DNA from: Megalobrama amblycephala
Lineage: Eukaryota > Chordata > Actinopteri > Cypriniformes > Xenocyprididae
Assembly: GCF_018812025.1 (NCBI RefSeq)
Contig: NC_063044.1
Coordinates: forward strand, 75,611,741-75,675,740
Direction of reading: 5' to 3'
Length of the DNA: 64,000 nucleotides
The notes under the pieces are model-generated. The model was not told where the DNA came from. It made no database searches and worked only from the letters and a program-made list of their open reading frames with translations. The translations under genes were made by a program, and so were the position numbers. Of the stretch, positions 1 through 64,000 are shown in pieces; positions within the stretch are counted from its first letter, which is position 1, and the number at the start of each line of letters is the position of its first letter.

Positions 1-33
1 AAGAAAAGTGAGAGACAGAGTCAAAAAGGTGAC

Positions 34-513
34 TGTTACGGTATACAGGAGACAGACACAGATGTAACAGGTAATGGATGTTTATTAGACCACAGTAGAG
101 CAGGTGAACACACACAGGTGAGTGAACTGGTTATGTTGAAGGTTGAGCAGGTAGTAAGAGGAATAGTTACTGTCCTTTCTCTTTGCAGGTAGATATGAGT
201 TGGAGCTTGGGGATCGCTGGAGCACAGAGGAGATCGCTGGAGAACTGAGGAGCTGACGGAAACACACCCACACAGCAGACGAGACACACAGAGGGAAGGA
301 GGCACGCTGGAGACAGGTGAGTATTCGAAGAGGAGTCCTTGAGGTAAGCATAACATGGGTTTATGCGAACGAGACCGGACGTGGAGTGCTGTGTGCGTGT
401 GGGTTAAATAGTGCTGTTGATGAGTGAGGTGATGAGGTGCAGGTGGCGGTGATCAGTACTCTGGTGATGGCGTGCGTTGTGATTGGATGTTGGAACCTGA
501 CGTGTCTGTGACA
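34..513 (-). repeat. 3' LTR of gypsy-1
   Basis: The LTR begins TG and ends CA on either strand, with terminal TGTTACGG and CTGTGACA on the plus strand. It matches the other LTR at 4769-5248 over all 480 positions except one (T at 361, A at 5096). An AATAAA polyadenylation signal reads on the minus strand at 81-86, near the end of the LTR as expected. Confidence 0.95.
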
Positions 514-1396
514 GTACCCCCCCTCCACGGCCCGCTCCAGAGGGCCGAGGACCCCGACGCCGTGGTGGTCGTCCTCTTCCCCGCGGTGCCGGTCTTTCAG
601 GGTGACTGTCGTGGAATGTTTGGAGTAAGTTGGGGTCTACGATGTCGTTCCTTGGGACCCAGGAGCGTTCCTCGGGGCTGTATCCTTCCCAATCCACAAG
701 ATATTCCAACTGACCACCACGATGTCGGGAGTCCAAGATCTCCCGAACCTCATATGCAGCTCCGTCCTCCAGGATGAGTGGAAGGGGGGGTTCGGCGGGA
801 GCCACGTCAGGTCCTGTGGGAAGAACAGAAGGATGGTGAGCTTTAAGCAGTGACACGTGGAAAGTGGGGTGAATACGATACCCTTGTGGAAGACGGAGTT
901 GGTAGGTGACTGGATTGACCTGCTTGATGATTGGGAATGGGCCAATGAACCTGGGACTCAGCTTTCTGCAGGGCAGACGCAGTCTGATGTCTCGGGTGGA
1001 TAGCCAAACCAACTGACCAGGCTGGAAGACAGGGGTGTTGGAACGTCGGAGGTCGGCTACCATCCTGCGTCTGCGCAGGGCTCGTTGCAGTTGATGGTGT
1101 GCTGAGTCCCAGACCCTCTCGCTCTCTTGGAACCAGTAATCCACTGCCGGAACGTTGGAGGGTTCTCCATCCCAGGGGAACAGTGGGGGTTGATAGCCGA
1201 GTACGCACTGGAACGGTGTGAGTCCTGTAGTAGACTGTCGGAGGGAGTTTTGGGCGTACTCGGCCCAACCCAGGAACTGGTTCCAAGAGTCCTGGTGGTC
1301 ATGACAGAAGGTACGGAGGAAGCGGCCGATCTCCTGCAACTTCCTTTCCGTCTGCCCGTTCGATTGCGGGTGGTATCCGGATGTCAGGCCACACCT
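404..1396 (-). pseudogene. gypsy-1 integrase C-terminal half with chromodomain
   Basis: After the frameshift near 1395 the minus-strand frame reads [12 protein letters not shown], the third acidic region of the integrase catalytic core. It continues through the GPF/Y-like module (RFIGPFPI) and a chromodomain ([17 protein letters not shown]). The last part is an Arg/Pro/Gly-rich tail that runs into the LTR and stops at 404. Chromodomains on integrases are thought to steer insertion toward particular chromatin. The matching part of gypsy-2 is very similar. Confidence 0.85.
514..526 (-). other. Polypurine tract of gypsy-1
   Basis: The minus strand reads GGAGGGGGGGTAC directly before the 3' LTR start. 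This is the usual plus-strand DNA primer of LTR elements. The same tract borders the 3' LTRs of gypsy-2 (27083-27095) and gypsy-3 (62621-62637). Confidence 0.8.
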
Positions 1397-3224
1397 AGGA
1401 GGGAGTTGAACGACTTCCATACCCTGGATATGAATTGGGGTCCTCGGTCGGAGACAATGTCCTCTGGTATTCCATAGTATCTGAAGACTTGGTTGAAGAG
1501 AATCTCGGCTGTCTCCATGGCAGTGGGTAATCCTGGAAGTGGGATTAGACGGCACGATTTGGAGAAGCGGTCCACAACAACTAGGATGGTGGTATTTCCG
1601 TCTGAGACAGGGAGATCAGTAATGAAATCCACTCCTAGGTGTGACCATGGGTGATCTGGAACGGGCAGCGGAAGGAGTTTCCCAGCTGGCAGATGACGAG
1701 GAGATTTGGAGATGGCACACTCCCTACAGCCCTGCACGTACCTTCTGACATCCGAAGCCATCCCTGGCCACCAGAAGCGTTCTTTAAGCAATGAGAGGGT
1801 TTCATTGACCCCTGGGTGACCAGTGCCAAGTGACGTGTGAGCCGAGTGAATGGTGGGAGTGCGTCGTGTCCGTGGAATGTAGAGCAAGCCGGGTGGACAG
1901 ACCGGCGGAGGGTTCGTGGAGGCATTGGAGGAGGGAATGGTCTCTTCTGACCAGGTAATAGGACTTACGATGAGAGAGCTCGGGATGATGGGTTCTGGTT
2001 CCTCGGTCTGTTCGTCAGGAGCATGGAGACGGGAGAGAGCGTCGGCCTTTACATTCTTGGTGCCTGGGCGGTAGGAGATGGTATAATTGAAGCGGGAGAT
2101 AAACATCGCCCAACGGGCTTGTCTGGGGTTCAGTCTCTTTGCTGATCGAAGATATTCAAGGTTTTTACGGTCGGTTAGCACCAGGAACGCATGTTTGGCT
2201 CCCTCCAGCCAATGCCTCCACTCTTCCAAGGCAATCTTAACAGCAAGAAGTTCCCTGTCACCGATGGAGTAGTTGACTTCCGCCGGGCTGAGCTTGTGGG
2301 AGAAGAAGGCGCATGGATGGAGTCAACTTGGCGTCCCCTGCTGCTGCGACAACACCGCTCCCACTCCAGTTGTCGAGGCGTCCACTTCTATGACGAACTG
2401 TTTCTCTGGGTCTGGGTGTACGAGTAAGGGAGCGGTGGTGAAGGCTTCTTTGAGCTGGTTAAAGGCGTTGGTGGCTGCCGGGGTCCAGGACAGAGACTTG
2501 GGCTGATGACGGAGCAGGCTGGTGAGTGGATGGGCGATGGAACTATAACCTTTGATGAAACGTCTGTAGAAATTAGAGAAACTGAGGAAGCGCTGGAGTT
2601 CTTTTATGGTGGTGGGTTCTGGCCAGTTGGTGATGGATTCCACCTTCCTCTCGTCCATCCGGATGCCACTGTGGTCGATGTTGTAGCCCAGGAAAGAGAC
2701 GGAAGGTTGGTGAAATGAGCATTTCTCTGCCCTGAGGAACAGGTTGTATTGGCGAAGTCGGGTGAGGACCTCCGCAACGTGTCGGCGATGTTCGGCCTGG
2801 CTCCGGGAGTATATGAGAATGTCGTCGATGTAAACCAGGACAAAACGATGGAGAAACTCCCGGAGCACCTCATGAATGAAGTCCTGGAATACGGAGGGGG
2901 CGTTGACCAGTCCATACGGCATTACAAGGTACTCGTAGTGGCCAGTAGGGGTGATGAAGGCGGTCTTCCACTCATCCCCCTCACGTATCCGGATGAGGTT
3001 GTACGCGCTGCGGAGGTCCAGCTTCGTAAACACAGTGGCACCACGGAGATGTTCCAGGGCCGCTGGGACGAGAGGAAGGGGATACTGGAACTTGACGGTT
3101 ACTTTGTTGAGGGAGCGATAATCAATGCAGGGCCGCAAGCCTCCGTCCTTTTTAGCCACAAAGAAGAAACTGGAAGCAGCAGGGGAAGTAGACGGCCTGA
3201 TGTAACCTTGGGCGAGGGCTTGAT
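1384..3224 (-). pseudogene. gypsy-1 reverse transcriptase, RNase H and integrase N-terminal half, broken
   Basis: The reverse-transcriptase segment (about 3170-2560) contains the finger region [12 protein letters not shown], the [10 protein letters not shown] motif and the catalytic YIDD box. RNase H follows with EVDAST. A TGA at 2325-2323 stops the frame inside RNase H. The same frame continues from 2229 with the integrase HHCC zinc-binding region (GHPGV, CRECA) and the start of the catalytic core ([24 protein letters not shown]). An indel near 1390-1400 then shifts the frame. The catalytic residues themselves look preserved; only the frame is damaged. Confidence 0.85.
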
Positions 3225-4739
3225 GTAATCCTCCATGGCCTTCTCCTCCGGGGTGGAAAGTGGGTATATCTTACCCTTTGGCACTGGTTCACCCGGAAGC
3301 ATGTTGATGGCACAGTCCCATGGCCGGTGTGGAGGCAGCTTGGAAGCCCGTTGCGGGCAAAATACATCGCTGAAGGGGGCGTAACACTTGGGGATGTCGA
3401 CGGAGCGTTGTTCGACTGGACTTTCGATGGACGTGGCGCAGAGAGAGAGATCAGGCGAAGAAGATGGTGGTACAGGAAGTTCAGTCAGGCAGCGAGAGAA
3501 GCAAGTGTCGCCCCACTTCAGGATTTCGCCCGTCTTCCAGGAGATGATAGGGTTGTGCTGCTCCAACCAGGGGCGCCCCAGAACCACGTCAGCAGTTGAG
3601 TCCTCCAGAACCAGCATATGAGCCTCTTCCCGGTGTAGTAAACCAACTTGAATGGTTACTGGTCCAGCCACGGTGCGGACGCGCTTACGGCTCAGGGGTC
3701 TGCCGGTTAGTGAGTTGAGCGTGTAGATGGTAGGAGACGGAGTGGTCTTGATACGAAGGTGGCGGCAGATGGCTCCGGAGATGAAGTTGCCGGCTGACCC
3801 CGAGTCGATGAGCGCGACCACTGAAAGGGAGACATTGGCGGCATTAAGATTGACGACAGTAGTGAGTGGTTTCAACTTATGAGTAGCAGGAATAATGGCA
3901 CTCACCAGGGGTCGCGGCGGTCGTGTGGGGCATGCAGCAATAGCATGCCCGGGTTCACCACAGTAGAGACAGAGACGGAGGGTCAGCCGGCGGCGGCGTT
4001 CTTCAGAAGATAGACGAGAGTGTTCCACATCCATAGGTACTTGGGCTGGTTCTGGGGTGCTGACGGGTTCGGATCGGCAGAGGAGCACGTTGGAGAGGGA
4101 CTGGTCCTGGTGCTCTTGGATGCACGCTTGCATGCGAGTGGCACAGCGAATGGAGAGCTGGATGAACTTTTTGAGGCCGATGGAGTCCTCGCATGCAGCG
4201 AGATGCAGCCGCACCCGAGGTTCCAATCCTTGGCGATAAGTCGTTATTAGAGCTTGTTCATTCCATGCAAGCGTTCTGAATTACAAAGCATAGTCGTAAA
4301 CAGACAGAGATCCTTGTTTCAAGTTATAAAGTTTCTCACCAGCTGAAGAGTCCGTGATCGGTTTCCCGAAGTAGTAGGATTGGGTTACAGCGCCCCGGTG
4401 GGACCAGATGGAATCGGCCCATTTTAATGCTTTGCCGCTGAGCTGAGATATAATGAACGCTATTTTGGAGGTGTCACTCGGGTACAGGTGCGGCTGCATC
4501 TCCAGGACCAGTGTGCATTGCAGCAGGAATCCGCTGCAATCCTCCGCCGATCCTGAGTAGGGCGCCAGTTTGGCCATGGGACTGGCGTACGGCGGCAGTG
4601 AAGGAGAAGTGTTGACATTGCTGGTGGTGTTAGCTGGTGCGGGTGAAGGGACAGTAACTGGAGATGGCGGTGGATGATGAGTGGATAATGTGCGTCGAAG
4701 CGCATCCATGAGTTCCTGGAATGGATCTGGCTGGCTCAT
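3225..4739 (-). pseudogene. gypsy-1 gag-protease, broken
   Basis: The minus-strand frame opens at ATG 4739 with MSQPDPF and reads a retroviral-type gag. A nonsense TAA at 4283-4281 interrupts it, where gypsy-2 has a CAA codon. The same frame then resumes through a CCHC zinc knuckle (CLYCGEPGHAIAAC) and an aspartic protease core ([10 protein letters not shown]). Compared with gypsy-2 there are small deletions beside the nonsense codon. About 4 bp are missing near 3228, which shifts the frame at the protease-RT boundary. The product would package RNA and process the polyprotein if intact; this copy cannot. Confidence 0.85.
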
Positions 4740-4757
4740 ACTGGGTCTGCGGTTTAG

Positions 4758-4766
4758 GTCCGGTCT
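4758..4766 (-). other. Putative self-priming primer-binding site of gypsy-1
   Basis: Two bases inside the 5' LTR the minus strand reads AGACCGGAC. No TGG-initiated tRNA-type primer site is present here. The 9-mer is the reverse complement of GTCCGGTCT in the LTR at the predicted RNA 5' end. Tf1 and sushi-type elements are known to prime reverse transcription with the folded 5' end of their own RNA, and this fits that mechanism. Confidence 0.55.
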
Positions 4767-4768
4767 TC

Positions 4769-5248
4769 TGTTACGGTATACAGGAGACAGACACAGATGT
4801 AACAGGTAATGGATGTTTATTAGACCACAGTAGAGCAGGTGAACACACACAGGTGAGTGAACTGGTTATGTTGAAGGTTGAGCAGGTAGTAAGAGGAATA
4901 GTTACTGTCCTTTCTCTTTGCAGGTAGATATGAGTTGGAGCTTGGGGATCGCTGGAGCACAGAGGAGATCGCTGGAGAACTGAGGAGCTGACGGAAACAC
5001 ACCCACACAGCAGACGAGACACACAGAGGGAAGGAGGCACGCTGGAGACAGGTGAGTATTCGAAGAGGAGTCCTTGAGGTAAGCATAACATGGGTATATG
5101 CGAACGAGACCGGACGTGGAGTGCTGTGTGCGTGTGGGTTAAATAGTGCTGTTGATGAGTGAGGTGATGAGGTGCAGGTGGCGGTGATCAGTACTCTGGT
5201 GATGGCGTGCGTTGTGATTGGATGTTGGAACCTGACGTGTCTGTGACA
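4769..5248 (-). repeat. 5' LTR of gypsy-1
   Basis: This is the upstream LTR relative to the minus-strand coding direction. It carries the presumed promoter, with TATTTAA at 5145-5139 and a predicted transcript start about 30 bp further on, near 5115. It differs from the 3' LTR at one base in 480. Confidence 0.95.
5106..5145 (-). promoter_or_regulatory. Core promoter and presumed R-region start of gypsy-1
   Basis: On the minus strand TATTTAA at 5145-5139 is followed about 30 nt later by GTCCGGTCT at 5115-5107. That 9-mer is complementary to the sequence just inside the LTR at 4758-4766. The gypsy-2 LTR has the same arrangement, with ATAAAG about 29 nt before the same 9-mer. A conserved TATA distance suggests the transcript begins at or near GTCCGG. 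The start site is inferred, not mapped. Confidence 0.6.
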
Positions 5249-5636
5249 GTGACACAACATCAGCAGAATATGAAGAAGATTTAACTGCTCTCAATAGCTA
5301 TATCAGTGCACATGCTGAACTTTACCTGTGCTTTTACTCTTGTTTGAAAATCATCTTGGGACGTCTGATATTCTTACTGTGGAATGAATTATTTCATTTT
5401 TGTTGATGAGTTTGATCACAGGCAGCTTCCTACAGTAAAAGCTCGGTCCCATGGTGTCGCTATTGTAGGGTTTAAACGTCTTCAGTGTTAAGGATGATTG
5501 TGGATTAATGTTTTCACTTCATCTCGGTGTGACATTGTGACTTTTTATTTGAATAAGCAAGAAGACCCTGTTTAAAAATAAACCAATTTAAAACATATTT
5601 TATTTAAAGTTTTTCCTGTGTATTCTGACAAACATG

Positions 5637-5816
5637 GGCTAAGCCCCGGATATCCACTCATCCTAGAACTGTCCCAGGTGTCCCAAACTTCCTCAAGTTC
5701 CTCAGTTAATGAGAGTGGAAGAGAGCGCTGATTATTTATTCCCACACCTTTAGCACTGAGACACGAACCTGCGACCTTCAGGTCCAACTCACTAACCATT
5801 AGGCCACAACTGCCCC
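5637..5816 (-). repeat. tRNA-derived SINE copy
   Basis: The minus strand starts GGGGCAGTTGTGGCC and carries a polymerase-III A box (TGGCCTAATGG, 5806-5796) and a B box (GGTTCGTGTCTC, 5769-5758) with tRNA-like spacing. A degenerate body follows. It lies in the intron immediately upstream of the receptor-A V exon. It is a SINE head rather than a tRNA gene, because the 3' half does not form a tRNA acceptor stem. Confidence 0.65.
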
Positions 5817-5856
5817 TAATATAATATAATGATCAGTCAAATATACTGTGTTTCAG

Positions 5857-7561
5857 GTACCAGTGGAGTGGATGAGACTGATGTGTTCATCAGTTCTGGT
5901 GAAAATGTCCGTCTGCCCTGTAATAATGATCTTTCTGACTGTAACTCAACATATTGGATCTATAACAGATTCACACATTCAGCAGCAGTTGGACTGATTA
6001 CTGAAGGGATAAAGAATAAAGACACAGAGAGACATGAGAGACTGAGTCTTGGGTCTGACTGCTCTCTGAACATCAAGAACGTCACAGAAGAAGATTATGG
6101 ATTTTACAGCTGCAGACAATATGTGAATGGAGAACAACAAGGATCTGATGAACGTGTTTATCTGCATGTTCTTCATGGTAAGTTTATGATTATGTGGTCA
6201 ATTTAAAAAGAGCAGATTCTCCCATTAAACTCACATGATGATTGAAGAGTCTGTGATTTGTGTCTTGTGTTCAGTTTCAGTGTCTCCATCATCATCATCA
6301 TCATCCTCACAGACTGAGATCAGTCCAGGTCGCTCTGTGACTCTCTCCTGTCGGTTGTGTTCTGAATTCTCCTGTGATTATTTGGTCCGTTCTGAGGGAC
6401 TTCAGCTGTTGTGGGTGAATCAGACTGGTGTTGATCTGAAGACAGACTCCAGATATCAGATATTATTCTCATCAGATCACTGTAACATCACTCTGACTAC
6501 AACACTCCTGAATGAAGATGACAACAGAGAGTGGAGATGTCAGCTTACTCTCAGAAATCAACTCCAGACCTCAGTCAGATACACTGTCAAGTATTCAGGT
6601 GAGAAACAACTATTACTACTGTAAAATATGATGTTAATGTCCTACAGATGAACATCTGAACATTCATCTTCTGATTCCAGTCAGCAGCTCAAACTCTGAG
6701 AAGAAATCAAGCCAAACTACAGCAGCAGCTCCTACACAAGGTTCATGATCACATGATCACTGTCACACATCATCAGTCTCTCACTTCACTGGTTCACACT
6801 GGCTTTAATTCATCCATCCTTTCATTTGTACAGAGAATCAGAAGTCATTAAATACTCCAAACTCTGAGAGGACAGCAGCTGCTCAAACACCTGGATTTAC
6901 TGAACAACAAGGTGTTTATTCATGACTTTATTATTTCAGTGGTTCAATTACTGAGAAAGAGTGTATTTTGAAGACCTCAATCATTCACTTTCTCCACACA
7001 AACAGGAAGTCAGCTTAAAAGCTAATGTAAATAATACATATACTAGAGTAAATATGATGTGTCGAAGTGAACTAACAGACGTGATCCACAGGTCCAGCTG
7101 ACACAGCATCAGAAACTGAAGTCAGTGTGACTGCTGGATCATTATTCAGAGGTACGACACGTTCATTTCTACTGACAGCTTTACACCATTAAACTATCAG
7201 TCAGTCTGTAAATGCTTCATCAATAACTGTTCATAGTTGAATCCCCTTGACTTCAGTCATGTCCAGTTTCTCTTCTTCTTCTTCTTCTTCTTCTTCCACA
7301 CATGTTTCCTGCAGTGATTGTGATTATTGTTGAGATGGCAGTGTTTGCTGCTCCTACTGTGATTCTTCTTCAGATCATCTGTGCAAGAAGAGCTGGTGAG
7401 TTTGAGCTTCACACAATCTGATGATTCACACTCATCTGATCTGGAACAATCTGCAATCATGGTAAAAACACATACGAGAGGTCAGTCAATGCTTTTATTT
7501 TGCAGGGAGGAAGGACTCGCAGCACCCAGAGGAAATAGAGATGTCTACAATATTACAATAA
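5857..7561 (+). CDS. Ig-superfamily transmembrane receptor, copy A (5' exon outside window)
   Basis: Seven phase-1 exons are readable: 5857-6177 (V-like Ig), 6275-6598 (second Ig), 6681-6740, 6834-6911 and 7092-7151 (Ser/Thr-rich stalk), 7315-7395 (transmembrane) and 7506-7561 (tail and stop). All boundaries are GT-AG. The V domain has the canonical cysteines (VRLPC and YSCRQY), and the second Ig has VTLSC and EWRCQL plus extra cysteines. The membrane segment VIVIIVEMAVFAAPTVIL contains a glutamate. The tail is about 24 residues with no tyrosine, hence no ITIM or ITAM. No signal exon is seen after gypsy-1, so exon 1 probably lies upstream of position 1. Copy B at 58272 has the same plan. The family resembles multigene fish immune Ig receptors; I do not recognise a named gene. 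Confidence 0.8.
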
Positions 7562-9131
7562 AATACTGCTGAGTTTGGAGACCATCTGAAACAAGATTTA
7601 AAACAGTAAAAACTCACAGAGAATTGTTCATTGTTTGATTTTCTTCTTCTCAGAAAACAGAGAAAAACTCTCTGAAGAAATAGTGACACCATCAAGTTTA
7701 GATTAAATGTTGGATGATTGCTACTAATTTTCTTAAAGGGGTCATAAATTGAGAAATCAAATGTTCCTTTATCTATAGCCATATGAGAAGTCATTGTACT
7801 ATAAAAACATCCTGTAAGTTTCAGAGCTCAAATCTTCCTTGTTAGTCCAGAAATAACGTTTATTGAACTGGTGCGTCACTGAGATGAGGAGAGAAGAGTG
7901 ATACAGGATCACTGGATCACCAAACCTCCTGTTATGAATCTCTTACTGTATTTACATCAGGCTCTTAATTATGATCAGTGGGAGATTATTATGTTTTATT
8001 AACAAAGTTCAGGAGGAGCATATTCAAATGATCTACCCAATCAGCATAAGAGGAGGCCTATAAATACGTAGCCGACTCACCTATGTTCCTCGACAATTTT
8101 TTCTGCATCCCTCCACCACCCTGTCTCCTCACACTTGCCTGGTTACTATCTTAACCAAAGATACGGAGGAGTACACTTGGTTTGACCGACATTTCCCTAG
8201 ACAGCATGCCAAATACACATACTTTTTATTCAATCTAATCATTTGTAAGTGTGAACTCGTGAAATGAATAAAGTTTGTTGAACAAATTCTCTCATGAGGC
8301 GTCTCTGTTTCTGTCTGGTGTTTGTGTGCAGTACGAGTGTTTCTCATGTGTATGTTTAGTGTGTTCAGCTCCTGTTCATGTAGGAAAAAAAACAGACAAG
8401 GGTATTCGGTTCCTCTTCTGTGAAGATATAATAACGAGAAGGCGATTGCAGAACCAAAAGTGGAAGAAAATCCAAGCAAACTCTGAATAGCAGCTCAACT
8501 CCTAGTAAGTCTTTATTTTTGGCAACAACTTGCTGTAATTTAGATGTATCGATTTATAGATATTATAAATTCACCACTCATTTCACCTCTAGAACTGAAA
8601 TAAATAATTATTCATCAACAGCAAACACTGAAAATGTGTTGAATGAACTCTTTCAGTGGTACAGTACTAGAAAATATGATATTATAACGTAAGTCGATGA
8701 AAAAGCTTGTAGAGGAACTTTCATGTTGGCTTGAGAAAGTCTAGTCTGAAAGTAGTTTGAAGTGGTTTTAAAGTCTGAACGATTTAAGTGTGAAGGTTTT
8801 GAGTCCATGCTGTCATATCAGACATATAGTTTATAGGGTGTTCTGAGTTCTTTCAAGGGTGTTGCTACACAGTTGCTATGGTGTTCTGTGTGGTTGCTAG
8901 GCAGTTACTAGTGTGTTATGGGTGGTGATTCATTACGCATCATCGTTTCTTATTGGTTAGATCTGATCAACATGATTTATTTGAATCCTTCACCATGTGT
9001 CTTAATAATTTTTAAAGATGAATAAATGTACTTGTTTTCTGATCTGATATTCAGATCAACAGCACTCTTACTCATGTGATCTGGATTAAACATGATGAAA
9101 GCTGGAAGATCCAGACCTACAGGAGTAACAT
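7562..9131. other. Intergenic stretch between receptor A and the TRIM gene
   Basis: This holds the 3' untranslated region of receptor A and then no recognisable gene. Short open frames, such as one at 8275-8490, have no family signature. A degenerate tandem repeat of a roughly GGTTGCTAGG unit lies at about 8828-8930. The two convergent genes end on either side of it. Confidence 0.5.
8828..8935. repeat. Degenerate GTTGCTA minisatellite
   Basis: Related units built on GTTGCTA, TGGTGTTCTG and GTGTGGTTGCTAGG recur several times. Such arrays are common in cyprinid introns and spacers. The copies are imperfect. Confidence 0.45.
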
Positions 9132-9789
9132 TTACTGACGATTGAGTGGTAAGATCCTCAGAGATCCATCAAAACAATAGAAGAATGGAAAGAGTGTGTC
9201 AGCAAAGGTGGCTGTGAATGTGACTAGATGTGTGTTAGTTACAGGATCAGAGAATGACACCGTTCCTCCATCATAGTCCAGATTCACTCTCACACGATCA
9301 AGCTTACGTTTAACAAGAAAACCACATGGTTCATCCAGTCCTTCCACATCATACTCCACACTCCAGACATCAGTGTCGAAGAAATCACATCCCTTCCTCT
9401 GGTTTGATGCTGTAGTTACTCCAAGAATCCAGTCTGAACTTTCTTTAACCTCTATATCCCAGCAGTGTGTTCCTGAGTTAAACCCCTCTGAACCCAGAAC
9501 ACAGGGATAACGGTCAAATCTCTCTGGATTATCAGGAAGAGGTTGATCGTTCTCGCTGTATCTCACACTGGTCAGATCATCAGACAGGACGAGATCTGGA
9601 TGAGCAGTGTTTGGATCCAGAATCACAGGAGCTGATGAGACACAATCAACAGATGATTTTATTCTGATGTTCATATAATGATCAAGAGTGAACCAACACA
9701 GATTATTATGAATTATGACACTCGTCCTGTTGATCAGACATTTTCCTCTGATCACTGTCAGTGCTGTCATTGGTTTCACACTCATTTTC

Positions 9790-9829
<40 letters not shown>

Positions 9830-12800
9830 GTTTGTATCATGAAGCACCTTTAACTTTAGTTCTAACGGGTGTGGAACGACATGACGGTGAATACTATTTG
9901 ACCAAGATGGCGCCTGTGTTGGCATGCCGTCAGTTGCGCCTCTGTCTGCTAGTTTGGCTGTTTGTTTGGTTCTCAAACTATGGTGCCTTTGTGGTTTATG
10001 ATCGCCAGTCTCTCTTAGATATTAGATCAACATTTTTTAACTTTTACAAGTCAGATGTGGAGTGTGTCTTTAACAAACCATATGGGAGTGTTAAAACGGA
10101 CATTCCGGAGTGTATTTGCCGCTGGCCTCTAAGCAACCCACGGAGGAAGCGCAGGAGGAAATGCGGGTCTTGGGGATGTTGTACGATCAAGTTGAAAGCC
10201 TGTCTCCATGCGGGCTGTATCCCAAGCCCCTTTCGCGAGCCGCTCTATGGCGACTCCGTGGTCTGGCGTCTCCTGGATCAGGCTCACCGGTGGTTTTGAC
10301 CTGTTCTTCCCATGTTCCCGCCCTCCGTCCCTCAGGCTGGCCTTCCTCGGACCGGCTGTCTTCTCTGAAGAGCTGGAGCAGTATGCTGGTATCTTCTATC
10401 TCCTATGTCACTCTCCTCTGGAGTTGTCCACCCAGTATGGTTTTAATCAATGCTCGTTCAGCGGTAAACATAACTTTTCTGCTGAATGACTTTTTCTCTT
10501 TGCATAATTTGGATTTTATGTTCACTGAGGCTTCTTGAGTAATCCTTGATCACTGAATCATGGATTAAGGATGGCGATCTAGTCCCGATTGACTGTACAT
10601 TTTTTAACTCGTTTTTTTTTATTGGTGGGCGATTTTAACATTCATGTTAGTGACTGTGATGAAAAACTCTCATCGTACGCAATGTCGCACCGTCCCTGTG
10701 GATATTTACACCAGCTCTGAAGCCCAACTTCTCCATCTTGACTGGAATGGTCCTGTATGTTTATGGGTGATCTACCATCTGCCACACTCAGTTAAGGACT
10801 TTCTACAGAAATTCACTGATTTTACTGGTAACATTGTTATTAAATTTGACCGTTTTTTTCATTGGTGGGCGATTTTAGACACTCTGTCAAGGGAATTTCT
10901 TAATATAATTGATGCTTTTAACCTGATACAGTGGGTTAAAAATCCCACTCATATCCACAGTCATACTTTGGACCTTGTTCTTTCATACGGGGTCGATATT
11001 TCTGATATTACAGTTTCTGATTATATGCTCTCTGACCACATGCCCATTTTATTTTCCATGTCTCTTCCCGGTCTTCTACATGCTTACCCCTAGCGGTCGT
11101 AACACTCTACTAAAGTGTCATCTATTACCCGGGTTTATTCTCCCTAGTTCATTCTCTCTAGTTCAGGGAAAATTTTAGTCAGTGCTTTAATAAGTCCTGT
11201 TCTCATCTATTCCTGGACTCCCCGCTAGAGGACCTGGATGCGGATGGACATCTGAGTCTGTTAAAAGTCCTGTGTGATGAGGTGCTGACGGGGAACAGGT
11301 GTGTGTTCAGCTGATGGTGGAGTGAGTGCAGGTGAGGGTGATGGGAGATGGAGTCTTTGGAAACCAGGACAGACGGCGACTGTGACAGTACCTCCCCCTC
11401 CCGGTAGGCTCGTCCACGCGCCATGGATGGAACAACCGGGGAGGTGGGTGGGCGCCCTGTAGACCTACAAGCAGGTCAGGGTGGAGGTGCAGACAGGTAC
11501 GGAGGTTTCCAGGTCGGGTCTAGGAGCTCTGGTCGGGAGCCCTGGGGAGCCATGGTGGTGAGGCCTCTGTGGCCTTGGCCGCTATGACCACATTTCTTTG
11601 GGAGGATCTGCGGGCTTGTGGGCTGGAGCGGGCTCGTGGGCTGGAGCCGGCTCTTGGACTGGAGCTGACTCTGCGACTGGAGCAGAGTCTGGAACTGATT
11701 GAGGATTTAGGCGTGGCGGCGGCCATCTTGACTAACGGCTCATGCGTGGCGGTGGCCATCTTGACTGAGGGCTCATGCATGGCGGCGGCCATTTTGACTG
11801 AGGGCTCAGGTGTGGTGGCGGCCATCTTGCAACAAGGCTTTGGGATGGCGGCCATCTTTATCACTGGACTGACGACTTGGGGAAGTGCAGGACAGACGGA
11901 GACTGTGACATCAAGACCTAAAGTCTTGTTTTCTGTAATTAGTTCTGTTGTTAATCCCCCGGCCAGTACTATGTCTGTTGCCTCTGTTGCTCTTTGTGAA
12001 ATCTTCTTGAGGTTTTTTAAGGAAAAAGTAGTTAAACTAGGGCTGGTAACTCATATTCCCCCTTCTGAGCTGCCTCTCCCCCGGAGTTGTCTGCATCTTG
12101 GGACGTCTTTGAACCTGTCTCCCTTCAGTCACTCACAGACACTATTGCCAAGTTGAAACCATCATTTTCTTCATATGATGTTATCCACCCTAGGTTTTTA
12201 AAGCAAACTGCTGATTCGGTTGGACCAGGTCTAGTGTCCTTTTCAAATAAATGTCTTTCAACTGGGGTGGTTCCTGCTCATCTGAAAGTGGCTACTGTCA
12301 CACCACTCCTCAAGAAGCCTTCACTTGATCTGTCAGTGTTAAAAAATTATCACCCTATTTCTGTTTTACCATTTATTTCCAAGTTTTTGGAAAATATTGT
12401 GTTTTTCCAACTTCAATCTTTCCTTGCTGTAAATAATCTGTTTGAACACTTTCAGTCTGGTTTTAAGGCTGCCTACAGTACTAAATCTGCTCTTTTGAGA
12501 GGGTTAAACCACATCTTTTTATCCACTCATATGGGTGACTCTGTGGTCCTCGTTCTTTTAGATTTATCAGCTGCTTTCGACATTATTAACCATTCTGTAT
12601 TAATCAATAAACTGAAATCTTGGATGGGTCTCTCTGGGACAGTTCTAAAGTGGTTCCAGTCATTTTGATCTGACAGGAAATATGTGATTAGGCTAGGAGA
12701 ATTTTTATCTTCCACTGCTTCTCTCTGCTGTGGCCTTCCGCAAGGCTCTATTTTGGCCCCCTCCCTATTTTCATTATACAGGTGCTGGTCATATAATTAG

Positions 12801-15800
12801 AATATCATCAAAAAGTTGATTTATTTCACTAATTCCATTCAAAAAGTGAAACTTGTATATTATATTAATCCATTACACACAGACTGATATATTTCAAATG
12901 TTTATTTCTTTTAATTATGATGATTATAACTGACAACTAAGGACGATCCCAAATTCAGTATCTCAGAAAATTAGAATATTACTTAAGACCAATACAAAGA
13001 AAGGATTTTTAGAAATCTTGGCCAACTGAAAAGTATGAATATGAAAAGTATGAGCATGTACAGCACTCAATACTTAGTTGGGGCTCCTTTTGCCTGAATT
13101 ACTGCAGCAATGTGGCGTGGCATGGAGTCGATCAGTCTGTGGCACTGCTCAGGTGTTATGAGAGCCCAGGTTGCTCTGATGGTGGCCTTCAGCTCTTCTG
13201 CATTGTTGGGTCTGGCATATCGCATCTTCCTCTTCACAATACCCCATAGATTTTCTATGGGGTTAAGGTCAGGCGAGTTTGCTGGCCAATTAAGAACAGG
13301 TATACCATGGTCCTTAAACCAGGTACTGGTAGCTTTGGCACTGTGTGCAGGTGCCAAGTCCTGTTGGAAAATGAAATCTGCATCTCCATAAAGTTGGTCA
13401 GCAGCAGGAAGCATGAAGTGCTCTAAAACTTCCTGGTATATGGCTGCATTGACCTTGGACCTCAGAAAACACAGTGGACCAACACCAGCAGATGACATGG
13501 CACCCCAAACCATCACTGACTGTGGAAACTTTACACTGGACCTCAAGCAACGTGGATTGTGTGCCTCTCCTCTCTTCCTCCAGACTCTGGGACCCTGATT
13601 TCCAGAGGAAATGCAAAATTTACTTTCATCAGAGAACATAACTTTGGACCACTCAGCAGCAGTCCAGTCCTTTTTGTCTTTAGCCCAGGCGAGACGCTTC
13701 TGACGCTGTCTGTTGTTCAAGAGTGGCTTGACACAAGGAATGCGACAGCTGAAACCCATGTCTTGCATACGTCTGTGCGTAGTGGTTCTTGAAGCACTGA
13801 CTCCAGCTGCAGTCCACTCTTTGTGAATCTCCCCCACATTTTTGAATGGGTTTTTGTTTCCCAGTCCTCTCCAGGGTGCGGTTATCCCTATTGCTTGTAC
13901 ACTTTTTTCTACCACATCTTTTCCTTCCCTTCGCCTCTCTATTAATGTGCTTGGACACAGAGCTCTGTGAACAGCCAGCCTCTTTTGCAATGACCTTTTG
14001 TGTCTTGCCCTCCTTGTGCAAGGTGTCAATGGTCGTCTTTTGGACAACTGTCAAGTCAGCAGTCTTCCCCATGATTGTGTAGCCTACAGAACTAGACTGA
14101 GAGACCATTTAAAGGCCTTTGCGGGTGTTTTGAGTTAATTAGCTGATTAGAGTGTGGCACCAGGTGTCTTCAATATTGAACTTTTTCACAATATTCTAAT
14201 TTTCTGAGATACTGAATTTGGGATTTTCCTTAGTTGTCAGTTATAATCATCAAAATGAAAAGAAATAAACATTTGGAATATATCAGTCTGTGTGTAATGA
14301 ATGAATATAATATACAAGTTTCACTTTTTGAATGGAATTAGTGAAATAAATCAACTTTTTGATGATATTCTAATTATATGACCAGCACCTGTATATGTTG
14401 CCTCTGGGATCTATTTTTAGGAAACATGGAGTGTTGTTTCACTTTTATGGCGATGATCCTCAAGTCTATCTACCTTTCAGGAACTGGTCATGACTGCTGT
14501 TTTATCCTGTCTAGAGGAGGTTAAATCCTGGTTATCTCAAAAATGTATATCCTTAAATGAAGAGAAAACTGAAGTAATTGTTTTTGGCCCTTCAGAACAT
14601 ATGAAAGCATTTAATTTTGACCTGGGATCCCTATCGGCTTTTAGGTCTTCACAGGTACGTAATCTGGGTGTTATTTTAGATGACTCATTAAAATTTGATA
14701 AACAAATATCCACTGTGATTGGGTACAGTTTTCATCAGCTCCGTATACTTGCAAAAATTAAACATTTCCTCACTGTTAAGACCCTAGAGATGGCGGTGCA
14801 TGCTTTTATTACGTCATATCTCGATTACTGTAACTCATTATACTGTGGCATTTCTAAAGCTCAAATTGCCCGTCTTCAACTGGTCCAAATGCTGCCTCTA
14901 GATTTCTTCTAGAAAAAAGAAAAAAAGGGATCACGCCACTCCGCTTTTTAAGGCCCTTCATTGGTTGCCTGCTCAATTTAGAATACATTTTAAAATCGTA
15001 TTATTTGTTTTTAAATCTTTACACAATCAAGCACCGGCTACCTATCTGAATTGCTGCATCAGTACATCCCCTCGAGAAGCCTAAGATCTGGTGAACAGAA
15101 CCTTCTCTTAATCCCTCACTCCAGACTTAAGTGTAGAGGTGCCCGTGCCTTCTCAGTAATCGGTCCTCTCCTCTGGAATGACTTGCCAGTGGAGATTCGA
15201 ATAGCCCCTAGTCTGACCATTTTTAAGTCTCTTCTAAAAACCCATCTGTTTTCATTGGCCTATTAGGTTTTAAATTCCTGCCTATTATATTTTCTATTTT
15301 TTGGTGAATTTTATTTATTTATTTATTTTATTCTGGTTCTTAGTTTTGTGTACTCTTATTACTCTTATGATGCTGTTTCTCTTGTGAAGCACTTTGGTCA
15401 GCCTTGTGGCTGTTTTAAATGTGCTATATAAATAAAGTAAACTTGAAACTTGAACTTTAACTCTCCACCATCCCTCATTTCCAGCTCAGATCTTCTGCAG
15501 TCAGACTCACTGTTTTGGACGATGTCCTGCATCTTCTTCCAGACTCTGAACGGCAGGTTGCCCAAGTAACGTGGCACATGAATCAAAGCTCCAGAAGCCA
15601 TCTGTGGATCTGGCTGTGAGCTCTGGACTCTGGAAGAACATTCAGGAGTCAGAACTGCAGTGGCTTTGGATCAGAACCAGAGAGACCAGAGACAGGAGCA
15701 GATCACTCACCTTTCCACTGAGACTGGAAACTCCTGCAGAACAAACACACCATTTATCATCAAGAACTCAATCAATGAACCAATGATCAACCAATGATCT

Positions 15801-17188
15801 GAAATCAGACCTTCAGAAAGCAGACGTCATTGGCTTTCATCATCTCCTCCATGTCTTTGATTGTGTGTGAAAGAGCTGAGATGTGTCTGTTCATCTCCTC
15901 CAGCTTCTCCTTCATCATCTGCTTCTTCTGCTCCTCTTCCTCCCTCAGAGCAGTGATTGTAGCTTCTTCTTCATCTCTGAGAAACTGATGAAGCTTCTCA
16001 AACTGCTGTTTAATCTGGCGCTCTGTGTGCTCAGCTTGAGACTGAAATCAGATCACATTCACTTCAATTATCTCAATCAACACACATCAACACTTCACAT
16101 CATTAATATCAGAGATACCCTCAGATACCGACATATAACGGATCCAGAAGCAGATTGATGCTCGTCATTTACAGAAATAATAAACTGGAATCCATTATAT
16201 TAAATATATCAGATCATAACTGTATATAGTGATCCTACAGCTGTAATGAAAATGACTGATTCTGTTTCCTCACCTTGATGTGTTGAACTGTTTCCTCAAA
16301 CTCTCCTTTCATTTCTTCATTGTGTTGAAGTTTCTCTTGTAAGGACTCCAGTGCTGTATTGAGCTCCTCCTAGAATTGAACAACAACACATAAAACACCA
16401 GATTACAGTTAAGAGAAGAAAAGACAGTGATATGATCATATAATGCTGTGAAAAAGTATTTGCTTCATCCTGATCTGTTTTTGTGAACATCTCAAACTAA
16501 ACTGATTCAGCAATTAAAATCTACTATAAAACAAAGGCAACCTGAGTGAACACAAAGTACAGTTTGTAAATGACAATGTTATTTATTGAAGTAAAGTTAT
16601 CCAATACCAACTGGATCTGTGTGAAAATGTATTTGGGTAATGCATATAACTTTCCATAACAAGTTAAGTAACACAATTAGTTACTTTCATAGGAAGCAGG
16701 AACATCACTAGAGGGACAGAAGGTGGTGATGTTTCTAGGGGCCTCCCTCCAAATTATCTCTTTACATGTGAAACAAGAGTCATTTGTCTTACCTTATATG
16801 ATGAAACCACTTCACTGATGGGTCTGAATTTATGATTGTCATGTTTCTGTGAATCTCTGCACACTAAACACACAGGCTGTTTGTCCTCCAGACAGAAGAG
16901 TTTGAGTTTCTCACTGTGTAAACTGCAGATCTCCTCAGATCCTGATGAACGCCTCTCATTTCTCTCCTTCAGAAACGACTCACACAAGTTCTTTAATGCC
17001 AGATTAACTGGAGGTTTATCTCTTGAGGATTTTCTCCTGCAGACAGGACACTCCTGAGTTTTCTTGGTTCTCCAGAACTGTTGAAGACACTCTTTACAGA
17101 AACTGTGACTACATGACAGAAGAACAGGATCCTTGAAGATTTCATGACATACAGGACAAATATAATCATCTTCAGCTGCTGAAGCCAT
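9132..17188 (-). CDS. TRIM family E3 ubiquitin ligase (RING, B-box, coiled coil, B30.2)
   Basis: Six minus-strand coding exons are 17188-16793 (396 bp), 16369-16274 (96), 16041-15811 (231), 15733-15711 (23), 15629-15511 (119) and 9631-9132 (500). The 96, 231 and 23 bp sizes are the classic TRIM pattern. They join in frame to about 454 residues with no stop. The C3HC4 RING uses C11, C14, C26, H28, C31, C34, C47 and C50, and the B-box spans about residues 84-124. A Lys/Glu-rich coiled coil follows, then PRY-SPRY with [15 protein letters not shown] and LGVTTA. Met1 is the ATG at 17188; an upstream in-frame GTG is not a plausible start. The class resembles fish TRIM35, nuclear factor 7 or zinc-binding A33-like proteins, many of them in antiviral defence. 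The last intron is 5.9 kb because of nested transposons. Confidence 0.9.
9788..9830. repeat. (TATC)n microsatellite
   Basis: About ten perfect tetranucleotide units lie in the last intron of the TRIM gene, just upstream of the LINE. Confidence 0.9.
9903..9912 (+). promoter_or_regulatory. YY1-like site at the LINE 5' end
   Basis: CAAGATGGCG matches the YY1 core AAGATGGCG and overlaps the first ATG of the LINE frame. Human L1 and other elements carry YY1 sites near their 5' ends. Function here is only suggested by position. Confidence 0.4.
11278..11908. repeat. Insertion with GCGGCCATCTTGAC tandem units inside the LINE
   Basis: The LINE frame is interrupted by unrelated sequence. It contains a near-duplicate pair, AGGACAGACGGCGACTGTGACA near 11369-11391 and again near 11888-11908, which resembles two LTR-type ends in GTGACA. 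After the first end comes a pyrimidine tract like a reversed polypurine tract (GTACCTCCCCCTCCC). Between about 11720 and 11850 a unit of roughly 30 bp containing GCGGCCATCTTGAC is repeated four to five times. It is probably a decayed LTR-element fragment; the class is uncertain. Confidence 0.5.
12779..14391 (-). mobile_element. Tc1-like DNA transposon (Tc1-A) inserted in the LINE
   Basis: The element is 1613 bp, begins CAGGTGCTGGTC and ends in its inverted complement. It is flanked by TA on both sides (12777-12778, 14392-14393), the target duplication of this superfamily. Inverted repeats of about 200 bp (about 12779-12983 and 14188-14391) enclose one minus-strand transposase gene. It splits the LINE reverse transcriptase frame, so it arrived later. 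Confidence 0.95.
13067..14072 (-). pseudogene. Tc1-A transposase with one frameshift
   Basis: The protein starts [12 protein letters not shown] at 14072 with a paired-like helix-turn-helix DNA-binding part ([14 protein letters not shown]). It then changes frame at a run of five T (plus strand) at 13851-13855, where one base too many seems to be present. The rest encodes the DDE catalytic domain with [19 protein letters not shown] and [11 protein letters not shown], the three acidic residues expected for a DD34E enzyme. It ends at 13067. Apart from the indel the frame is open to the end, so the loss is recent. Confidence 0.85.
16793..17188 (-). other. TRIM exon 1 coding RING and B-box
   Basis: This single exon carries both zinc-binding domains and ends at residue 132 in phase 0 with donor GTAAG. 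A splice acceptor (TTCTAAACAG) lies 14 nt upstream of the ATG at 17205-17203, which predicts an upstream untranslated exon. Confidence 0.8.
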
Positions 17189-17961
17189 TTTCACTGTTTG
17201 ATCTGTTTAGAAACAAATGTCTCAAAAATCCTTCTGTAAAGTTTTCTCTTCGTTCTCCACTGATCGCTGATTCTTTATTGATTTTGTCGAGAAAGTCAGT
17301 AAGACAGAAAAGAGAAATAATGAGTCTGACTTTTCCTAAACAAAGTGTTTTCAAAATGAACTTACATTGAAACATACAAATATTATGCTGTAAACCCTTT
17401 AGATAAAACACAAAAGAACAATAAAAATTATTTATTTCTCTTTATTTGTCTCAGAGTTTCTCAGGGTCTGTCATGGTCAAATGTTTGTCAGAATGATTTC
17501 TTCTCATGCTGAAGTTCGGTAATAAACTCTCGTCTGTTTATCGAGCTGATTGTCAGTGTTTGAGAACCGAACAGATTAACAGATTAAAGTCCTCCATAAA
17601 CAGGAGAAACGGAGATGTGACAAAAGTTAGTGGTCTCTCTTTATGTAGTATTTCTGGTTAACTGTGATAAATACTCACTTCATTAAAGACATTTCTGAAC
17701 AAATAGTATTTCAATCTACATTCAGCCACATCACTGTTTCTCAGACAACATCACCAGAATAATTATGTTTGTATGTGTGATCATGCAGCTACTGCCCTTA
17801 TGGATTATTAAAGAAATTAAAGATCCATCTTTAATCGTTGAAACATTCTACAGAAGCACCTTGTTGTATTATTATTAAGATAGATGTCATGTGTGCATGT
17901 GTGATTGAGTCGCTGTAGATGATCAGTGATCGCAGAGCTTTCAGTGAGGGCGGGGCTGCAG

Positions 17962-18114
17962 CACGAGCGGAAATAACGCATCGTGACGTCATCGTCCACA
18001 CAAACTGACGAAAACACGAGCAGAAATAACGCGTCGTGACGTCATCATCCGCACAAACTGACGAAAACACGAGCGGAAATAACGCATCATGACGTCATCA
18101 TCTGTCTTAAACCC
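17962..18114. repeat. Three 53-bp tandem repeats, each with TGACGTCA
   Basis: Units starting CACGAGC at 17962, 18015 and 18068 have an exact 53-bp period. Each contains one palindromic TGACGTCA, the full cAMP-response-element core bound by CREB/ATF factors. The array lies in the first intron of the TRIM gene, about 400 bp from the proposed first exon. Confidence 0.85.
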
Positions 18115-18460
18115 CGGGAAACAGTGTGAAATGATGACAAACAGCCCAGGATGAAGGGTTTTACAGTCAGTTTAGTGTAACCTTTCACAATATCATCCAG
18201 CAATCCTCATCCATAATGGATTATACAGCATCTGCTTTCAGACTGTTGTTTTTTAACCTCACTAAAGACAGCAAAGCTGTGACAGGATTAATTTATTTAA
18301 TTAAAGAATATTACACACGTTTTATTTTTTATTAAATGTATGTTTTAAATACATGTTTTTGTCTTCTCAATATTCTAATTTCAAGCAAACTAGTGAACAA
18401 TAATGAGATGGTTATTTAAAGGTTGGTTAGTTAGTACAGCTGGTTAAACTGGACTCTTAC

Positions 18461-18512
18461 CTGATCTGTTCTCCGTGTCTCACCAACGCCTTGAAGATTT
18501 CGAAACTGAAAC
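18461..18512 (-). promoter_or_regulatory. TRIM first exon donor with perfect ISRE
   Basis: The plus strand reads GAAACTGAAAC at 18502-18512, an exact interferon-stimulated response element core (two GAAA half-sites in tandem). About 40 bp further along the minus strand, AACAGATCAG is followed by donor GTAAGAG at 18460. This fits a short non-coding first exon splicing to the acceptor at 17203. A CG-dinucleotide run lies just upstream (18530-18543). The exon and start site are inferred; the motif is seen directly. Confidence 0.65.
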
Positions 18513-20610
18513 TGACGAGCACGAATAAAGCGCGCGCGCGCGCCCCCGTATGGACTCGATGTCCTGACAGGCTGGAGCTCGTGCATCCTCCACAAACACA
18601 ATCATTTACCATGACGATGATTAATTAACACACTGACCCACGGCCGCTCCTACTGAATAAAATACTCTGCAGTGAGTCTGCGCAGAGCCGGTGTTCTGAA
18701 ATATTCCGTGGTGACACTGGGCGGAGCTCACATGAATATTCACGAGTTTACTGTTTTGTGTTAAAATATTTGTGCATGCTCCTTGGCTTACATTAAAGGT
18801 AATTAGCCTATGTTTCAGCGTTGAACGAAGTGAAGCGTATATTCTAACTGTTACTGATGCACAATAGTTTATATGTGTGTTAGCCATGTTTAATATGAAC
18901 ACAGCCAATGATTTGTCAGAGGTGTCCTTAGGATATTAAATGATCCAATAGCATTTAATTAGCCTATTTTTGTTGTTTCTGTTTTACATTGAGAGTCTTT
19001 AACGCATATTGTTTTAAATGTTTGCCGAAATGTATGGCAGCACAATTATTATTCTACACTAATAAATTTGGTCTTTTAAAGTCACTGTCGTACATTAAGT
19101 CACGTTAAGAGTTTTCTTTATGGGAGGAAAATGCTTAATGTGAAATCTTATTGTGGGCTCATCTGCTTTTCTGTACAAAATATGCTTTATTAGCAGTTGT
19201 TTACTAAGTTCGGTTTGTTAACACTGTCTTATTAAATTAAGCTTTTTCCACGTAAAGCATTCTAGAACGTCATATGAACATTTGTAAATAAAACCACCAT
19301 TAGTAACTTTTAGTTTTTGATGAGAAGTATGCATTAATTCATGCATATCAAAAACATAAACATAACAGAAACCTAACATTCTCATTGTGTTTTAATAATA
19401 TCAAATCAGTGGTGTAATCACTAAATTAAGTTATATCACATGACACAGTGTAACCTAAAAAAACTATTGAGCATACATTAACATTTATTAAAAAGAATCT
19501 TAACTTCAAGTTACATATACAGTTCGAAAAATGTTTTAACCTGCAATATGGACAATATTTACTGTGAGTTTTTCAAGTCGCATGAATCAAATACAGTTTT
19601 AGTGAGAATTAAAATATGAAACGGTAATACCAACCATCAGGTATTTTATCTTGGCTTATCAAACTGGTAATCATTTTGTCCTTACCATCTTGAGGCCCCC
19701 TAATGGGCTCCGGCCCCCTGGTGGAGAACCACTGAACTACAGCATGAATGCTTGTATATACATTTTAGCCACAAATGCAAATTAGACTTTTGTGAAACAG
19801 TGACACATGAGTAAGCCTTTATTTTAAAACTGCACATTCAATGTTACAGATGTGCTGAATGTTTTGAACTAAATGAGTTTATCCAGCTTGCCCTTCCATG
19901 TTTCATGTTGCTGCAGAGGAGGTGAATTCTGAACAACTATTCTGCTTCAATGTATATCTTTTGACTGATTTATAATCAAGTTATTAACCAACATTAAATT
20001 ATTTGAATGACTTCTTCAACGTATGTTAAAGCATTTATTTTCCTTTTCATCTTCAAGCACTAGAGAATAATGATGAATATTGTCTGTACTTCTCACCAGA
20101 ACTAGAACATGTTATCAGTGTGTTTTGAGAATCCTTCCTGTTTATAGTTGGAGCCTGAACCAACGTCAAACTTAAAGTAGTTGTGTATCAGTGTATGTGC
20201 GTTTGTTTTCTGTGTAGGTCCTTTAGTGGTAATGATGGACAACTGGCTTTCTCTAGAGACCTGCAGACACCTGTTCATGACTTAACAGATCTCCCTGTGC
20301 CTAAATCTAGGGTCTGAGCATCAGAATCGTGATGGATGGAGATATGCTTCTGTCTATCAGTCTGTGTGGAAGATTACTAATTTTGTCTTATTTTAAATCA
20401 GATTCATTAACCTGAAGTAATGATGTAGTTAGTTGACTCTGTTAGAGTATAATTGTTGTGGAAATGTGAATGTATATAGAGTGGCCTACGAACTCCTTGG
20501 GCTTCTGCTGATGAAACTGCAAACTATTCTTCAGTAAAATTTCTTCGATTGATTGCACTTCTGACTCCTGGTCTTTCATTCATCATATCTGGTCTCAGGT
20601 CCTGAACTGT
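18513..20610. other. Gene-free stretch between TRIM promoter and serine protease
   Basis: AT-rich sequence with no coding exon that I can support. A short fragment near 19690-19735, with GGCCCCCTAATGGGC, looks like a dispersed repeat remnant. Confidence 0.5.
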
Positions 20611-21857
20611 TTATGCCCAACAATTCAATATCCCCAACAATATGTGATGAATCCATAGAAGGTATTTGGAAATATGAGTGTATCTTGTACGGTATTCTCC
20701 ATTCGACTCATTGTAATAAGACACAATTCCCTGTGCAACATCTCCACAAACAAGTGCACCTCCAGAATCTCCCTGTGGATGATATCATTGATTACTGTAT
20801 ATCCAGCATGCACTAACAATACACCATAGATAAGAATTTGTAAGCAGTGCCACTTGATCTACCTCTGCTGTGCCAGTTGTTCCCTCGCTGCATAGAGTGT
20901 CATTTGTCACACAGTTTTTAGAATCTATCAGAGTAACGTTTGCTTCTTTGAGGACACGTGATGGAGACCCATGTCCGTATTCCTCCAAGCCCCAACCCAT
21001 GACCATGCAATCCTTCAGGATTTCTCCATTCTCAGTTTTTGGCAAGGTGATAGTATTCACAGTTTCGTTCAAAGTTGCTGGAGTTTTAAGCTGAAAGGGA
21101 ATGTGTAAAAGTCCTGCATTTCTTCCAAACTTTTTCTGAATTTTAAAGAATGCATTCAGTACAAGTGATTAGATTCAGCCAAATTATATTCTGTAAACAT
21201 CTACTTATTTTTTCAAGACGTGATTCTAATTAAATGTTTTTATAAACGTTATATATTACCTTTAGAAGCATGATGTCATAACCTGGAGTGTTCCTATAGA
21301 ATTCTGGATGTGGAATTGGATGTACCGCTACACTGTCCGGTAAAAGTTTGGTGTCATTGACGCCCAAATACACCACAAGATGACTAAAGATGACCAAAAA
21401 AAAGGCCAGATTTACAAAAATATATATTTACAATTTAAAGACATACTGCCACTTTGGATATCAAAAGTCACTTTTTTGTTGATTTTGTTTTCATACAATT
21501 GTGGATTTTGAGGCACGTTGTAAACCCTTTCTAATTAAATTCCAGAATATGATAGTTAATTTCACCTACCGTCCGCAGTGGGCAGCTGTCATCACAAAAT
21601 CCTCTTTTATCAAAAAACCACCACATACTCGTTCAGATACAGGGTCACGAATGTAGACCATGTAGGGCCGACTGTGTGGAACGGAGACATTACCGCCAAC
21701 GATGGAGAAACCTGAAAAAAGATCAGAGTCTATGAAGCAATTCAACAGCATATTCTGAGAAACAACCTTCTGTAGTTACTGAAGCAGATTAGATGTGGTC
21801 ACCTGGAGCGCAGAAACGTAACAGCAGCAGACCAGTCATAAGCCAAAGGACGCTCAT
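20611..21857 (-). CDS. Granzyme or mast-cell-protease-like serine protease
   Basis: Five minus-strand exons, 21857-21803, 21711-21570, 21383-21260, 21090-20863 and 20772-20611, join to 711 bp or 236 residues, all with GT-AG introns in the usual granzyme phases. Exon 1 gives a leucine-rich signal peptide from Met1. The mature enzyme starts IVGG at residue 22 after a very short propeptide. The catalytic triad is complete: His63 in TAAHC, Asp102 in YDIMLLK and Ser186 in GDSGG. The cysteine usually found four residues before the serine (chymotrypsin 191) is alanine, as in granzyme B and mast-cell chymases that lack that disulfide. Such enzymes are stored in leukocyte granules. The precise orthologue cannot be named from sequence reading alone. 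Confidence 0.9.
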
Positions 21858-22245
21858 TGTAGACAGCTCAGTCACACTCAGTACGCACCACACAAATGTT
21901 GTCTCCTGCTTTTATACAGATTCAAGGGACCCACACCCGGAAGTTCATGTAGAAGCTGCAGCTTGCTCTGCATCCAGATCAGTTTCACTGATGTAAAAGC
22001 ATTTACGTTAGAGACTGTTATAGGAAGAGCTGATCACAGGTCAGTGATTATCATCAGCTTCCGCTGTTTTACACTTTGGTGATAATATCAGAAAGTGCAC
22101 TAGAGACAGTATTTATAGTTGTGAGAATTTTAGCATCTGTAATTTGAGCAACTTTTGGTACCTTGTTTACCATACTTTATCAGGTACAAATTCTACAAAC
22201 CCCTTTGACCCCAGAAAAGCCTTCATTTATTGTGGTATGGATTCA

Positions 22246-22308
<63 letters not shown>

Positions 22309-22483
22309 GAAATTCTAGTTTCTGTTGGCATGGTGATGTGAATCTGTCCAGCGGTTTCCCGGACAGGGTTTAAATGAATCTAGAATAGTTAATCATGGCT
22401 TTAAAAATGGTTTCACAGATTATGTACAGATTACTAACACCTGGACTAAGCCCAGATGATGCCCTTCCTCCTATACTCTGAAC
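21858..22483. other. Spacer with an AT microsatellite
   Basis: Upstream region of the protease and then non-coding DNA. The open frame at 22144-22341 is an artefact of the (TA)n run at about 22247-22305. Confidence 0.6.
22247..22305. repeat. (TA)n microsatellite
   Basis: About 29 uninterrupted TA units. Confidence 0.95.
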
Positions 22484-22488
22484 TAGAC

Positions 22489-22948
22489 TGTCACAGACAC
22501 GTCAGGCTCCACCATGCACCAATCACAACGCACTCAATCACTGGAGTACTGATCACCGCCACCTGCACTTCATTATCACTCTCATCAACACCACCATAAA
22601 GAGCACTCACACGCAGCACTCTATGTCCGGTCTCGTTTTGCTATACTTACATGTATGCTTACCTCAAGGACTCCCCGCTCTCTACTTACCTGTCTCCTGT
22701 GCATCCCGATCTCCCAGTGTGTTCTGCATCTCAGTGTGAGTGCTCCCTCGTCTCCTACGTTCTCCAGCTCCAGCGATCTCAAATACCCTTCTTCCTGTAA
22801 CCACAAAGGACTGTAATTATTACCATTCATCTCTACCAACATCTCTATCATCATCACTTCACTCCTGCACTGCCATCTATGCTCACTGGTTTCAATAAAG
22901 ACTACTTACCTGTATTTCATCTGTGTCCGACCCCTCTGTACCATAACA
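22489..22948 (+). repeat. 5' LTR of gypsy-2
   Basis: This 460-bp LTR begins TGTCACAG and ends CATAACA. ATAAAG is followed after about 29 nt by GTCCGGTCT, the same promoter layout as gypsy-1. AATAAA lies near its end. The putative primer site AGACCGGAC is at 22951-22959, two bases inside. Confidence 0.95.
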
Positions 22949-22950
22949 GA

Positions 22951-22959
22951 AGACCGGAC
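22951..22959 (+). other. Putative self-priming site of gypsy-2
   Basis: AGACCGGAC sits two bases inside the 5' LTR, the same sequence and spacing as in gypsy-1. It is complementary to GTCCGGTCT in its own 5' LTR. Confidence 0.55.
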
Positions 22960-22977
22960 CAAAACCGCTGAACCAGT

Positions 22978-25350
22978 ATGAGCCAACAGGATCCCTTCCA
23001 AGCACTTGTGGATGACTCTCACCGTCAATCCACCACTGTCATCCACAAACACCTCTCCTTCACCGGCACCAGCAGTCACCACTGTCAACACGGTCCCATC
23101 TCCTACTCCACCTGTTTACGCCAGTCCCATGGCCAAACCAGCGCCCTATTCAGGATCGGCGGAGGACTGCAGCGGTTTCCTTCTGCAGTGTGAACTGGTC
23201 CTGGAGATGCAGCCGCACCTGTACCCGAACAACACAGCCAAAATAGCGTTCCTCATTTCCCAACTTAGCGGCAAAGCATTAAAATGGGCTGACTCCATCT
23301 GGTCACAACATGGTGCTATTACTTGTATTCTGCCTTTATTTCCCACTTCCGGGAGGTTTTCGGGAAACCCATCACTGACTCATCTGCTGGTGAGAAACTC
23401 TATAATCTCAAACAAGGTTCTATGTCTATTTATGATTATGCTTTGCAATTCAGAACGCTGGCTGCCGTAAGTGGATGGAATGAACAAGCTTTGATCACTA
23501 CCTACCGCCAAGGATTGGAGCCTCGGGTGCGGCTGCATCTCACTGCATACGAGGATTCCATCGGCCTAGAGAAATTCATCCAGCTTTCCATCCGCTGCGC
23601 CACTCGTATGCAAGCGTGTCTTCAAGAACACCAGGGCCAGTAATTTTCCACCTCACTCCTCTGCCGGTCCGAACCCGTCAGCTCCCCAGAACCAGCCCAC
23701 GAACCCATGGAAGTGGAGAACTCCCGTCTCAGCCCTGCTGAGCGACAATGTCGGCTGACCCTGAACCTCTGTCTTTACTGTGGCACGCCGGGGCATGCCA
23801 TCTCTGCATGCCCCACACGACCACCTCGTCCCATGGTGAGTGCCATTCTTCCTTCAACTCAGAAAATGAAACCACTCACCACTGTTGTCAATCTTACTGC
23901 TGCTGGTACTTCACTTACAGTGGTGGCGCTCCTCGACTCAGGGTCAGCCGGCAACTTCATCTCCGGCGCCCTCTGCCGGCAACTCTGTCTCAAGACTATC
24001 TCCCCGACTATCTACCAGATCAGTTCCATAACTGCACGACCGCTCAGCCGTAAGCAAGTCCGTCGTGTGGTAGGACCCATCCAGCTACGAGTTGGACTTC
24101 TTCACATCGAGGATATACATCTGCTGGTTCTGGAGGATTCCACTGCTGACGTGGTTCTAGGGTGCCCCTGGTTGGAGCGGCATAATCCTTCCATCTCCTG
24201 GAGAACTTGCGAAATCTTGAAGTGGGGTGAAACCTGTTTCTCAAATTGCTTCTCTGAACTTCCCATTCCACGAGCTCCATCCAAAGATCTGTCAGTCTGC
24301 GCTACATCCATCGAGAGTCCAGTGGAGAAACGCGCCATCGACATCCCTAAGTGTTACGTCCCCTTCAGTTATGTTTTCTGCCTACATAGAGCCTCTAAGC
24401 TGCCTCCACACCGGCCATGGGACTGTGCCATCGATCTGCTTCCAGGTGAGCCAGTGCCAAAAGGGAAAATATACCCTTTATCCATCCCGGAGGAGAAGGC
24501 CATGGAGGAGTACATCAAGGAGGCCCTCGATCAAGGTTATATCCGCCCATCAACGTCCCCTGCTGCTTCAAGCTTCTTCTTCGTGGCAAAGAAGGACGGA
24601 GGCTTGAGGCCCTGCATCGATTATCGTTCACTCAACAAGATAACTGTGAAATTCCGTTACCCCCTTCTTCTCGTCCCAGCAGCCCTGGAACATCTCCGTG
24701 GTGCCACTGTGTTCACGAAGCTGGACCTCCGCAGCGCGTACAACCTCATCCAGATACGTGAGGGGGACGAGTGGAAGACCGCCTTCATCACACCCACCGG
24801 CCACTACGAGTACCTCGTCATGCCGTATGGCCTGGTCAACGCCCCCTCCGTATTCCAGGATTTCATCCGTGAGGTGCTCCGGGAGTTCCTCAACCGGTTC
24901 GTTTTGGTGTACATCAATAACATCCTCATATACTCCCGGAGCCTGGCCGAACATCGCCAACACGTTGCGGAGGTCCTCACCCGTCTTCGACAGTTCCATC
25001 TGTTCCTGAAAGCTGAGAAATGCTCCTTCCATCAGTCTTCAGTACATTTCCTAGGATATGTCATCGACCACAGTGGCATCCGGATGGACGAGAGGAAGGT
25101 GGAGTCCATCACCAACTGGCCAGAACCTTCCACCATAAAAGAACTACAACGATTCCTGGGATTTGCTAACTTTTACCGCCGTTTCATCAAGAACTACAGC
25201 TCCATCACTCATCCTCTCACCAGCCTCCTACGCCATAAGCCCAAGTCTCTGTCCTGGACCCCAGCTGCCACCAACGCTTTCAACCTCCTCAAGGAAGCCT
25301 TCACCACCGCTCCCCTCCTCGTCCACCCCAATCCAGAGCTGCCTTCATAG
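22978..25350 (+). pseudogene. gypsy-2 gag, protease and reverse transcriptase, broken
   Basis: Gag begins MSQQDPFQ at 22978, shifts frame near 23020 and again near 23320, then meets TAA at 23641-23643. From 23707 a long open frame carries the zinc knuckle ([14 protein letters not shown]), the protease core ([10 protein letters not shown]) and reverse transcriptase ([10 protein letters not shown]). The RT active site reads YINN where gypsy-1 has YIDD, so both metal-binding aspartates are replaced and the enzyme would be inactive even in frame. A frameshift at about 25340 ends the frame just before RNase H, which continues at 25350-25577 in another frame. Confidence 0.85.
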
Positions 25351-25576
25351 TGGAAGTGGACGCCTCTACCACCGGAGTGGGAGCGGTACTCTCACAGCAG
25401 CAGGGGACCCCAAGCAGACTCCATCCTTGCACCTTCTTCTCCCGCAAACTCAACCCGGTGGAAGTCAACTACGACATTGGTGACAGAGAACTTCTTGCCG
25501 TGAAGCTAGCCTTGGAAGAGTGGAGGCATTGGTTGGAGGGAGCTAAACATCCTTTCCTGGTCCTTACTGATCAGTA

Positions 25577-26055
25577 GTTTCCATGGCAGTGGTTAGACCT
25601 TTCAGAGGGATTAGACGACATGACTTGGAGAAACGGTCGATGATAACCAGGATGCAGGTATGCCCATGAGATGCTGGAAGGTCGGTGATGAAATCAACTC
25701 ATAGGTGTGACCAGGGTCGATTTGGAACGGGCAGAGGAAGGAGCTTGCCGGATGGTAGATGGCGTGAGCTCTTCAAGATGGCGCACTCCCTGCAGTCCTG
25801 CACGTACCTTCTGACATCTGCCGCCATGTTTGGCCACCAGAAGCGTTCTTTTAGCAACGAGAGGGTTCCATTGACCCCCGGGTGACCAGTGCCAAGTGAC
25901 GTGTGGGCTGAGTGAATGGTTGGAGTGCGTCGTGTCCTGGTAAACTTGGGAACTTGGAATGATCGGTTCAGGTTCTTCAGATCTTTCTTCAGGAGCATGG
26001 AGACGGGAGAGGGCATCAGCTTTCACATTCTTTGAACCTGGACGATAGGCAGTGA
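25577..26055 (-). other. Inverted internal segment of gypsy-2
   Basis: Within the plus-strand element this stretch encodes pol only on the minus strand. It reads [16 protein letters not shown], then the integrase zinc-binding region and the segment before [10 protein letters not shown]. It corresponds to gypsy-1 about 1530-2090. The plus-strand reading resumes at about 26162 where the inverted piece would have ended, so the segment was flipped in place. About 90 bp of RNase H C-terminus is missing at one junction. Confidence 0.8.
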
Positions 26056-26160
26056 TGGGAATAACGGCGTTATAAATAACGCGCGTTACTAACGCCGTTA
26101 CTTTTTTCAGTAACGAGTAATCAAACGAATTACTTTTCATCCGAGTAACTGTTATTCAAC
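26056..26160. mobile_element. Fragment of a dispersed DNA-transposon end at the inversion junction
   Basis: GTGATGGGAATAACGGCG, with repeated CGTTACTAACGCCG units and CAGTAACGAGTAATC, is a widespread fish repeat that I associate with hAT-type termini. It fills the gap between the inverted block and the resumed integrase. The class is from memory and uncertain. Confidence 0.4.
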
Positions 26161-26161
26161 C

Positions 26162-27095
26162 ATGTGTTCTGGTACTTCGGTATTCCTGAGGATATTGTGT
26201 CCGATAGAGGACCGCAGTTCATTTCTCGTGTATGGAAGGCTTTCCACTCGCTGTCAGTTTAACATCTGGATACCACCCACAGTCGAACGGGCAGACAGAA
26301 AGGAAAATCCAGGAGATCGGCTGCTTCCTCCGTACCTTCTGTCATGACCACCAGAACTCTTGGAACCAGTACTTGGGTTGGGCCGAGTACGCACAGAACT
26401 CCCTGCGGCAACCGACTACAGGACTCACTCCCTTCCAGTGCATACTCGGTTACCAACCCCCACTGTTCCCCTGGAACGGGGAACCATTGGACGTACCAGC
26501 GGTGGATTACTGGTTCCGAGAGAGCGAGAGGGTCTGGGACTAGCACACCACCAACCTTCGCCGCTCCGACACTCCAGTTTACCAGCCCGGACAGAAGGTT
26601 TGGCTGTCAACACCGGACATCAGACTGCGTCTGCCCTGCAAAAAGCTGAGTCCCAGGTTCATTGGCCCATTCCCCATCGTCAAGCAGATCAACCCGGTCA
26701 CCTACCAGCTCCAACTTCCACCAGGTTATCGCATTCACCCCACTTTCCACGTCTCACTGCTAAAGCCTCACCACCCTTCTGTCTCTACCTCCACAGGGCC
26801 TGACGTGGCAGCCGCCGAACCCCTCTTCCACTCATCCTGGAGGATGGCGCAGCATACGAGGTTCACGAGATCTTGGACTCCCGACACCATGGTGGTCAAC
26901 TGGAATATCTCGTGGACTGGGAAGGCTATGGCCCTGAAGAACGCTCCTGGGTTCCAAGAAACGACATCCTCGACCCTAACCTGCTTCAAAATTTCCACAG
27001 TAACCACCCTGACAGACCTGCCCCGCGTGGAAGAAGACGACCACCACGACGTCGGGGTCCTCGGCCCTCAGGAGCGGGCCGTGGAGGGGGGGTAC
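26162..27095 (+). pseudogene. gypsy-2 integrase C-terminal half and chromodomain, broken
   Basis: The sequence reads [15 protein letters not shown], then a small indel and [13 protein letters not shown] (26270 on), a stop near 26541, more frame changes, and a chromodomain from about 26873 ([17 protein letters not shown]). The Arg-rich tail and polypurine tract precede the 3' LTR. Confidence 0.85.
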
Positions 27096-27504
27096 TGTCA
27101 CAGACACGTCAGGCTCCACCATGCACCAATCACAACGCACTCAATCACCGGAGTACTGATCACTGTTACCTGCACTTCATTATCACTCTCATCAACACCA
27201 CCATAAAGAGCACTCACACGCAGCACTCTATGTCGTTATGCTTACCTCAAGGACTCCCCGCTCTCTACTTACCTGTGTTCTGCGTCTCAGTGTGAGTGAT
27301 CCCTCGTCTCCTACGTTCTCCAGCTCCAGCGATCTCAAATACCCTTCTACCTGTAACCACAAAGGACTGTAATTATTACCATTCATCTCTACCAACATCT
27401 CTATCATCATCACTTCACTCCTGCACTGCAATCTATGCTCACTGGTTTTAATAAAGACTACTTACCTGTATTTCATCTGTGTCTGACCCCTCTGTACCAT
27501 AACA
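27096..27504 (+). repeat. 3' LTR of gypsy-2
   Basis: This 409-bp LTR lacks two segments present in the 5' LTR. One is about 30 bp containing CGGTCTCG at the predicted RNA start, and the other is about 20-25 bp further on. It is otherwise closely similar. Confidence 0.95.
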
Positions 27505-27509
27505 TAGAC

Positions 27510-30500
27510 TAAGTCTAGCACTATTTAAATCCACGACATAGAAATCAGATTTCTGTTAATCTTCTTCTTCTAGGACTAGGTGTAATCTCTGTCCGGGAAC
27601 ATCCCCTGAATGTTCTTTGTGTTTCCTTGCTGCTCAAGACATTTCACGACTAATTCAAGTGTCTTCATCTTTTGTGGTGGTATAGACTCTTTAGCATTGA
27701 AGCATTTATCCTCTTTGTACAGAGTCCTTGCAGAGGTTGTGCAGGTTTGATCTGGTGTGAGATTGTCAAGAGTAGTCAGTAGCTGACAATCAAAATCTCC
27801 ACCTTGAGTAAAATCTTGACTTGGATGTTATCCTTGTCTTTTTAGGTGCAGAAACACTTGTCCAGAGAGTTGTGACATCCACTTAGACAGCTGTTGTCCT
27901 GTTTCCCAGAAGTACAGCTCATTGGGTTTTTGTAATGCACTAAATCACAAATATCTATATACACACAAAGTATATATGTATAAAATGTCTGAGTGTGTTT
28001 CTTGACTTCATAAATGTTCACTATGCTGTTTCGCATTGCTTTCAGTCCTAATCAGTATCATCGAATTGCATCATCTACTCACACAAGAGGATGTCAAGTT
28101 TATTCTGCAGATCACCAGATAAAGTCTCCACATGTAGTGAAAATGTGTTGAGAATGTGGTTTTTTTCCTACATTATTAGTCATAAAATAAATCATCTGCA
28201 TCTGTCCTAGAACAAAACTTCATGAGTGATGAGACAGGCCAGTCTGAAAAGACAAAACAGCTCCATTAAAGTACTTTTGCACTATATTGCTTTTTGAAGA
28301 CATGATAGTTTTTTGTGAAGAAAAAAAGGGCAATTTATGCCTATTATTCATTGACAATTACTTGGATGTCACTCTGTTCCTCACACAAAGTTATCATGTG
28401 GTTTCCGAAATATGAATGTAACTGCAAAAGTAGAATCAACAACTTTTTCTTTTTTTTTTTTTGTAAATATTGCATTTGATGGAGAACATATTCCTTTTGT
28501 TTTCCCCCCAGAAGAATCATTTTAAATGACATAATGGTGAGTAAATGATGACAGAAAATAATCTACCAAGGAAATTAGTCCTCTGAAATGAGTTGAATAT
28601 GGCAACGATAATATAAGAAGCCATGCAGTTAATTTGACCTTGTTTTCTTGAATGCTTTTGAACTTGGACTTAAATGGTTAGTTCACCCCAAAATGAAAAT
28701 TCTGTCATCATTCACTCACCCTCATGCCGTTTCAAACCCGTAAGACCTTCGTTCTTCTTCTGAACACAAATTGAGACGGCTCACTAGGTTGTGTAACAGA
28801 GCTATAAAGTTTATCCGGCGCTCCGCCTGCCAGTTCAGTCATACATACTGAACCAGAAAATACGATTTTTTAATTTTTTAAAGGTTTCTCATGGATACCT
28901 GTGATACATTATCAGCCCACAGGGCACACAGGGACAATATTTAATGGTTTTTACAGTTTATTACTTTTCTCTTATTCACGATCTGTCTCTCTCTCTTCCT
29001 CTCAGAGCGATAAGACATCTATCACAAACTGCGCAACTGTGCATGATCTGATGTCTTTAATAATGGTGCTGTAAACAGAACCTGCTTCATCTGTTTTTTT
29101 TTCAAACAGGTACACCAGGGTCCAAAATGAACAGTTGCAAGTGCCAAATGCACAGAAAATGGGCTTTTGTGAGTTAATTGCAGTAGAAGAAACTCCTGAC
29201 GAGCGTTCGCCAAAAGTGAAGCTTTTCTAGAACAGACAGATCAGATCAGTGACATGTTAGAGAGGAGAGGTATAAATTAATGCTGAACATTTGGATGTTC
29301 TACTCTTCTCAATTTGATTTGCAAAACATATGGTGTCTGCTTGCATCAAAGAAGGTCCTCATTTTAAAAATGAACCCAATAATGACCAAAATTACATATT
29401 GCAAAATAATTCACAATCATATAATCCCAAAGCCTATTGAATTACTCAAAGGCCTCCACTGCAAGCACCAACCTCTGCAAAGAGAAGCACACACTCAACT
29501 AGAGGAACGTGAAATCACTAAAAAACATCTCTTCATCTTCCCACAGATGTTGTCTTTCTAGTAGGTGTCGGTTGATTAGAAGCACTGAGCTCGGAGAGAG
29601 ATGAGATAAGAGACAAACTGCCAAATCTTCAAGCATTGCACTTATGTTTCAGCTTACATGGAGATGAAACACACTTATCTCACAACCACAAGATAAAAGA
29701 TCAAAGTTCAGAGGCAGCATGCATCTCACATTCATTCCTCCAACAGATATACAGCAGCCCAAAATTGGCTATTTTTTTAGTTTACCTTTGTAATTTGTCT
29801 AGTTTGTGAAGCCATAATGAGACTGAGTTGCATGAGCCAGACTATGGAGAAAAACTGTGGAGATTTACTGTAGGGTTTATTTGAATTACTTATCTATTGA
29901 CCAGACAGACTGTGGGCATGAGCTTGTTACTGGAGGCATGAGAATCAAGTTTTTATATTTGCTATTTCCTACACTAGTTTTTTTAAATATAATTTAAACA
30001 TATATTTGAACACTTTCTAAGCTGCAAAATTAAAATAAAAATGTATTAGAGAAATTTGTATATATGTTTACTAAAATTTTAGCAACTTTTTTAGAACTTC
30101 CGCAATAATACAAACCAGCTGGAAAACTTCCTGTGAAATGTCACTTGTTGGTGTGTCGGTATCTTCAATGTCCTGAGGTAGCTTTAACAGCATCAATAGT
30201 GTAATACTTAGTTTATAATCAGAATATAGTCACTTAAATAGTCAGGCTTAGCGTTAATTTAGTTATTCAAATTCAAGACATTAAAAAGACGCGTCCCTCA
30301 TTGTTCGTCCTCAGTGACATTCAATCTTTTTTCACACTTGTAAAAAAAAAAAAAAGTGTCAACACACTGTAATTTAAGGATTTATTTATGGAGTTAATAT
30401 CGTGCCATAATTAAACAAACAAATCCTGCATTTCACAAACAAACACGATCTGCTTTGCAAAGGAAAACTCGACTCGCAAACAAACAGAAAGTGATGTGCA

Positions 30501-30922
30501 AATACAAAGGTCAGTTTGAGCGAAAACAAATATATGTATTGTGTTTTACAAATATAAATAAATGAGCCTACATCATGTTTCACAAATAAATACAAACCAC
30601 CCTACAAATGGCATGTAACCTTTGAACAAACACCAAATCTAGTGCATATAAACACACACCTGTCTGTTGAGCAACTTCCTCTTCCAAAACAGCAGATGGC
30701 GCTTTGCTATGGGTAAATTTACACTAGTCTCCCGAGAGAAGCCCAGAAACATGTTCACCGCTTATTTTCGTCAGCTGTAAACTGTTTGTAAACTTATTAT
30801 GTATATGTGATTATTTTGTTTTGTATATATAACTATATATGTCTTGAAATGTGTTTTGATGCATGTTTCTGTCTTCTATTTCCCGCTTTGAGATGCAACT
30901 TTTAAAGGCTCTATAAAACTAG

Positions 30923-30955
<33 letters not shown>

Positions 30956-31518
30956 AATGCATGTTTCAGGGCTTCTCTCAGGAGACTAGTGTAAATTGAC
31001 CCATAGCAAAGCGCCATCTGCTGTTTTGGAAGAGGAAGTTGCTCAGCTGCATTTGTGAGAAAATCTGCCTGCATGTTTCTGTCTCAAAGCCATTTCAAAT
31101 CCTTTTAAAGTCGTCCAATGAAACCAGAAATAAGTGGAGGGACATTGCAAGTGTCACAAAGGTTGCAGCATGTAAAAGAGAAGCAAATAAGACTGTTGGA
31201 GGTACCAGTTCTGCTCATCTTCTGACTGCAAGGAAGGGAAAGCTTTGGCACTGGAAGGGATCTATGGAGGCACAGACCCATGTGCTTTACCCAGCAATGT
31301 GCCTCTTAAAATATTTGGTCTTTTGTAAATATGTGCTTTTCTAAGAAAAACCTAAGCAATTGTTAAATGAAGCATTTTAAAATGCTATTAAATGATTAAA
31401 TGCTTGAATAACGTGACTAAAATCTGTTGATTATGAAGCATATTTATGAACTGAAATAGAAACTTTATTTTTCAGATTTTACAGTATGGTTTATCATCGA
31501 GGTCTGTTTTCTCCTCTG
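27510..31518. other. Gene-free 4 kb between gypsy-2 and the CD48-like gene
   Basis: No coding exon could be supported. It includes a dispersed repeat piece at about 28675-28790 (TTAGTTCACCCCAAAATG type, seen again near 38740), poly-A and TTA runs, and the inverted repeat at 30668-31045. The 31039-31344 open frame has no recognisable signature. Confidence 0.5.
30668..31045. repeat. Foldback element with 86-bp arms
   Basis: The arms at 30668-30753 and 30960-31045 are nearly perfect inverted copies of equal length, beginning TGAGCAACTTCCTC. A loop of about 206 bp between them contains a (TTA)n run. This fits a foldback-type or MITE element. Confidence 0.85.
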
Positions 31519-33457
31519 CTACTTTGCATCTCTGGATCTGATGTCATAAACCACAAAAGAAACAGCAGCCACGCCCACCAGAGCAGTGATGACCAATCGG
31601 ATCACAGGTTCAGTAAATCCACAACAGTAGTTTTCTGAAGGAAAAAATGAGGACTTATATTGGAAAATATACTAAAGACAAACGCTAATATCAACACTGA
31701 CATACCTGGACATGGTTGACAGAGTTGACTGATGTCCAGATGTTTGGTCTGGTTGCTGATGGGATTCTTCAGCACACAGCTGTAGGTGTTTTTATCCTGA
31801 TTCTCCACCTCCAGATGTAGCGAGACGCTGCTTCTGAGATCAGACACACTGATGCTGGACAATAAACTGTTTCCTCTGTACCAGGAGAGAGCCACATGGT
31901 TCACATTCACAGCTGAACACACTAATGAACAGTTTGATGATGATGATGATGAAGAACACTGTGAGGAGTCTCTGGTGATGGCAGGAACAGGCAGACGGGC
32001 TGCAGAATAAACAGACAAAATCAATTGTAAAATACAGGCTAAACACTAATTTAAATAATGACTCAAATCATTAGGTTTCATTTGACACCAAATTCAGAGG
32101 CTGCGTCCTTCGAAGGCCACATTTGGAGGTCACTGTGGCACAATGAAGTCTGGGAAATGAAGGATACAACAGATGAATCCTTTGTGGCCTCACCTATCTC
32201 ACAATTCATTGCACGTCAGTGATGACAGGGTTTATTTTGAGAGAAATTTCCAGATTACACCCTAGACAGCAGTGTGTCGGTGTCAGTAGTGTTGGCCCAG
32301 ATCCGGCCCACATCTGGTACGTGTGGAATCAGTGGCAGATGTCACATTTGCTAGGCCACAAGAACAGTCCTCTATAGGCTAGACCACCCATTTAATCTGC
32401 CTTTGTGGCCTATGATGGATGCAGCCTTTGAATTGGGACACATCTTATATGTTCTAAATAATCTAAAAAGGACAAAATTATTGACAAACGTAAATAATTT
32501 CCATATTTCATGACCAGCAGGTGGTGCTGTCTGTGGTTTTCTAACTCCTCAGATGTAGTGTCCTCTGCATTACTCCTGGAGAGGTTTTGAAAGGGTAGGT
32601 TTTTCAGAAAATTAAAAAAGTTTTGAAAACCAGTGTATGCATATGACTCAGCATGAGCATGAGGAGAATTACGTTTCTTGAACCGAAACATCTGACAGAC
32701 GTTTCAGTTCTAGAAATTGTTATATATAGCAATACTAACAGGTACAGTGGGTGAACATCCAGAGACCAATGCTATAAAAATGAACAATTTGTTGCATATC
32801 AACTTCATGTTTCATTATAGTGATTTTGTTCCAATAAAAGAGTTTGAAATTAACCAGTCACTCACAATAGACGGTAAGATTGAATTTCCTGACTTGGTCT
32901 CCTGCCCCTCCCTTGACGTTTACTTCATAAGGTCCAGAGTCAGTGGTTCTGGTGTTGTTGATGGTCAGAGATCCAGTCTGATCATCCAGCTTCAGTCTGT
33001 CTCTGAATATCCCATCAGGACCATCAAATAATGAGATCTGACCGGCATCTATGAGAGCTATGAGAGCACCTTGATCTCCAAACGTCCACAGTATCTTATT
33101 TCTCAGTAGTTCAGCAGCACCAGGCTTTAGAAGGACTGAATCTCCCTCCATCGCTGACACTGACTTCACTGCATCTACATCACCAAACACTCCTGCAAAA
33201 CAGAAACTTATAGACAAATGAAAAATACCTGAGAAACTAAACACTACTGCTTTAACTTTAAATTGAACACAAACACATAGGCCTATAAGGATTACACATA
33301 TATAAAAGTCTACAGAATTATATACAGTAGATTAAATAAAGATGAAAGTTGCCTATATAGAATAATATGCAATATCTATTACAATGTTTAGGCCACAACA
33401 TAGATGCTTACCAATGGGACTCCACGAACAACAGAGCAAAGCAAACAGGCGAAGCAT
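31519..33457 (-). CDS. CD48/SLAM-like Ig receptor with a short tail
   Basis: Four minus-strand exons, 33457-33412, 33192-32866, 31999-31706 and 31634-31519, join to 783 bp or 260 residues, all phase 1 with GT-AG introns. Exon 1 is a signal peptide ([10 protein letters not shown]). Exon 2 is a V-type Ig domain without the usual cysteine pair, as in CD2/SLAM proteins ([23 protein letters not shown]). Exon 3 is a C2-type Ig domain with its cysteines ([16 protein letters not shown]). Exon 4 holds [12 protein letters not shown], a transmembrane helix and a nine-residue tail ending SRDAK. With almost no tail it cannot signal through ITSM motifs and probably acts as a ligand or adhesion partner, as CD48 does. 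It faces the gene at 35091 head to head. Confidence 0.88.
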
Positions 33458-34311
33458 TTTTCTCAAAGGTTTGCTGATGTTTCCAGTACCTAAAAGCCTA
33501 TCAATTGTCACGAATCTCCTGAAAACTCTTCAAGTTTTGTAATTAAATGAGAACAAAAGTAGTATGAAGTGATGTTTGTGAAAGCTGACAGTCAGAATAA
33601 TCTCCCACGATCGCACCACCTTTTGTTTGTGTCGAGTTAAACCCATAAAACCACACAGCACGACTTTTATTGGTGTCGTTTCCCTTTTTAGAGTTAGTTG
33701 TAATAGGAAATGACAAAACACATGCTATATAAGATATGAGAACAACTGAAGAGTGTACACATGAAAAATAAATCGTAGTATATTATAGTATTTACTACAC
33801 TTTGTAAAAAGATCGACTGCTAAAGCATGCTGCATAGCTATTAACTATGTACTTTTCTATACTATATCATCTGATTTACCTCAACAACTATAAAATTACT
33901 ACAACAAATTCATTCAATAATAACATAGTATGGTTACATAGAGAAATTTTGCTACCTTTTCTAGTATACTTTAGATAAGACAGTTTACTAAAGTAAAATG
34001 TCGTAATGAGAACACTATAAATACAGCTGACTAACCCACCCTGTTAACCAGGGAAATATTAATACTTATGAATTAACCGCATTCAAAGGGCACACAGGAG
34101 CGTGGTGTTGAAATTAAGGCCAGAGACATAGATACCAAAAGTACAACAGCTTTATTATTTTGACAATCAAGCAATAATCTTAAACACATTAAACCAGAAA
34201 AAACAACCTGCTATGAGGTTCAAAAACTATCAAGGAATTAAACTTTTTTATTTTCATAAAACACACTTTAAATGTTAATTTTTTTTATCATTTTCTGATC
34301 TTAAATTTGTA

Positions 34312-34353
<42 letters not shown>

Positions 34354-35090
34354 TTTGCATATGCATAAAAATCTGTCAACTCTGTTATATAGGCAAATTG
34401 GGTCAAATATGTACAGTTGTATACAAATGTGTGTAACACAAAGTTAACCTAAGATAACTTTTGTCTTTTCATTCATTAATTCAACTTTGAGCCTAATAAG
34501 ATAGTGACTTTTTGTTTTTAGAGTAGAAATAAATACATTTAACTAAAACTGTGTACATTTTCTCTAAACATAGCTTTAAAAATTAACAAAATCGTTTAAC
34601 ATTTTATGAAGTAACACTACTTTTTTTATGCACTACTTTTTACTTTAAAGTATGTTTTTATTTTTATTTGTAAACATTAGAGTGAATCAGGCTTGTATTT
34701 TCAGTTATGTGAGGTTTTGTTCTGCTGTGCGGCTTGGACGCGGCGCCTGTCTTTAGTGAAGCGGCGCGGCGATGCTTCTGAAACGCGCCGCGCTGCAGCT
34801 GGTGTAAACGCAAGCTTTGACTAGAGTGGCCGCGATCGGCTCCGCGGAGGCTATAAAGAGCCGTGCCGCATATCGGACTCGCGCATACAGGACATCTTGT
34901 ATTCCCAGCTCTTCCCAAACTACATTCAAGGCAGTCCAGAACCAGAGCGATTGCGCAGACGCAATATGCGGGATTTCGGCGATGGGCGCGGTCCAGAAAT
35001 CTCAAAGTCCCAAAACACATCCAAGTAGACAGCGAGACGCTTCTTCAACACAGACACAATCGTCCTTATTTAACTCAGTTTCACAACAAC
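33458..35090. other. Shared upstream region of the head-to-head receptor pair
   Basis: The 1.6 kb between the two start codons holds a (TA)n run at about 34314-34350. From about 34725 there is a GC-rich island with many CpG. GGCTATAAAGAG at 34848-34859 is a TATA-like candidate about 240 bp upstream of the plus-strand ATG. No other gene is apparent. Confidence 0.5.
34845..34862 (+). promoter_or_regulatory. Candidate TATA box upstream of the micro-exon receptor
   Basis: GGAGGCTATAAAGAGCC lies at the edge of a CpG-rich stretch in otherwise AT-rich DNA. It points toward the gene starting at 35091. Not tested against transcripts, and the block could belong to an old repeat. Confidence 0.35.
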
Positions 35091-38000
35091 ATGAAGAGCG
35101 CGTTTACTATGTGTGTGTGCTTCTTCGTCATAGAGGGTAAGTGTTTGAATTCAGATTTTAATGCTTTCGGTTTCACTTTGTCCCTGTCAGGTGTGCTTTC
35201 TTCAAATGCAAAGGCTTGTCATGTAAAACTACTAAGTGCATGTGATGTACGCATTACCTTCAAGACTGATGATGTGCTCGACTCATTCATTTAAAATATA
35301 GAGGAGAATTTTTAAGGAATTATCCTCCAAACACAATGTTCTGCTTGAAAGGAAACTAGTTTAGTAAAGTTGGCAACAGATTCGAATTACCGGGATCAAT
35401 AACTTTGTTACTACATAAATATATACATACAACGAGCTACAATCTAATTTCATAACGACCCTTCCTCTGCAATGTACGAGCGGCTGAGAGAGGAGTCCGG
35501 AGGAACCGTCTGCAAAGTGCAAATCCCGAAAAACTTTACTAAAAAAATAGTGCCGCTATATTCAGTTTACACATCAGGTCTCCTACTTATTATGCTACAT
35601 AATTTAGTTTAAACGTAATTTTGTATGAGTTTTTATTATGAAAAATATTCAGTAACATAACTTTAACACATTCACCAAATTCAGTTCACACATCCTGATG
35701 TACAACAATTAACTGATTGTATTTAAAAATTAAATACATTACAAATTGTAAATAAAAATTATGCAAAAACACATTTTCATAGTAAGTTTTGTAGTATAAC
35801 CAGCTGGACAGCGATGTTGTGTGGACTGGATTTGATGGCATTGCACTGCATAACAGTGAAGATATTGAATATTTTTCTTAATAAAAACAAAAATGTGCAA
35901 AAACCAATAGGAGACCATTGATGTGTAAACTGAATTTGGTGACACTACAGTGTGTAACATTAAAGTTGACTATTTTTTCGGGTTTTGCACTTTGCAGACG
36001 GTCCCTCAGATACCATTCTTTTACATCTGTTAAAAATCACTTCATCTGGAAAGAATCTGCTGTTTACAAACATCTTTAAGATGTCAGTTTTACATACATT
36101 CTATATCATACACATCTTAAAGACATCTTCTAAATGTTTAGGAAACGTCCTATAGACATATTGCAGATGAGCAACACTTTCCGAGATATATGTGTGCTAT
36201 CTATTGATCTATCTATTGTGCAGTACTATTGATCTGGTAAATTAAAATCTGCCAAATTTACTGAATTCAGCAAGTTTTCCTGGTTAGCAAACTGTTGAGA
36301 GCTCCTCTCTCTACTATACAAACAAGGATGCGCTTATCAAAAGTTCAAACATAGTTAAACGATTCTGTGTTTCCCGAAACCGTAGTTCAAACGAACATCA
36401 GCAAACAGCATCGCAGATGATTCTTTTGCAGCGCTCAACCTGTTGTACTGGTTAGATCATATTGTTAGTGAGACATGTGGACACATGCCGTGAGGCTCAA
36501 TGCAGAAAACATTACATATGATATTGGACACATTACTATTGGTGAATTCTTTGTGAAAGAAGTCTCTTATGCTCATCAAGCCTGCATTATTTGATAAAAA
36601 AATACAGTAAAAATATTAATAATATTGTGAAATATTTTTACAATTTAAAATAACGGTTTTCTATTTTAACATACTTTAAAATATAATTTATTTCTGTGGT
36701 GCAAATCTGAATTTTCAGCATCATTACTCCAGTCTTCAATTTGACATAATCCTTCAGAAATCATTCTAATATGCTGATTTATTATCAATTTCTGAAATAG
36801 TTGTGCTGCTTAATATTTTATTGGAACCTGTGTTGCTTTTTTTCAGGATTTAACGATGAATAAAGTTTAAAAGAACAAAATCTATTTAAAATAGAAATAT
36901 TTTCTGACAATAGAAGCCTTTATTATCACTTGATCAATTTAACACATTCTTTCTGAATAAAAGTGTTAAATTCCTTTCAAAACAAGACAGAAAATTATGA
37001 AATTTATTCCGATGAATTAAAAGAAGATATTTTGAAGAACGCTGGTAACCAAACGTTGGCCATTGACTTCCGTAGAAGGGGAAAAAAATACTATGGCCAA
37101 CATTTGGTTACCAGCATTCTTCAAAATATCAGAACAAATAAACTCATACAGGATTGGAACAACATACAGGTGCTGGTCATATAATTAGAATATTGTGAAA
37201 AAATTAATTTTTTTATTGTAAATTATTTTAAAAAATGAAACTTTCATTTATACTAGATTACCTACGTGTAAAGTAAAACATTTCAAAAGTTTTTTTTTTT
37301 TTTTTTTTTTTAATTTGTTGATTAGAGCGTACAGCTAATGAAAGTCCAAAATCCAGTATCTCAAAATATTAGAATATTTACATTTGAGTTTCATTAAATG
37401 ACCATCCCTACAGTATAAATTCCAGGTATCTCTTGTTCTTTGAAACCACACTAATGGGGAAGACTGCTGACTTGGCAATGGTCCAGGAGACAATCATTGA
37501 CACCCTCCACAAAGAGAGTCACAGATGGTCATTACTGAATGTGGTGGCTGTTTACAGAGTGATGTATCAAAGCATATTAAATGCAAAGTTGACTAGAAGG
37601 AAGAAATTGGGTAGGCAAAGGTGCACAAGCAACAGGGATGGCCACAAGCTTGAGAATACTGTCAAGTAAAGCCGATTCAGACACTTGGGAGAGCTTCACA
37701 ATGAGTCGAATGAAGCCGGAGTCAGCGCATCAAGAGCCACCACACTCAGACATCTTCAGGAAAAGGACTACCAAGCCACTCCTGAAACAGAAACAACGTC
37801 AGAAGCATCTTACCTGGGCTAAGGAGAAAAAGAACTGGACAGTGAACAGTGGTCGAAAGTCCTCTTTTCAGATAAAAGTAAATTTTGCATTTCATGTTGA
37901 AATCATGGTCCCAGAGTCTGAAGGAAGACTGGAGAGGCACAGAATAAAAGCTGCTTGAAGTCTAGTGTGAAGTTTCTGAAGTTAGTAATGATTTGGGGGG

Positions 38001-41000
38001 CAGTGACGTCTGCTGGTGTTGGTCCATTGTGTTTTATCAAGTGCAAAGTCAATGCAGCCATCTTCCAGGAGATTTTTGAGCACTTTATGCTTCCATCTGC
38101 TGACAAGCTTTATGGAGATGCTGATTTCCTTTTCCAGCAGGACTTTAGCACCTGCCCACAGTGCAAAAACCACTTCCAAGTGGTTTGCTGACCATGATAT
38201 TACTGTGCTTTATTGGCCAGCCAACATGCCTGACCCCTGAATCTATGGGATATTTTCAAGAGAAAGATGAGAAACAGTGGATCCAACAATATACAGATGA
38301 TCTGAAGGCTCAATAGTGCCTCAGCAGTGACACAGGCTGATCACTTCCATGCCACACTTCACTGATGCTGTAATTTGTGCTAGGAGCAAGTCATTTGCTG
38401 TAATATGTGCTGCCGACCAAGTATTGAGTGCACAAATGAACATACTTTAAAGAACTTGAACTTTTCTGTTTTGAAAATCCATTTTTTGATTGATCTTAGG
38501 AAATATTCTAATATTTTGAGATACTGGATTTTGGACTTTCATGAGCTGTACGCTCTAATCATCAAAATTTAATAAAAAAAAACTTTTGAAATTTTTTACT
38601 TTACATGTAGGGAATCTAGAATATGTGAAAGTTTAATTTTTAAAAATAATTTACAATAAAAAAATGAACTTTTTCACAATATTCTAATTATATGACTAGC
38701 ACCTGTATAAGTTAAGTAAATGATGAGAGAACTTTCATTTTTGGGTGAACTATCCCTTTAACATTTTTATTTTTCTGGCAATTGTTTATTTTTAATAAAA
38801 GGTAAAGCATATGGTGAATGAATAAACGTAACATGTTTCCGTTTGTTCTGCAGGTGTGTTTGATGTTGATCCAGATGAAGTGAAGACCGTGATCGAGGGA
38901 GATTCTCTTACTCTACAGACTGATTTTATTGAAACCCAGAAAGATGGTCTAACAGAGTGGAAATTTAATGATAATAGCATCGCAACAATCAACAGAGCAA
39001 CTGGAAAAGTTGAATATAGTGATGTGAAGTTGATGTTTAGTGATAGAATTTATCTGGATCAAACTGGATTTTTCAACATCTGGAATATCAGAATCAAACA
39101 CTCTGGTGAATATAAAGTAAAGAGTATCAGCAGTGTAGGGACCAAATCCAAGACATTCAAAGTTATTGTGCAAGGTGAGTAAAACTGAGAATATGCAAGC
39201 TGAATTATTCAACAGTTATGGGATTGAGATATTGTTTTTGCAGATTCTCCACTCAGGTCTGTTGAAGATAAAGATGAAATAAAGGCATTGTTAGCCACAA
39301 AGGGAAACTCTGAGACCCTACACACTGATACTGACCTACAGAAACATGATCTGATACTGTGGAGATTTGGAGCTGAAGGATCTCTCATCGCTAAAGGTGA
39401 TGCAGATAACAATCAGACCTTGTACTATGATGGTGACAATGGGAGATTCAGAGACAGACTGAAGATGGACAGCAGGACTGGATCTCTGACCATCAGTGAC
39501 ATTGAAACTGAACATGCTGGAGAATTTAGACTAAAGATCATCAGTGACAGAAGGATTTTGTTCAAAAGATTCACTGTTACTGTCTCTGGTGAGTTGATGT
39601 ATTCCTTCAGTGCAACTATAAAACACTATACTTTAGAAATTCAGTTAGATAATTCAGGTTTGTCTGTATCATTACAGTACCAGGTATATCTCCAGGCGCT
39701 ATAGCGGGGATATGTGTTATTATGCTGCTGGTGGCTGCTGCTGCTGGTGCTGGTGTTGGGATTTATTGTCGACGCAGTGATTCTAAACTAAATAAACTAA
39801 TGTGTAAGTCATACAAAAATGAAGAATCACTAAGAATCGCACATTATTTTCTCAGTGTTTCTGACATCTTCATCTGTTCATTCATTTTTGTTTCGATGTG
39901 CTGCTGACATGAAGCGAAGTTCTCTAAACAACTAGAGCAACTGCGTAAGTATTCCAGCTGTATTGAGCTACAGTAGATTTTAAATGTATTATAGGATTTG
40001 TCATAGTCAATATTTATAATTTTTACCACAAGTTCTGCTTGTGTTTGATTCAGTGCAGTAATGAAGTGTGATTATTCAGTATTGAACTGCATGACATTAT
40101 ACTCATGACTGAATTGCTCTGATTTAAATGCTGAATTTACAACAAACTCACTTATAATCTCATTTCTGTTTCTATGTGCTGCTGTGACATGAAGCGAAGA
40201 TCTCCAAACAACTAGAGCAACTGTGTAAGTATTAATACAATCGAAGGAACATTTAGCTTTATTGTGCTACAGAATTGTTTAAAAACATAATCTGATTATA
40301 AAGTCAGAATTGCATGACTAAAGACTCTCAAATGTGACTTTTTTTTCTTGCAATTGCAATTGTTAGTCAAATTATGAGAAAAAAAACCTTTTTCTCGAAA
40401 TTGTAAGTTTATATCTCAACTTTGACATTCTAAGATATTACCTTGCAATTCTGAGAACAAAGTCAGATTTGTGTGATAAAAAGTTGCAATTATCTTTTTA
40501 TTTAATTTAATGTTTTTCTGTGCTGTTTTTCTCATTTGTGTCATGTTCACCTGATCACTCATTTCTAATCTCCTCTTTTCTGTTTCTATGTGCTGCTGTG
40601 ATATGAAGCAAAGCTCTCTAAACAATTGTGTAAGTATTAAAATTGATACAGCAAGAGAAAACTGTTATCGTTTAAAAGTAAAGTTTAATATAAAAACACA
40701 ATCCACTGGAGGCAAGCTTGAAGAACAGAAGACTAATGACTAAACAAGACAAACCTGTGAACATGATTAAGACAATTGACCAATGACAACATGACACAAA
40801 CAAGGGGAAGCACAATAAATGATCACATGATGACAAGGGGATCACATGACAAAACATGACTGTGACAGTAAACATTAACATAAACCCAAACAAACAAAAA
40901 CCCAACCCCAAAAGTTCATGAGGGTGGTGGAGCGGAGGCAGTTTTGGGGGGGGAGGGATCTTTCCAGAGGGCTCTGATGTGGCGGCCATGATGTGAAGAA

Positions 41001-44000
41001 ACTCAGTCTTGGTGAACATCATGTAAAGAAGCTCAGGTTTGGCAAGCATGATGTGAACAGTCTCTGGCTTGGCAGGTCTGATGTCAAAAAGTTCTGAAGG
41101 CCAAATATAAGAAACTCTGGCGTGGCAGGCATGACGTGAATAGACTCAGGCCTTCGCTGAGACGGCTGAAGACATTGCAGCACCCCCAGAGGCGGCTGAA
41201 AACGCTGCAATGCATCTAGGGGAGGTAAGCTCAATAGAGTGCCTCAGGGATGATGTGCTTTTGTAGGCCAACCCGGAAGTTAGCAGCGCACGGGTTCCCT
41301 CGGTTGAAAGCCTATGCATTTTTCCCATATACTTTTGGAAAATCGCAGAAAATAAGCTCTGTGTTTAACAAAGGGTTATGACACTTACACGTTTTGTCTA
41401 TCAAGATAATCTTTACAAGTTAACACAACATAAATACATTTTGAAGCCTAAATAAAGTCGTCAGATATAAAAAGCTAACAGTAGGCTATAAACAGACTAC
41501 AGCACATCATGGTCGCGGATCAACGTCGTCACCACCAAGCGTCCTCAAACTTTATTTAGAAAACAACATTATTTAAAAACATGCTCACTGATTATGATCT
41601 GTGCTGTTATGAATACTTATCCACTTTTTCATGAGAAATGCTGTCCAAATGTCCTGTTTATCATGATGACGTGTAAAGTCCCCGCCAAAGGAAGCAGTCC
41701 CTTTTAGCAATTTGTTAGCAACCGCCGATTTTAAGACACAGTAAAGGTTTAAAAATCACAAGTGGGTTATAACTGGTGTGATTTATGTCATAGATCAAAA
41801 CGTGAAAATATTCAGAGGCTTTGTTAACCACAGACCTTACAGTATTTCAGGCGATTTAGCAAAAACCCATTCAAAAAACCCATAGACTTGACTGCGTTGG
41901 AACCGGAAGCCCTAAAATGCTAACTCGCTTCCGGGTTTTGCCTACAAAAGTGCGTCATCCCTGAGGCACTCAATGCCACCACCTCGCCCTCACAAACGGA
42001 GGAAGAGGAGAAAGAAGTCTTCCTACATCCCTCATGGCCTGGAGACAAACCCAGAGCCTGCCGTAGGCCCGGTGGCCATCCCAGAGCCCACCGCTGCACC
42101 GCCCCGGGACTGGCCAAGCAGGCTCCGCCCTTAATGCCTGTCGAGCAGACTCCACCCTTGATGTCTTCACTGCTGGCTCCACCCTCTGCCTGCCAAGCCG
42201 GTACTGTTCTTGCTGCTTGCCCTGCTTTGTCCGCCCAAACACAGCCAGGACTCCAGTCCCTCAGCCAGTGTGTCCCTCCAGTCACGCCCTGGTTTTGTGC
42301 TAGGACTCCAGACCTGCCTGAGCCTCTCTGGTTGAACCCAACTGACCCTCCCTGGTTCCTCTTTGTGACATTGTGGACATTCCTGCTGGCTCTGACTTGG
42401 CTTTAAATCTTGTTAAATCACATTGATGGATTTAACTGCTGGTCATGCATAGAAATTTAGTGTAGCCTAATTTTCACTGATCATTAATATAAAGTCATGC
42501 AGATGATAAAGTGATTGTTAGAAGCTCATGAATAATCACACAGTATCTTCTCAGTGTTTCATGTTCATCTGTTCATTCATAATCTCCTCATTTCTGTTTC
42601 TATGTGCTGGTGTGACATGAAGCCGAGATCAATGAAAAAGAACTGGGTAAGTGTTAAAACTGATGCAGCATGTGAAACAATAGTTCATACATGTACTATG
42701 AAAACCATTTTTGCATGTCTGTGTGTCTAGTGCATTACACATTTTGAAAAGTAGTTTGGAATGTATAAAACAAAATAAAAAAATATGAAAAAAGGAACAA
42801 GTGAATAGTGCATATAACGCACATAAGAGGATTATGTTTGTTCGGAGCATTTGACTGCAGATATAAAATATATTATTATATAAAATATATAGTATTGCTT
42901 AAAAATGGTGACTTTAACACACACAACATGACTGTAATTTGTACAGACCATTAAGATTATGTCATGCAGATTATCATACAGTGTCTTCTCAGTGTTTCTT
43001 CATCTGTTCACTCATAATCTCCTCATTTCTGTTTCTGTGTGCTGCTGTGACATGAAGCGGAGGGCTGTGAAAAAGAATTATGTAAGTATTAAAACTGATA
43101 CAGTCAAAGTAAAAATGAGCTTTATTGTGCTATTTTATATTTCAAATATATAAGATGTTAATTCTGTATATATATAATGTATTTATTTGTTCATTCAATT
43201 ATAATCTCCTCATTTCTGTTTCTATGTGCTGCTGCAACATGAAGCAAAGATCTCTGAAAAACTAAAGAAAATGTGTAAGTATTACAGCCGATACAAAGGA
43301 AAAGTGATATGAAGAATCACACAGTATCCTCTTAAGTGTTTCTGACGTCTTCATCTGATGGCTCACTAATAATCTCCTTATTTCTGTTTCTATGTGCGGC
43401 TGTAACACGAAGCTGGGAACTGTGAGAAAGAAATGTGTAAGTTTCACAGCTGATACAGCAAGAGAAACAAACTGCTCTGAGACAAGTGCTGAGAACATGC
43501 AGCTAAGGGTATCCACAATCGTATTCAAAATAGCAGGAAAAAGGTCAAAACCACAGGGCAAACAATGGAAACATGAGCCCAAAACACAGGCAAACATTGA
43601 AGTCCAGAAAACCAGGCAGAAGATCAAAACTATTATACAGGCAATCGCAGCGAGAGCTCAGAAACACAAGCAAGACAGGACAGGACTTGTGTAGGCAGAG
43701 AAACACCTGAAGGGAATCAGGCACAATGAGTCTGGGCAATGGGTTATGGGAAATGCAGTCCAGGATGAGATGGCAAAGGATTATAGATGTGACAGCTTAA
43801 ATGAATAATAATTTTTCATAGTCAATAATTCACCATTCAGTGACGCATCATCACTGAAGTAATTTCAAAACAAAATATTAATTCACACACAACATTTCTG
43901 TAATTGTTAGGGATCATTAATATAAAGTCATGCAGATGATGAAGTGATTATTAGAAGCTTATGCAGAGTCACACAGTTTCTTCTCAGTGTTTCTATCATC

Positions 44001-47000
44001 TTCATCTGTTCATTCATTTTTGTTTCCATGTGCTGCTGATGTGAAGCGGAGATATCTAAACAACTAGAGCAACTGCGTGAGTATTCCAGCTGATTCAGAG
44101 CTGTATTGTGCTACAGTGGATTTTAATATTTATAGTAGACTCAATATTTATAATGTTCACCTCAAGTTCTATGATTATCCAGTATCGCGCTGCATGATAT
44201 TAATATACTGACGACTATTATCATTATTACAGTAATTGTCACTGGTTGCTAAAATGCTGATTTAAAAATAAATAAATTAAGATCTGTGTTAGTGCTATTG
44301 AAGCTCACAGAACTGCAGAAATGTAGTGCCAACTGGCTTAAAATCATAGTCTTGACTTATTTTGAGTGTTATCTGCACTGTGTGTCAGTGTTTCTGTCAT
44401 GTTCATCTGATCACTCACTATAATCAAAAAGTTCCTCATTTCTCTGTCTGTGTGCTGCTGGGACAGAAGAAGAGAAGATCTCAGAACGACTGTGTAAGTA
44501 TTAAAACTGATGCAGCCAAAGAATTATAAGCATGATTGTGCTTCAGCAGAATAAAGTTCAAATGTCAAATGATTTTGATATTTATGATTTTTCACTCCAT
44601 GTTCTGCTTGTGAGAGATGTGTGTGATTGTCCAGTATTGAGCTGCATGACATTAATAAAATACTCATGACTGAATCACATGCAACATTACTGTAGTGGTT
44701 ACACATCATTAATATAAACTCATGATGTGATTGTTAGAAGCTCACGATCACTCAGTGTTACTGACAAGTTCAATAACTTATAATCTCCTCATTTCTGTTT
44801 CTACATGCTGCTGCGTCATGAAGCCGAGATTGCTGACAAAATAAAGAAAGTATGTAAGTATCACAGTAGAGTTTAACATTAAGACGCCATAGGCGTGAAA
44901 CTCTCCTGAACTAATGTGAAAAATATTTAAATCCATTGCTGTGAAAAGTATTGTGTATTTATAATTCATGTTAGTGATGGATTTAACTAATGTTCACACA
45001 CACACACACACACACACACACATTACTGTAATCGTTACTGATCATTAATATAAAATCATGCAGATGATGAAGCGATTATTAGAAGCTCGTGAAGAATCTC
45101 GCAGTATCTTCTCAGTGTTTCTTCATCTGTTCATTCACTCATAATATCCTCGTTTCTCTGTTTCTCTGTGACAGGTGAAGATAAGAAACCTGAACAACCA
45201 GAGCTGCAGCGTAAGTATTCCTGCTGACGGCAAGAGTAAAACGAGTTCCCTATCGATGAATGGCTGCCTGCATGCATGCATCCTTCAGACAATAAAGCAC
45301 ACGTCTGTTTGAAGCAAAACATTTTCTAAAAAATGCTGGGTTAAAAACAACCTAAGTTGGGTCAAATATGGACAGCGACTGGGCTGTTTTGACCCAGCAG
45401 TTGGGTTAAATGCTTTAATTACTGGGCAGTTTTATTTAACTTAGCTATGTTTACTATATTTCTGGCTTAAATTGAGCCCAAAATAGGCTGGAAATTTAAC
45501 ATCAGACACATAATTACTAGAGGCAATGATAAACATTGACATTTATTAATAAGAAATTTAAGAAATGTGTATTATTTAACTTTTATTTATTAACCGTATT
45601 GATAAATGTTCTTTTTTTAAACATATTAATGATAAATGTTCATTTCATTTTAAGCAAGCAATATAGTAAATAGTAAACAATAGTTGAGCTAAATAAAACA
45701 GGTGGGGTCAAACAGCTGCTGATGTTGTTTAATGTTAATTCACATTAACGATAGATTTAACTAATGTTCACACTCAAAATATAAAAGAAGATGCAGATGA
45801 TGAAGTGTTTATTAGAAGCACAGGAAGAATCACACAGTGTCGTCTCAGTGTTTAGTTCTGTCACGTTCATCTGATCACTCACTTATAATCAAATCTCTCT
45901 GTGTTTTATGTGCAGCTTTGACAGGTGAAGCAGAGACCTCTGAACCAGAAACACGTAAGCATTACTGCTGAAACAGCAAGTGCAATGCATGCTTTCAATT
46001 ACTTCAGATAATTGATATTTTTTCTGATATTTCTCACAAACTAAACCACTGAATTAAACTAAACATTTAATTAAACACAAACTAAACATCAAAATTATGT
46101 AGCAAACCTGAAAGAACATAATGTATATTCTTCATGTGAATTACAAATCAAACTACTATGTTTTGCATTTATTAAATTAACATAAAATGAACACCTGCTG
46201 CAGTAATTATACATAAGTAGCGGAAATGAGAATTTCAACAGAAAATGCAATAAAATACTAAAATTATTAATTCCTATGGTGAAATTGCTAAATTTGTGCA
46301 GGGTAGAGAACAGTGTTGTCGTCATTATACTATTTGATTATATTAGTAAATTACATATTACAAATTAGTAAAATACATATTTTATATTTAAAATCTTTAC
46401 CGCGTTGGTGTTTTAATGGTTTTGTGATAATCACCCAGCTAAAACTTTTACCCTGTTCTGTTGCTGATCTACATTTGTGACTGTTTTCCTGAGCTTTTAT
46501 TTGAACACTTGTGTTAGAAGACCAAAAATCATGTGCATTTTAAACCGATAAAAATCACTTCAGTGATCTTTGTGTAGTGGTTTCAATCTCTGATGTTCAC
46601 ATGCAAACTCTACTTTGTCTTTCTCTGTTTCTAGATGCTGATGTCACAGAAGTAGAGGCAAGGGGATCAGAGCTGGAGAGAGGTGTGTTTATGTTGAAGA
46701 GACTGTCATATTGTGATGGGATATTCAGAGGCAGTCCTCGGGATGTGCTGCAGGAGACTTCACAGAGTGCTCACCTCTTGCATTGTCAATACAAGATCTT
46801 CAACAAACATTGATGCACCTCTTGATGGAAATAAATGTTGTGATGTTATTTCCATTAAGAAGTGCTGTTTTTGGACAGTATCTTGTATTGACATCCTGGA
46901 ATATGGTCATGATACATAATCCTACATGGTTGTTTAAGAAATGCAAAGCTACACACAACATTTTTAAGGGTTGAAAGGACAGTCTTAAATATTTGCCTAT

Positions 47001-49190
47001 TATCTTTCTTTTAAGTGTATATCATTACATAGCACTGTATATATCACTGTCGTTTGTACATCATCTATTCATTCACTATAATCTAATTTCTCTGTGCAGA
47101 TGAAATGGAGATCTCTGAACAAGAAATATGTGAGTATTACAACTGAAACAACAAGCGTAAAATGTGTTTTGTTGTGCGACAATTAATGTTGAATGAAAAA
47201 GAGGTTTGTTAAAGGACTATAATGCATTAAGAGCTCGCTCAGGTACTGGGGAGCTAAACCATTTAGTGCTTTGTAAGTAATTAGCAAGATTTTAAAATCT
47301 ATACGATGTTTAACAGGAAGCCAATGCAGTGACGACAGAACTGGGCTAATATGGTCATACTTCCTAGTTCTAGTAAGAACTCTAGCTGCTGCGATTTGGA
47401 CCGGCTGGGTTTGTTTATTAGGCGAGTAGGGCAACCACCCAGTAGAGCGTTACAGTAATCTAGCCTTGAGGTCATGAACGCATGAACTAACTGTTCTGCA
47501 TTCTTCAGTGAGAGCATATGTCGTAGTTTAGATATATTATTAAGTAGTTTGAGTTTGAGTCTGTAAATCTCTCTGAATCTCCTGGTCATTTCAGTCCCTG
47601 AGGTTCGCATGCAAACACACACTTGATCTAATGTCTACTTTTTCTTTGTATTTCTCTATTTCTAGGTGCTGATGTCACACAGATGGAGAAGGGTGAAGGG
47701 GAACGGTGCATTTTAGTTGCAGAGACTGCCATAAGCCGAGTGATGGGTGATGATCGGACTGTCATAGACAGAAAGGGCAGGCAGGAGCCTTGTGATCCGT
47801 AACCTCAGTACTAAACGTGCTGGAGGTCACACACATGGTGAGTAGGTGTCTTTTAATTGTTTTAATGGAAGAAGGGTTTGTTTATTCAGTAATATTCAAG
47901 TGCTCCTGAGAAAGTGATGAAATGTGACAAAATAAAGTTACGATTGTTAGGTTTGTCCACATGAACCTGATCACGCTGAAATAAAAATGTCCATGCTGCC
48001 GAGTGGAAAGTGGGTTTTAAATCCTACTATCCTGTTTGCCTACAGTCCACTGCTTCATTTTGGCAAAGGCTTTTTACTAAAGACCGAGACTCCTGATGAC
48101 TGGACCTGACTGTCTTCTGACTGACCTGTAAATGAAACAAAATGATCATTTGTATGAACTGGAAAGTGTGCAGACAAACTATTGTTTTAGACCTCAATTT
48201 TTTTCTTTCTAGTTTTCATGTGACCATCATGTCTAATAAATTCATTGTCTAATTCATCTGTGATTGTTGTTAAAACAGATGGAAAAGATCCTGAAAATGA
48301 TCTGAAAGAGCTGAAAGAAGGTGAGATTCTGTTGGAAAACAAGATCATGATCTGATGTGTGTGATGTAACACATTCAGATTATGTCAAACACCATCATGT
48401 ATTAAAATAAAATCCTCTGAACACAAGCTGCCAGATAGTCATTAATGAACGTAACTGAATACAAATTGTTTGTACTGAGAGAAATGGTGTTGAAAAAGTC
48501 AATGCAAACTTTAGATTTGAGTTTGCATGTTGTAGAAGGTGCATGACTGAGGGGATGTTTACATGACGATCCCCTGTTGTACACGGATCTGTGAAAATAA
48601 CTAAAAAGGTTGTAATACGCGTGTCTGGCCAGTAGATGGCGATGTCACTTTGTCAAAAACACCTTGCAAAAATGAAATATGAATATGTGAACACATAATA
48701 CGCATGCGCATGTCATCACCGTTTTCACGGATTCACGTTTTTGTTGTTTTCATGGAGATGGTAAAGGCATCGTTTCAAAACTGTACACTTTGAAACCCGT
48801 TTTCATAAGCTTGTGTTTTCAATCTCCCAAAACACTGTTGTGATGTAAATGAATGACCAAAACACTTTTCCGTTGAAAATGATGTTGTGTAAACGGCCCC
48901 TGAGTTCAGAAATATAATAAATGTCATGTTCATTTGTGAGAAACGAGCAAGTGCCCAAACAATGTGTTGTTGACAATATTTTCTTTTTTTAATTATTTTG
49001 TACATTTAATTTCTAATGATAATTTGATGGATAAATTATTGACATTCATTTTGATTTCCTTCCAGAACCATCAGGAAAAGAAAGCATTCGACTATCAGCC
49101 AAACAGACGAGGATGGAGAGAATGAGCAGTAGAAGAAGAGATAAGACACGCCCACTAGTGTCAATCACTGTGACATCATCAGCATTTTAG
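35091..49190 (+). CDS. SLAM/CD2-like receptor with a micro-exon-encoded cytoplasmic tail
   Basis: Exons 35091-35136 (signal MKSAFTMCVCFFVIEG), 38854-39174 and 39244-39588 (two V-type Ig domains without cysteine pairs) and 39678-39803 (transmembrane, then CRRSDSK) are followed by predicted tiny exons. These are 39915-39944, 40195-40224, 40609-40629, 42623-42646, 43058-43081, 43245-43274, 43413-43436, 44047-44076, 44470-44493, 44824-44853, 45175-45210, 45925-45954, 46635-46682, 47100-47129, 47666-47692 and 48279-48320, with a last exon at 49066-49190. All join in phase 1. Using every one gives 1443 bp, about 480 residues. The tail repeats short charged units such as SKQLEQL, ISEKLKKM and EISEQEI, has no tyrosine, and ends RRRDKTRPLV to SSAF. 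SLAM-type tails normally carry tyrosine switch motifs; this one does not. The large first intron holds a MITE and a Tc1 element. Ig and TM exons are solid; the micro-exons are inferred from splice sites and frame. Confidence 0.8.
35503..36006. mobile_element. MITE-like element in intron 1
   Basis: Inverted ends read ACCGTCTGCAAAGTGCAAAT near 35507 and its complement with TTTGCACTTTGCAGACGG near 35983-36002. Internal sequence is also partly palindromic around TCAGTTTACACATC. There is no open frame. Confidence 0.6.
37167..38705 (+). mobile_element. Tc1-like DNA transposon (Tc1-B)
   Basis: The element begins CAGGTGCTGGTCATATAATT and ends with the complement. TA lies on both sides (37165-37166, 38706-38707) and the inverted repeats are about 200 bp. 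Its ends match Tc1-A for about 28 bp but the interior is diverged, so it belongs to a related subfamily. Confidence 0.92.
37453..38275 (+). pseudogene. Tc1-B transposase remnant
   Basis: The frame starts MGKTADLAMVQETIIDTLHKE and soon breaks. Later pieces in other frames resemble the Tc1-A protein ([44 protein letters not shown]). Several frameshifts and missing blocks make it much more decayed than Tc1-A. Confidence 0.8.
40680..42400. repeat. Composite repeat insertion between micro-exons 3 and 4
   Basis: This widens one inter-exon interval from a few hundred bp to 2 kb. The left part has an LTR-like end (ACATGACTGTGACAG near 40856) and repeated CATGATGTGAAGAAACTCAG-like units at about 40985-41150. 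A TIR element follows at 41238-41972, then a Pro-rich open stretch at 42134-42406 with no recognised family. It is probably a decayed LTR element with a later DNA transposon inside. Confidence 0.45.
41238..41972. mobile_element. Non-autonomous DNA transposon with inverted ends
   Basis: AGTGCCTCAGGGATGATG at the left and its complement CATCCCTGAGGCACT at the right bound about 735 bp. The inverted similarity continues inward through TTTTGTAGGC and CCGGAAGT. There is no coding capacity. Confidence 0.75.
43480..43800 (-). repeat. Possible solo-LTR remnant between micro-exons 7 and 8
   Basis: Sequence unlike the surrounding duplicated introns ends GATGTGACAG and includes GGGTTATGGGAAATGCAGTCC. 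This resembles the LTR edges of other fish elements in the window. Both ends are poorly defined. Confidence 0.3.
44994..45021. repeat. (CA)n microsatellite
   Basis: About 13 CA units in the intron between micro-exons 10 and 11. Confidence 0.9.
45330..45735. repeat. Dispersed repeat between micro-exons 11 and 12
   Basis: GCTGGGTTAAAAACAACC at the left, with TTTTGACCCAGCAGTTGGG and later GTGGGGTCAAACAGC, is typical of a common fish non-autonomous DNA repeat. Boundaries are approximate. Confidence 0.4.
47195..47625 (-). mobile_element. 5'-truncated LINE fragment (L2-like)
   Basis: The minus strand reads HAFMTSRLDYCNALL, QIAAARVLTRTRKYDHI, LHWLPVKHRIDFKIL and YKALNGLAPQYLSELL, the C-terminal part of fish L2-type reverse transcriptase proteins. 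It sits in the intron between micro-exons 14 and 15 and is frameshifted. Confidence 0.8.
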
Positions 49191-51570
49191 CTCAGTCTTT
49201 CAGAAGCTTCTAGAAAGACTTTAAGACACTGATTCATTTCTCACTTTCAGTGAAAAGCTTTTTGGGAAACACAGCCATATATAATCGTATTAATGTTTCA
49301 CTACATACCTCACCTTTAAAGTGTTACTCTTAACATAACACTACTTTGACTCTCACAGCTTTGTCAGAAATATCACTTATTTTTAAAGAAGTGTTTTACC
49401 GCAGCAGTATCTCTGTTTTATGTCATTAACACTAGTGCAAGGAGGTGTGTCTTCATTTGCATAAAACACGTCCATATAAGGGCTTTCCGCGCATGCTTCA
49501 ATTCCTTACAGCCTTTCGTCACTCGTGTCAAATCTTGCCGCTGTTTGCGGACGCGCTCTCTCCTGATCCTCGAGCAATGACAGGTGTGCCGTTCTCACCA
49601 GTTCTCACAATAAACCGCTTTCATACCGACCCGGATTACAGAGCTGTCAGACATTATCACAGATGAAGATATAACGCAGCTTTTCTTACTCTTTAACTGT
49701 ATATAATGTATTTAAAGCTGCAGTCCAGAACCTTTTTTTGGCTCTAAATTATCCAAAATCAGTACATATCCAGCCTAGTGTTCAGAACTATCTCCTTATC
49801 TTAGCCTGATTCACAACGGTAAGCTTGTAATAATGTTTTAAAATCTACAGGTAATACACTAATACACACTAAATACACATAGTCATGCAATGCTGATGTT
49901 GTAAACATTAATAATTTAAGAAAAACAAAGTATAACAGTAATAATAATTTGCACGGTTTGGCGTGATCCGAGCTAAGAGATCGTTAGATTTAATTATCAT
50001 TGGCAGTGTGATTTATTGTACAACTAATGCTTTTTTTCCTCAGTCAGAACAAAAGTGGCAGACATGTTACTTACTTGTTCAGATGATATTTTCCAGTGAA
50101 ATTCTTATATTGGTCATACTTTCAAGACGTAGAGTCTGTGATTCTGAAGTTCAGTATCCACACCGGTGCGGTGACTGACAGCAAAGCATTAGATTCATTC
50201 GCACTGAGGAGTCGTGTCGTGCCGCACAACGCATGTACAGATAACTGTTCCCGCATATGACTGCAATCACAGGTTTCAAACAGAGATGGCGACAAAGAGG
50301 AAAAATGCAGCTTTAAAGATTGAATGAAATTGTAATATTTAATAATTTTATTATATTATTATTTTATATATGGATTGTATAATACAATTAATGAAACATA
50401 CTTCAATATAATTATAGTCGTGTTAGGATGAAACTTCTTAACACCATTATAAGGCCTTACAGAGAAAGTCCTTTATGTGTATGTGTGGTTTCAGTTGTTC
50501 CCATATGTTTACGTAAATTTAGAATAAATTATATTAGGAAATTCTTGGTGAACTGTGATTTGTTCGTTAAAATCGTTCATACGCACACATTTGTACGTAC
50601 GCATGTGAATGAGACCCAGTGTCTGCTGTCATTGTCTGGTTACCAACATTCTTCAAAACATCTTTGTGTTCAGAAGAAAGAAACTAATACAGTTTTGTAA
50701 CATGAACTTTATCTTAACTTAAGAACTCATTGGGTTTGTTCAACTATACATTGATTTCTAGTACTATAGGAAATTTCCATGTATAATGAGCTTTACTTTT
50801 TTCCAAACCCTCAGATGCCTAAAGGGGTCAAACAGATCTGACTTTCTTTTCTCAGTTTTTTTTTGTCTTTTTGATAAAATAATTAAATTCTCCATTTCTC
50901 TGAATTCTTTTTTCAGCTTGTAGGTGCTTATACAGCAATGCCATTTTCAAATTTATTGTTCATATTTTCCAGAATATACAGCTCTGGAAAAAATTAAGAG
51001 ACCACTTAACATTGATTTCTGAACTTGGAGTGGGCTCTCTTTTTTTTCCAGAGCTGTATATATATATTCTGTGTGTGTGTGTTTGTATTTTATTAGTTGG
51101 GGTCCAAAATTTTGCCATACCATGATTCAGAATTTTGGTTTGTGACTGTTAATTTATTTTTTTCTGTATTTTCTCTCTTACGTAGGAGCACATGCTATGT
51201 ATGAAATCAAAACTGTGGGCCTAAGGGTTTGCTGTTTATTTACGACTCCTTTAAAAACCGATTGTAAGAAGCCCATGTTCAGCTTGTGTTCTTTTATTAT
51301 AAGGGCTGTACAGATATTATGTTAGTCACTGATTTGAATCCAGAATGTGTGGCGTAATCGGAGATCGGATCAGTTTCGGGAATGGCAGAGTGAAAGCAGA
51401 GGTCCTGCAGTCTTAATCTAAAATATACTTCGTTCACACAGCCGAACGCACAGCCTTGCAAAGTATACTTATTCTGACTCGTACATGTACACAGGCATTT
51501 AAAATTTAAATGCACATTTGCAACCTTTTACAAGTACGCGGAGTTACACAAATCCGGTCATATATATATA
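49191..51570. other. Downstream region of the micro-exon receptor
   Basis: The 3' untranslated region and then gene-free DNA. A dispersed repeat lies at about 49715-50320, with TTTAAAGCTGCAGTCC at one end and GCAGCTTTAAAG at the other, and a short TA-flanked MITE follows. Open frames at 49445, 49963 and 50428 show no recognisable domain. Confidence 0.45.
50979..51056. mobile_element. 78-bp Tc1-type MITE
   Basis: CAGCTCTGGAAAAAA and its inverted complement TTTTTTTTCCAGAGCTG form the ends, with TA on either side. The interior keeps only AAGAGACCACTTAAC. This is a deletion derivative reduced to its inverted repeats. Confidence 0.8.
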
Positions 51571-51785
51571 GATCAAGCTTACGTTTCACAGGAAAACCAC
51601 ATGGTTCATCCAGTCCTTCCACATCATAATCCACACTCCAGACATCAGTGTTGAAGAAATCACATCCCTTCCTCTGGTTTGATGCTGTAGTTACTCCAAG
51701 AATCCACCAGTAACTCTCTTTAACCTCCACATCCCAGCAGTGTGTTCCTGAGTTAAACCCCTCTGAACCCAGAACACAGGGATAA
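51571..51785 (-). pseudogene. Isolated B30.2 (SPRY) fragment
   Basis: The minus strand encodes [18 protein letters not shown], then [16 protein letters not shown] and [15 protein letters not shown]. It matches 9296-9510 inside the last TRIM exon over exactly 215 bp with sharp edges and no indel. The start of PRY and the end of SPRY are absent and no RING or coiled-coil exon is nearby, so it is a duplicated exon scrap. Confidence 0.85.
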
Positions 51786-52157
51786 TGCTGGATACACACA
51801 AACCTCTAAAATCACTATACAATAACGAGTGTGAATTAAGTATGCGTGTAAACTTTTGAATGAAATAAGCGCAAATCACTAAATCAGAGATTTGTCAAGA
51901 TGAACAAAAACGTGAAATACTAAATCACACACATTTTCTACAATTTGATATCTATTTAATTGAATTACATCTTGTACAATATGATACGCGTCACTAGTTT
52001 TGTCTTCGCTCTCTCCCAGAGCGGGCAAGCAGATGTGTAATGTGAGGGAGGGGTTAAGTTTCTGACCAATATGAGCATTTTCTTATTAAAGCAGCCACAT
52101 TCAGCTTCTAGAAGAGAAGACACAACTGTTTCATTAAGTCGCTATTGTACGGTGTCC

Positions 52158-52633
52158 ATTTTAGGACATTCTCACATCTCAACGAATACAATGAAAAGGT
52201 GTCACGCCTCAGACTAAAAGTCTTCAGGTCTCAGGAAAAACAACGCCAGGTGTCAGGTCTCGTACAATTAGGTATCGGACAAAACAACCTCAGACTAAAA
52301 GGCATCAGATGAAATGGACAAATAACCATGTTTTTTTTATTTGTAATAAAACCATGATTAATTTTCATAATGGCAGTAAAAATTCTTGTTTTGTAAGTTG
52401 TTTTATACAACTTAGTGTAATATTTAACAGTTAGAAAATTGCGCACATGTGACATCGCTTAAAAATAATTTCGTTTGATGCTTTTATGTCTGATGTCTTT
52501 TAGTCTGAGGCTGTTTTCTCCGATGCCTAACTGTACAAGACCTGCCGTCATTTTTCCTAAGACCTGAAGCCTTTTTCAGTCTGATGCGATGCCATTTTCG
52601 TTGTATGACTGAAGTCTGAGAATGTCCTAAAAT
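52158..52633. mobile_element. MITE with long inverted repeats
   Basis: ATTTTAGGACATTCTCA at 52158 is mirrored by TGAGAATGTCCTAAAAT ending 52633. Inverted similarity extends about 150 bp inward, for example CCTCAGACTAAAAG against CTTTTAGTCTGAGG. There is no open frame. The arms are imperfect, so it is not recent. Confidence 0.75.
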
Positions 52634-52712
52634 TCACACCATACTATTGACATTTGTTCAGAAAAAAAAAAAAAAACATACAAACATCTTTTTGTGCTTT
52701 TATGTTGACAAA

Positions 52713-52910
52713 ATGGATGATGAGGTATGGCAATCCACAGCTGACAAAGCATGCACAGCTTCATCTGGTAAGAGGAACCGAAGTGATATATGGACTCATT
52801 TTACTGTTAGCAGTACAGACAAAACAAAGGTGGTGTGCAACCTGTGCAAAGCTACCTTTAGCAGGGGGAAAGATTGCAAACATCTGAGTACATCACAACG
52901 TTACATTTAC
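52713..52910 (+). pseudogene. BED zinc-finger fragment of a hAT transposase
   Basis: From ATG 52713 the frame reads MDDEVWQST, then SDIWTHFTV, VVCNLCKATFSRG and HLSTSQ. This is the aromatic-rich start and CxxC pair of a BED finger, as found at the N-terminus of hAT transposases and ZBED proteins. It stops at the AT microsatellite at 52915, before the distal histidines are completed. No catalytic domain follows. Confidence 0.7.
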
Positions 52911-52952
<42 letters not shown>

Positions 52953-52955
<3 letters not shown>

Positions 52956-54244
52956 GGGTGTAACGGTTCACAAAATTCACGGTTCGGTTCGATACGATAC
53001 ACTGGTGTCACGGTTCGGTTCGGTACGGTTCGGTACGTTTTATCACAACTATGCAGTGTTTTCAGCCACATAACGTTCTTTAACGTTCATTCTTTTAAGA
53101 TTTCAGACATTTATATACGCATAAGCACCATTAAAACAATATATTTAGAGTTTATAAAATGCACACTGATGTCAGACATCAGTGGAAGGAGCAATAACAA
53201 TCCATTCATATACAATTTGCCAATATTTATTCATATCAGACACACATAATGGGCCTAAGTAACTATAAAGTTTACTCTATTATTCTTCCAGTTCACCAGC
53301 CACTTACTTGCATATATTTCGGGAGAAAATGATGAATTCACCTGCTGCAAATCCGACTGACAGGACTCTGTAAACTGCAGCGCAAACTAAGATGGCGGCG
53401 CCTATCTCGCGTTATAGATCAAGATAAAGATCATTTATAAAGGCTTTTAAACGACAAAACACACTCACTTACACATATTTGAGGATCGGAATATCAGATA
53501 GTTGATAACATGGTAAGCAAGTTTGTGAATATTTTAAATAAACAAAGAAAAACAAAATAATAGCGATCCATCTGTCATACAGTGTTATTGTTGCTGCGCT
53601 CAGCGCTAGTGACACGCAAGACGCGTCCCTATGGAAACATTAAAGGCAAACGTTCTAAAATAATGGTTGCATTAAAAAAAAAAACTCACTCTGGGGGGGA
53701 GTTTAGAATATTTTAAACTCACGCTCGAAAGAGATAAAACAAAAACAGCTCCTTATAAAAAAAATGAAAATGTTATATAGCTTACAGGGAATCCAAAGTG
53801 CACCCAAACACCAGACCTGTTGGTTATTTGGACGATCTTCTATTTCTGGTCTGTTAAACCTTTACAGTCTATGTGTTAAACACATTAGCCATTTTGCAAA
53901 GAGCCTTCAGCGCGTACTGAGTGAGCGAGCGCCTGCCTGAGTAGCCACATGTAAATCAGACGCTCCAGACGCCCCAGACGCGTTCGGTTTGAACGCAGCA
54001 TAACATAAACGTATAAGTTGGTGGTTTTTTTTTCTTCGGGGGTGTCAGGGGCGTTGCCTGTTACGTCGTTTGGGTTATTGGGCTACCTTGTTGAACGCAT
54101 AACATTATATTTCACAAACTTTTTTATTTTCCAAATGTAATTAATTAGTCCAACGAACCGTTCGGTACATATAATGCGTACCGCGTACCGAACCGAAAGC
54201 CTCGTACCGAACGGTTCGATACGAATACGCGTATCGTTACACCC

Positions 54245-54247
<3 letters not shown>
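52953..54247. mobile_element. Non-autonomous hAT-like element inside an AT repeat
   Basis: AGGGGTGTAACGGTTC at the left and its complement, with CGTTACACCCCT, at the right enclose 1295 bp. The subterminal regions are rich in GGTTCGGT and ACCGAACC repeats. It is embedded in (AT)n, so the flanking 8-bp ATATATAT duplications cannot be told apart from the microsatellite. No open frame of note. Confidence 0.7.
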
Positions 54248-54249
<2 letters not shown>

Positions 54250-54280
<31 letters not shown>

Positions 54281-57200
54281 TTTTGGTTGATGCTGCTAAA
54301 GTACAGCTTGGGATGTACTGAAACATCTAAAATGTAAACATTATTATGTATTTTCAGCTAAAAACAAAATATTTACTAATATTTTATTTCATACAGATAT
54401 TTTATATAGATGCACTTTTATCATTTTATCAATTAATGCATTAGATTTTTAGATTCCATAACCCTGCCCCCAAGAATATAATAAGAATACATAAAACACA
54501 ATGGAAAGAAATGTCCAGGAAAATTACCATTTTAGCAACAATATAACAATAAAATGTATATACCATTTTAGTAACAATATGATTTTTCAACTGAAAATTG
54601 TATAAGCAGAAACAAGAAAATATGGTGCCAGCTTTTGTTTTTAGGTTCTGAAGTAGAAAATGGATAAACAGCTTAAAAATTCTATTTCCAGATGTGGGTG
54701 AGCTTGAAATGCCCAACTCCGCTTGATTGGTCAACCAGAGATTATCCTGTGACATCACATCATAGATTCTTCCTCAGTTCCGCACAACAGAATATCCATT
54801 GCTTCAGTCATTCGTTCAGCCCCACTTTTACTGGCTATCTCCAGTCCCTCGTCTCCTCCTCTTTTGGTTCCACCCTTTATTGTAACATTATAACATTATT
54901 TTTTTATGGCAGGAAAAACAAGAGAAAATGTGATCAGCTGATGTTTGCTAATTATTTTTAAGAAAATGTAATCATCATGTAGTGACCTGATTATCTGATT
55001 TCAATAAGAGTCTATTCTATGATTATTTGGATGATATGTTATTAATTTTACATTATTGATTATAGTAGCCCTGTCATTCTTCAGCATGAGATCCAGCAGT
55101 GTTGTGGCAATCTAAAGGATTTTAAAAACACATTGTGCACAAATAAAGTTTTGATCTACTTGATCTTTCAGGATCTATTCACTCAGAGCACAGGATGAGC
55201 AGCGCCCCCTGCTGGCCTCACTAACACCTCTTCCAGCAGCAGCCTAGCCTTCAGTCTTGGGCTACAGGGTCAAATGGCTCCTGCTCTTTTGCAGTTGATT
55301 TCATCTAAGGCTGAGGCTGAAAGTCAGTTGTAGTTATTGTGTTTCTACTCGTCTATTCTCTTTTTCTGTCTAAACATGTCCATTAATGTTAAATGTTTGG
55401 CATGCATTTCACCTTTTTTTTTTTTTTTTTACACAGTGTAGTGTGTTACCGGGTAAGACCTGTCAGCCAACTTCAAGTTGTATTTAAGTGTTGATTGAAC
55501 AGAGCTGCAGTAATCAGGACTGGCTCTGTTTAGTTCAGCTGAAAACCATTATGAAACAAGTTTCATGGATTTCAGCTTCAGACATATAAATGCTCATAAA
55601 TGCTAGTGTCCAGATTCCCATCAGTCTAAACTGGGTTCAGAGATGATCACTGCTCTTGTGGTCAAACTGTGAGTTCTCACACTCATCAGTAACATGTTTC
55701 CAAACCTCAACAGTGAGATCACAGCTCTAAAAACACTACAGAAATCATGTAATGTCTCACTAAGTGCACCGCACACAGACACCTCGCTCAATTAAAACTA
55801 GAGAAAAGGTTACGCATAGAGTAAGATACAATACACAGAATAACACAGGGGAAGGAAAGGTTGTATGGAGAAATACAATCCTTCATATATTGTTTTACAC
55901 AGGGCTTAGAAGGAAACAGTACAGACTTGTTGGTAATGCTTTAGATTACAGCCCAAAAAGTACTGAACAAGTAAAACAAATTAACAGAGTACCTTTCAGT
56001 AATTATAATGTACCTATAAAGTATGTATGTGAAGGTATAAGGGAACAATATGTAAAGTTTTGGGAATAAGGGGGTAACAACCAGGAAAATTAACAAACTA
56101 AGGGGTACTTAGTTTGCCCATCCCTGATCTAGAGCTTTAGATCTGATCATTGGGTCGATCAAAGGTCATTTATCTTATTTGAGGTTCATTGGTATCAAAC
56201 AATTGAAAACCTTTGCTTTAAGCCGACAAAAGAAATAACCAATATGTATATGTTCAGATGTATTTATCTTTCGGAGAAGTATCTATATCTGAAGTGTGAT
56301 GTTGATGAATCAGATCATGTAAAGTGGTTTAGCTCATCAACACCTCTGAAGATCTGGTCTGTCTGTGGTTTCACAAACACAAACTCTGTACTAGTGTGAA
56401 AAAAAAAAAGAAATGTGCATATTTCATAACTGTACACTCTAAAAAAATGCGTTCAATTAACTTACAATGAGAAAATTTAACAATTACAGTTTGGATAACA
56501 ATAAGGGCAATTTAGAATTTAACCAAATGATGCTTTGATATACAAACTTTTTTTAGCCATCAGTTTTAGATTTGTGTGATGTGATTTCATGGGATGAAAG
56601 TAAGTGTGCTTTTATATTATCTTTTAAGATAACCTTTTTATACATATTTAACATTGGGAATTATGCTGCTTTACCATAAGAGTATTTAGTTCACAGCAAA
56701 CTTTTATGAAACTGTTTGTGTGTGAAGTAAGCCTTAAGTTCTTTGACCAAACAAAATAAGCATCACAGATTATTTATCTTCCTATGATTCATCTAGATAT
56801 ATATAGATGAAGTGTGATCTTGATGCATCTGCTCATTTAAGCTGCTTCACTTCTGAAGGTTGAGAATTTGTGGTTTCACAAGCACAAACTTAGTAGCCTT
56901 AGACCTAGTAAAAGCCTCATGGTGCATACGTGAAAAACAAACTCAGATTAATAATGTATTCATGCTAAAACCTGTGAACATGACTTTTAACTAATCATTA
57001 GCAATATGTTATTGATTATGGGTTTTGAATTAATTTTGATACAGTCATGTGTCTCAACAAGTCATAACATAATTATACCTTTACAAATTATTAGCTAATG
57101 ATTAATTTACACTATTAGTCAATACTACATGTTGTTAAGCAATAAATAGATTAATAAAGATGTATTTATTATCAATTAATCAAATAGAATCTTCATTAGT

Positions 57201-57325
57201 TGCTGATGTAGTAATCATTAATAAATGGTTTATTTCTTCATGCAGTCATGCATTAACTCATGATTATCTGCGCATTAGTTAAGTATGAATTAATGCATAT
57301 TAGTGCCTCGTATTGTAAAGTGTTA
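54250..57325. other. Gene-free stretch with repeat scraps
   Basis: Contains a short SINE3-related scrap at about 55186-55290 (CCCCCTGCTGGCCTCACTAACACC). An open frame at 55764-56069 has no recognised domain. No gene can be supported. Confidence 0.45.
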
Positions 57326-57329
57326 CCAA

Positions 57330-57915
57330 AATAATAATAATAATAATAAATAATCCTTACATTTATATAGCGCTTTTCTGGGCACTCAAAGCGCTTTACA
57401 TATTGAAGGGGGAATCTCCTCAACCACCACCAATATGCAGCATCCACCTGGATGATGCGACGGCAGCCATATTGCGCCAGTACGCCCACCACACACCAGC
57501 TTATTGGTAGAGAGGAGACAGAGTGATGAAGCCAATCAGTGTATAGGGATGATTAGGAGGCCATGATGGACAGAGGCCAATGGGGAAGTTTGGCCAGGAT
57601 GTCGGGGTTACACCCCTACTCTTTTCGAAGGACATCCTGGGATTTTTAATGACCACAGAGAGTCAGGACCTCGGTTTAACGTCTCATCCGAAGGACGGTG
57701 CTTTTTGTCAGTATAGTGTCCCCATCACTATACTGGGGTGTTAGGACCCACACAGACCACAGGGTGAGCACCCCCTGCTGGCCTCACTAACACCTCTTCC
57801 AGCAGCAACCTAGTTTTCCCAGGAGGTCTCCCATCCAGGTACTAACCAGGCTCAGCCCTGCTTAGCTTCAGTGGGCAACCAGTCTTGGGCTACAGGGTGA
57901 TATGGCTGCTGTTAA
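57330..57915 (-). mobile_element. SINE3 (5S-rRNA-derived SINE)
   Basis: On the minus strand the head at 57910-57815 follows 5S rRNA, including GCTAAGCAGGGCTGAGCC, TGGTTAGTACCTGG and ATGGGAGACCTCCTGGG, which are the internal polymerase-III promoter boxes. The body runs to a 3' end containing AAAGCGCTATATAAATGTAA-like sequence near 57357-57375. SINE3 elements of this build are known from zebrafish. It inserted upstream of receptor B. Confidence 0.85.
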
Positions 57916-58234
57916 AATTTCAAGCAGTATGTTTTCAAGCAAGCAGGAAAACACACACATATATATAACTGAAACGAGACTGGACACTGAACTGAACACA
58001 AACAGGAACTGATATACACAGAGCAGAAGATGAACTAATGATGGTGAGTTAGTGTCCATGGTGACTGATGAGTGGTGGGAACTTAGAGCAAAGAAGCACA
58101 TGTGACGATTGAAAACCAAAACAAACAGAACATGACGGTGACTGTGTGACAGATCACTTCTTGTCTTGACTTTAGAGTTCAGAGGAAGTTCTCAACCACA
58201 GGAGGAGCTGATGATGATTAAAGGAGGAGCTGTA

Positions 58235-58271
58235 ACTATATAATGAAGAGAAAGACTGACAGAAACAGAAA
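58235..58271 (+). promoter_or_regulatory. Candidate promoter of receptor B
   Basis: CTATATAATG at about 58237 lies roughly 30 bp before the ATG. GAAACAGAAA at 58262-58271 fits the GAAANNGAAA core bound by IRF factors. Both are short motifs and unproven. Confidence 0.35.
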
Positions 58272-59867
58272 ATGGCCGATCAGTGTGATCTGTGTCTGCT
58301 GGGACTGATCATTCTCTCTTCACTTCTCACAGGTAAAGAAATCTGGATTTTCTCTAAAGACATTTAGTGGAATTAGTCTGGAAAGAGTTGATTTGAACAT
58401 GCTCAGTTTATTCTTGCACACATTCACGTTGTGATCTCAGAGTTGTGTATTGATACATACAGATCATACTGTATTATTCCTGATACTGGACATAGAGTCA
58501 CTCAAACATCTGATGATCAACAATTATCTTCATATTCAGAGATTTCAACAGCTACATGATCAAGACAAACACTTTATTCTAGAGAGTGATTGTCTTAAGT
58601 GAGGGGAAAAGACTGTTTGATATGCTTTATGTTTCATTTATTAATGTACAGTAGTCAACATTGGAAGTGGATCAAAAAAGTTCATCACAGTTGTCCTAAG
58701 AAGAAGGTTTTAAGACAACTTTGAAGAAAGGTTTTGATCTACTTCAAATGTTGACTTCAGTATATCATAGATCAGTCAAATATACTGTGTTTCAGGTACC
58801 AGTGGAGTGGATGATCCTCATGTGTTCATCAGTTCTGGTGAAAATGTCCGTCTGCCCTGTAATAATGCTCTTTCTGACTGCAAATCAACTACATGGAGCT
58901 ACAGGAGAGCTGCTGTGTCTGTTGATCTGATTGATCAAGGGATAATAAATAAAGACACAGAGAGACATGAGAGACTGAGTCTGGGGTCTGACTGCTCTCT
59001 GAACATCAAGAACGTCACAGAAGATGATCATGGATATTACATCTGCCTACAATATGTGAATGATGAACAACTAGGAAATGTTACTTATTTTTTTGCACCT
59101 GTTTTTCTGCATGTTCTTCATGGTAATTTTATGATTATCTAATTTAAAAAGGACAGATTCTCCCTTTAAACTCACATGATGATTGAAGAGTCTGTGATTT
59201 GTGTCTTGTGTTCAGTTTCAGTATCTTCATCATCTTCATCATCATCCTCATCATCACCACAGACTGAGATCAGTCCAGGTCGCTCTGTGACTCTCTCCTG
59301 TCAGATGTATTCATATGATGGAGTCTCTTGTAATTATTTGGTCCCTTCTAAAGGACTTCAGCTGTTGTGGGTGAATCAGACTGGTGCTGATCTGAAGACA
59401 GACTCCAGATATCAGATATTATTCTCATCAGATCACTGTATCATCACTCTGACTACAACACTCCTGAATGAAGATGACAACAGAGAGTGGAGATGTCAGC
59501 TTACTCGCAGAAATCAACTCCAGACCTCAGTCAGATACACTGTCAAGTATTCAGGTGAGAAACAACTATTACTACTGTAAAATATGATGTTAATGTCCTA
59601 CAGATGAACATCTGAACATTCATCTTCTGATTCCAGTCAGCAGCTCAAACTCTGAGAAGAAATCAAGCCAAACTACAGCAGCAGCTCCTACACAAGGTTC
59701 ATGATCACATGATCACTGTCACACATCATCAGTCTCTCACTTCACTGGTTCACACTGGCTTTAATTAATCCATCCTTTCATTTGTACAGAGAATCAGAAG
59801 TCATTAAATACTCCAAACTCTGAGAGGACAGCAGCTGCTCAAACACCTGGATTTACTGAACAACAAG
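58272..59867 (+). CDS. Ig-superfamily receptor, copy B (3' exons not found)
   Basis: Exons 58272-58332 (signal peptide starting MADQCDLCLLGLI), 58796-59122 (V-like Ig), 59216-59554 (second Ig), 59637-59696 and 59790-59867 (stalk) all join in phase 1. The exon plan is that of copy A, and the two stalk exons look identical in nucleotide sequence to A. The V domain keeps the framework (VRLPCNN, ERHERLSLGSDCSLNIKNV) but differs in the loop regions. After 59995 the similarity to A stops and repeat sequence follows. The transmembrane and tail exons are either beyond 64000 or lost. It may be a truncated gene or a gene with a long intron. Confidence 0.78.
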
Positions 59868-61155
59868 GTGTTTATTCATGTATTTCTTATTTCAGTGGTT
59901 TACAGAGAGTTACTGAGGAAGAGCTTATCAAACCATATTGAATTTATAGACCTCAATCATTCACACAAACAAACAAACAGGAAGTCATAGTGAGCATTTA
60001 TTTCAGACCCCCCCTGTAGTGAAAATCAAGTTTTTAATGTTGTTTATATGTCTATGTAATGTTTTTAATATGCTTTAAGGCAAACCATGTGTAAATTCAT
60101 AAGTCAGCAACATTGATGAGCATTTTATGTTTGAAACTGCAGTAAGCCAAAGACAGTCTAAAACCCGTGGTTTGACATCAGTGGTGTTTGTGACGTCACA
60201 GACTACAACCTCCCGGCAGGCTTAAGCATATCATTAACTATGACTGCTCTGAAGCAGGAAAGTCCTGAGAGAAGCCAGGTTATCCCGGTATATTTTTCCT
60301 GTTGATGTGAAAAATTGTGTAGATCTATCAATATAGCGAGTCTATTACGATGTTATGATGAACTATAGGCCTTTCTCCACTGACGTTCTGAGTTGTTCAA
60401 AGCGTTTGTAAGGATACTGATTGTTAGAAGGCAGCTGTCTGACTCTGAGATAAAGAACAGGAACGGTGTGTGTAACATTAGCAACACATTACTAGCTGTT
60501 TGATAATGTAGTCAAGCAAAAGGCTATCTATAATAATTCATATTAATTAATGACAGAACCGTCGCAAGGGCTGTGCCAAGTGTATGAGCGCATAGGGGCT
60601 CACGCCAAAGTAAAGTGACAGCTGAACTGAAGTAAAGCCAATAAAGTTCATGTTTTTGTCCTTTGAAATATTTTAATACTATACAACATAGCTAAAACAA
60701 TATTGCTCTGAGAATGTGTGTGTGACCGTGATTCATGTGCATATTCAGTCAGTGTGGAATCACACGTCAAGTTCTGAGAGAGCTATTCAGTCCATTATAA
60801 ATTCAGATTTTGGCCACATCTGGAATGGATCAAACCAAAGATATTAGCCTACCTGATAAGTTCAAGTAAATACGCTGGAAATCCGCGCTCATTCAAGGAT
60901 GTGCATGTATTTCATATACGGAGAAGGCACGGGCCTGCAGAATTTCATCTGATACAAAGTGTTTTTTATTTAACACTAAAAAGTTAAATAAGTATGTATA
61001 TCCTAACTATTACGCACCTTTCAGACCATCACTGGGAACAAAGGTACCGCAGAACGAATGTAGCTCTATCTCTAGATGTTTTAAATGTTTTTAAATCTGA
61101 AAACTTCTGTTCACAGAGAAAAACGCCTGAAAAACAATGCTGGTTCTCTCAATAC
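59868..61155. other. Region after the last readable exon of receptor B
   Basis: About 130 bp still match the intron of copy A. From about 59995 the sequence becomes a dispersed repeat (CCCCCCTGTAGTGAAAATC and following). No exon is recognisable. Confidence 0.5.
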
Positions 61156-61731
61156 TGTCATGAGCCAGGTTTGATTACTCTTGTTTTTGGGTGTCTTTTC
61201 CCCCTCTATCATTCATCTTTCATTGGTTTCAGCTGTTCCCTGTTACCTCTGGCATTCGCGCTCCCATGCACGCACCTGTTCTGTGTCTTCGCGCTGATTG
61301 CGCTGCCTACTTTTCCCTGTTCTTTGTTCTTGTCTGTGTCCAGGAATTGTTGTATGTGAGTGTGACGAGCTTCTCGCTCTCTTGCTTGACGAGATTTGTG
61401 TATGTGTTAGCAGCTATTAGTCTGAGTCCCAGTCCCAGTCTAGAACCCGATTGTGTTCCTGCTGTCCTGATCAGCCGTACAGAGTTACCTGTCTGCAGGC
61501 ATGGTTGCTTCTTTCTGCCAGCCTGGACCATCTTCATCGGTCTACGCTTCACTCCAGTTGGACTACACTTCTGTTGAGGATCTGTGACTCTGTGACTGCT
61601 GTATAATCCTTTGTTCTCCAGCTGCAGCATGTTTTCTATATCGTGCCTGGCAGTCTGTTTCTGTTTGTATTTGGGACTGAATAAACTTTGCAAACTACTT
61701 TCGCCTCTAGGTCATCTAGAGTCACCTGACA
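61156..61731 (+). repeat. Solo LTR related to gypsy-3
   Basis: The 576-bp unit begins TGTCATGAGCCAGGTTTGAT, has AATAAA near 61679 and ends CACCTGACA. Short flanks AATAC (61151-61155) and GATAC (61732-61736) differ at one base and suggest a target duplication. Its ends match the LTR at 62120-62620 in inverse orientation. No internal region is present, so it probably arose by LTR-LTR recombination. Confidence 0.8.
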
Positions 61732-62119
61732 GATACTGTGTGTTTTACAAAGAAATCGCTTCAGGTGATTCAGTGAGAGAGCAGTCCATACGAATGCGAG
61801 CGGATTCAGACCGTTTTGCAAACGTGTTTGACCAATTCATAATTTAGAACACAATTTAAGCATCAGAAAATATGTGAGCAGTTCAGTTACATAGCTGTTA
61901 AAAAGCAAAGCTTTTTTCTTAAATATCCACAACACAAACAACAAATTGCCCGTTGCTACAGCAACAGTAGATTCTCTGAGCTGGCGTGAACATGTGGAAG
62001 TGGGGCTAATTTGCATATTCATTGATCTGTGTATATTAAATGAGGCAAGGGTGTAGAGTTACATTGAAGCTATTTTAAGTGGTGATCAAAGGTGAGTTTT
62101 AATGGATAAAATAATTTAC

Positions 62120-64000
62120 TGTTATGCGACTGCAGAAGACCCAGAGGCAAAAGGAGCAGGTTAACAGAATTTATTTAGAGTCCCAAACAAAATAGAACAT
62201 AAACAGTCTGCCAGGCGTCATAACACAGCACGCTGCAGCTGGAGAACAGAAGGGGTAGCAACAGTTCTTTCCCTGAAGGAAGCCCTAGTTCTACAATGGC
62301 TCGGTGGTCGATCTGGAGTGTCTCAGGAAGTAGATGGAGAGCACCCAGGCTGGTAGATGGAGAGCACCCAGGCTGGTGGATGGAAGAAACCAGGCCTGCA
62401 GACAGAAGTCTCAGACAGATGGACCGCGAGTTCTGGTACTGGAGCTGGTACTGGGACTGGGACTCGGACTGATAACACAGACACAAGTAGAGTTATAACG
62501 GTAGCAGAGAGAAAGCGCGAACGCAGGCAGACATGACGAACAGCTGAAACGAATCAGCAAAGATGAACAAAGAAGGAAAAAGACATAAAACAAAGAAACA
62601 ATCAAACCTGGCTCATGACAGTACCCCTCCCCTCTCCGAGGAAGAGGACTGGCGAGAGCGAAGGAAGTCATCAATGAGCGAGCGGTCCAGGACGTCCCGG
62701 GCTGGAATCCAGCTCCTCTGTAACCGGACTGTAACTGGACTGTAACCCTCCCAATCAACCAGATACTGGTAGCCCCGCCCCTGGCGGTGCACGTCCAGCA
62801 GTTTCCTAACCCTGTAGATGGGAATCCTCGACCAGAACCAGACAATGGGTGGGTCTGGCGGGAGTGCGAACAACGGGCTTAAGACAAGAAACGTGGAAGA
62901 CTGGGTGGACGCGCCGCAAGTTGGGAGGCAATTTGAGTTTGACAGCCACAGGACTGATGACTTTGATAATAGAAAAGAGACCGATGAAGCGCAGAGCCAA
63001 TTTGCGAGATTCACTTTGCAGGGGCAAATCCCAAGTGGACAACCACACTTTTTGACCGCAAATGTATCTGGGAGCTTTGATGCGACGGCGATTGGCAGTA
63101 CGACGAGAACGCTCTCTGTTGCGACATAAAGCGGATCTCACTGTCCTCCAGGTGCGTTGGCAACGGTGGATAAACGCTTGGACCGAAGGAACAGAGGCTT
63201 CAGTCTCCTGGGAGGGAAACAGAGGAGGCTGATAGCCGTGAGATGACTGAAACGGTGATAACCCGGTGGCTGAGGAGGAGAGAGAATTATGGTCGTATTC
63301 GACCCATGGTAACTGCTCGCTCCAGGACGAAGGGTTGCAAAAAGGCCAAAGTACAGAGCATATGACCCAAAATTTGGTTAGTTTGTCTGAGGATGAAATC
63401 CTGACGTCAAGCTGGCAGAAGCACAGAATTTCCTCCAGAATTGAGATGCAAATTGAGGGCCTCTGTCCGAGACGATGTCCAAGGAAAGACCGTGCAGACG
63501 AAAAACGTGCTCGATGACAACTTGGGCGGACTCCTTAGCAGAGAGGAGTTTACAGAGCGGAACGAAGTGGGCGGCTTTAGAAAAACGGTCTACAATAGTA
63601 AGGATGACTGTGTTATTGGCTGAAGCCGGAAGTCCAGTAACGAAATCCATGGCGATATGAGACCATGGACGAGATGGAATCAGGAGGGGTCTAAGGAGCC
63701 CCGCGGGAGGATAATTATTCGACTTAGTTTGTGCACAAACAGCACACGAAGCAACATACCAGCGCATGTCACGAGCCCTTGAGGGCCACCAAAAATGTTA
63801 ACTGACAGCCGCGAGAGTCCCTCTAACCCCAGGATGAACGACCAATTTAGAAGAATGTCCCCAGCGGAGGACAGCGGGACGCATGGACTGTGGAACGAAT
63901 AAATGACCTTACATTGACTGACCTGACATTGACGAGGAATATAAACATTTGTTAAAGCCGCCTTGACCTGTCTCTCGATACCCCAAGTCACGCCCCCCAC
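62120..64000 (-). mobile_element. Third Ty3/gypsy chromovirus (gypsy-3), cut by window end
   Basis: A minus-strand element whose 3' LTR is 62120-62620 (501 bp, TGTTATGCG to CATGACA on the plus strand), preceded by a polypurine tract at 62621-62637. Upstream lie chromodomain and integrase coding sequence. It is a different family from gypsy-1 and gypsy-2. The 5' part lies beyond position 64000. Confidence 0.9.
62621..64000 (-). pseudogene. gypsy-3 integrase and chromodomain fragment
   Basis: From the right, a zinc-binding stretch (about 63990-63780) is followed at 63767 by [15 protein letters not shown]. The catalytic core has [20 protein letters not shown] and IVSDRGPQF, then SGFHPQTN, where the frame breaks (about 63378). 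A GPF/Y-like module ([11 protein letters not shown]) and a chromodomain ([10 protein letters not shown] and [10 protein letters not shown]) follow in two frames. Several indels separate the blocks, so it is not functional as read. Confidence 0.8.

Follow-up and report, generated by a model that had tools for sequence, protein, structure and literature searches.

The window, that is, the whole 64,000-nucleotide stretch of Megalobrama amblycephala DNA that was analyzed, carries on its forward strand a receptor gene with a long series of very short exons. Joining 19 window segments, namely E1, Ig1, Ig2, TM, M1 to M14, and M15 up to its stop, rebuilds a protein of 465 amino acids that is identical at every residue to P0001, the "uncharacterized protein LOC125246879 [Megalobrama amblycephala]" found in a protein search with the joined prediction as the query. 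All features of this gene lie on the plus strand, and positions 38500-50000 were inspected directly in the sequence. Exon 1 (E1; 35091..35136) encodes the signal peptide (residues 1-15 of P0001 and the first base of residue 16) and is followed by GTAAGT. Two phase 1 exons, Ig1 (38854..39174) and Ig2 (39244..39588), encode immunoglobulin (Ig) domains and are both part of the rebuilt protein, and the transmembrane (TM) exon, with the donor GTAAGT, lies at 39678..39803. Downstream are the cassettes M1 (39915..39944, 30 nt), M2 (40195..40224, 30 nt), M3 (40609..40629, 21 nt), M4 (42623..42646, 24 nt), M5 (43058..43081, 24 nt), M6 (43245..43274, 30 nt), M7 (43413..43436, 24 nt), M8 (44047..44076, 30 nt), M9 (44467..44493, 27 nt), M10 (44824..44853, 30 nt), M11 (45175..45210, 36 nt), which closes the conserved core, M12 (45916..45954, 39 nt as annotated), M13 (46635..46682, 48 nt, donor GTGTGT), and M14 (47100..47129, 30 nt). 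M1 to M8 and M10 are delimited by repeats, self-blastn, and the annotated protein, M9 by the annotated protein, M11 by the annotated protein, self-blastn, and alignment, and M13 and M14 by the annotated protein and self-blastn. The series ends with M15 (47666..47837 in its long form of 172 nt; 27 nt in its short form), M16 (48279..48320, 42 nt), and the terminal exon M17 (49066..49190). Because P0001 is rebuilt exactly from the window, M1 to M14 are exons of the annotated protein, and a chance spacing of AG and GT dinucleotides can be dismissed.

The receptor gene has varied neighbors. A second Ig receptor gene lies on the opposite strand at 31605-33331 (-); within it, part of P0001 is matched at 34% identity by 32870-33265 (-), and the Pfam domains that pass the cut-off are I-set at 32861-33331 (-) and Ig_2 at 31605-32045 (-). 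Two similar pairs of Ig-like open reading frames (ORFs), noticed by eye about 53 kb apart at 5820-6624 and 58771-59580 (+), apparently represent a duplicated receptor of another kind; Pfam detects a V-set domain above the cut-off at 5835-6182 and a weak match below the cut-offs at 59170-59580. The regions 9132-9791, 16757-17206, and 51506-51805 (-) contain PRY/SPRY and RING plus B-box pieces (Pfam) and a second SPRY-like ORF (by eye), predicted to be TRIM-like genes around the receptor. Long ORFs resembling the gag-pol of Gypsy-type retrotransposons (404-4865, 22482-27295, and 62411-63797) were likewise recognized by eye, as were pieces of Tc1/mariner-like transposase ORFs, spread over several frames, within the first intron of the receptor gene (37388-38240, +).

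A previous sequence-only reading had proposed 16 short segments after the TM exon, each preceded by AG and followed by GT, each a multiple of three between 21 and 48 nt, and each entering and leaving in phase 1. All of this holds when M15 is taken in its short form, which uses the donor GTGAAG. M12 is indeed an annotated exon, but its annotated acceptor precedes 45916, giving 39 nt instead of the 30 nt obtained with an inner acceptor before 45925. The complete join of M1 to M16 is an open reading frame, and the 13 cassettes scanned singly (M1-M12 and M14) contain no stop in the coding frame, compared with 5 and 15 in the other two frames. The same reading fared less well on its remaining splice claims. 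Ten of the 16 cassettes, not 11, have the donor GTAAGT, and 11 of 17 is reached only by including the TM exon. The assertion that no join creates a stop is incorrect. Joining TM, M1-M16, and the terminal exon pairwise in all forward combinations gives 153 joins, 15 of which produce TAA, because AA opens both M9 and the terminal exon and several exons have T as their last base; this contradicts the assertion that any subset can be skipped. Nine of the 15 lead into the terminal exon, from TM, M2, M3, M5-M7, M9, M10, and M14, the direct join of TM to the terminal exon being among them. Reading through the intron after M1-M12 or M14 (13 of the 15 introns read) meets a stop after 3-12 codons, and after TM and M13 it does so after 34 and 43 codons, respectively. 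No RNA family reached the gathering score in 39600-49300. The frame neutrality of all 16 segments (M15 in its short form) would suit regulated inclusion and skipping of cassettes to produce many tail lengths, whereas the 15 stop-generating joins, nine of them into the terminal exon, speak against such combinatorial splicing, which, together with the evidence from relatives given below, we regard as unlikely.

The distal end of the gene departs from the uniform pattern. M15 does not hold up as a short unit: the annotation continues past the short donor, relatives encode the longer exon 47666-47837, and the annotated P0001 ends inside it, at the in-frame stop 47798-47800. In the window, the long M15 is frameshifted, its 172 nt ending out of frame; its peptide continues in P0002, encoded by another gene of the same species, and in P0003, and that continuation is also present in the window, but in another frame. 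M16 is absent from P0001, and its peptide occurs in the paralogue P0002. The terminal exon is also absent from P0001; read in the cassette frame, it yields a C-terminus unlike that of P0002, which it matches only in a different frame. These mismatches indicate either that the C-terminus of LOC125246879 is shortened and altered here or that the assembly contains errors at M15 and the terminal exon. An array of sixteen equal cassettes was rejected, because M15 is annotated within a longer exon, and neither M16 nor the terminal exon contributes to the annotated protein of this copy.

The proposed serial duplication of exon plus intron was borne out for 13 segments (M1-M12 and M14), which, with their flanks, form one family according to model-free repeat finding (20 of 33 families viewed) and self-blastn (45 longest matches listed). 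In particular, M1 and M8 are 80% identical over 215 nt, M8 and M11 77% over 218 nt, and M4 and M5 86% over 137 nt. M13 and M15, which are 72% identical to each other over 98 nt, make up a second type, and M16 has no partner among the 45 longest self-blastn matches listed. An nhmmer model was built from the 13 copies, so that its scores for these copies are circular; the next matches in the window are M13 (E 0.0051) and M15 (E 0.12), nothing further within the window falls below E = 1, and the model has no match near the receptor gene at 31605-33331. Flanks included, M1 and M8 reach 89% identity over 128 nt (39833-39960 vs 43965-44092), and in the alignment their peptides share, by eye, species-specific residues in several species, which points to possible gene conversion between the two cassettes.

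The pooled pN/pS among ten cassettes is 0.87, so strong purifying selection on the cassette units is not visible, a point against a fixed rod. Diversifying selection, considered in terms of faster change in exons than in flanks, was also tried as an explanation. The exon is the more divergent part in 11 of the 12 pairs with a flank divergence of at most 0.2, and in 22 of all 45 pairs, with mean divergences of 0.343 and 0.341, so that there is no overall difference (column test p 0.84). The comparison is ungapped, and the claim was dropped because the flanks contain splice signals and M1, M8, and M9 are out of register. The pN/pS value would also fit a decaying locus, in which repeats spread neutrally and the gene copy is turning into a pseudogene, as would the frameshifted M15, the terminal exon that is out of step with P0002, and the transposase-like pieces seen by eye in intron 1. 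Against this, the reading frame is open throughout M1-M14, both Ig exons, and the TM exon, all of which are linked in the annotated protein, and the core is kept in relatives from other species; we consider decay improbable.

The protein search scored 7996 candidates, 564 of which exceeded the cut-off, and the names of the best 120 of these 564 are those of cyprinids in the wide sense, loaches, suckers, and Danio. A profile of the tail matches 36 of 121 proteins, including the nine used to build it. In an alignment of 13 proteins (A1; P0001 and 12 relatives), the core M1-M11, corresponding to residues 279-381 of P0001, is gap-free in four of the 12 relatives, one of them from Carassius, with 92 (P0003), 79 (P0004), 76 (P0068), and 63 (P0007) of the 103 core residues identical. 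The preservation of core length in these four speaks for a fixed rod and against combinatorial splicing. The other eight relatives have at least one insertion or deletion in M1-M11, ranging from 1 to 3 residues in P0005, P0006, and P0008 to larger losses in P0002 (10 residues), P0010 (9), P0012 (11), P0013 (30), and P0024 (25). The relatives are mostly gene models, which may favor the longest form. The 30 M1-M11 residues that P0013 lacks are present in P0005, which would be expected if cassettes were skipped; however, these are separate carp entries with different ectodomains. Similarly, P0017 and P0018 have, by eye, far fewer units, but absent units may be genomic losses or faults of the gene models, and the source name of P0001 carries no isoform label. 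When the indels of 16 relatives were compared with the exon junctions, the picture was mixed: some ends coincide with junctions (P0002 at M1) and many do not, in part because repeats leave the aligner free in where it puts gaps. Four database proteins (P0015, P0016, P0021, and P0096) end, by eye, in sequence resembling read-through of GTAAGT. Given relatives with such ends or without whole cassettes, the tail may be subject to some regulated variation. In Onychostoma macrolepis, P0032 and P0034, entries named as isoforms X4 and X3 of si:ch73-27e22.4, are distinguished by a single repeat unit of ~11 residues directly behind the TM segment and by a few other substitutions, and this unit is a candidate skipped cassette.

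The distal units vary more than the core among relatives. A rough count by pattern gives seven M15-type heads in P0006, three in P0010, two each in P0004, P0012, and P0018, and one each in P0001, P0002, P0003, P0005, P0007, P0008, P0013, and P0017; because the numbering of the partial proteins P0024, P0060, and P0068 differs, their counts are unsure. In P0006, from Pimephales promelas, the seven M15-type units follow one another in the tail, apparently because the distal module has expanded in this lineage. A region search for this module in other receptors returned six proteins, all already among the known relatives.

The receptor had been called SLAM/CD2-like, which is weakly supported and for the ectodomain only. 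The SLAM/CD2 family (SLAMF6, CD48) gives the best, though weak, ectodomain sequence match: SLAMF6 is the best PDB profile match for Ig1 (E 3.2e-06; 60 of 149 matches viewed), and CD166, Robo2, PD-L1, and CD48 are among the further matches, the last two on Ig2. By contrast, JAML and CD226 head the Foldseek ranking obtained with the whole model, at low TM-scores, and P0001 differs from the SLAM/CD2 family in having no cysteine in its ectodomain (residues 16-237) and no tyrosine in its tail; in P0002, a single tail tyrosine occurs within RCIYVAET. The ITSM is a tyrosine motif of SLAM-family tails, and the tail of P0001 therefore has no ITSM. PD-L1 is a B7-family protein, and butyrophilin is named in none of the 60 matches viewed out of 149.

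AlphaFold2, run on a single chain with 34 sequences, produced a model with a mean pLDDT of 68.1 and a pTM of 0.47, in which two strand regions represent the Ig domains and residues 243-267 form the TM helix. Helices follow in the tail at 273-287, 289-308, 311-352, and 355-372, with disorder from 373 onward; the block pLDDT is 53 for residues 271-280, 60-79 for 281-370, and below 50 for 373-445 and 447-465. Hydrophobic residues in M1-M10 recur with a period of 3.33 residues, and the peak is reached by 34 of 5000 shuffles, which favors the rod; that the period falls short of the 3.5 residues of a regular heptad coil counts against it. Weak PDB profile matches of the tail are of coiled-coil type and favor the rod (sc-apCC-4, E 0.0049; rop, E 0.0091; 60 of 149 matches viewed). 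Taken together, we consider it probable that the array encodes the intracellular tail of a two-Ig-domain cyprinid receptor (LOC125246879 in M. amblycephala) and that M1-M11 form a constitutive coiled-coil rod rather than a substrate for free mix-and-match splicing. As modeled with moderate confidence, M1-M11 would be a membrane-adjacent helical segment, probably a coiled-coil rod, followed by a disordered acidic stretch. The full set of cassettes is probably included by default. By analogy with the chicken BG genes, the rod could pair receptor chains and couple them to cytoplasmic partners, and short-tailed forms might arise mainly by retention of an intron adjoining a cassette. The uniform phase 1 would mainly allow evolution to gain or lose cassettes with the frame intact.

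The main claim, that of a receptor tail of duplicated, frame-neutral micro-exons, is upheld, as the cassettes are annotated, duplicated, and in phase 1. A literature search covering titles and the starts of abstracts found no paper on a cyprinid micro-exon receptor tail. The additional claim that no named receptor has this arrangement is nevertheless wrong, because the chicken BG genes share the plan, as do, in a short version, the butyrophilins. According to excerpts of two papers (PMC4046983, PMC5938342), BG genes consist of signal, Ig, and TM exons followed by 13-36 exons of 21 (18 or 24) nt, in which the first codon is split, with one base from the previous exon and two from the next, corresponding to phase 1; the tail is presumed to be a coiled coil, the number of exons varies among genes, and truncation occurs through intron read-through. 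Thus, the receptor gene is real, and its design is already known from chicken BG.

Partial counterparts exist elsewhere. The micro-exon genes (MEGs) of schistosomes, as excerpted, also contain runs of short symmetric exons, but these measure 6-36 bp and their products are secreted or membrane-anchored (PMC5825161); the same paper reports proteomic confirmation of variant MEG proteins. For BTN3A, an excerpt describes several very short "heptad" exons between TM and the next domain, with macaque isoforms reported to lack one heptad (PMC6790196). The heptad units of BTN3A are few, with B30.2 next in BTN3A1 and BTN3A3, whereas the bream array is long, and scanning the hand-joined prediction against Pfam (E up to 0.1) reveals no B30.2/SPRY domain after the cassettes.

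As far as the excerpts describe it, the likeness to BG and butyrophilin genes comprises many small phase 1 exons after the TM exon and a helical tail, the helix in the bream protein being predicted with moderate confidence. These shared features, together with the match of PD-L1 to Ig2 (60 of 149 matches viewed), would be expected if the tail exons were the fish version of BTN heptad exons, inherited from a common ancestor. Such shared descent appears very unlikely to us: the bream gene has two Ig exons and no ectodomain cysteine, whereas BG has one V-like domain and forms disulfide-linked dimers, and SLAMF6 tops the PDB profiles, with no butyrophilin in the 60 of 149 matches viewed. The units differ as well, being mostly 21-nt heptads in BG and 21-36 nt with a 10-residue theme in the bream core. 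Because the ectodomain is not BG-like, an independent origin of the fish and chicken arrays is likely but unproven, BG being represented here by its description rather than its sequence. A more elaborate scenario, which we rate as rather unlikely as a whole, is that a BG-like tail built from an exon array arose independently in cyprinids, on another family of Ig receptors, and serves as a tunable rod. Its length would then depend on the gain and loss of cassettes, on conversion between them, and, in some genes, on regulated skipping or read-through, with a built-in stop wherever the last exon is joined to a cassette whose final base is T. Cassette counts across the many sequenced cyprinids provide natural variation in tail length that can be compared with expression and binding. 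If the arrays are independent, two receptor families would have reached the same intracellular rod from tiny phase 1 exons, pointing to a testable shared use, such as chain pairing or grasping the cytoskeleton.
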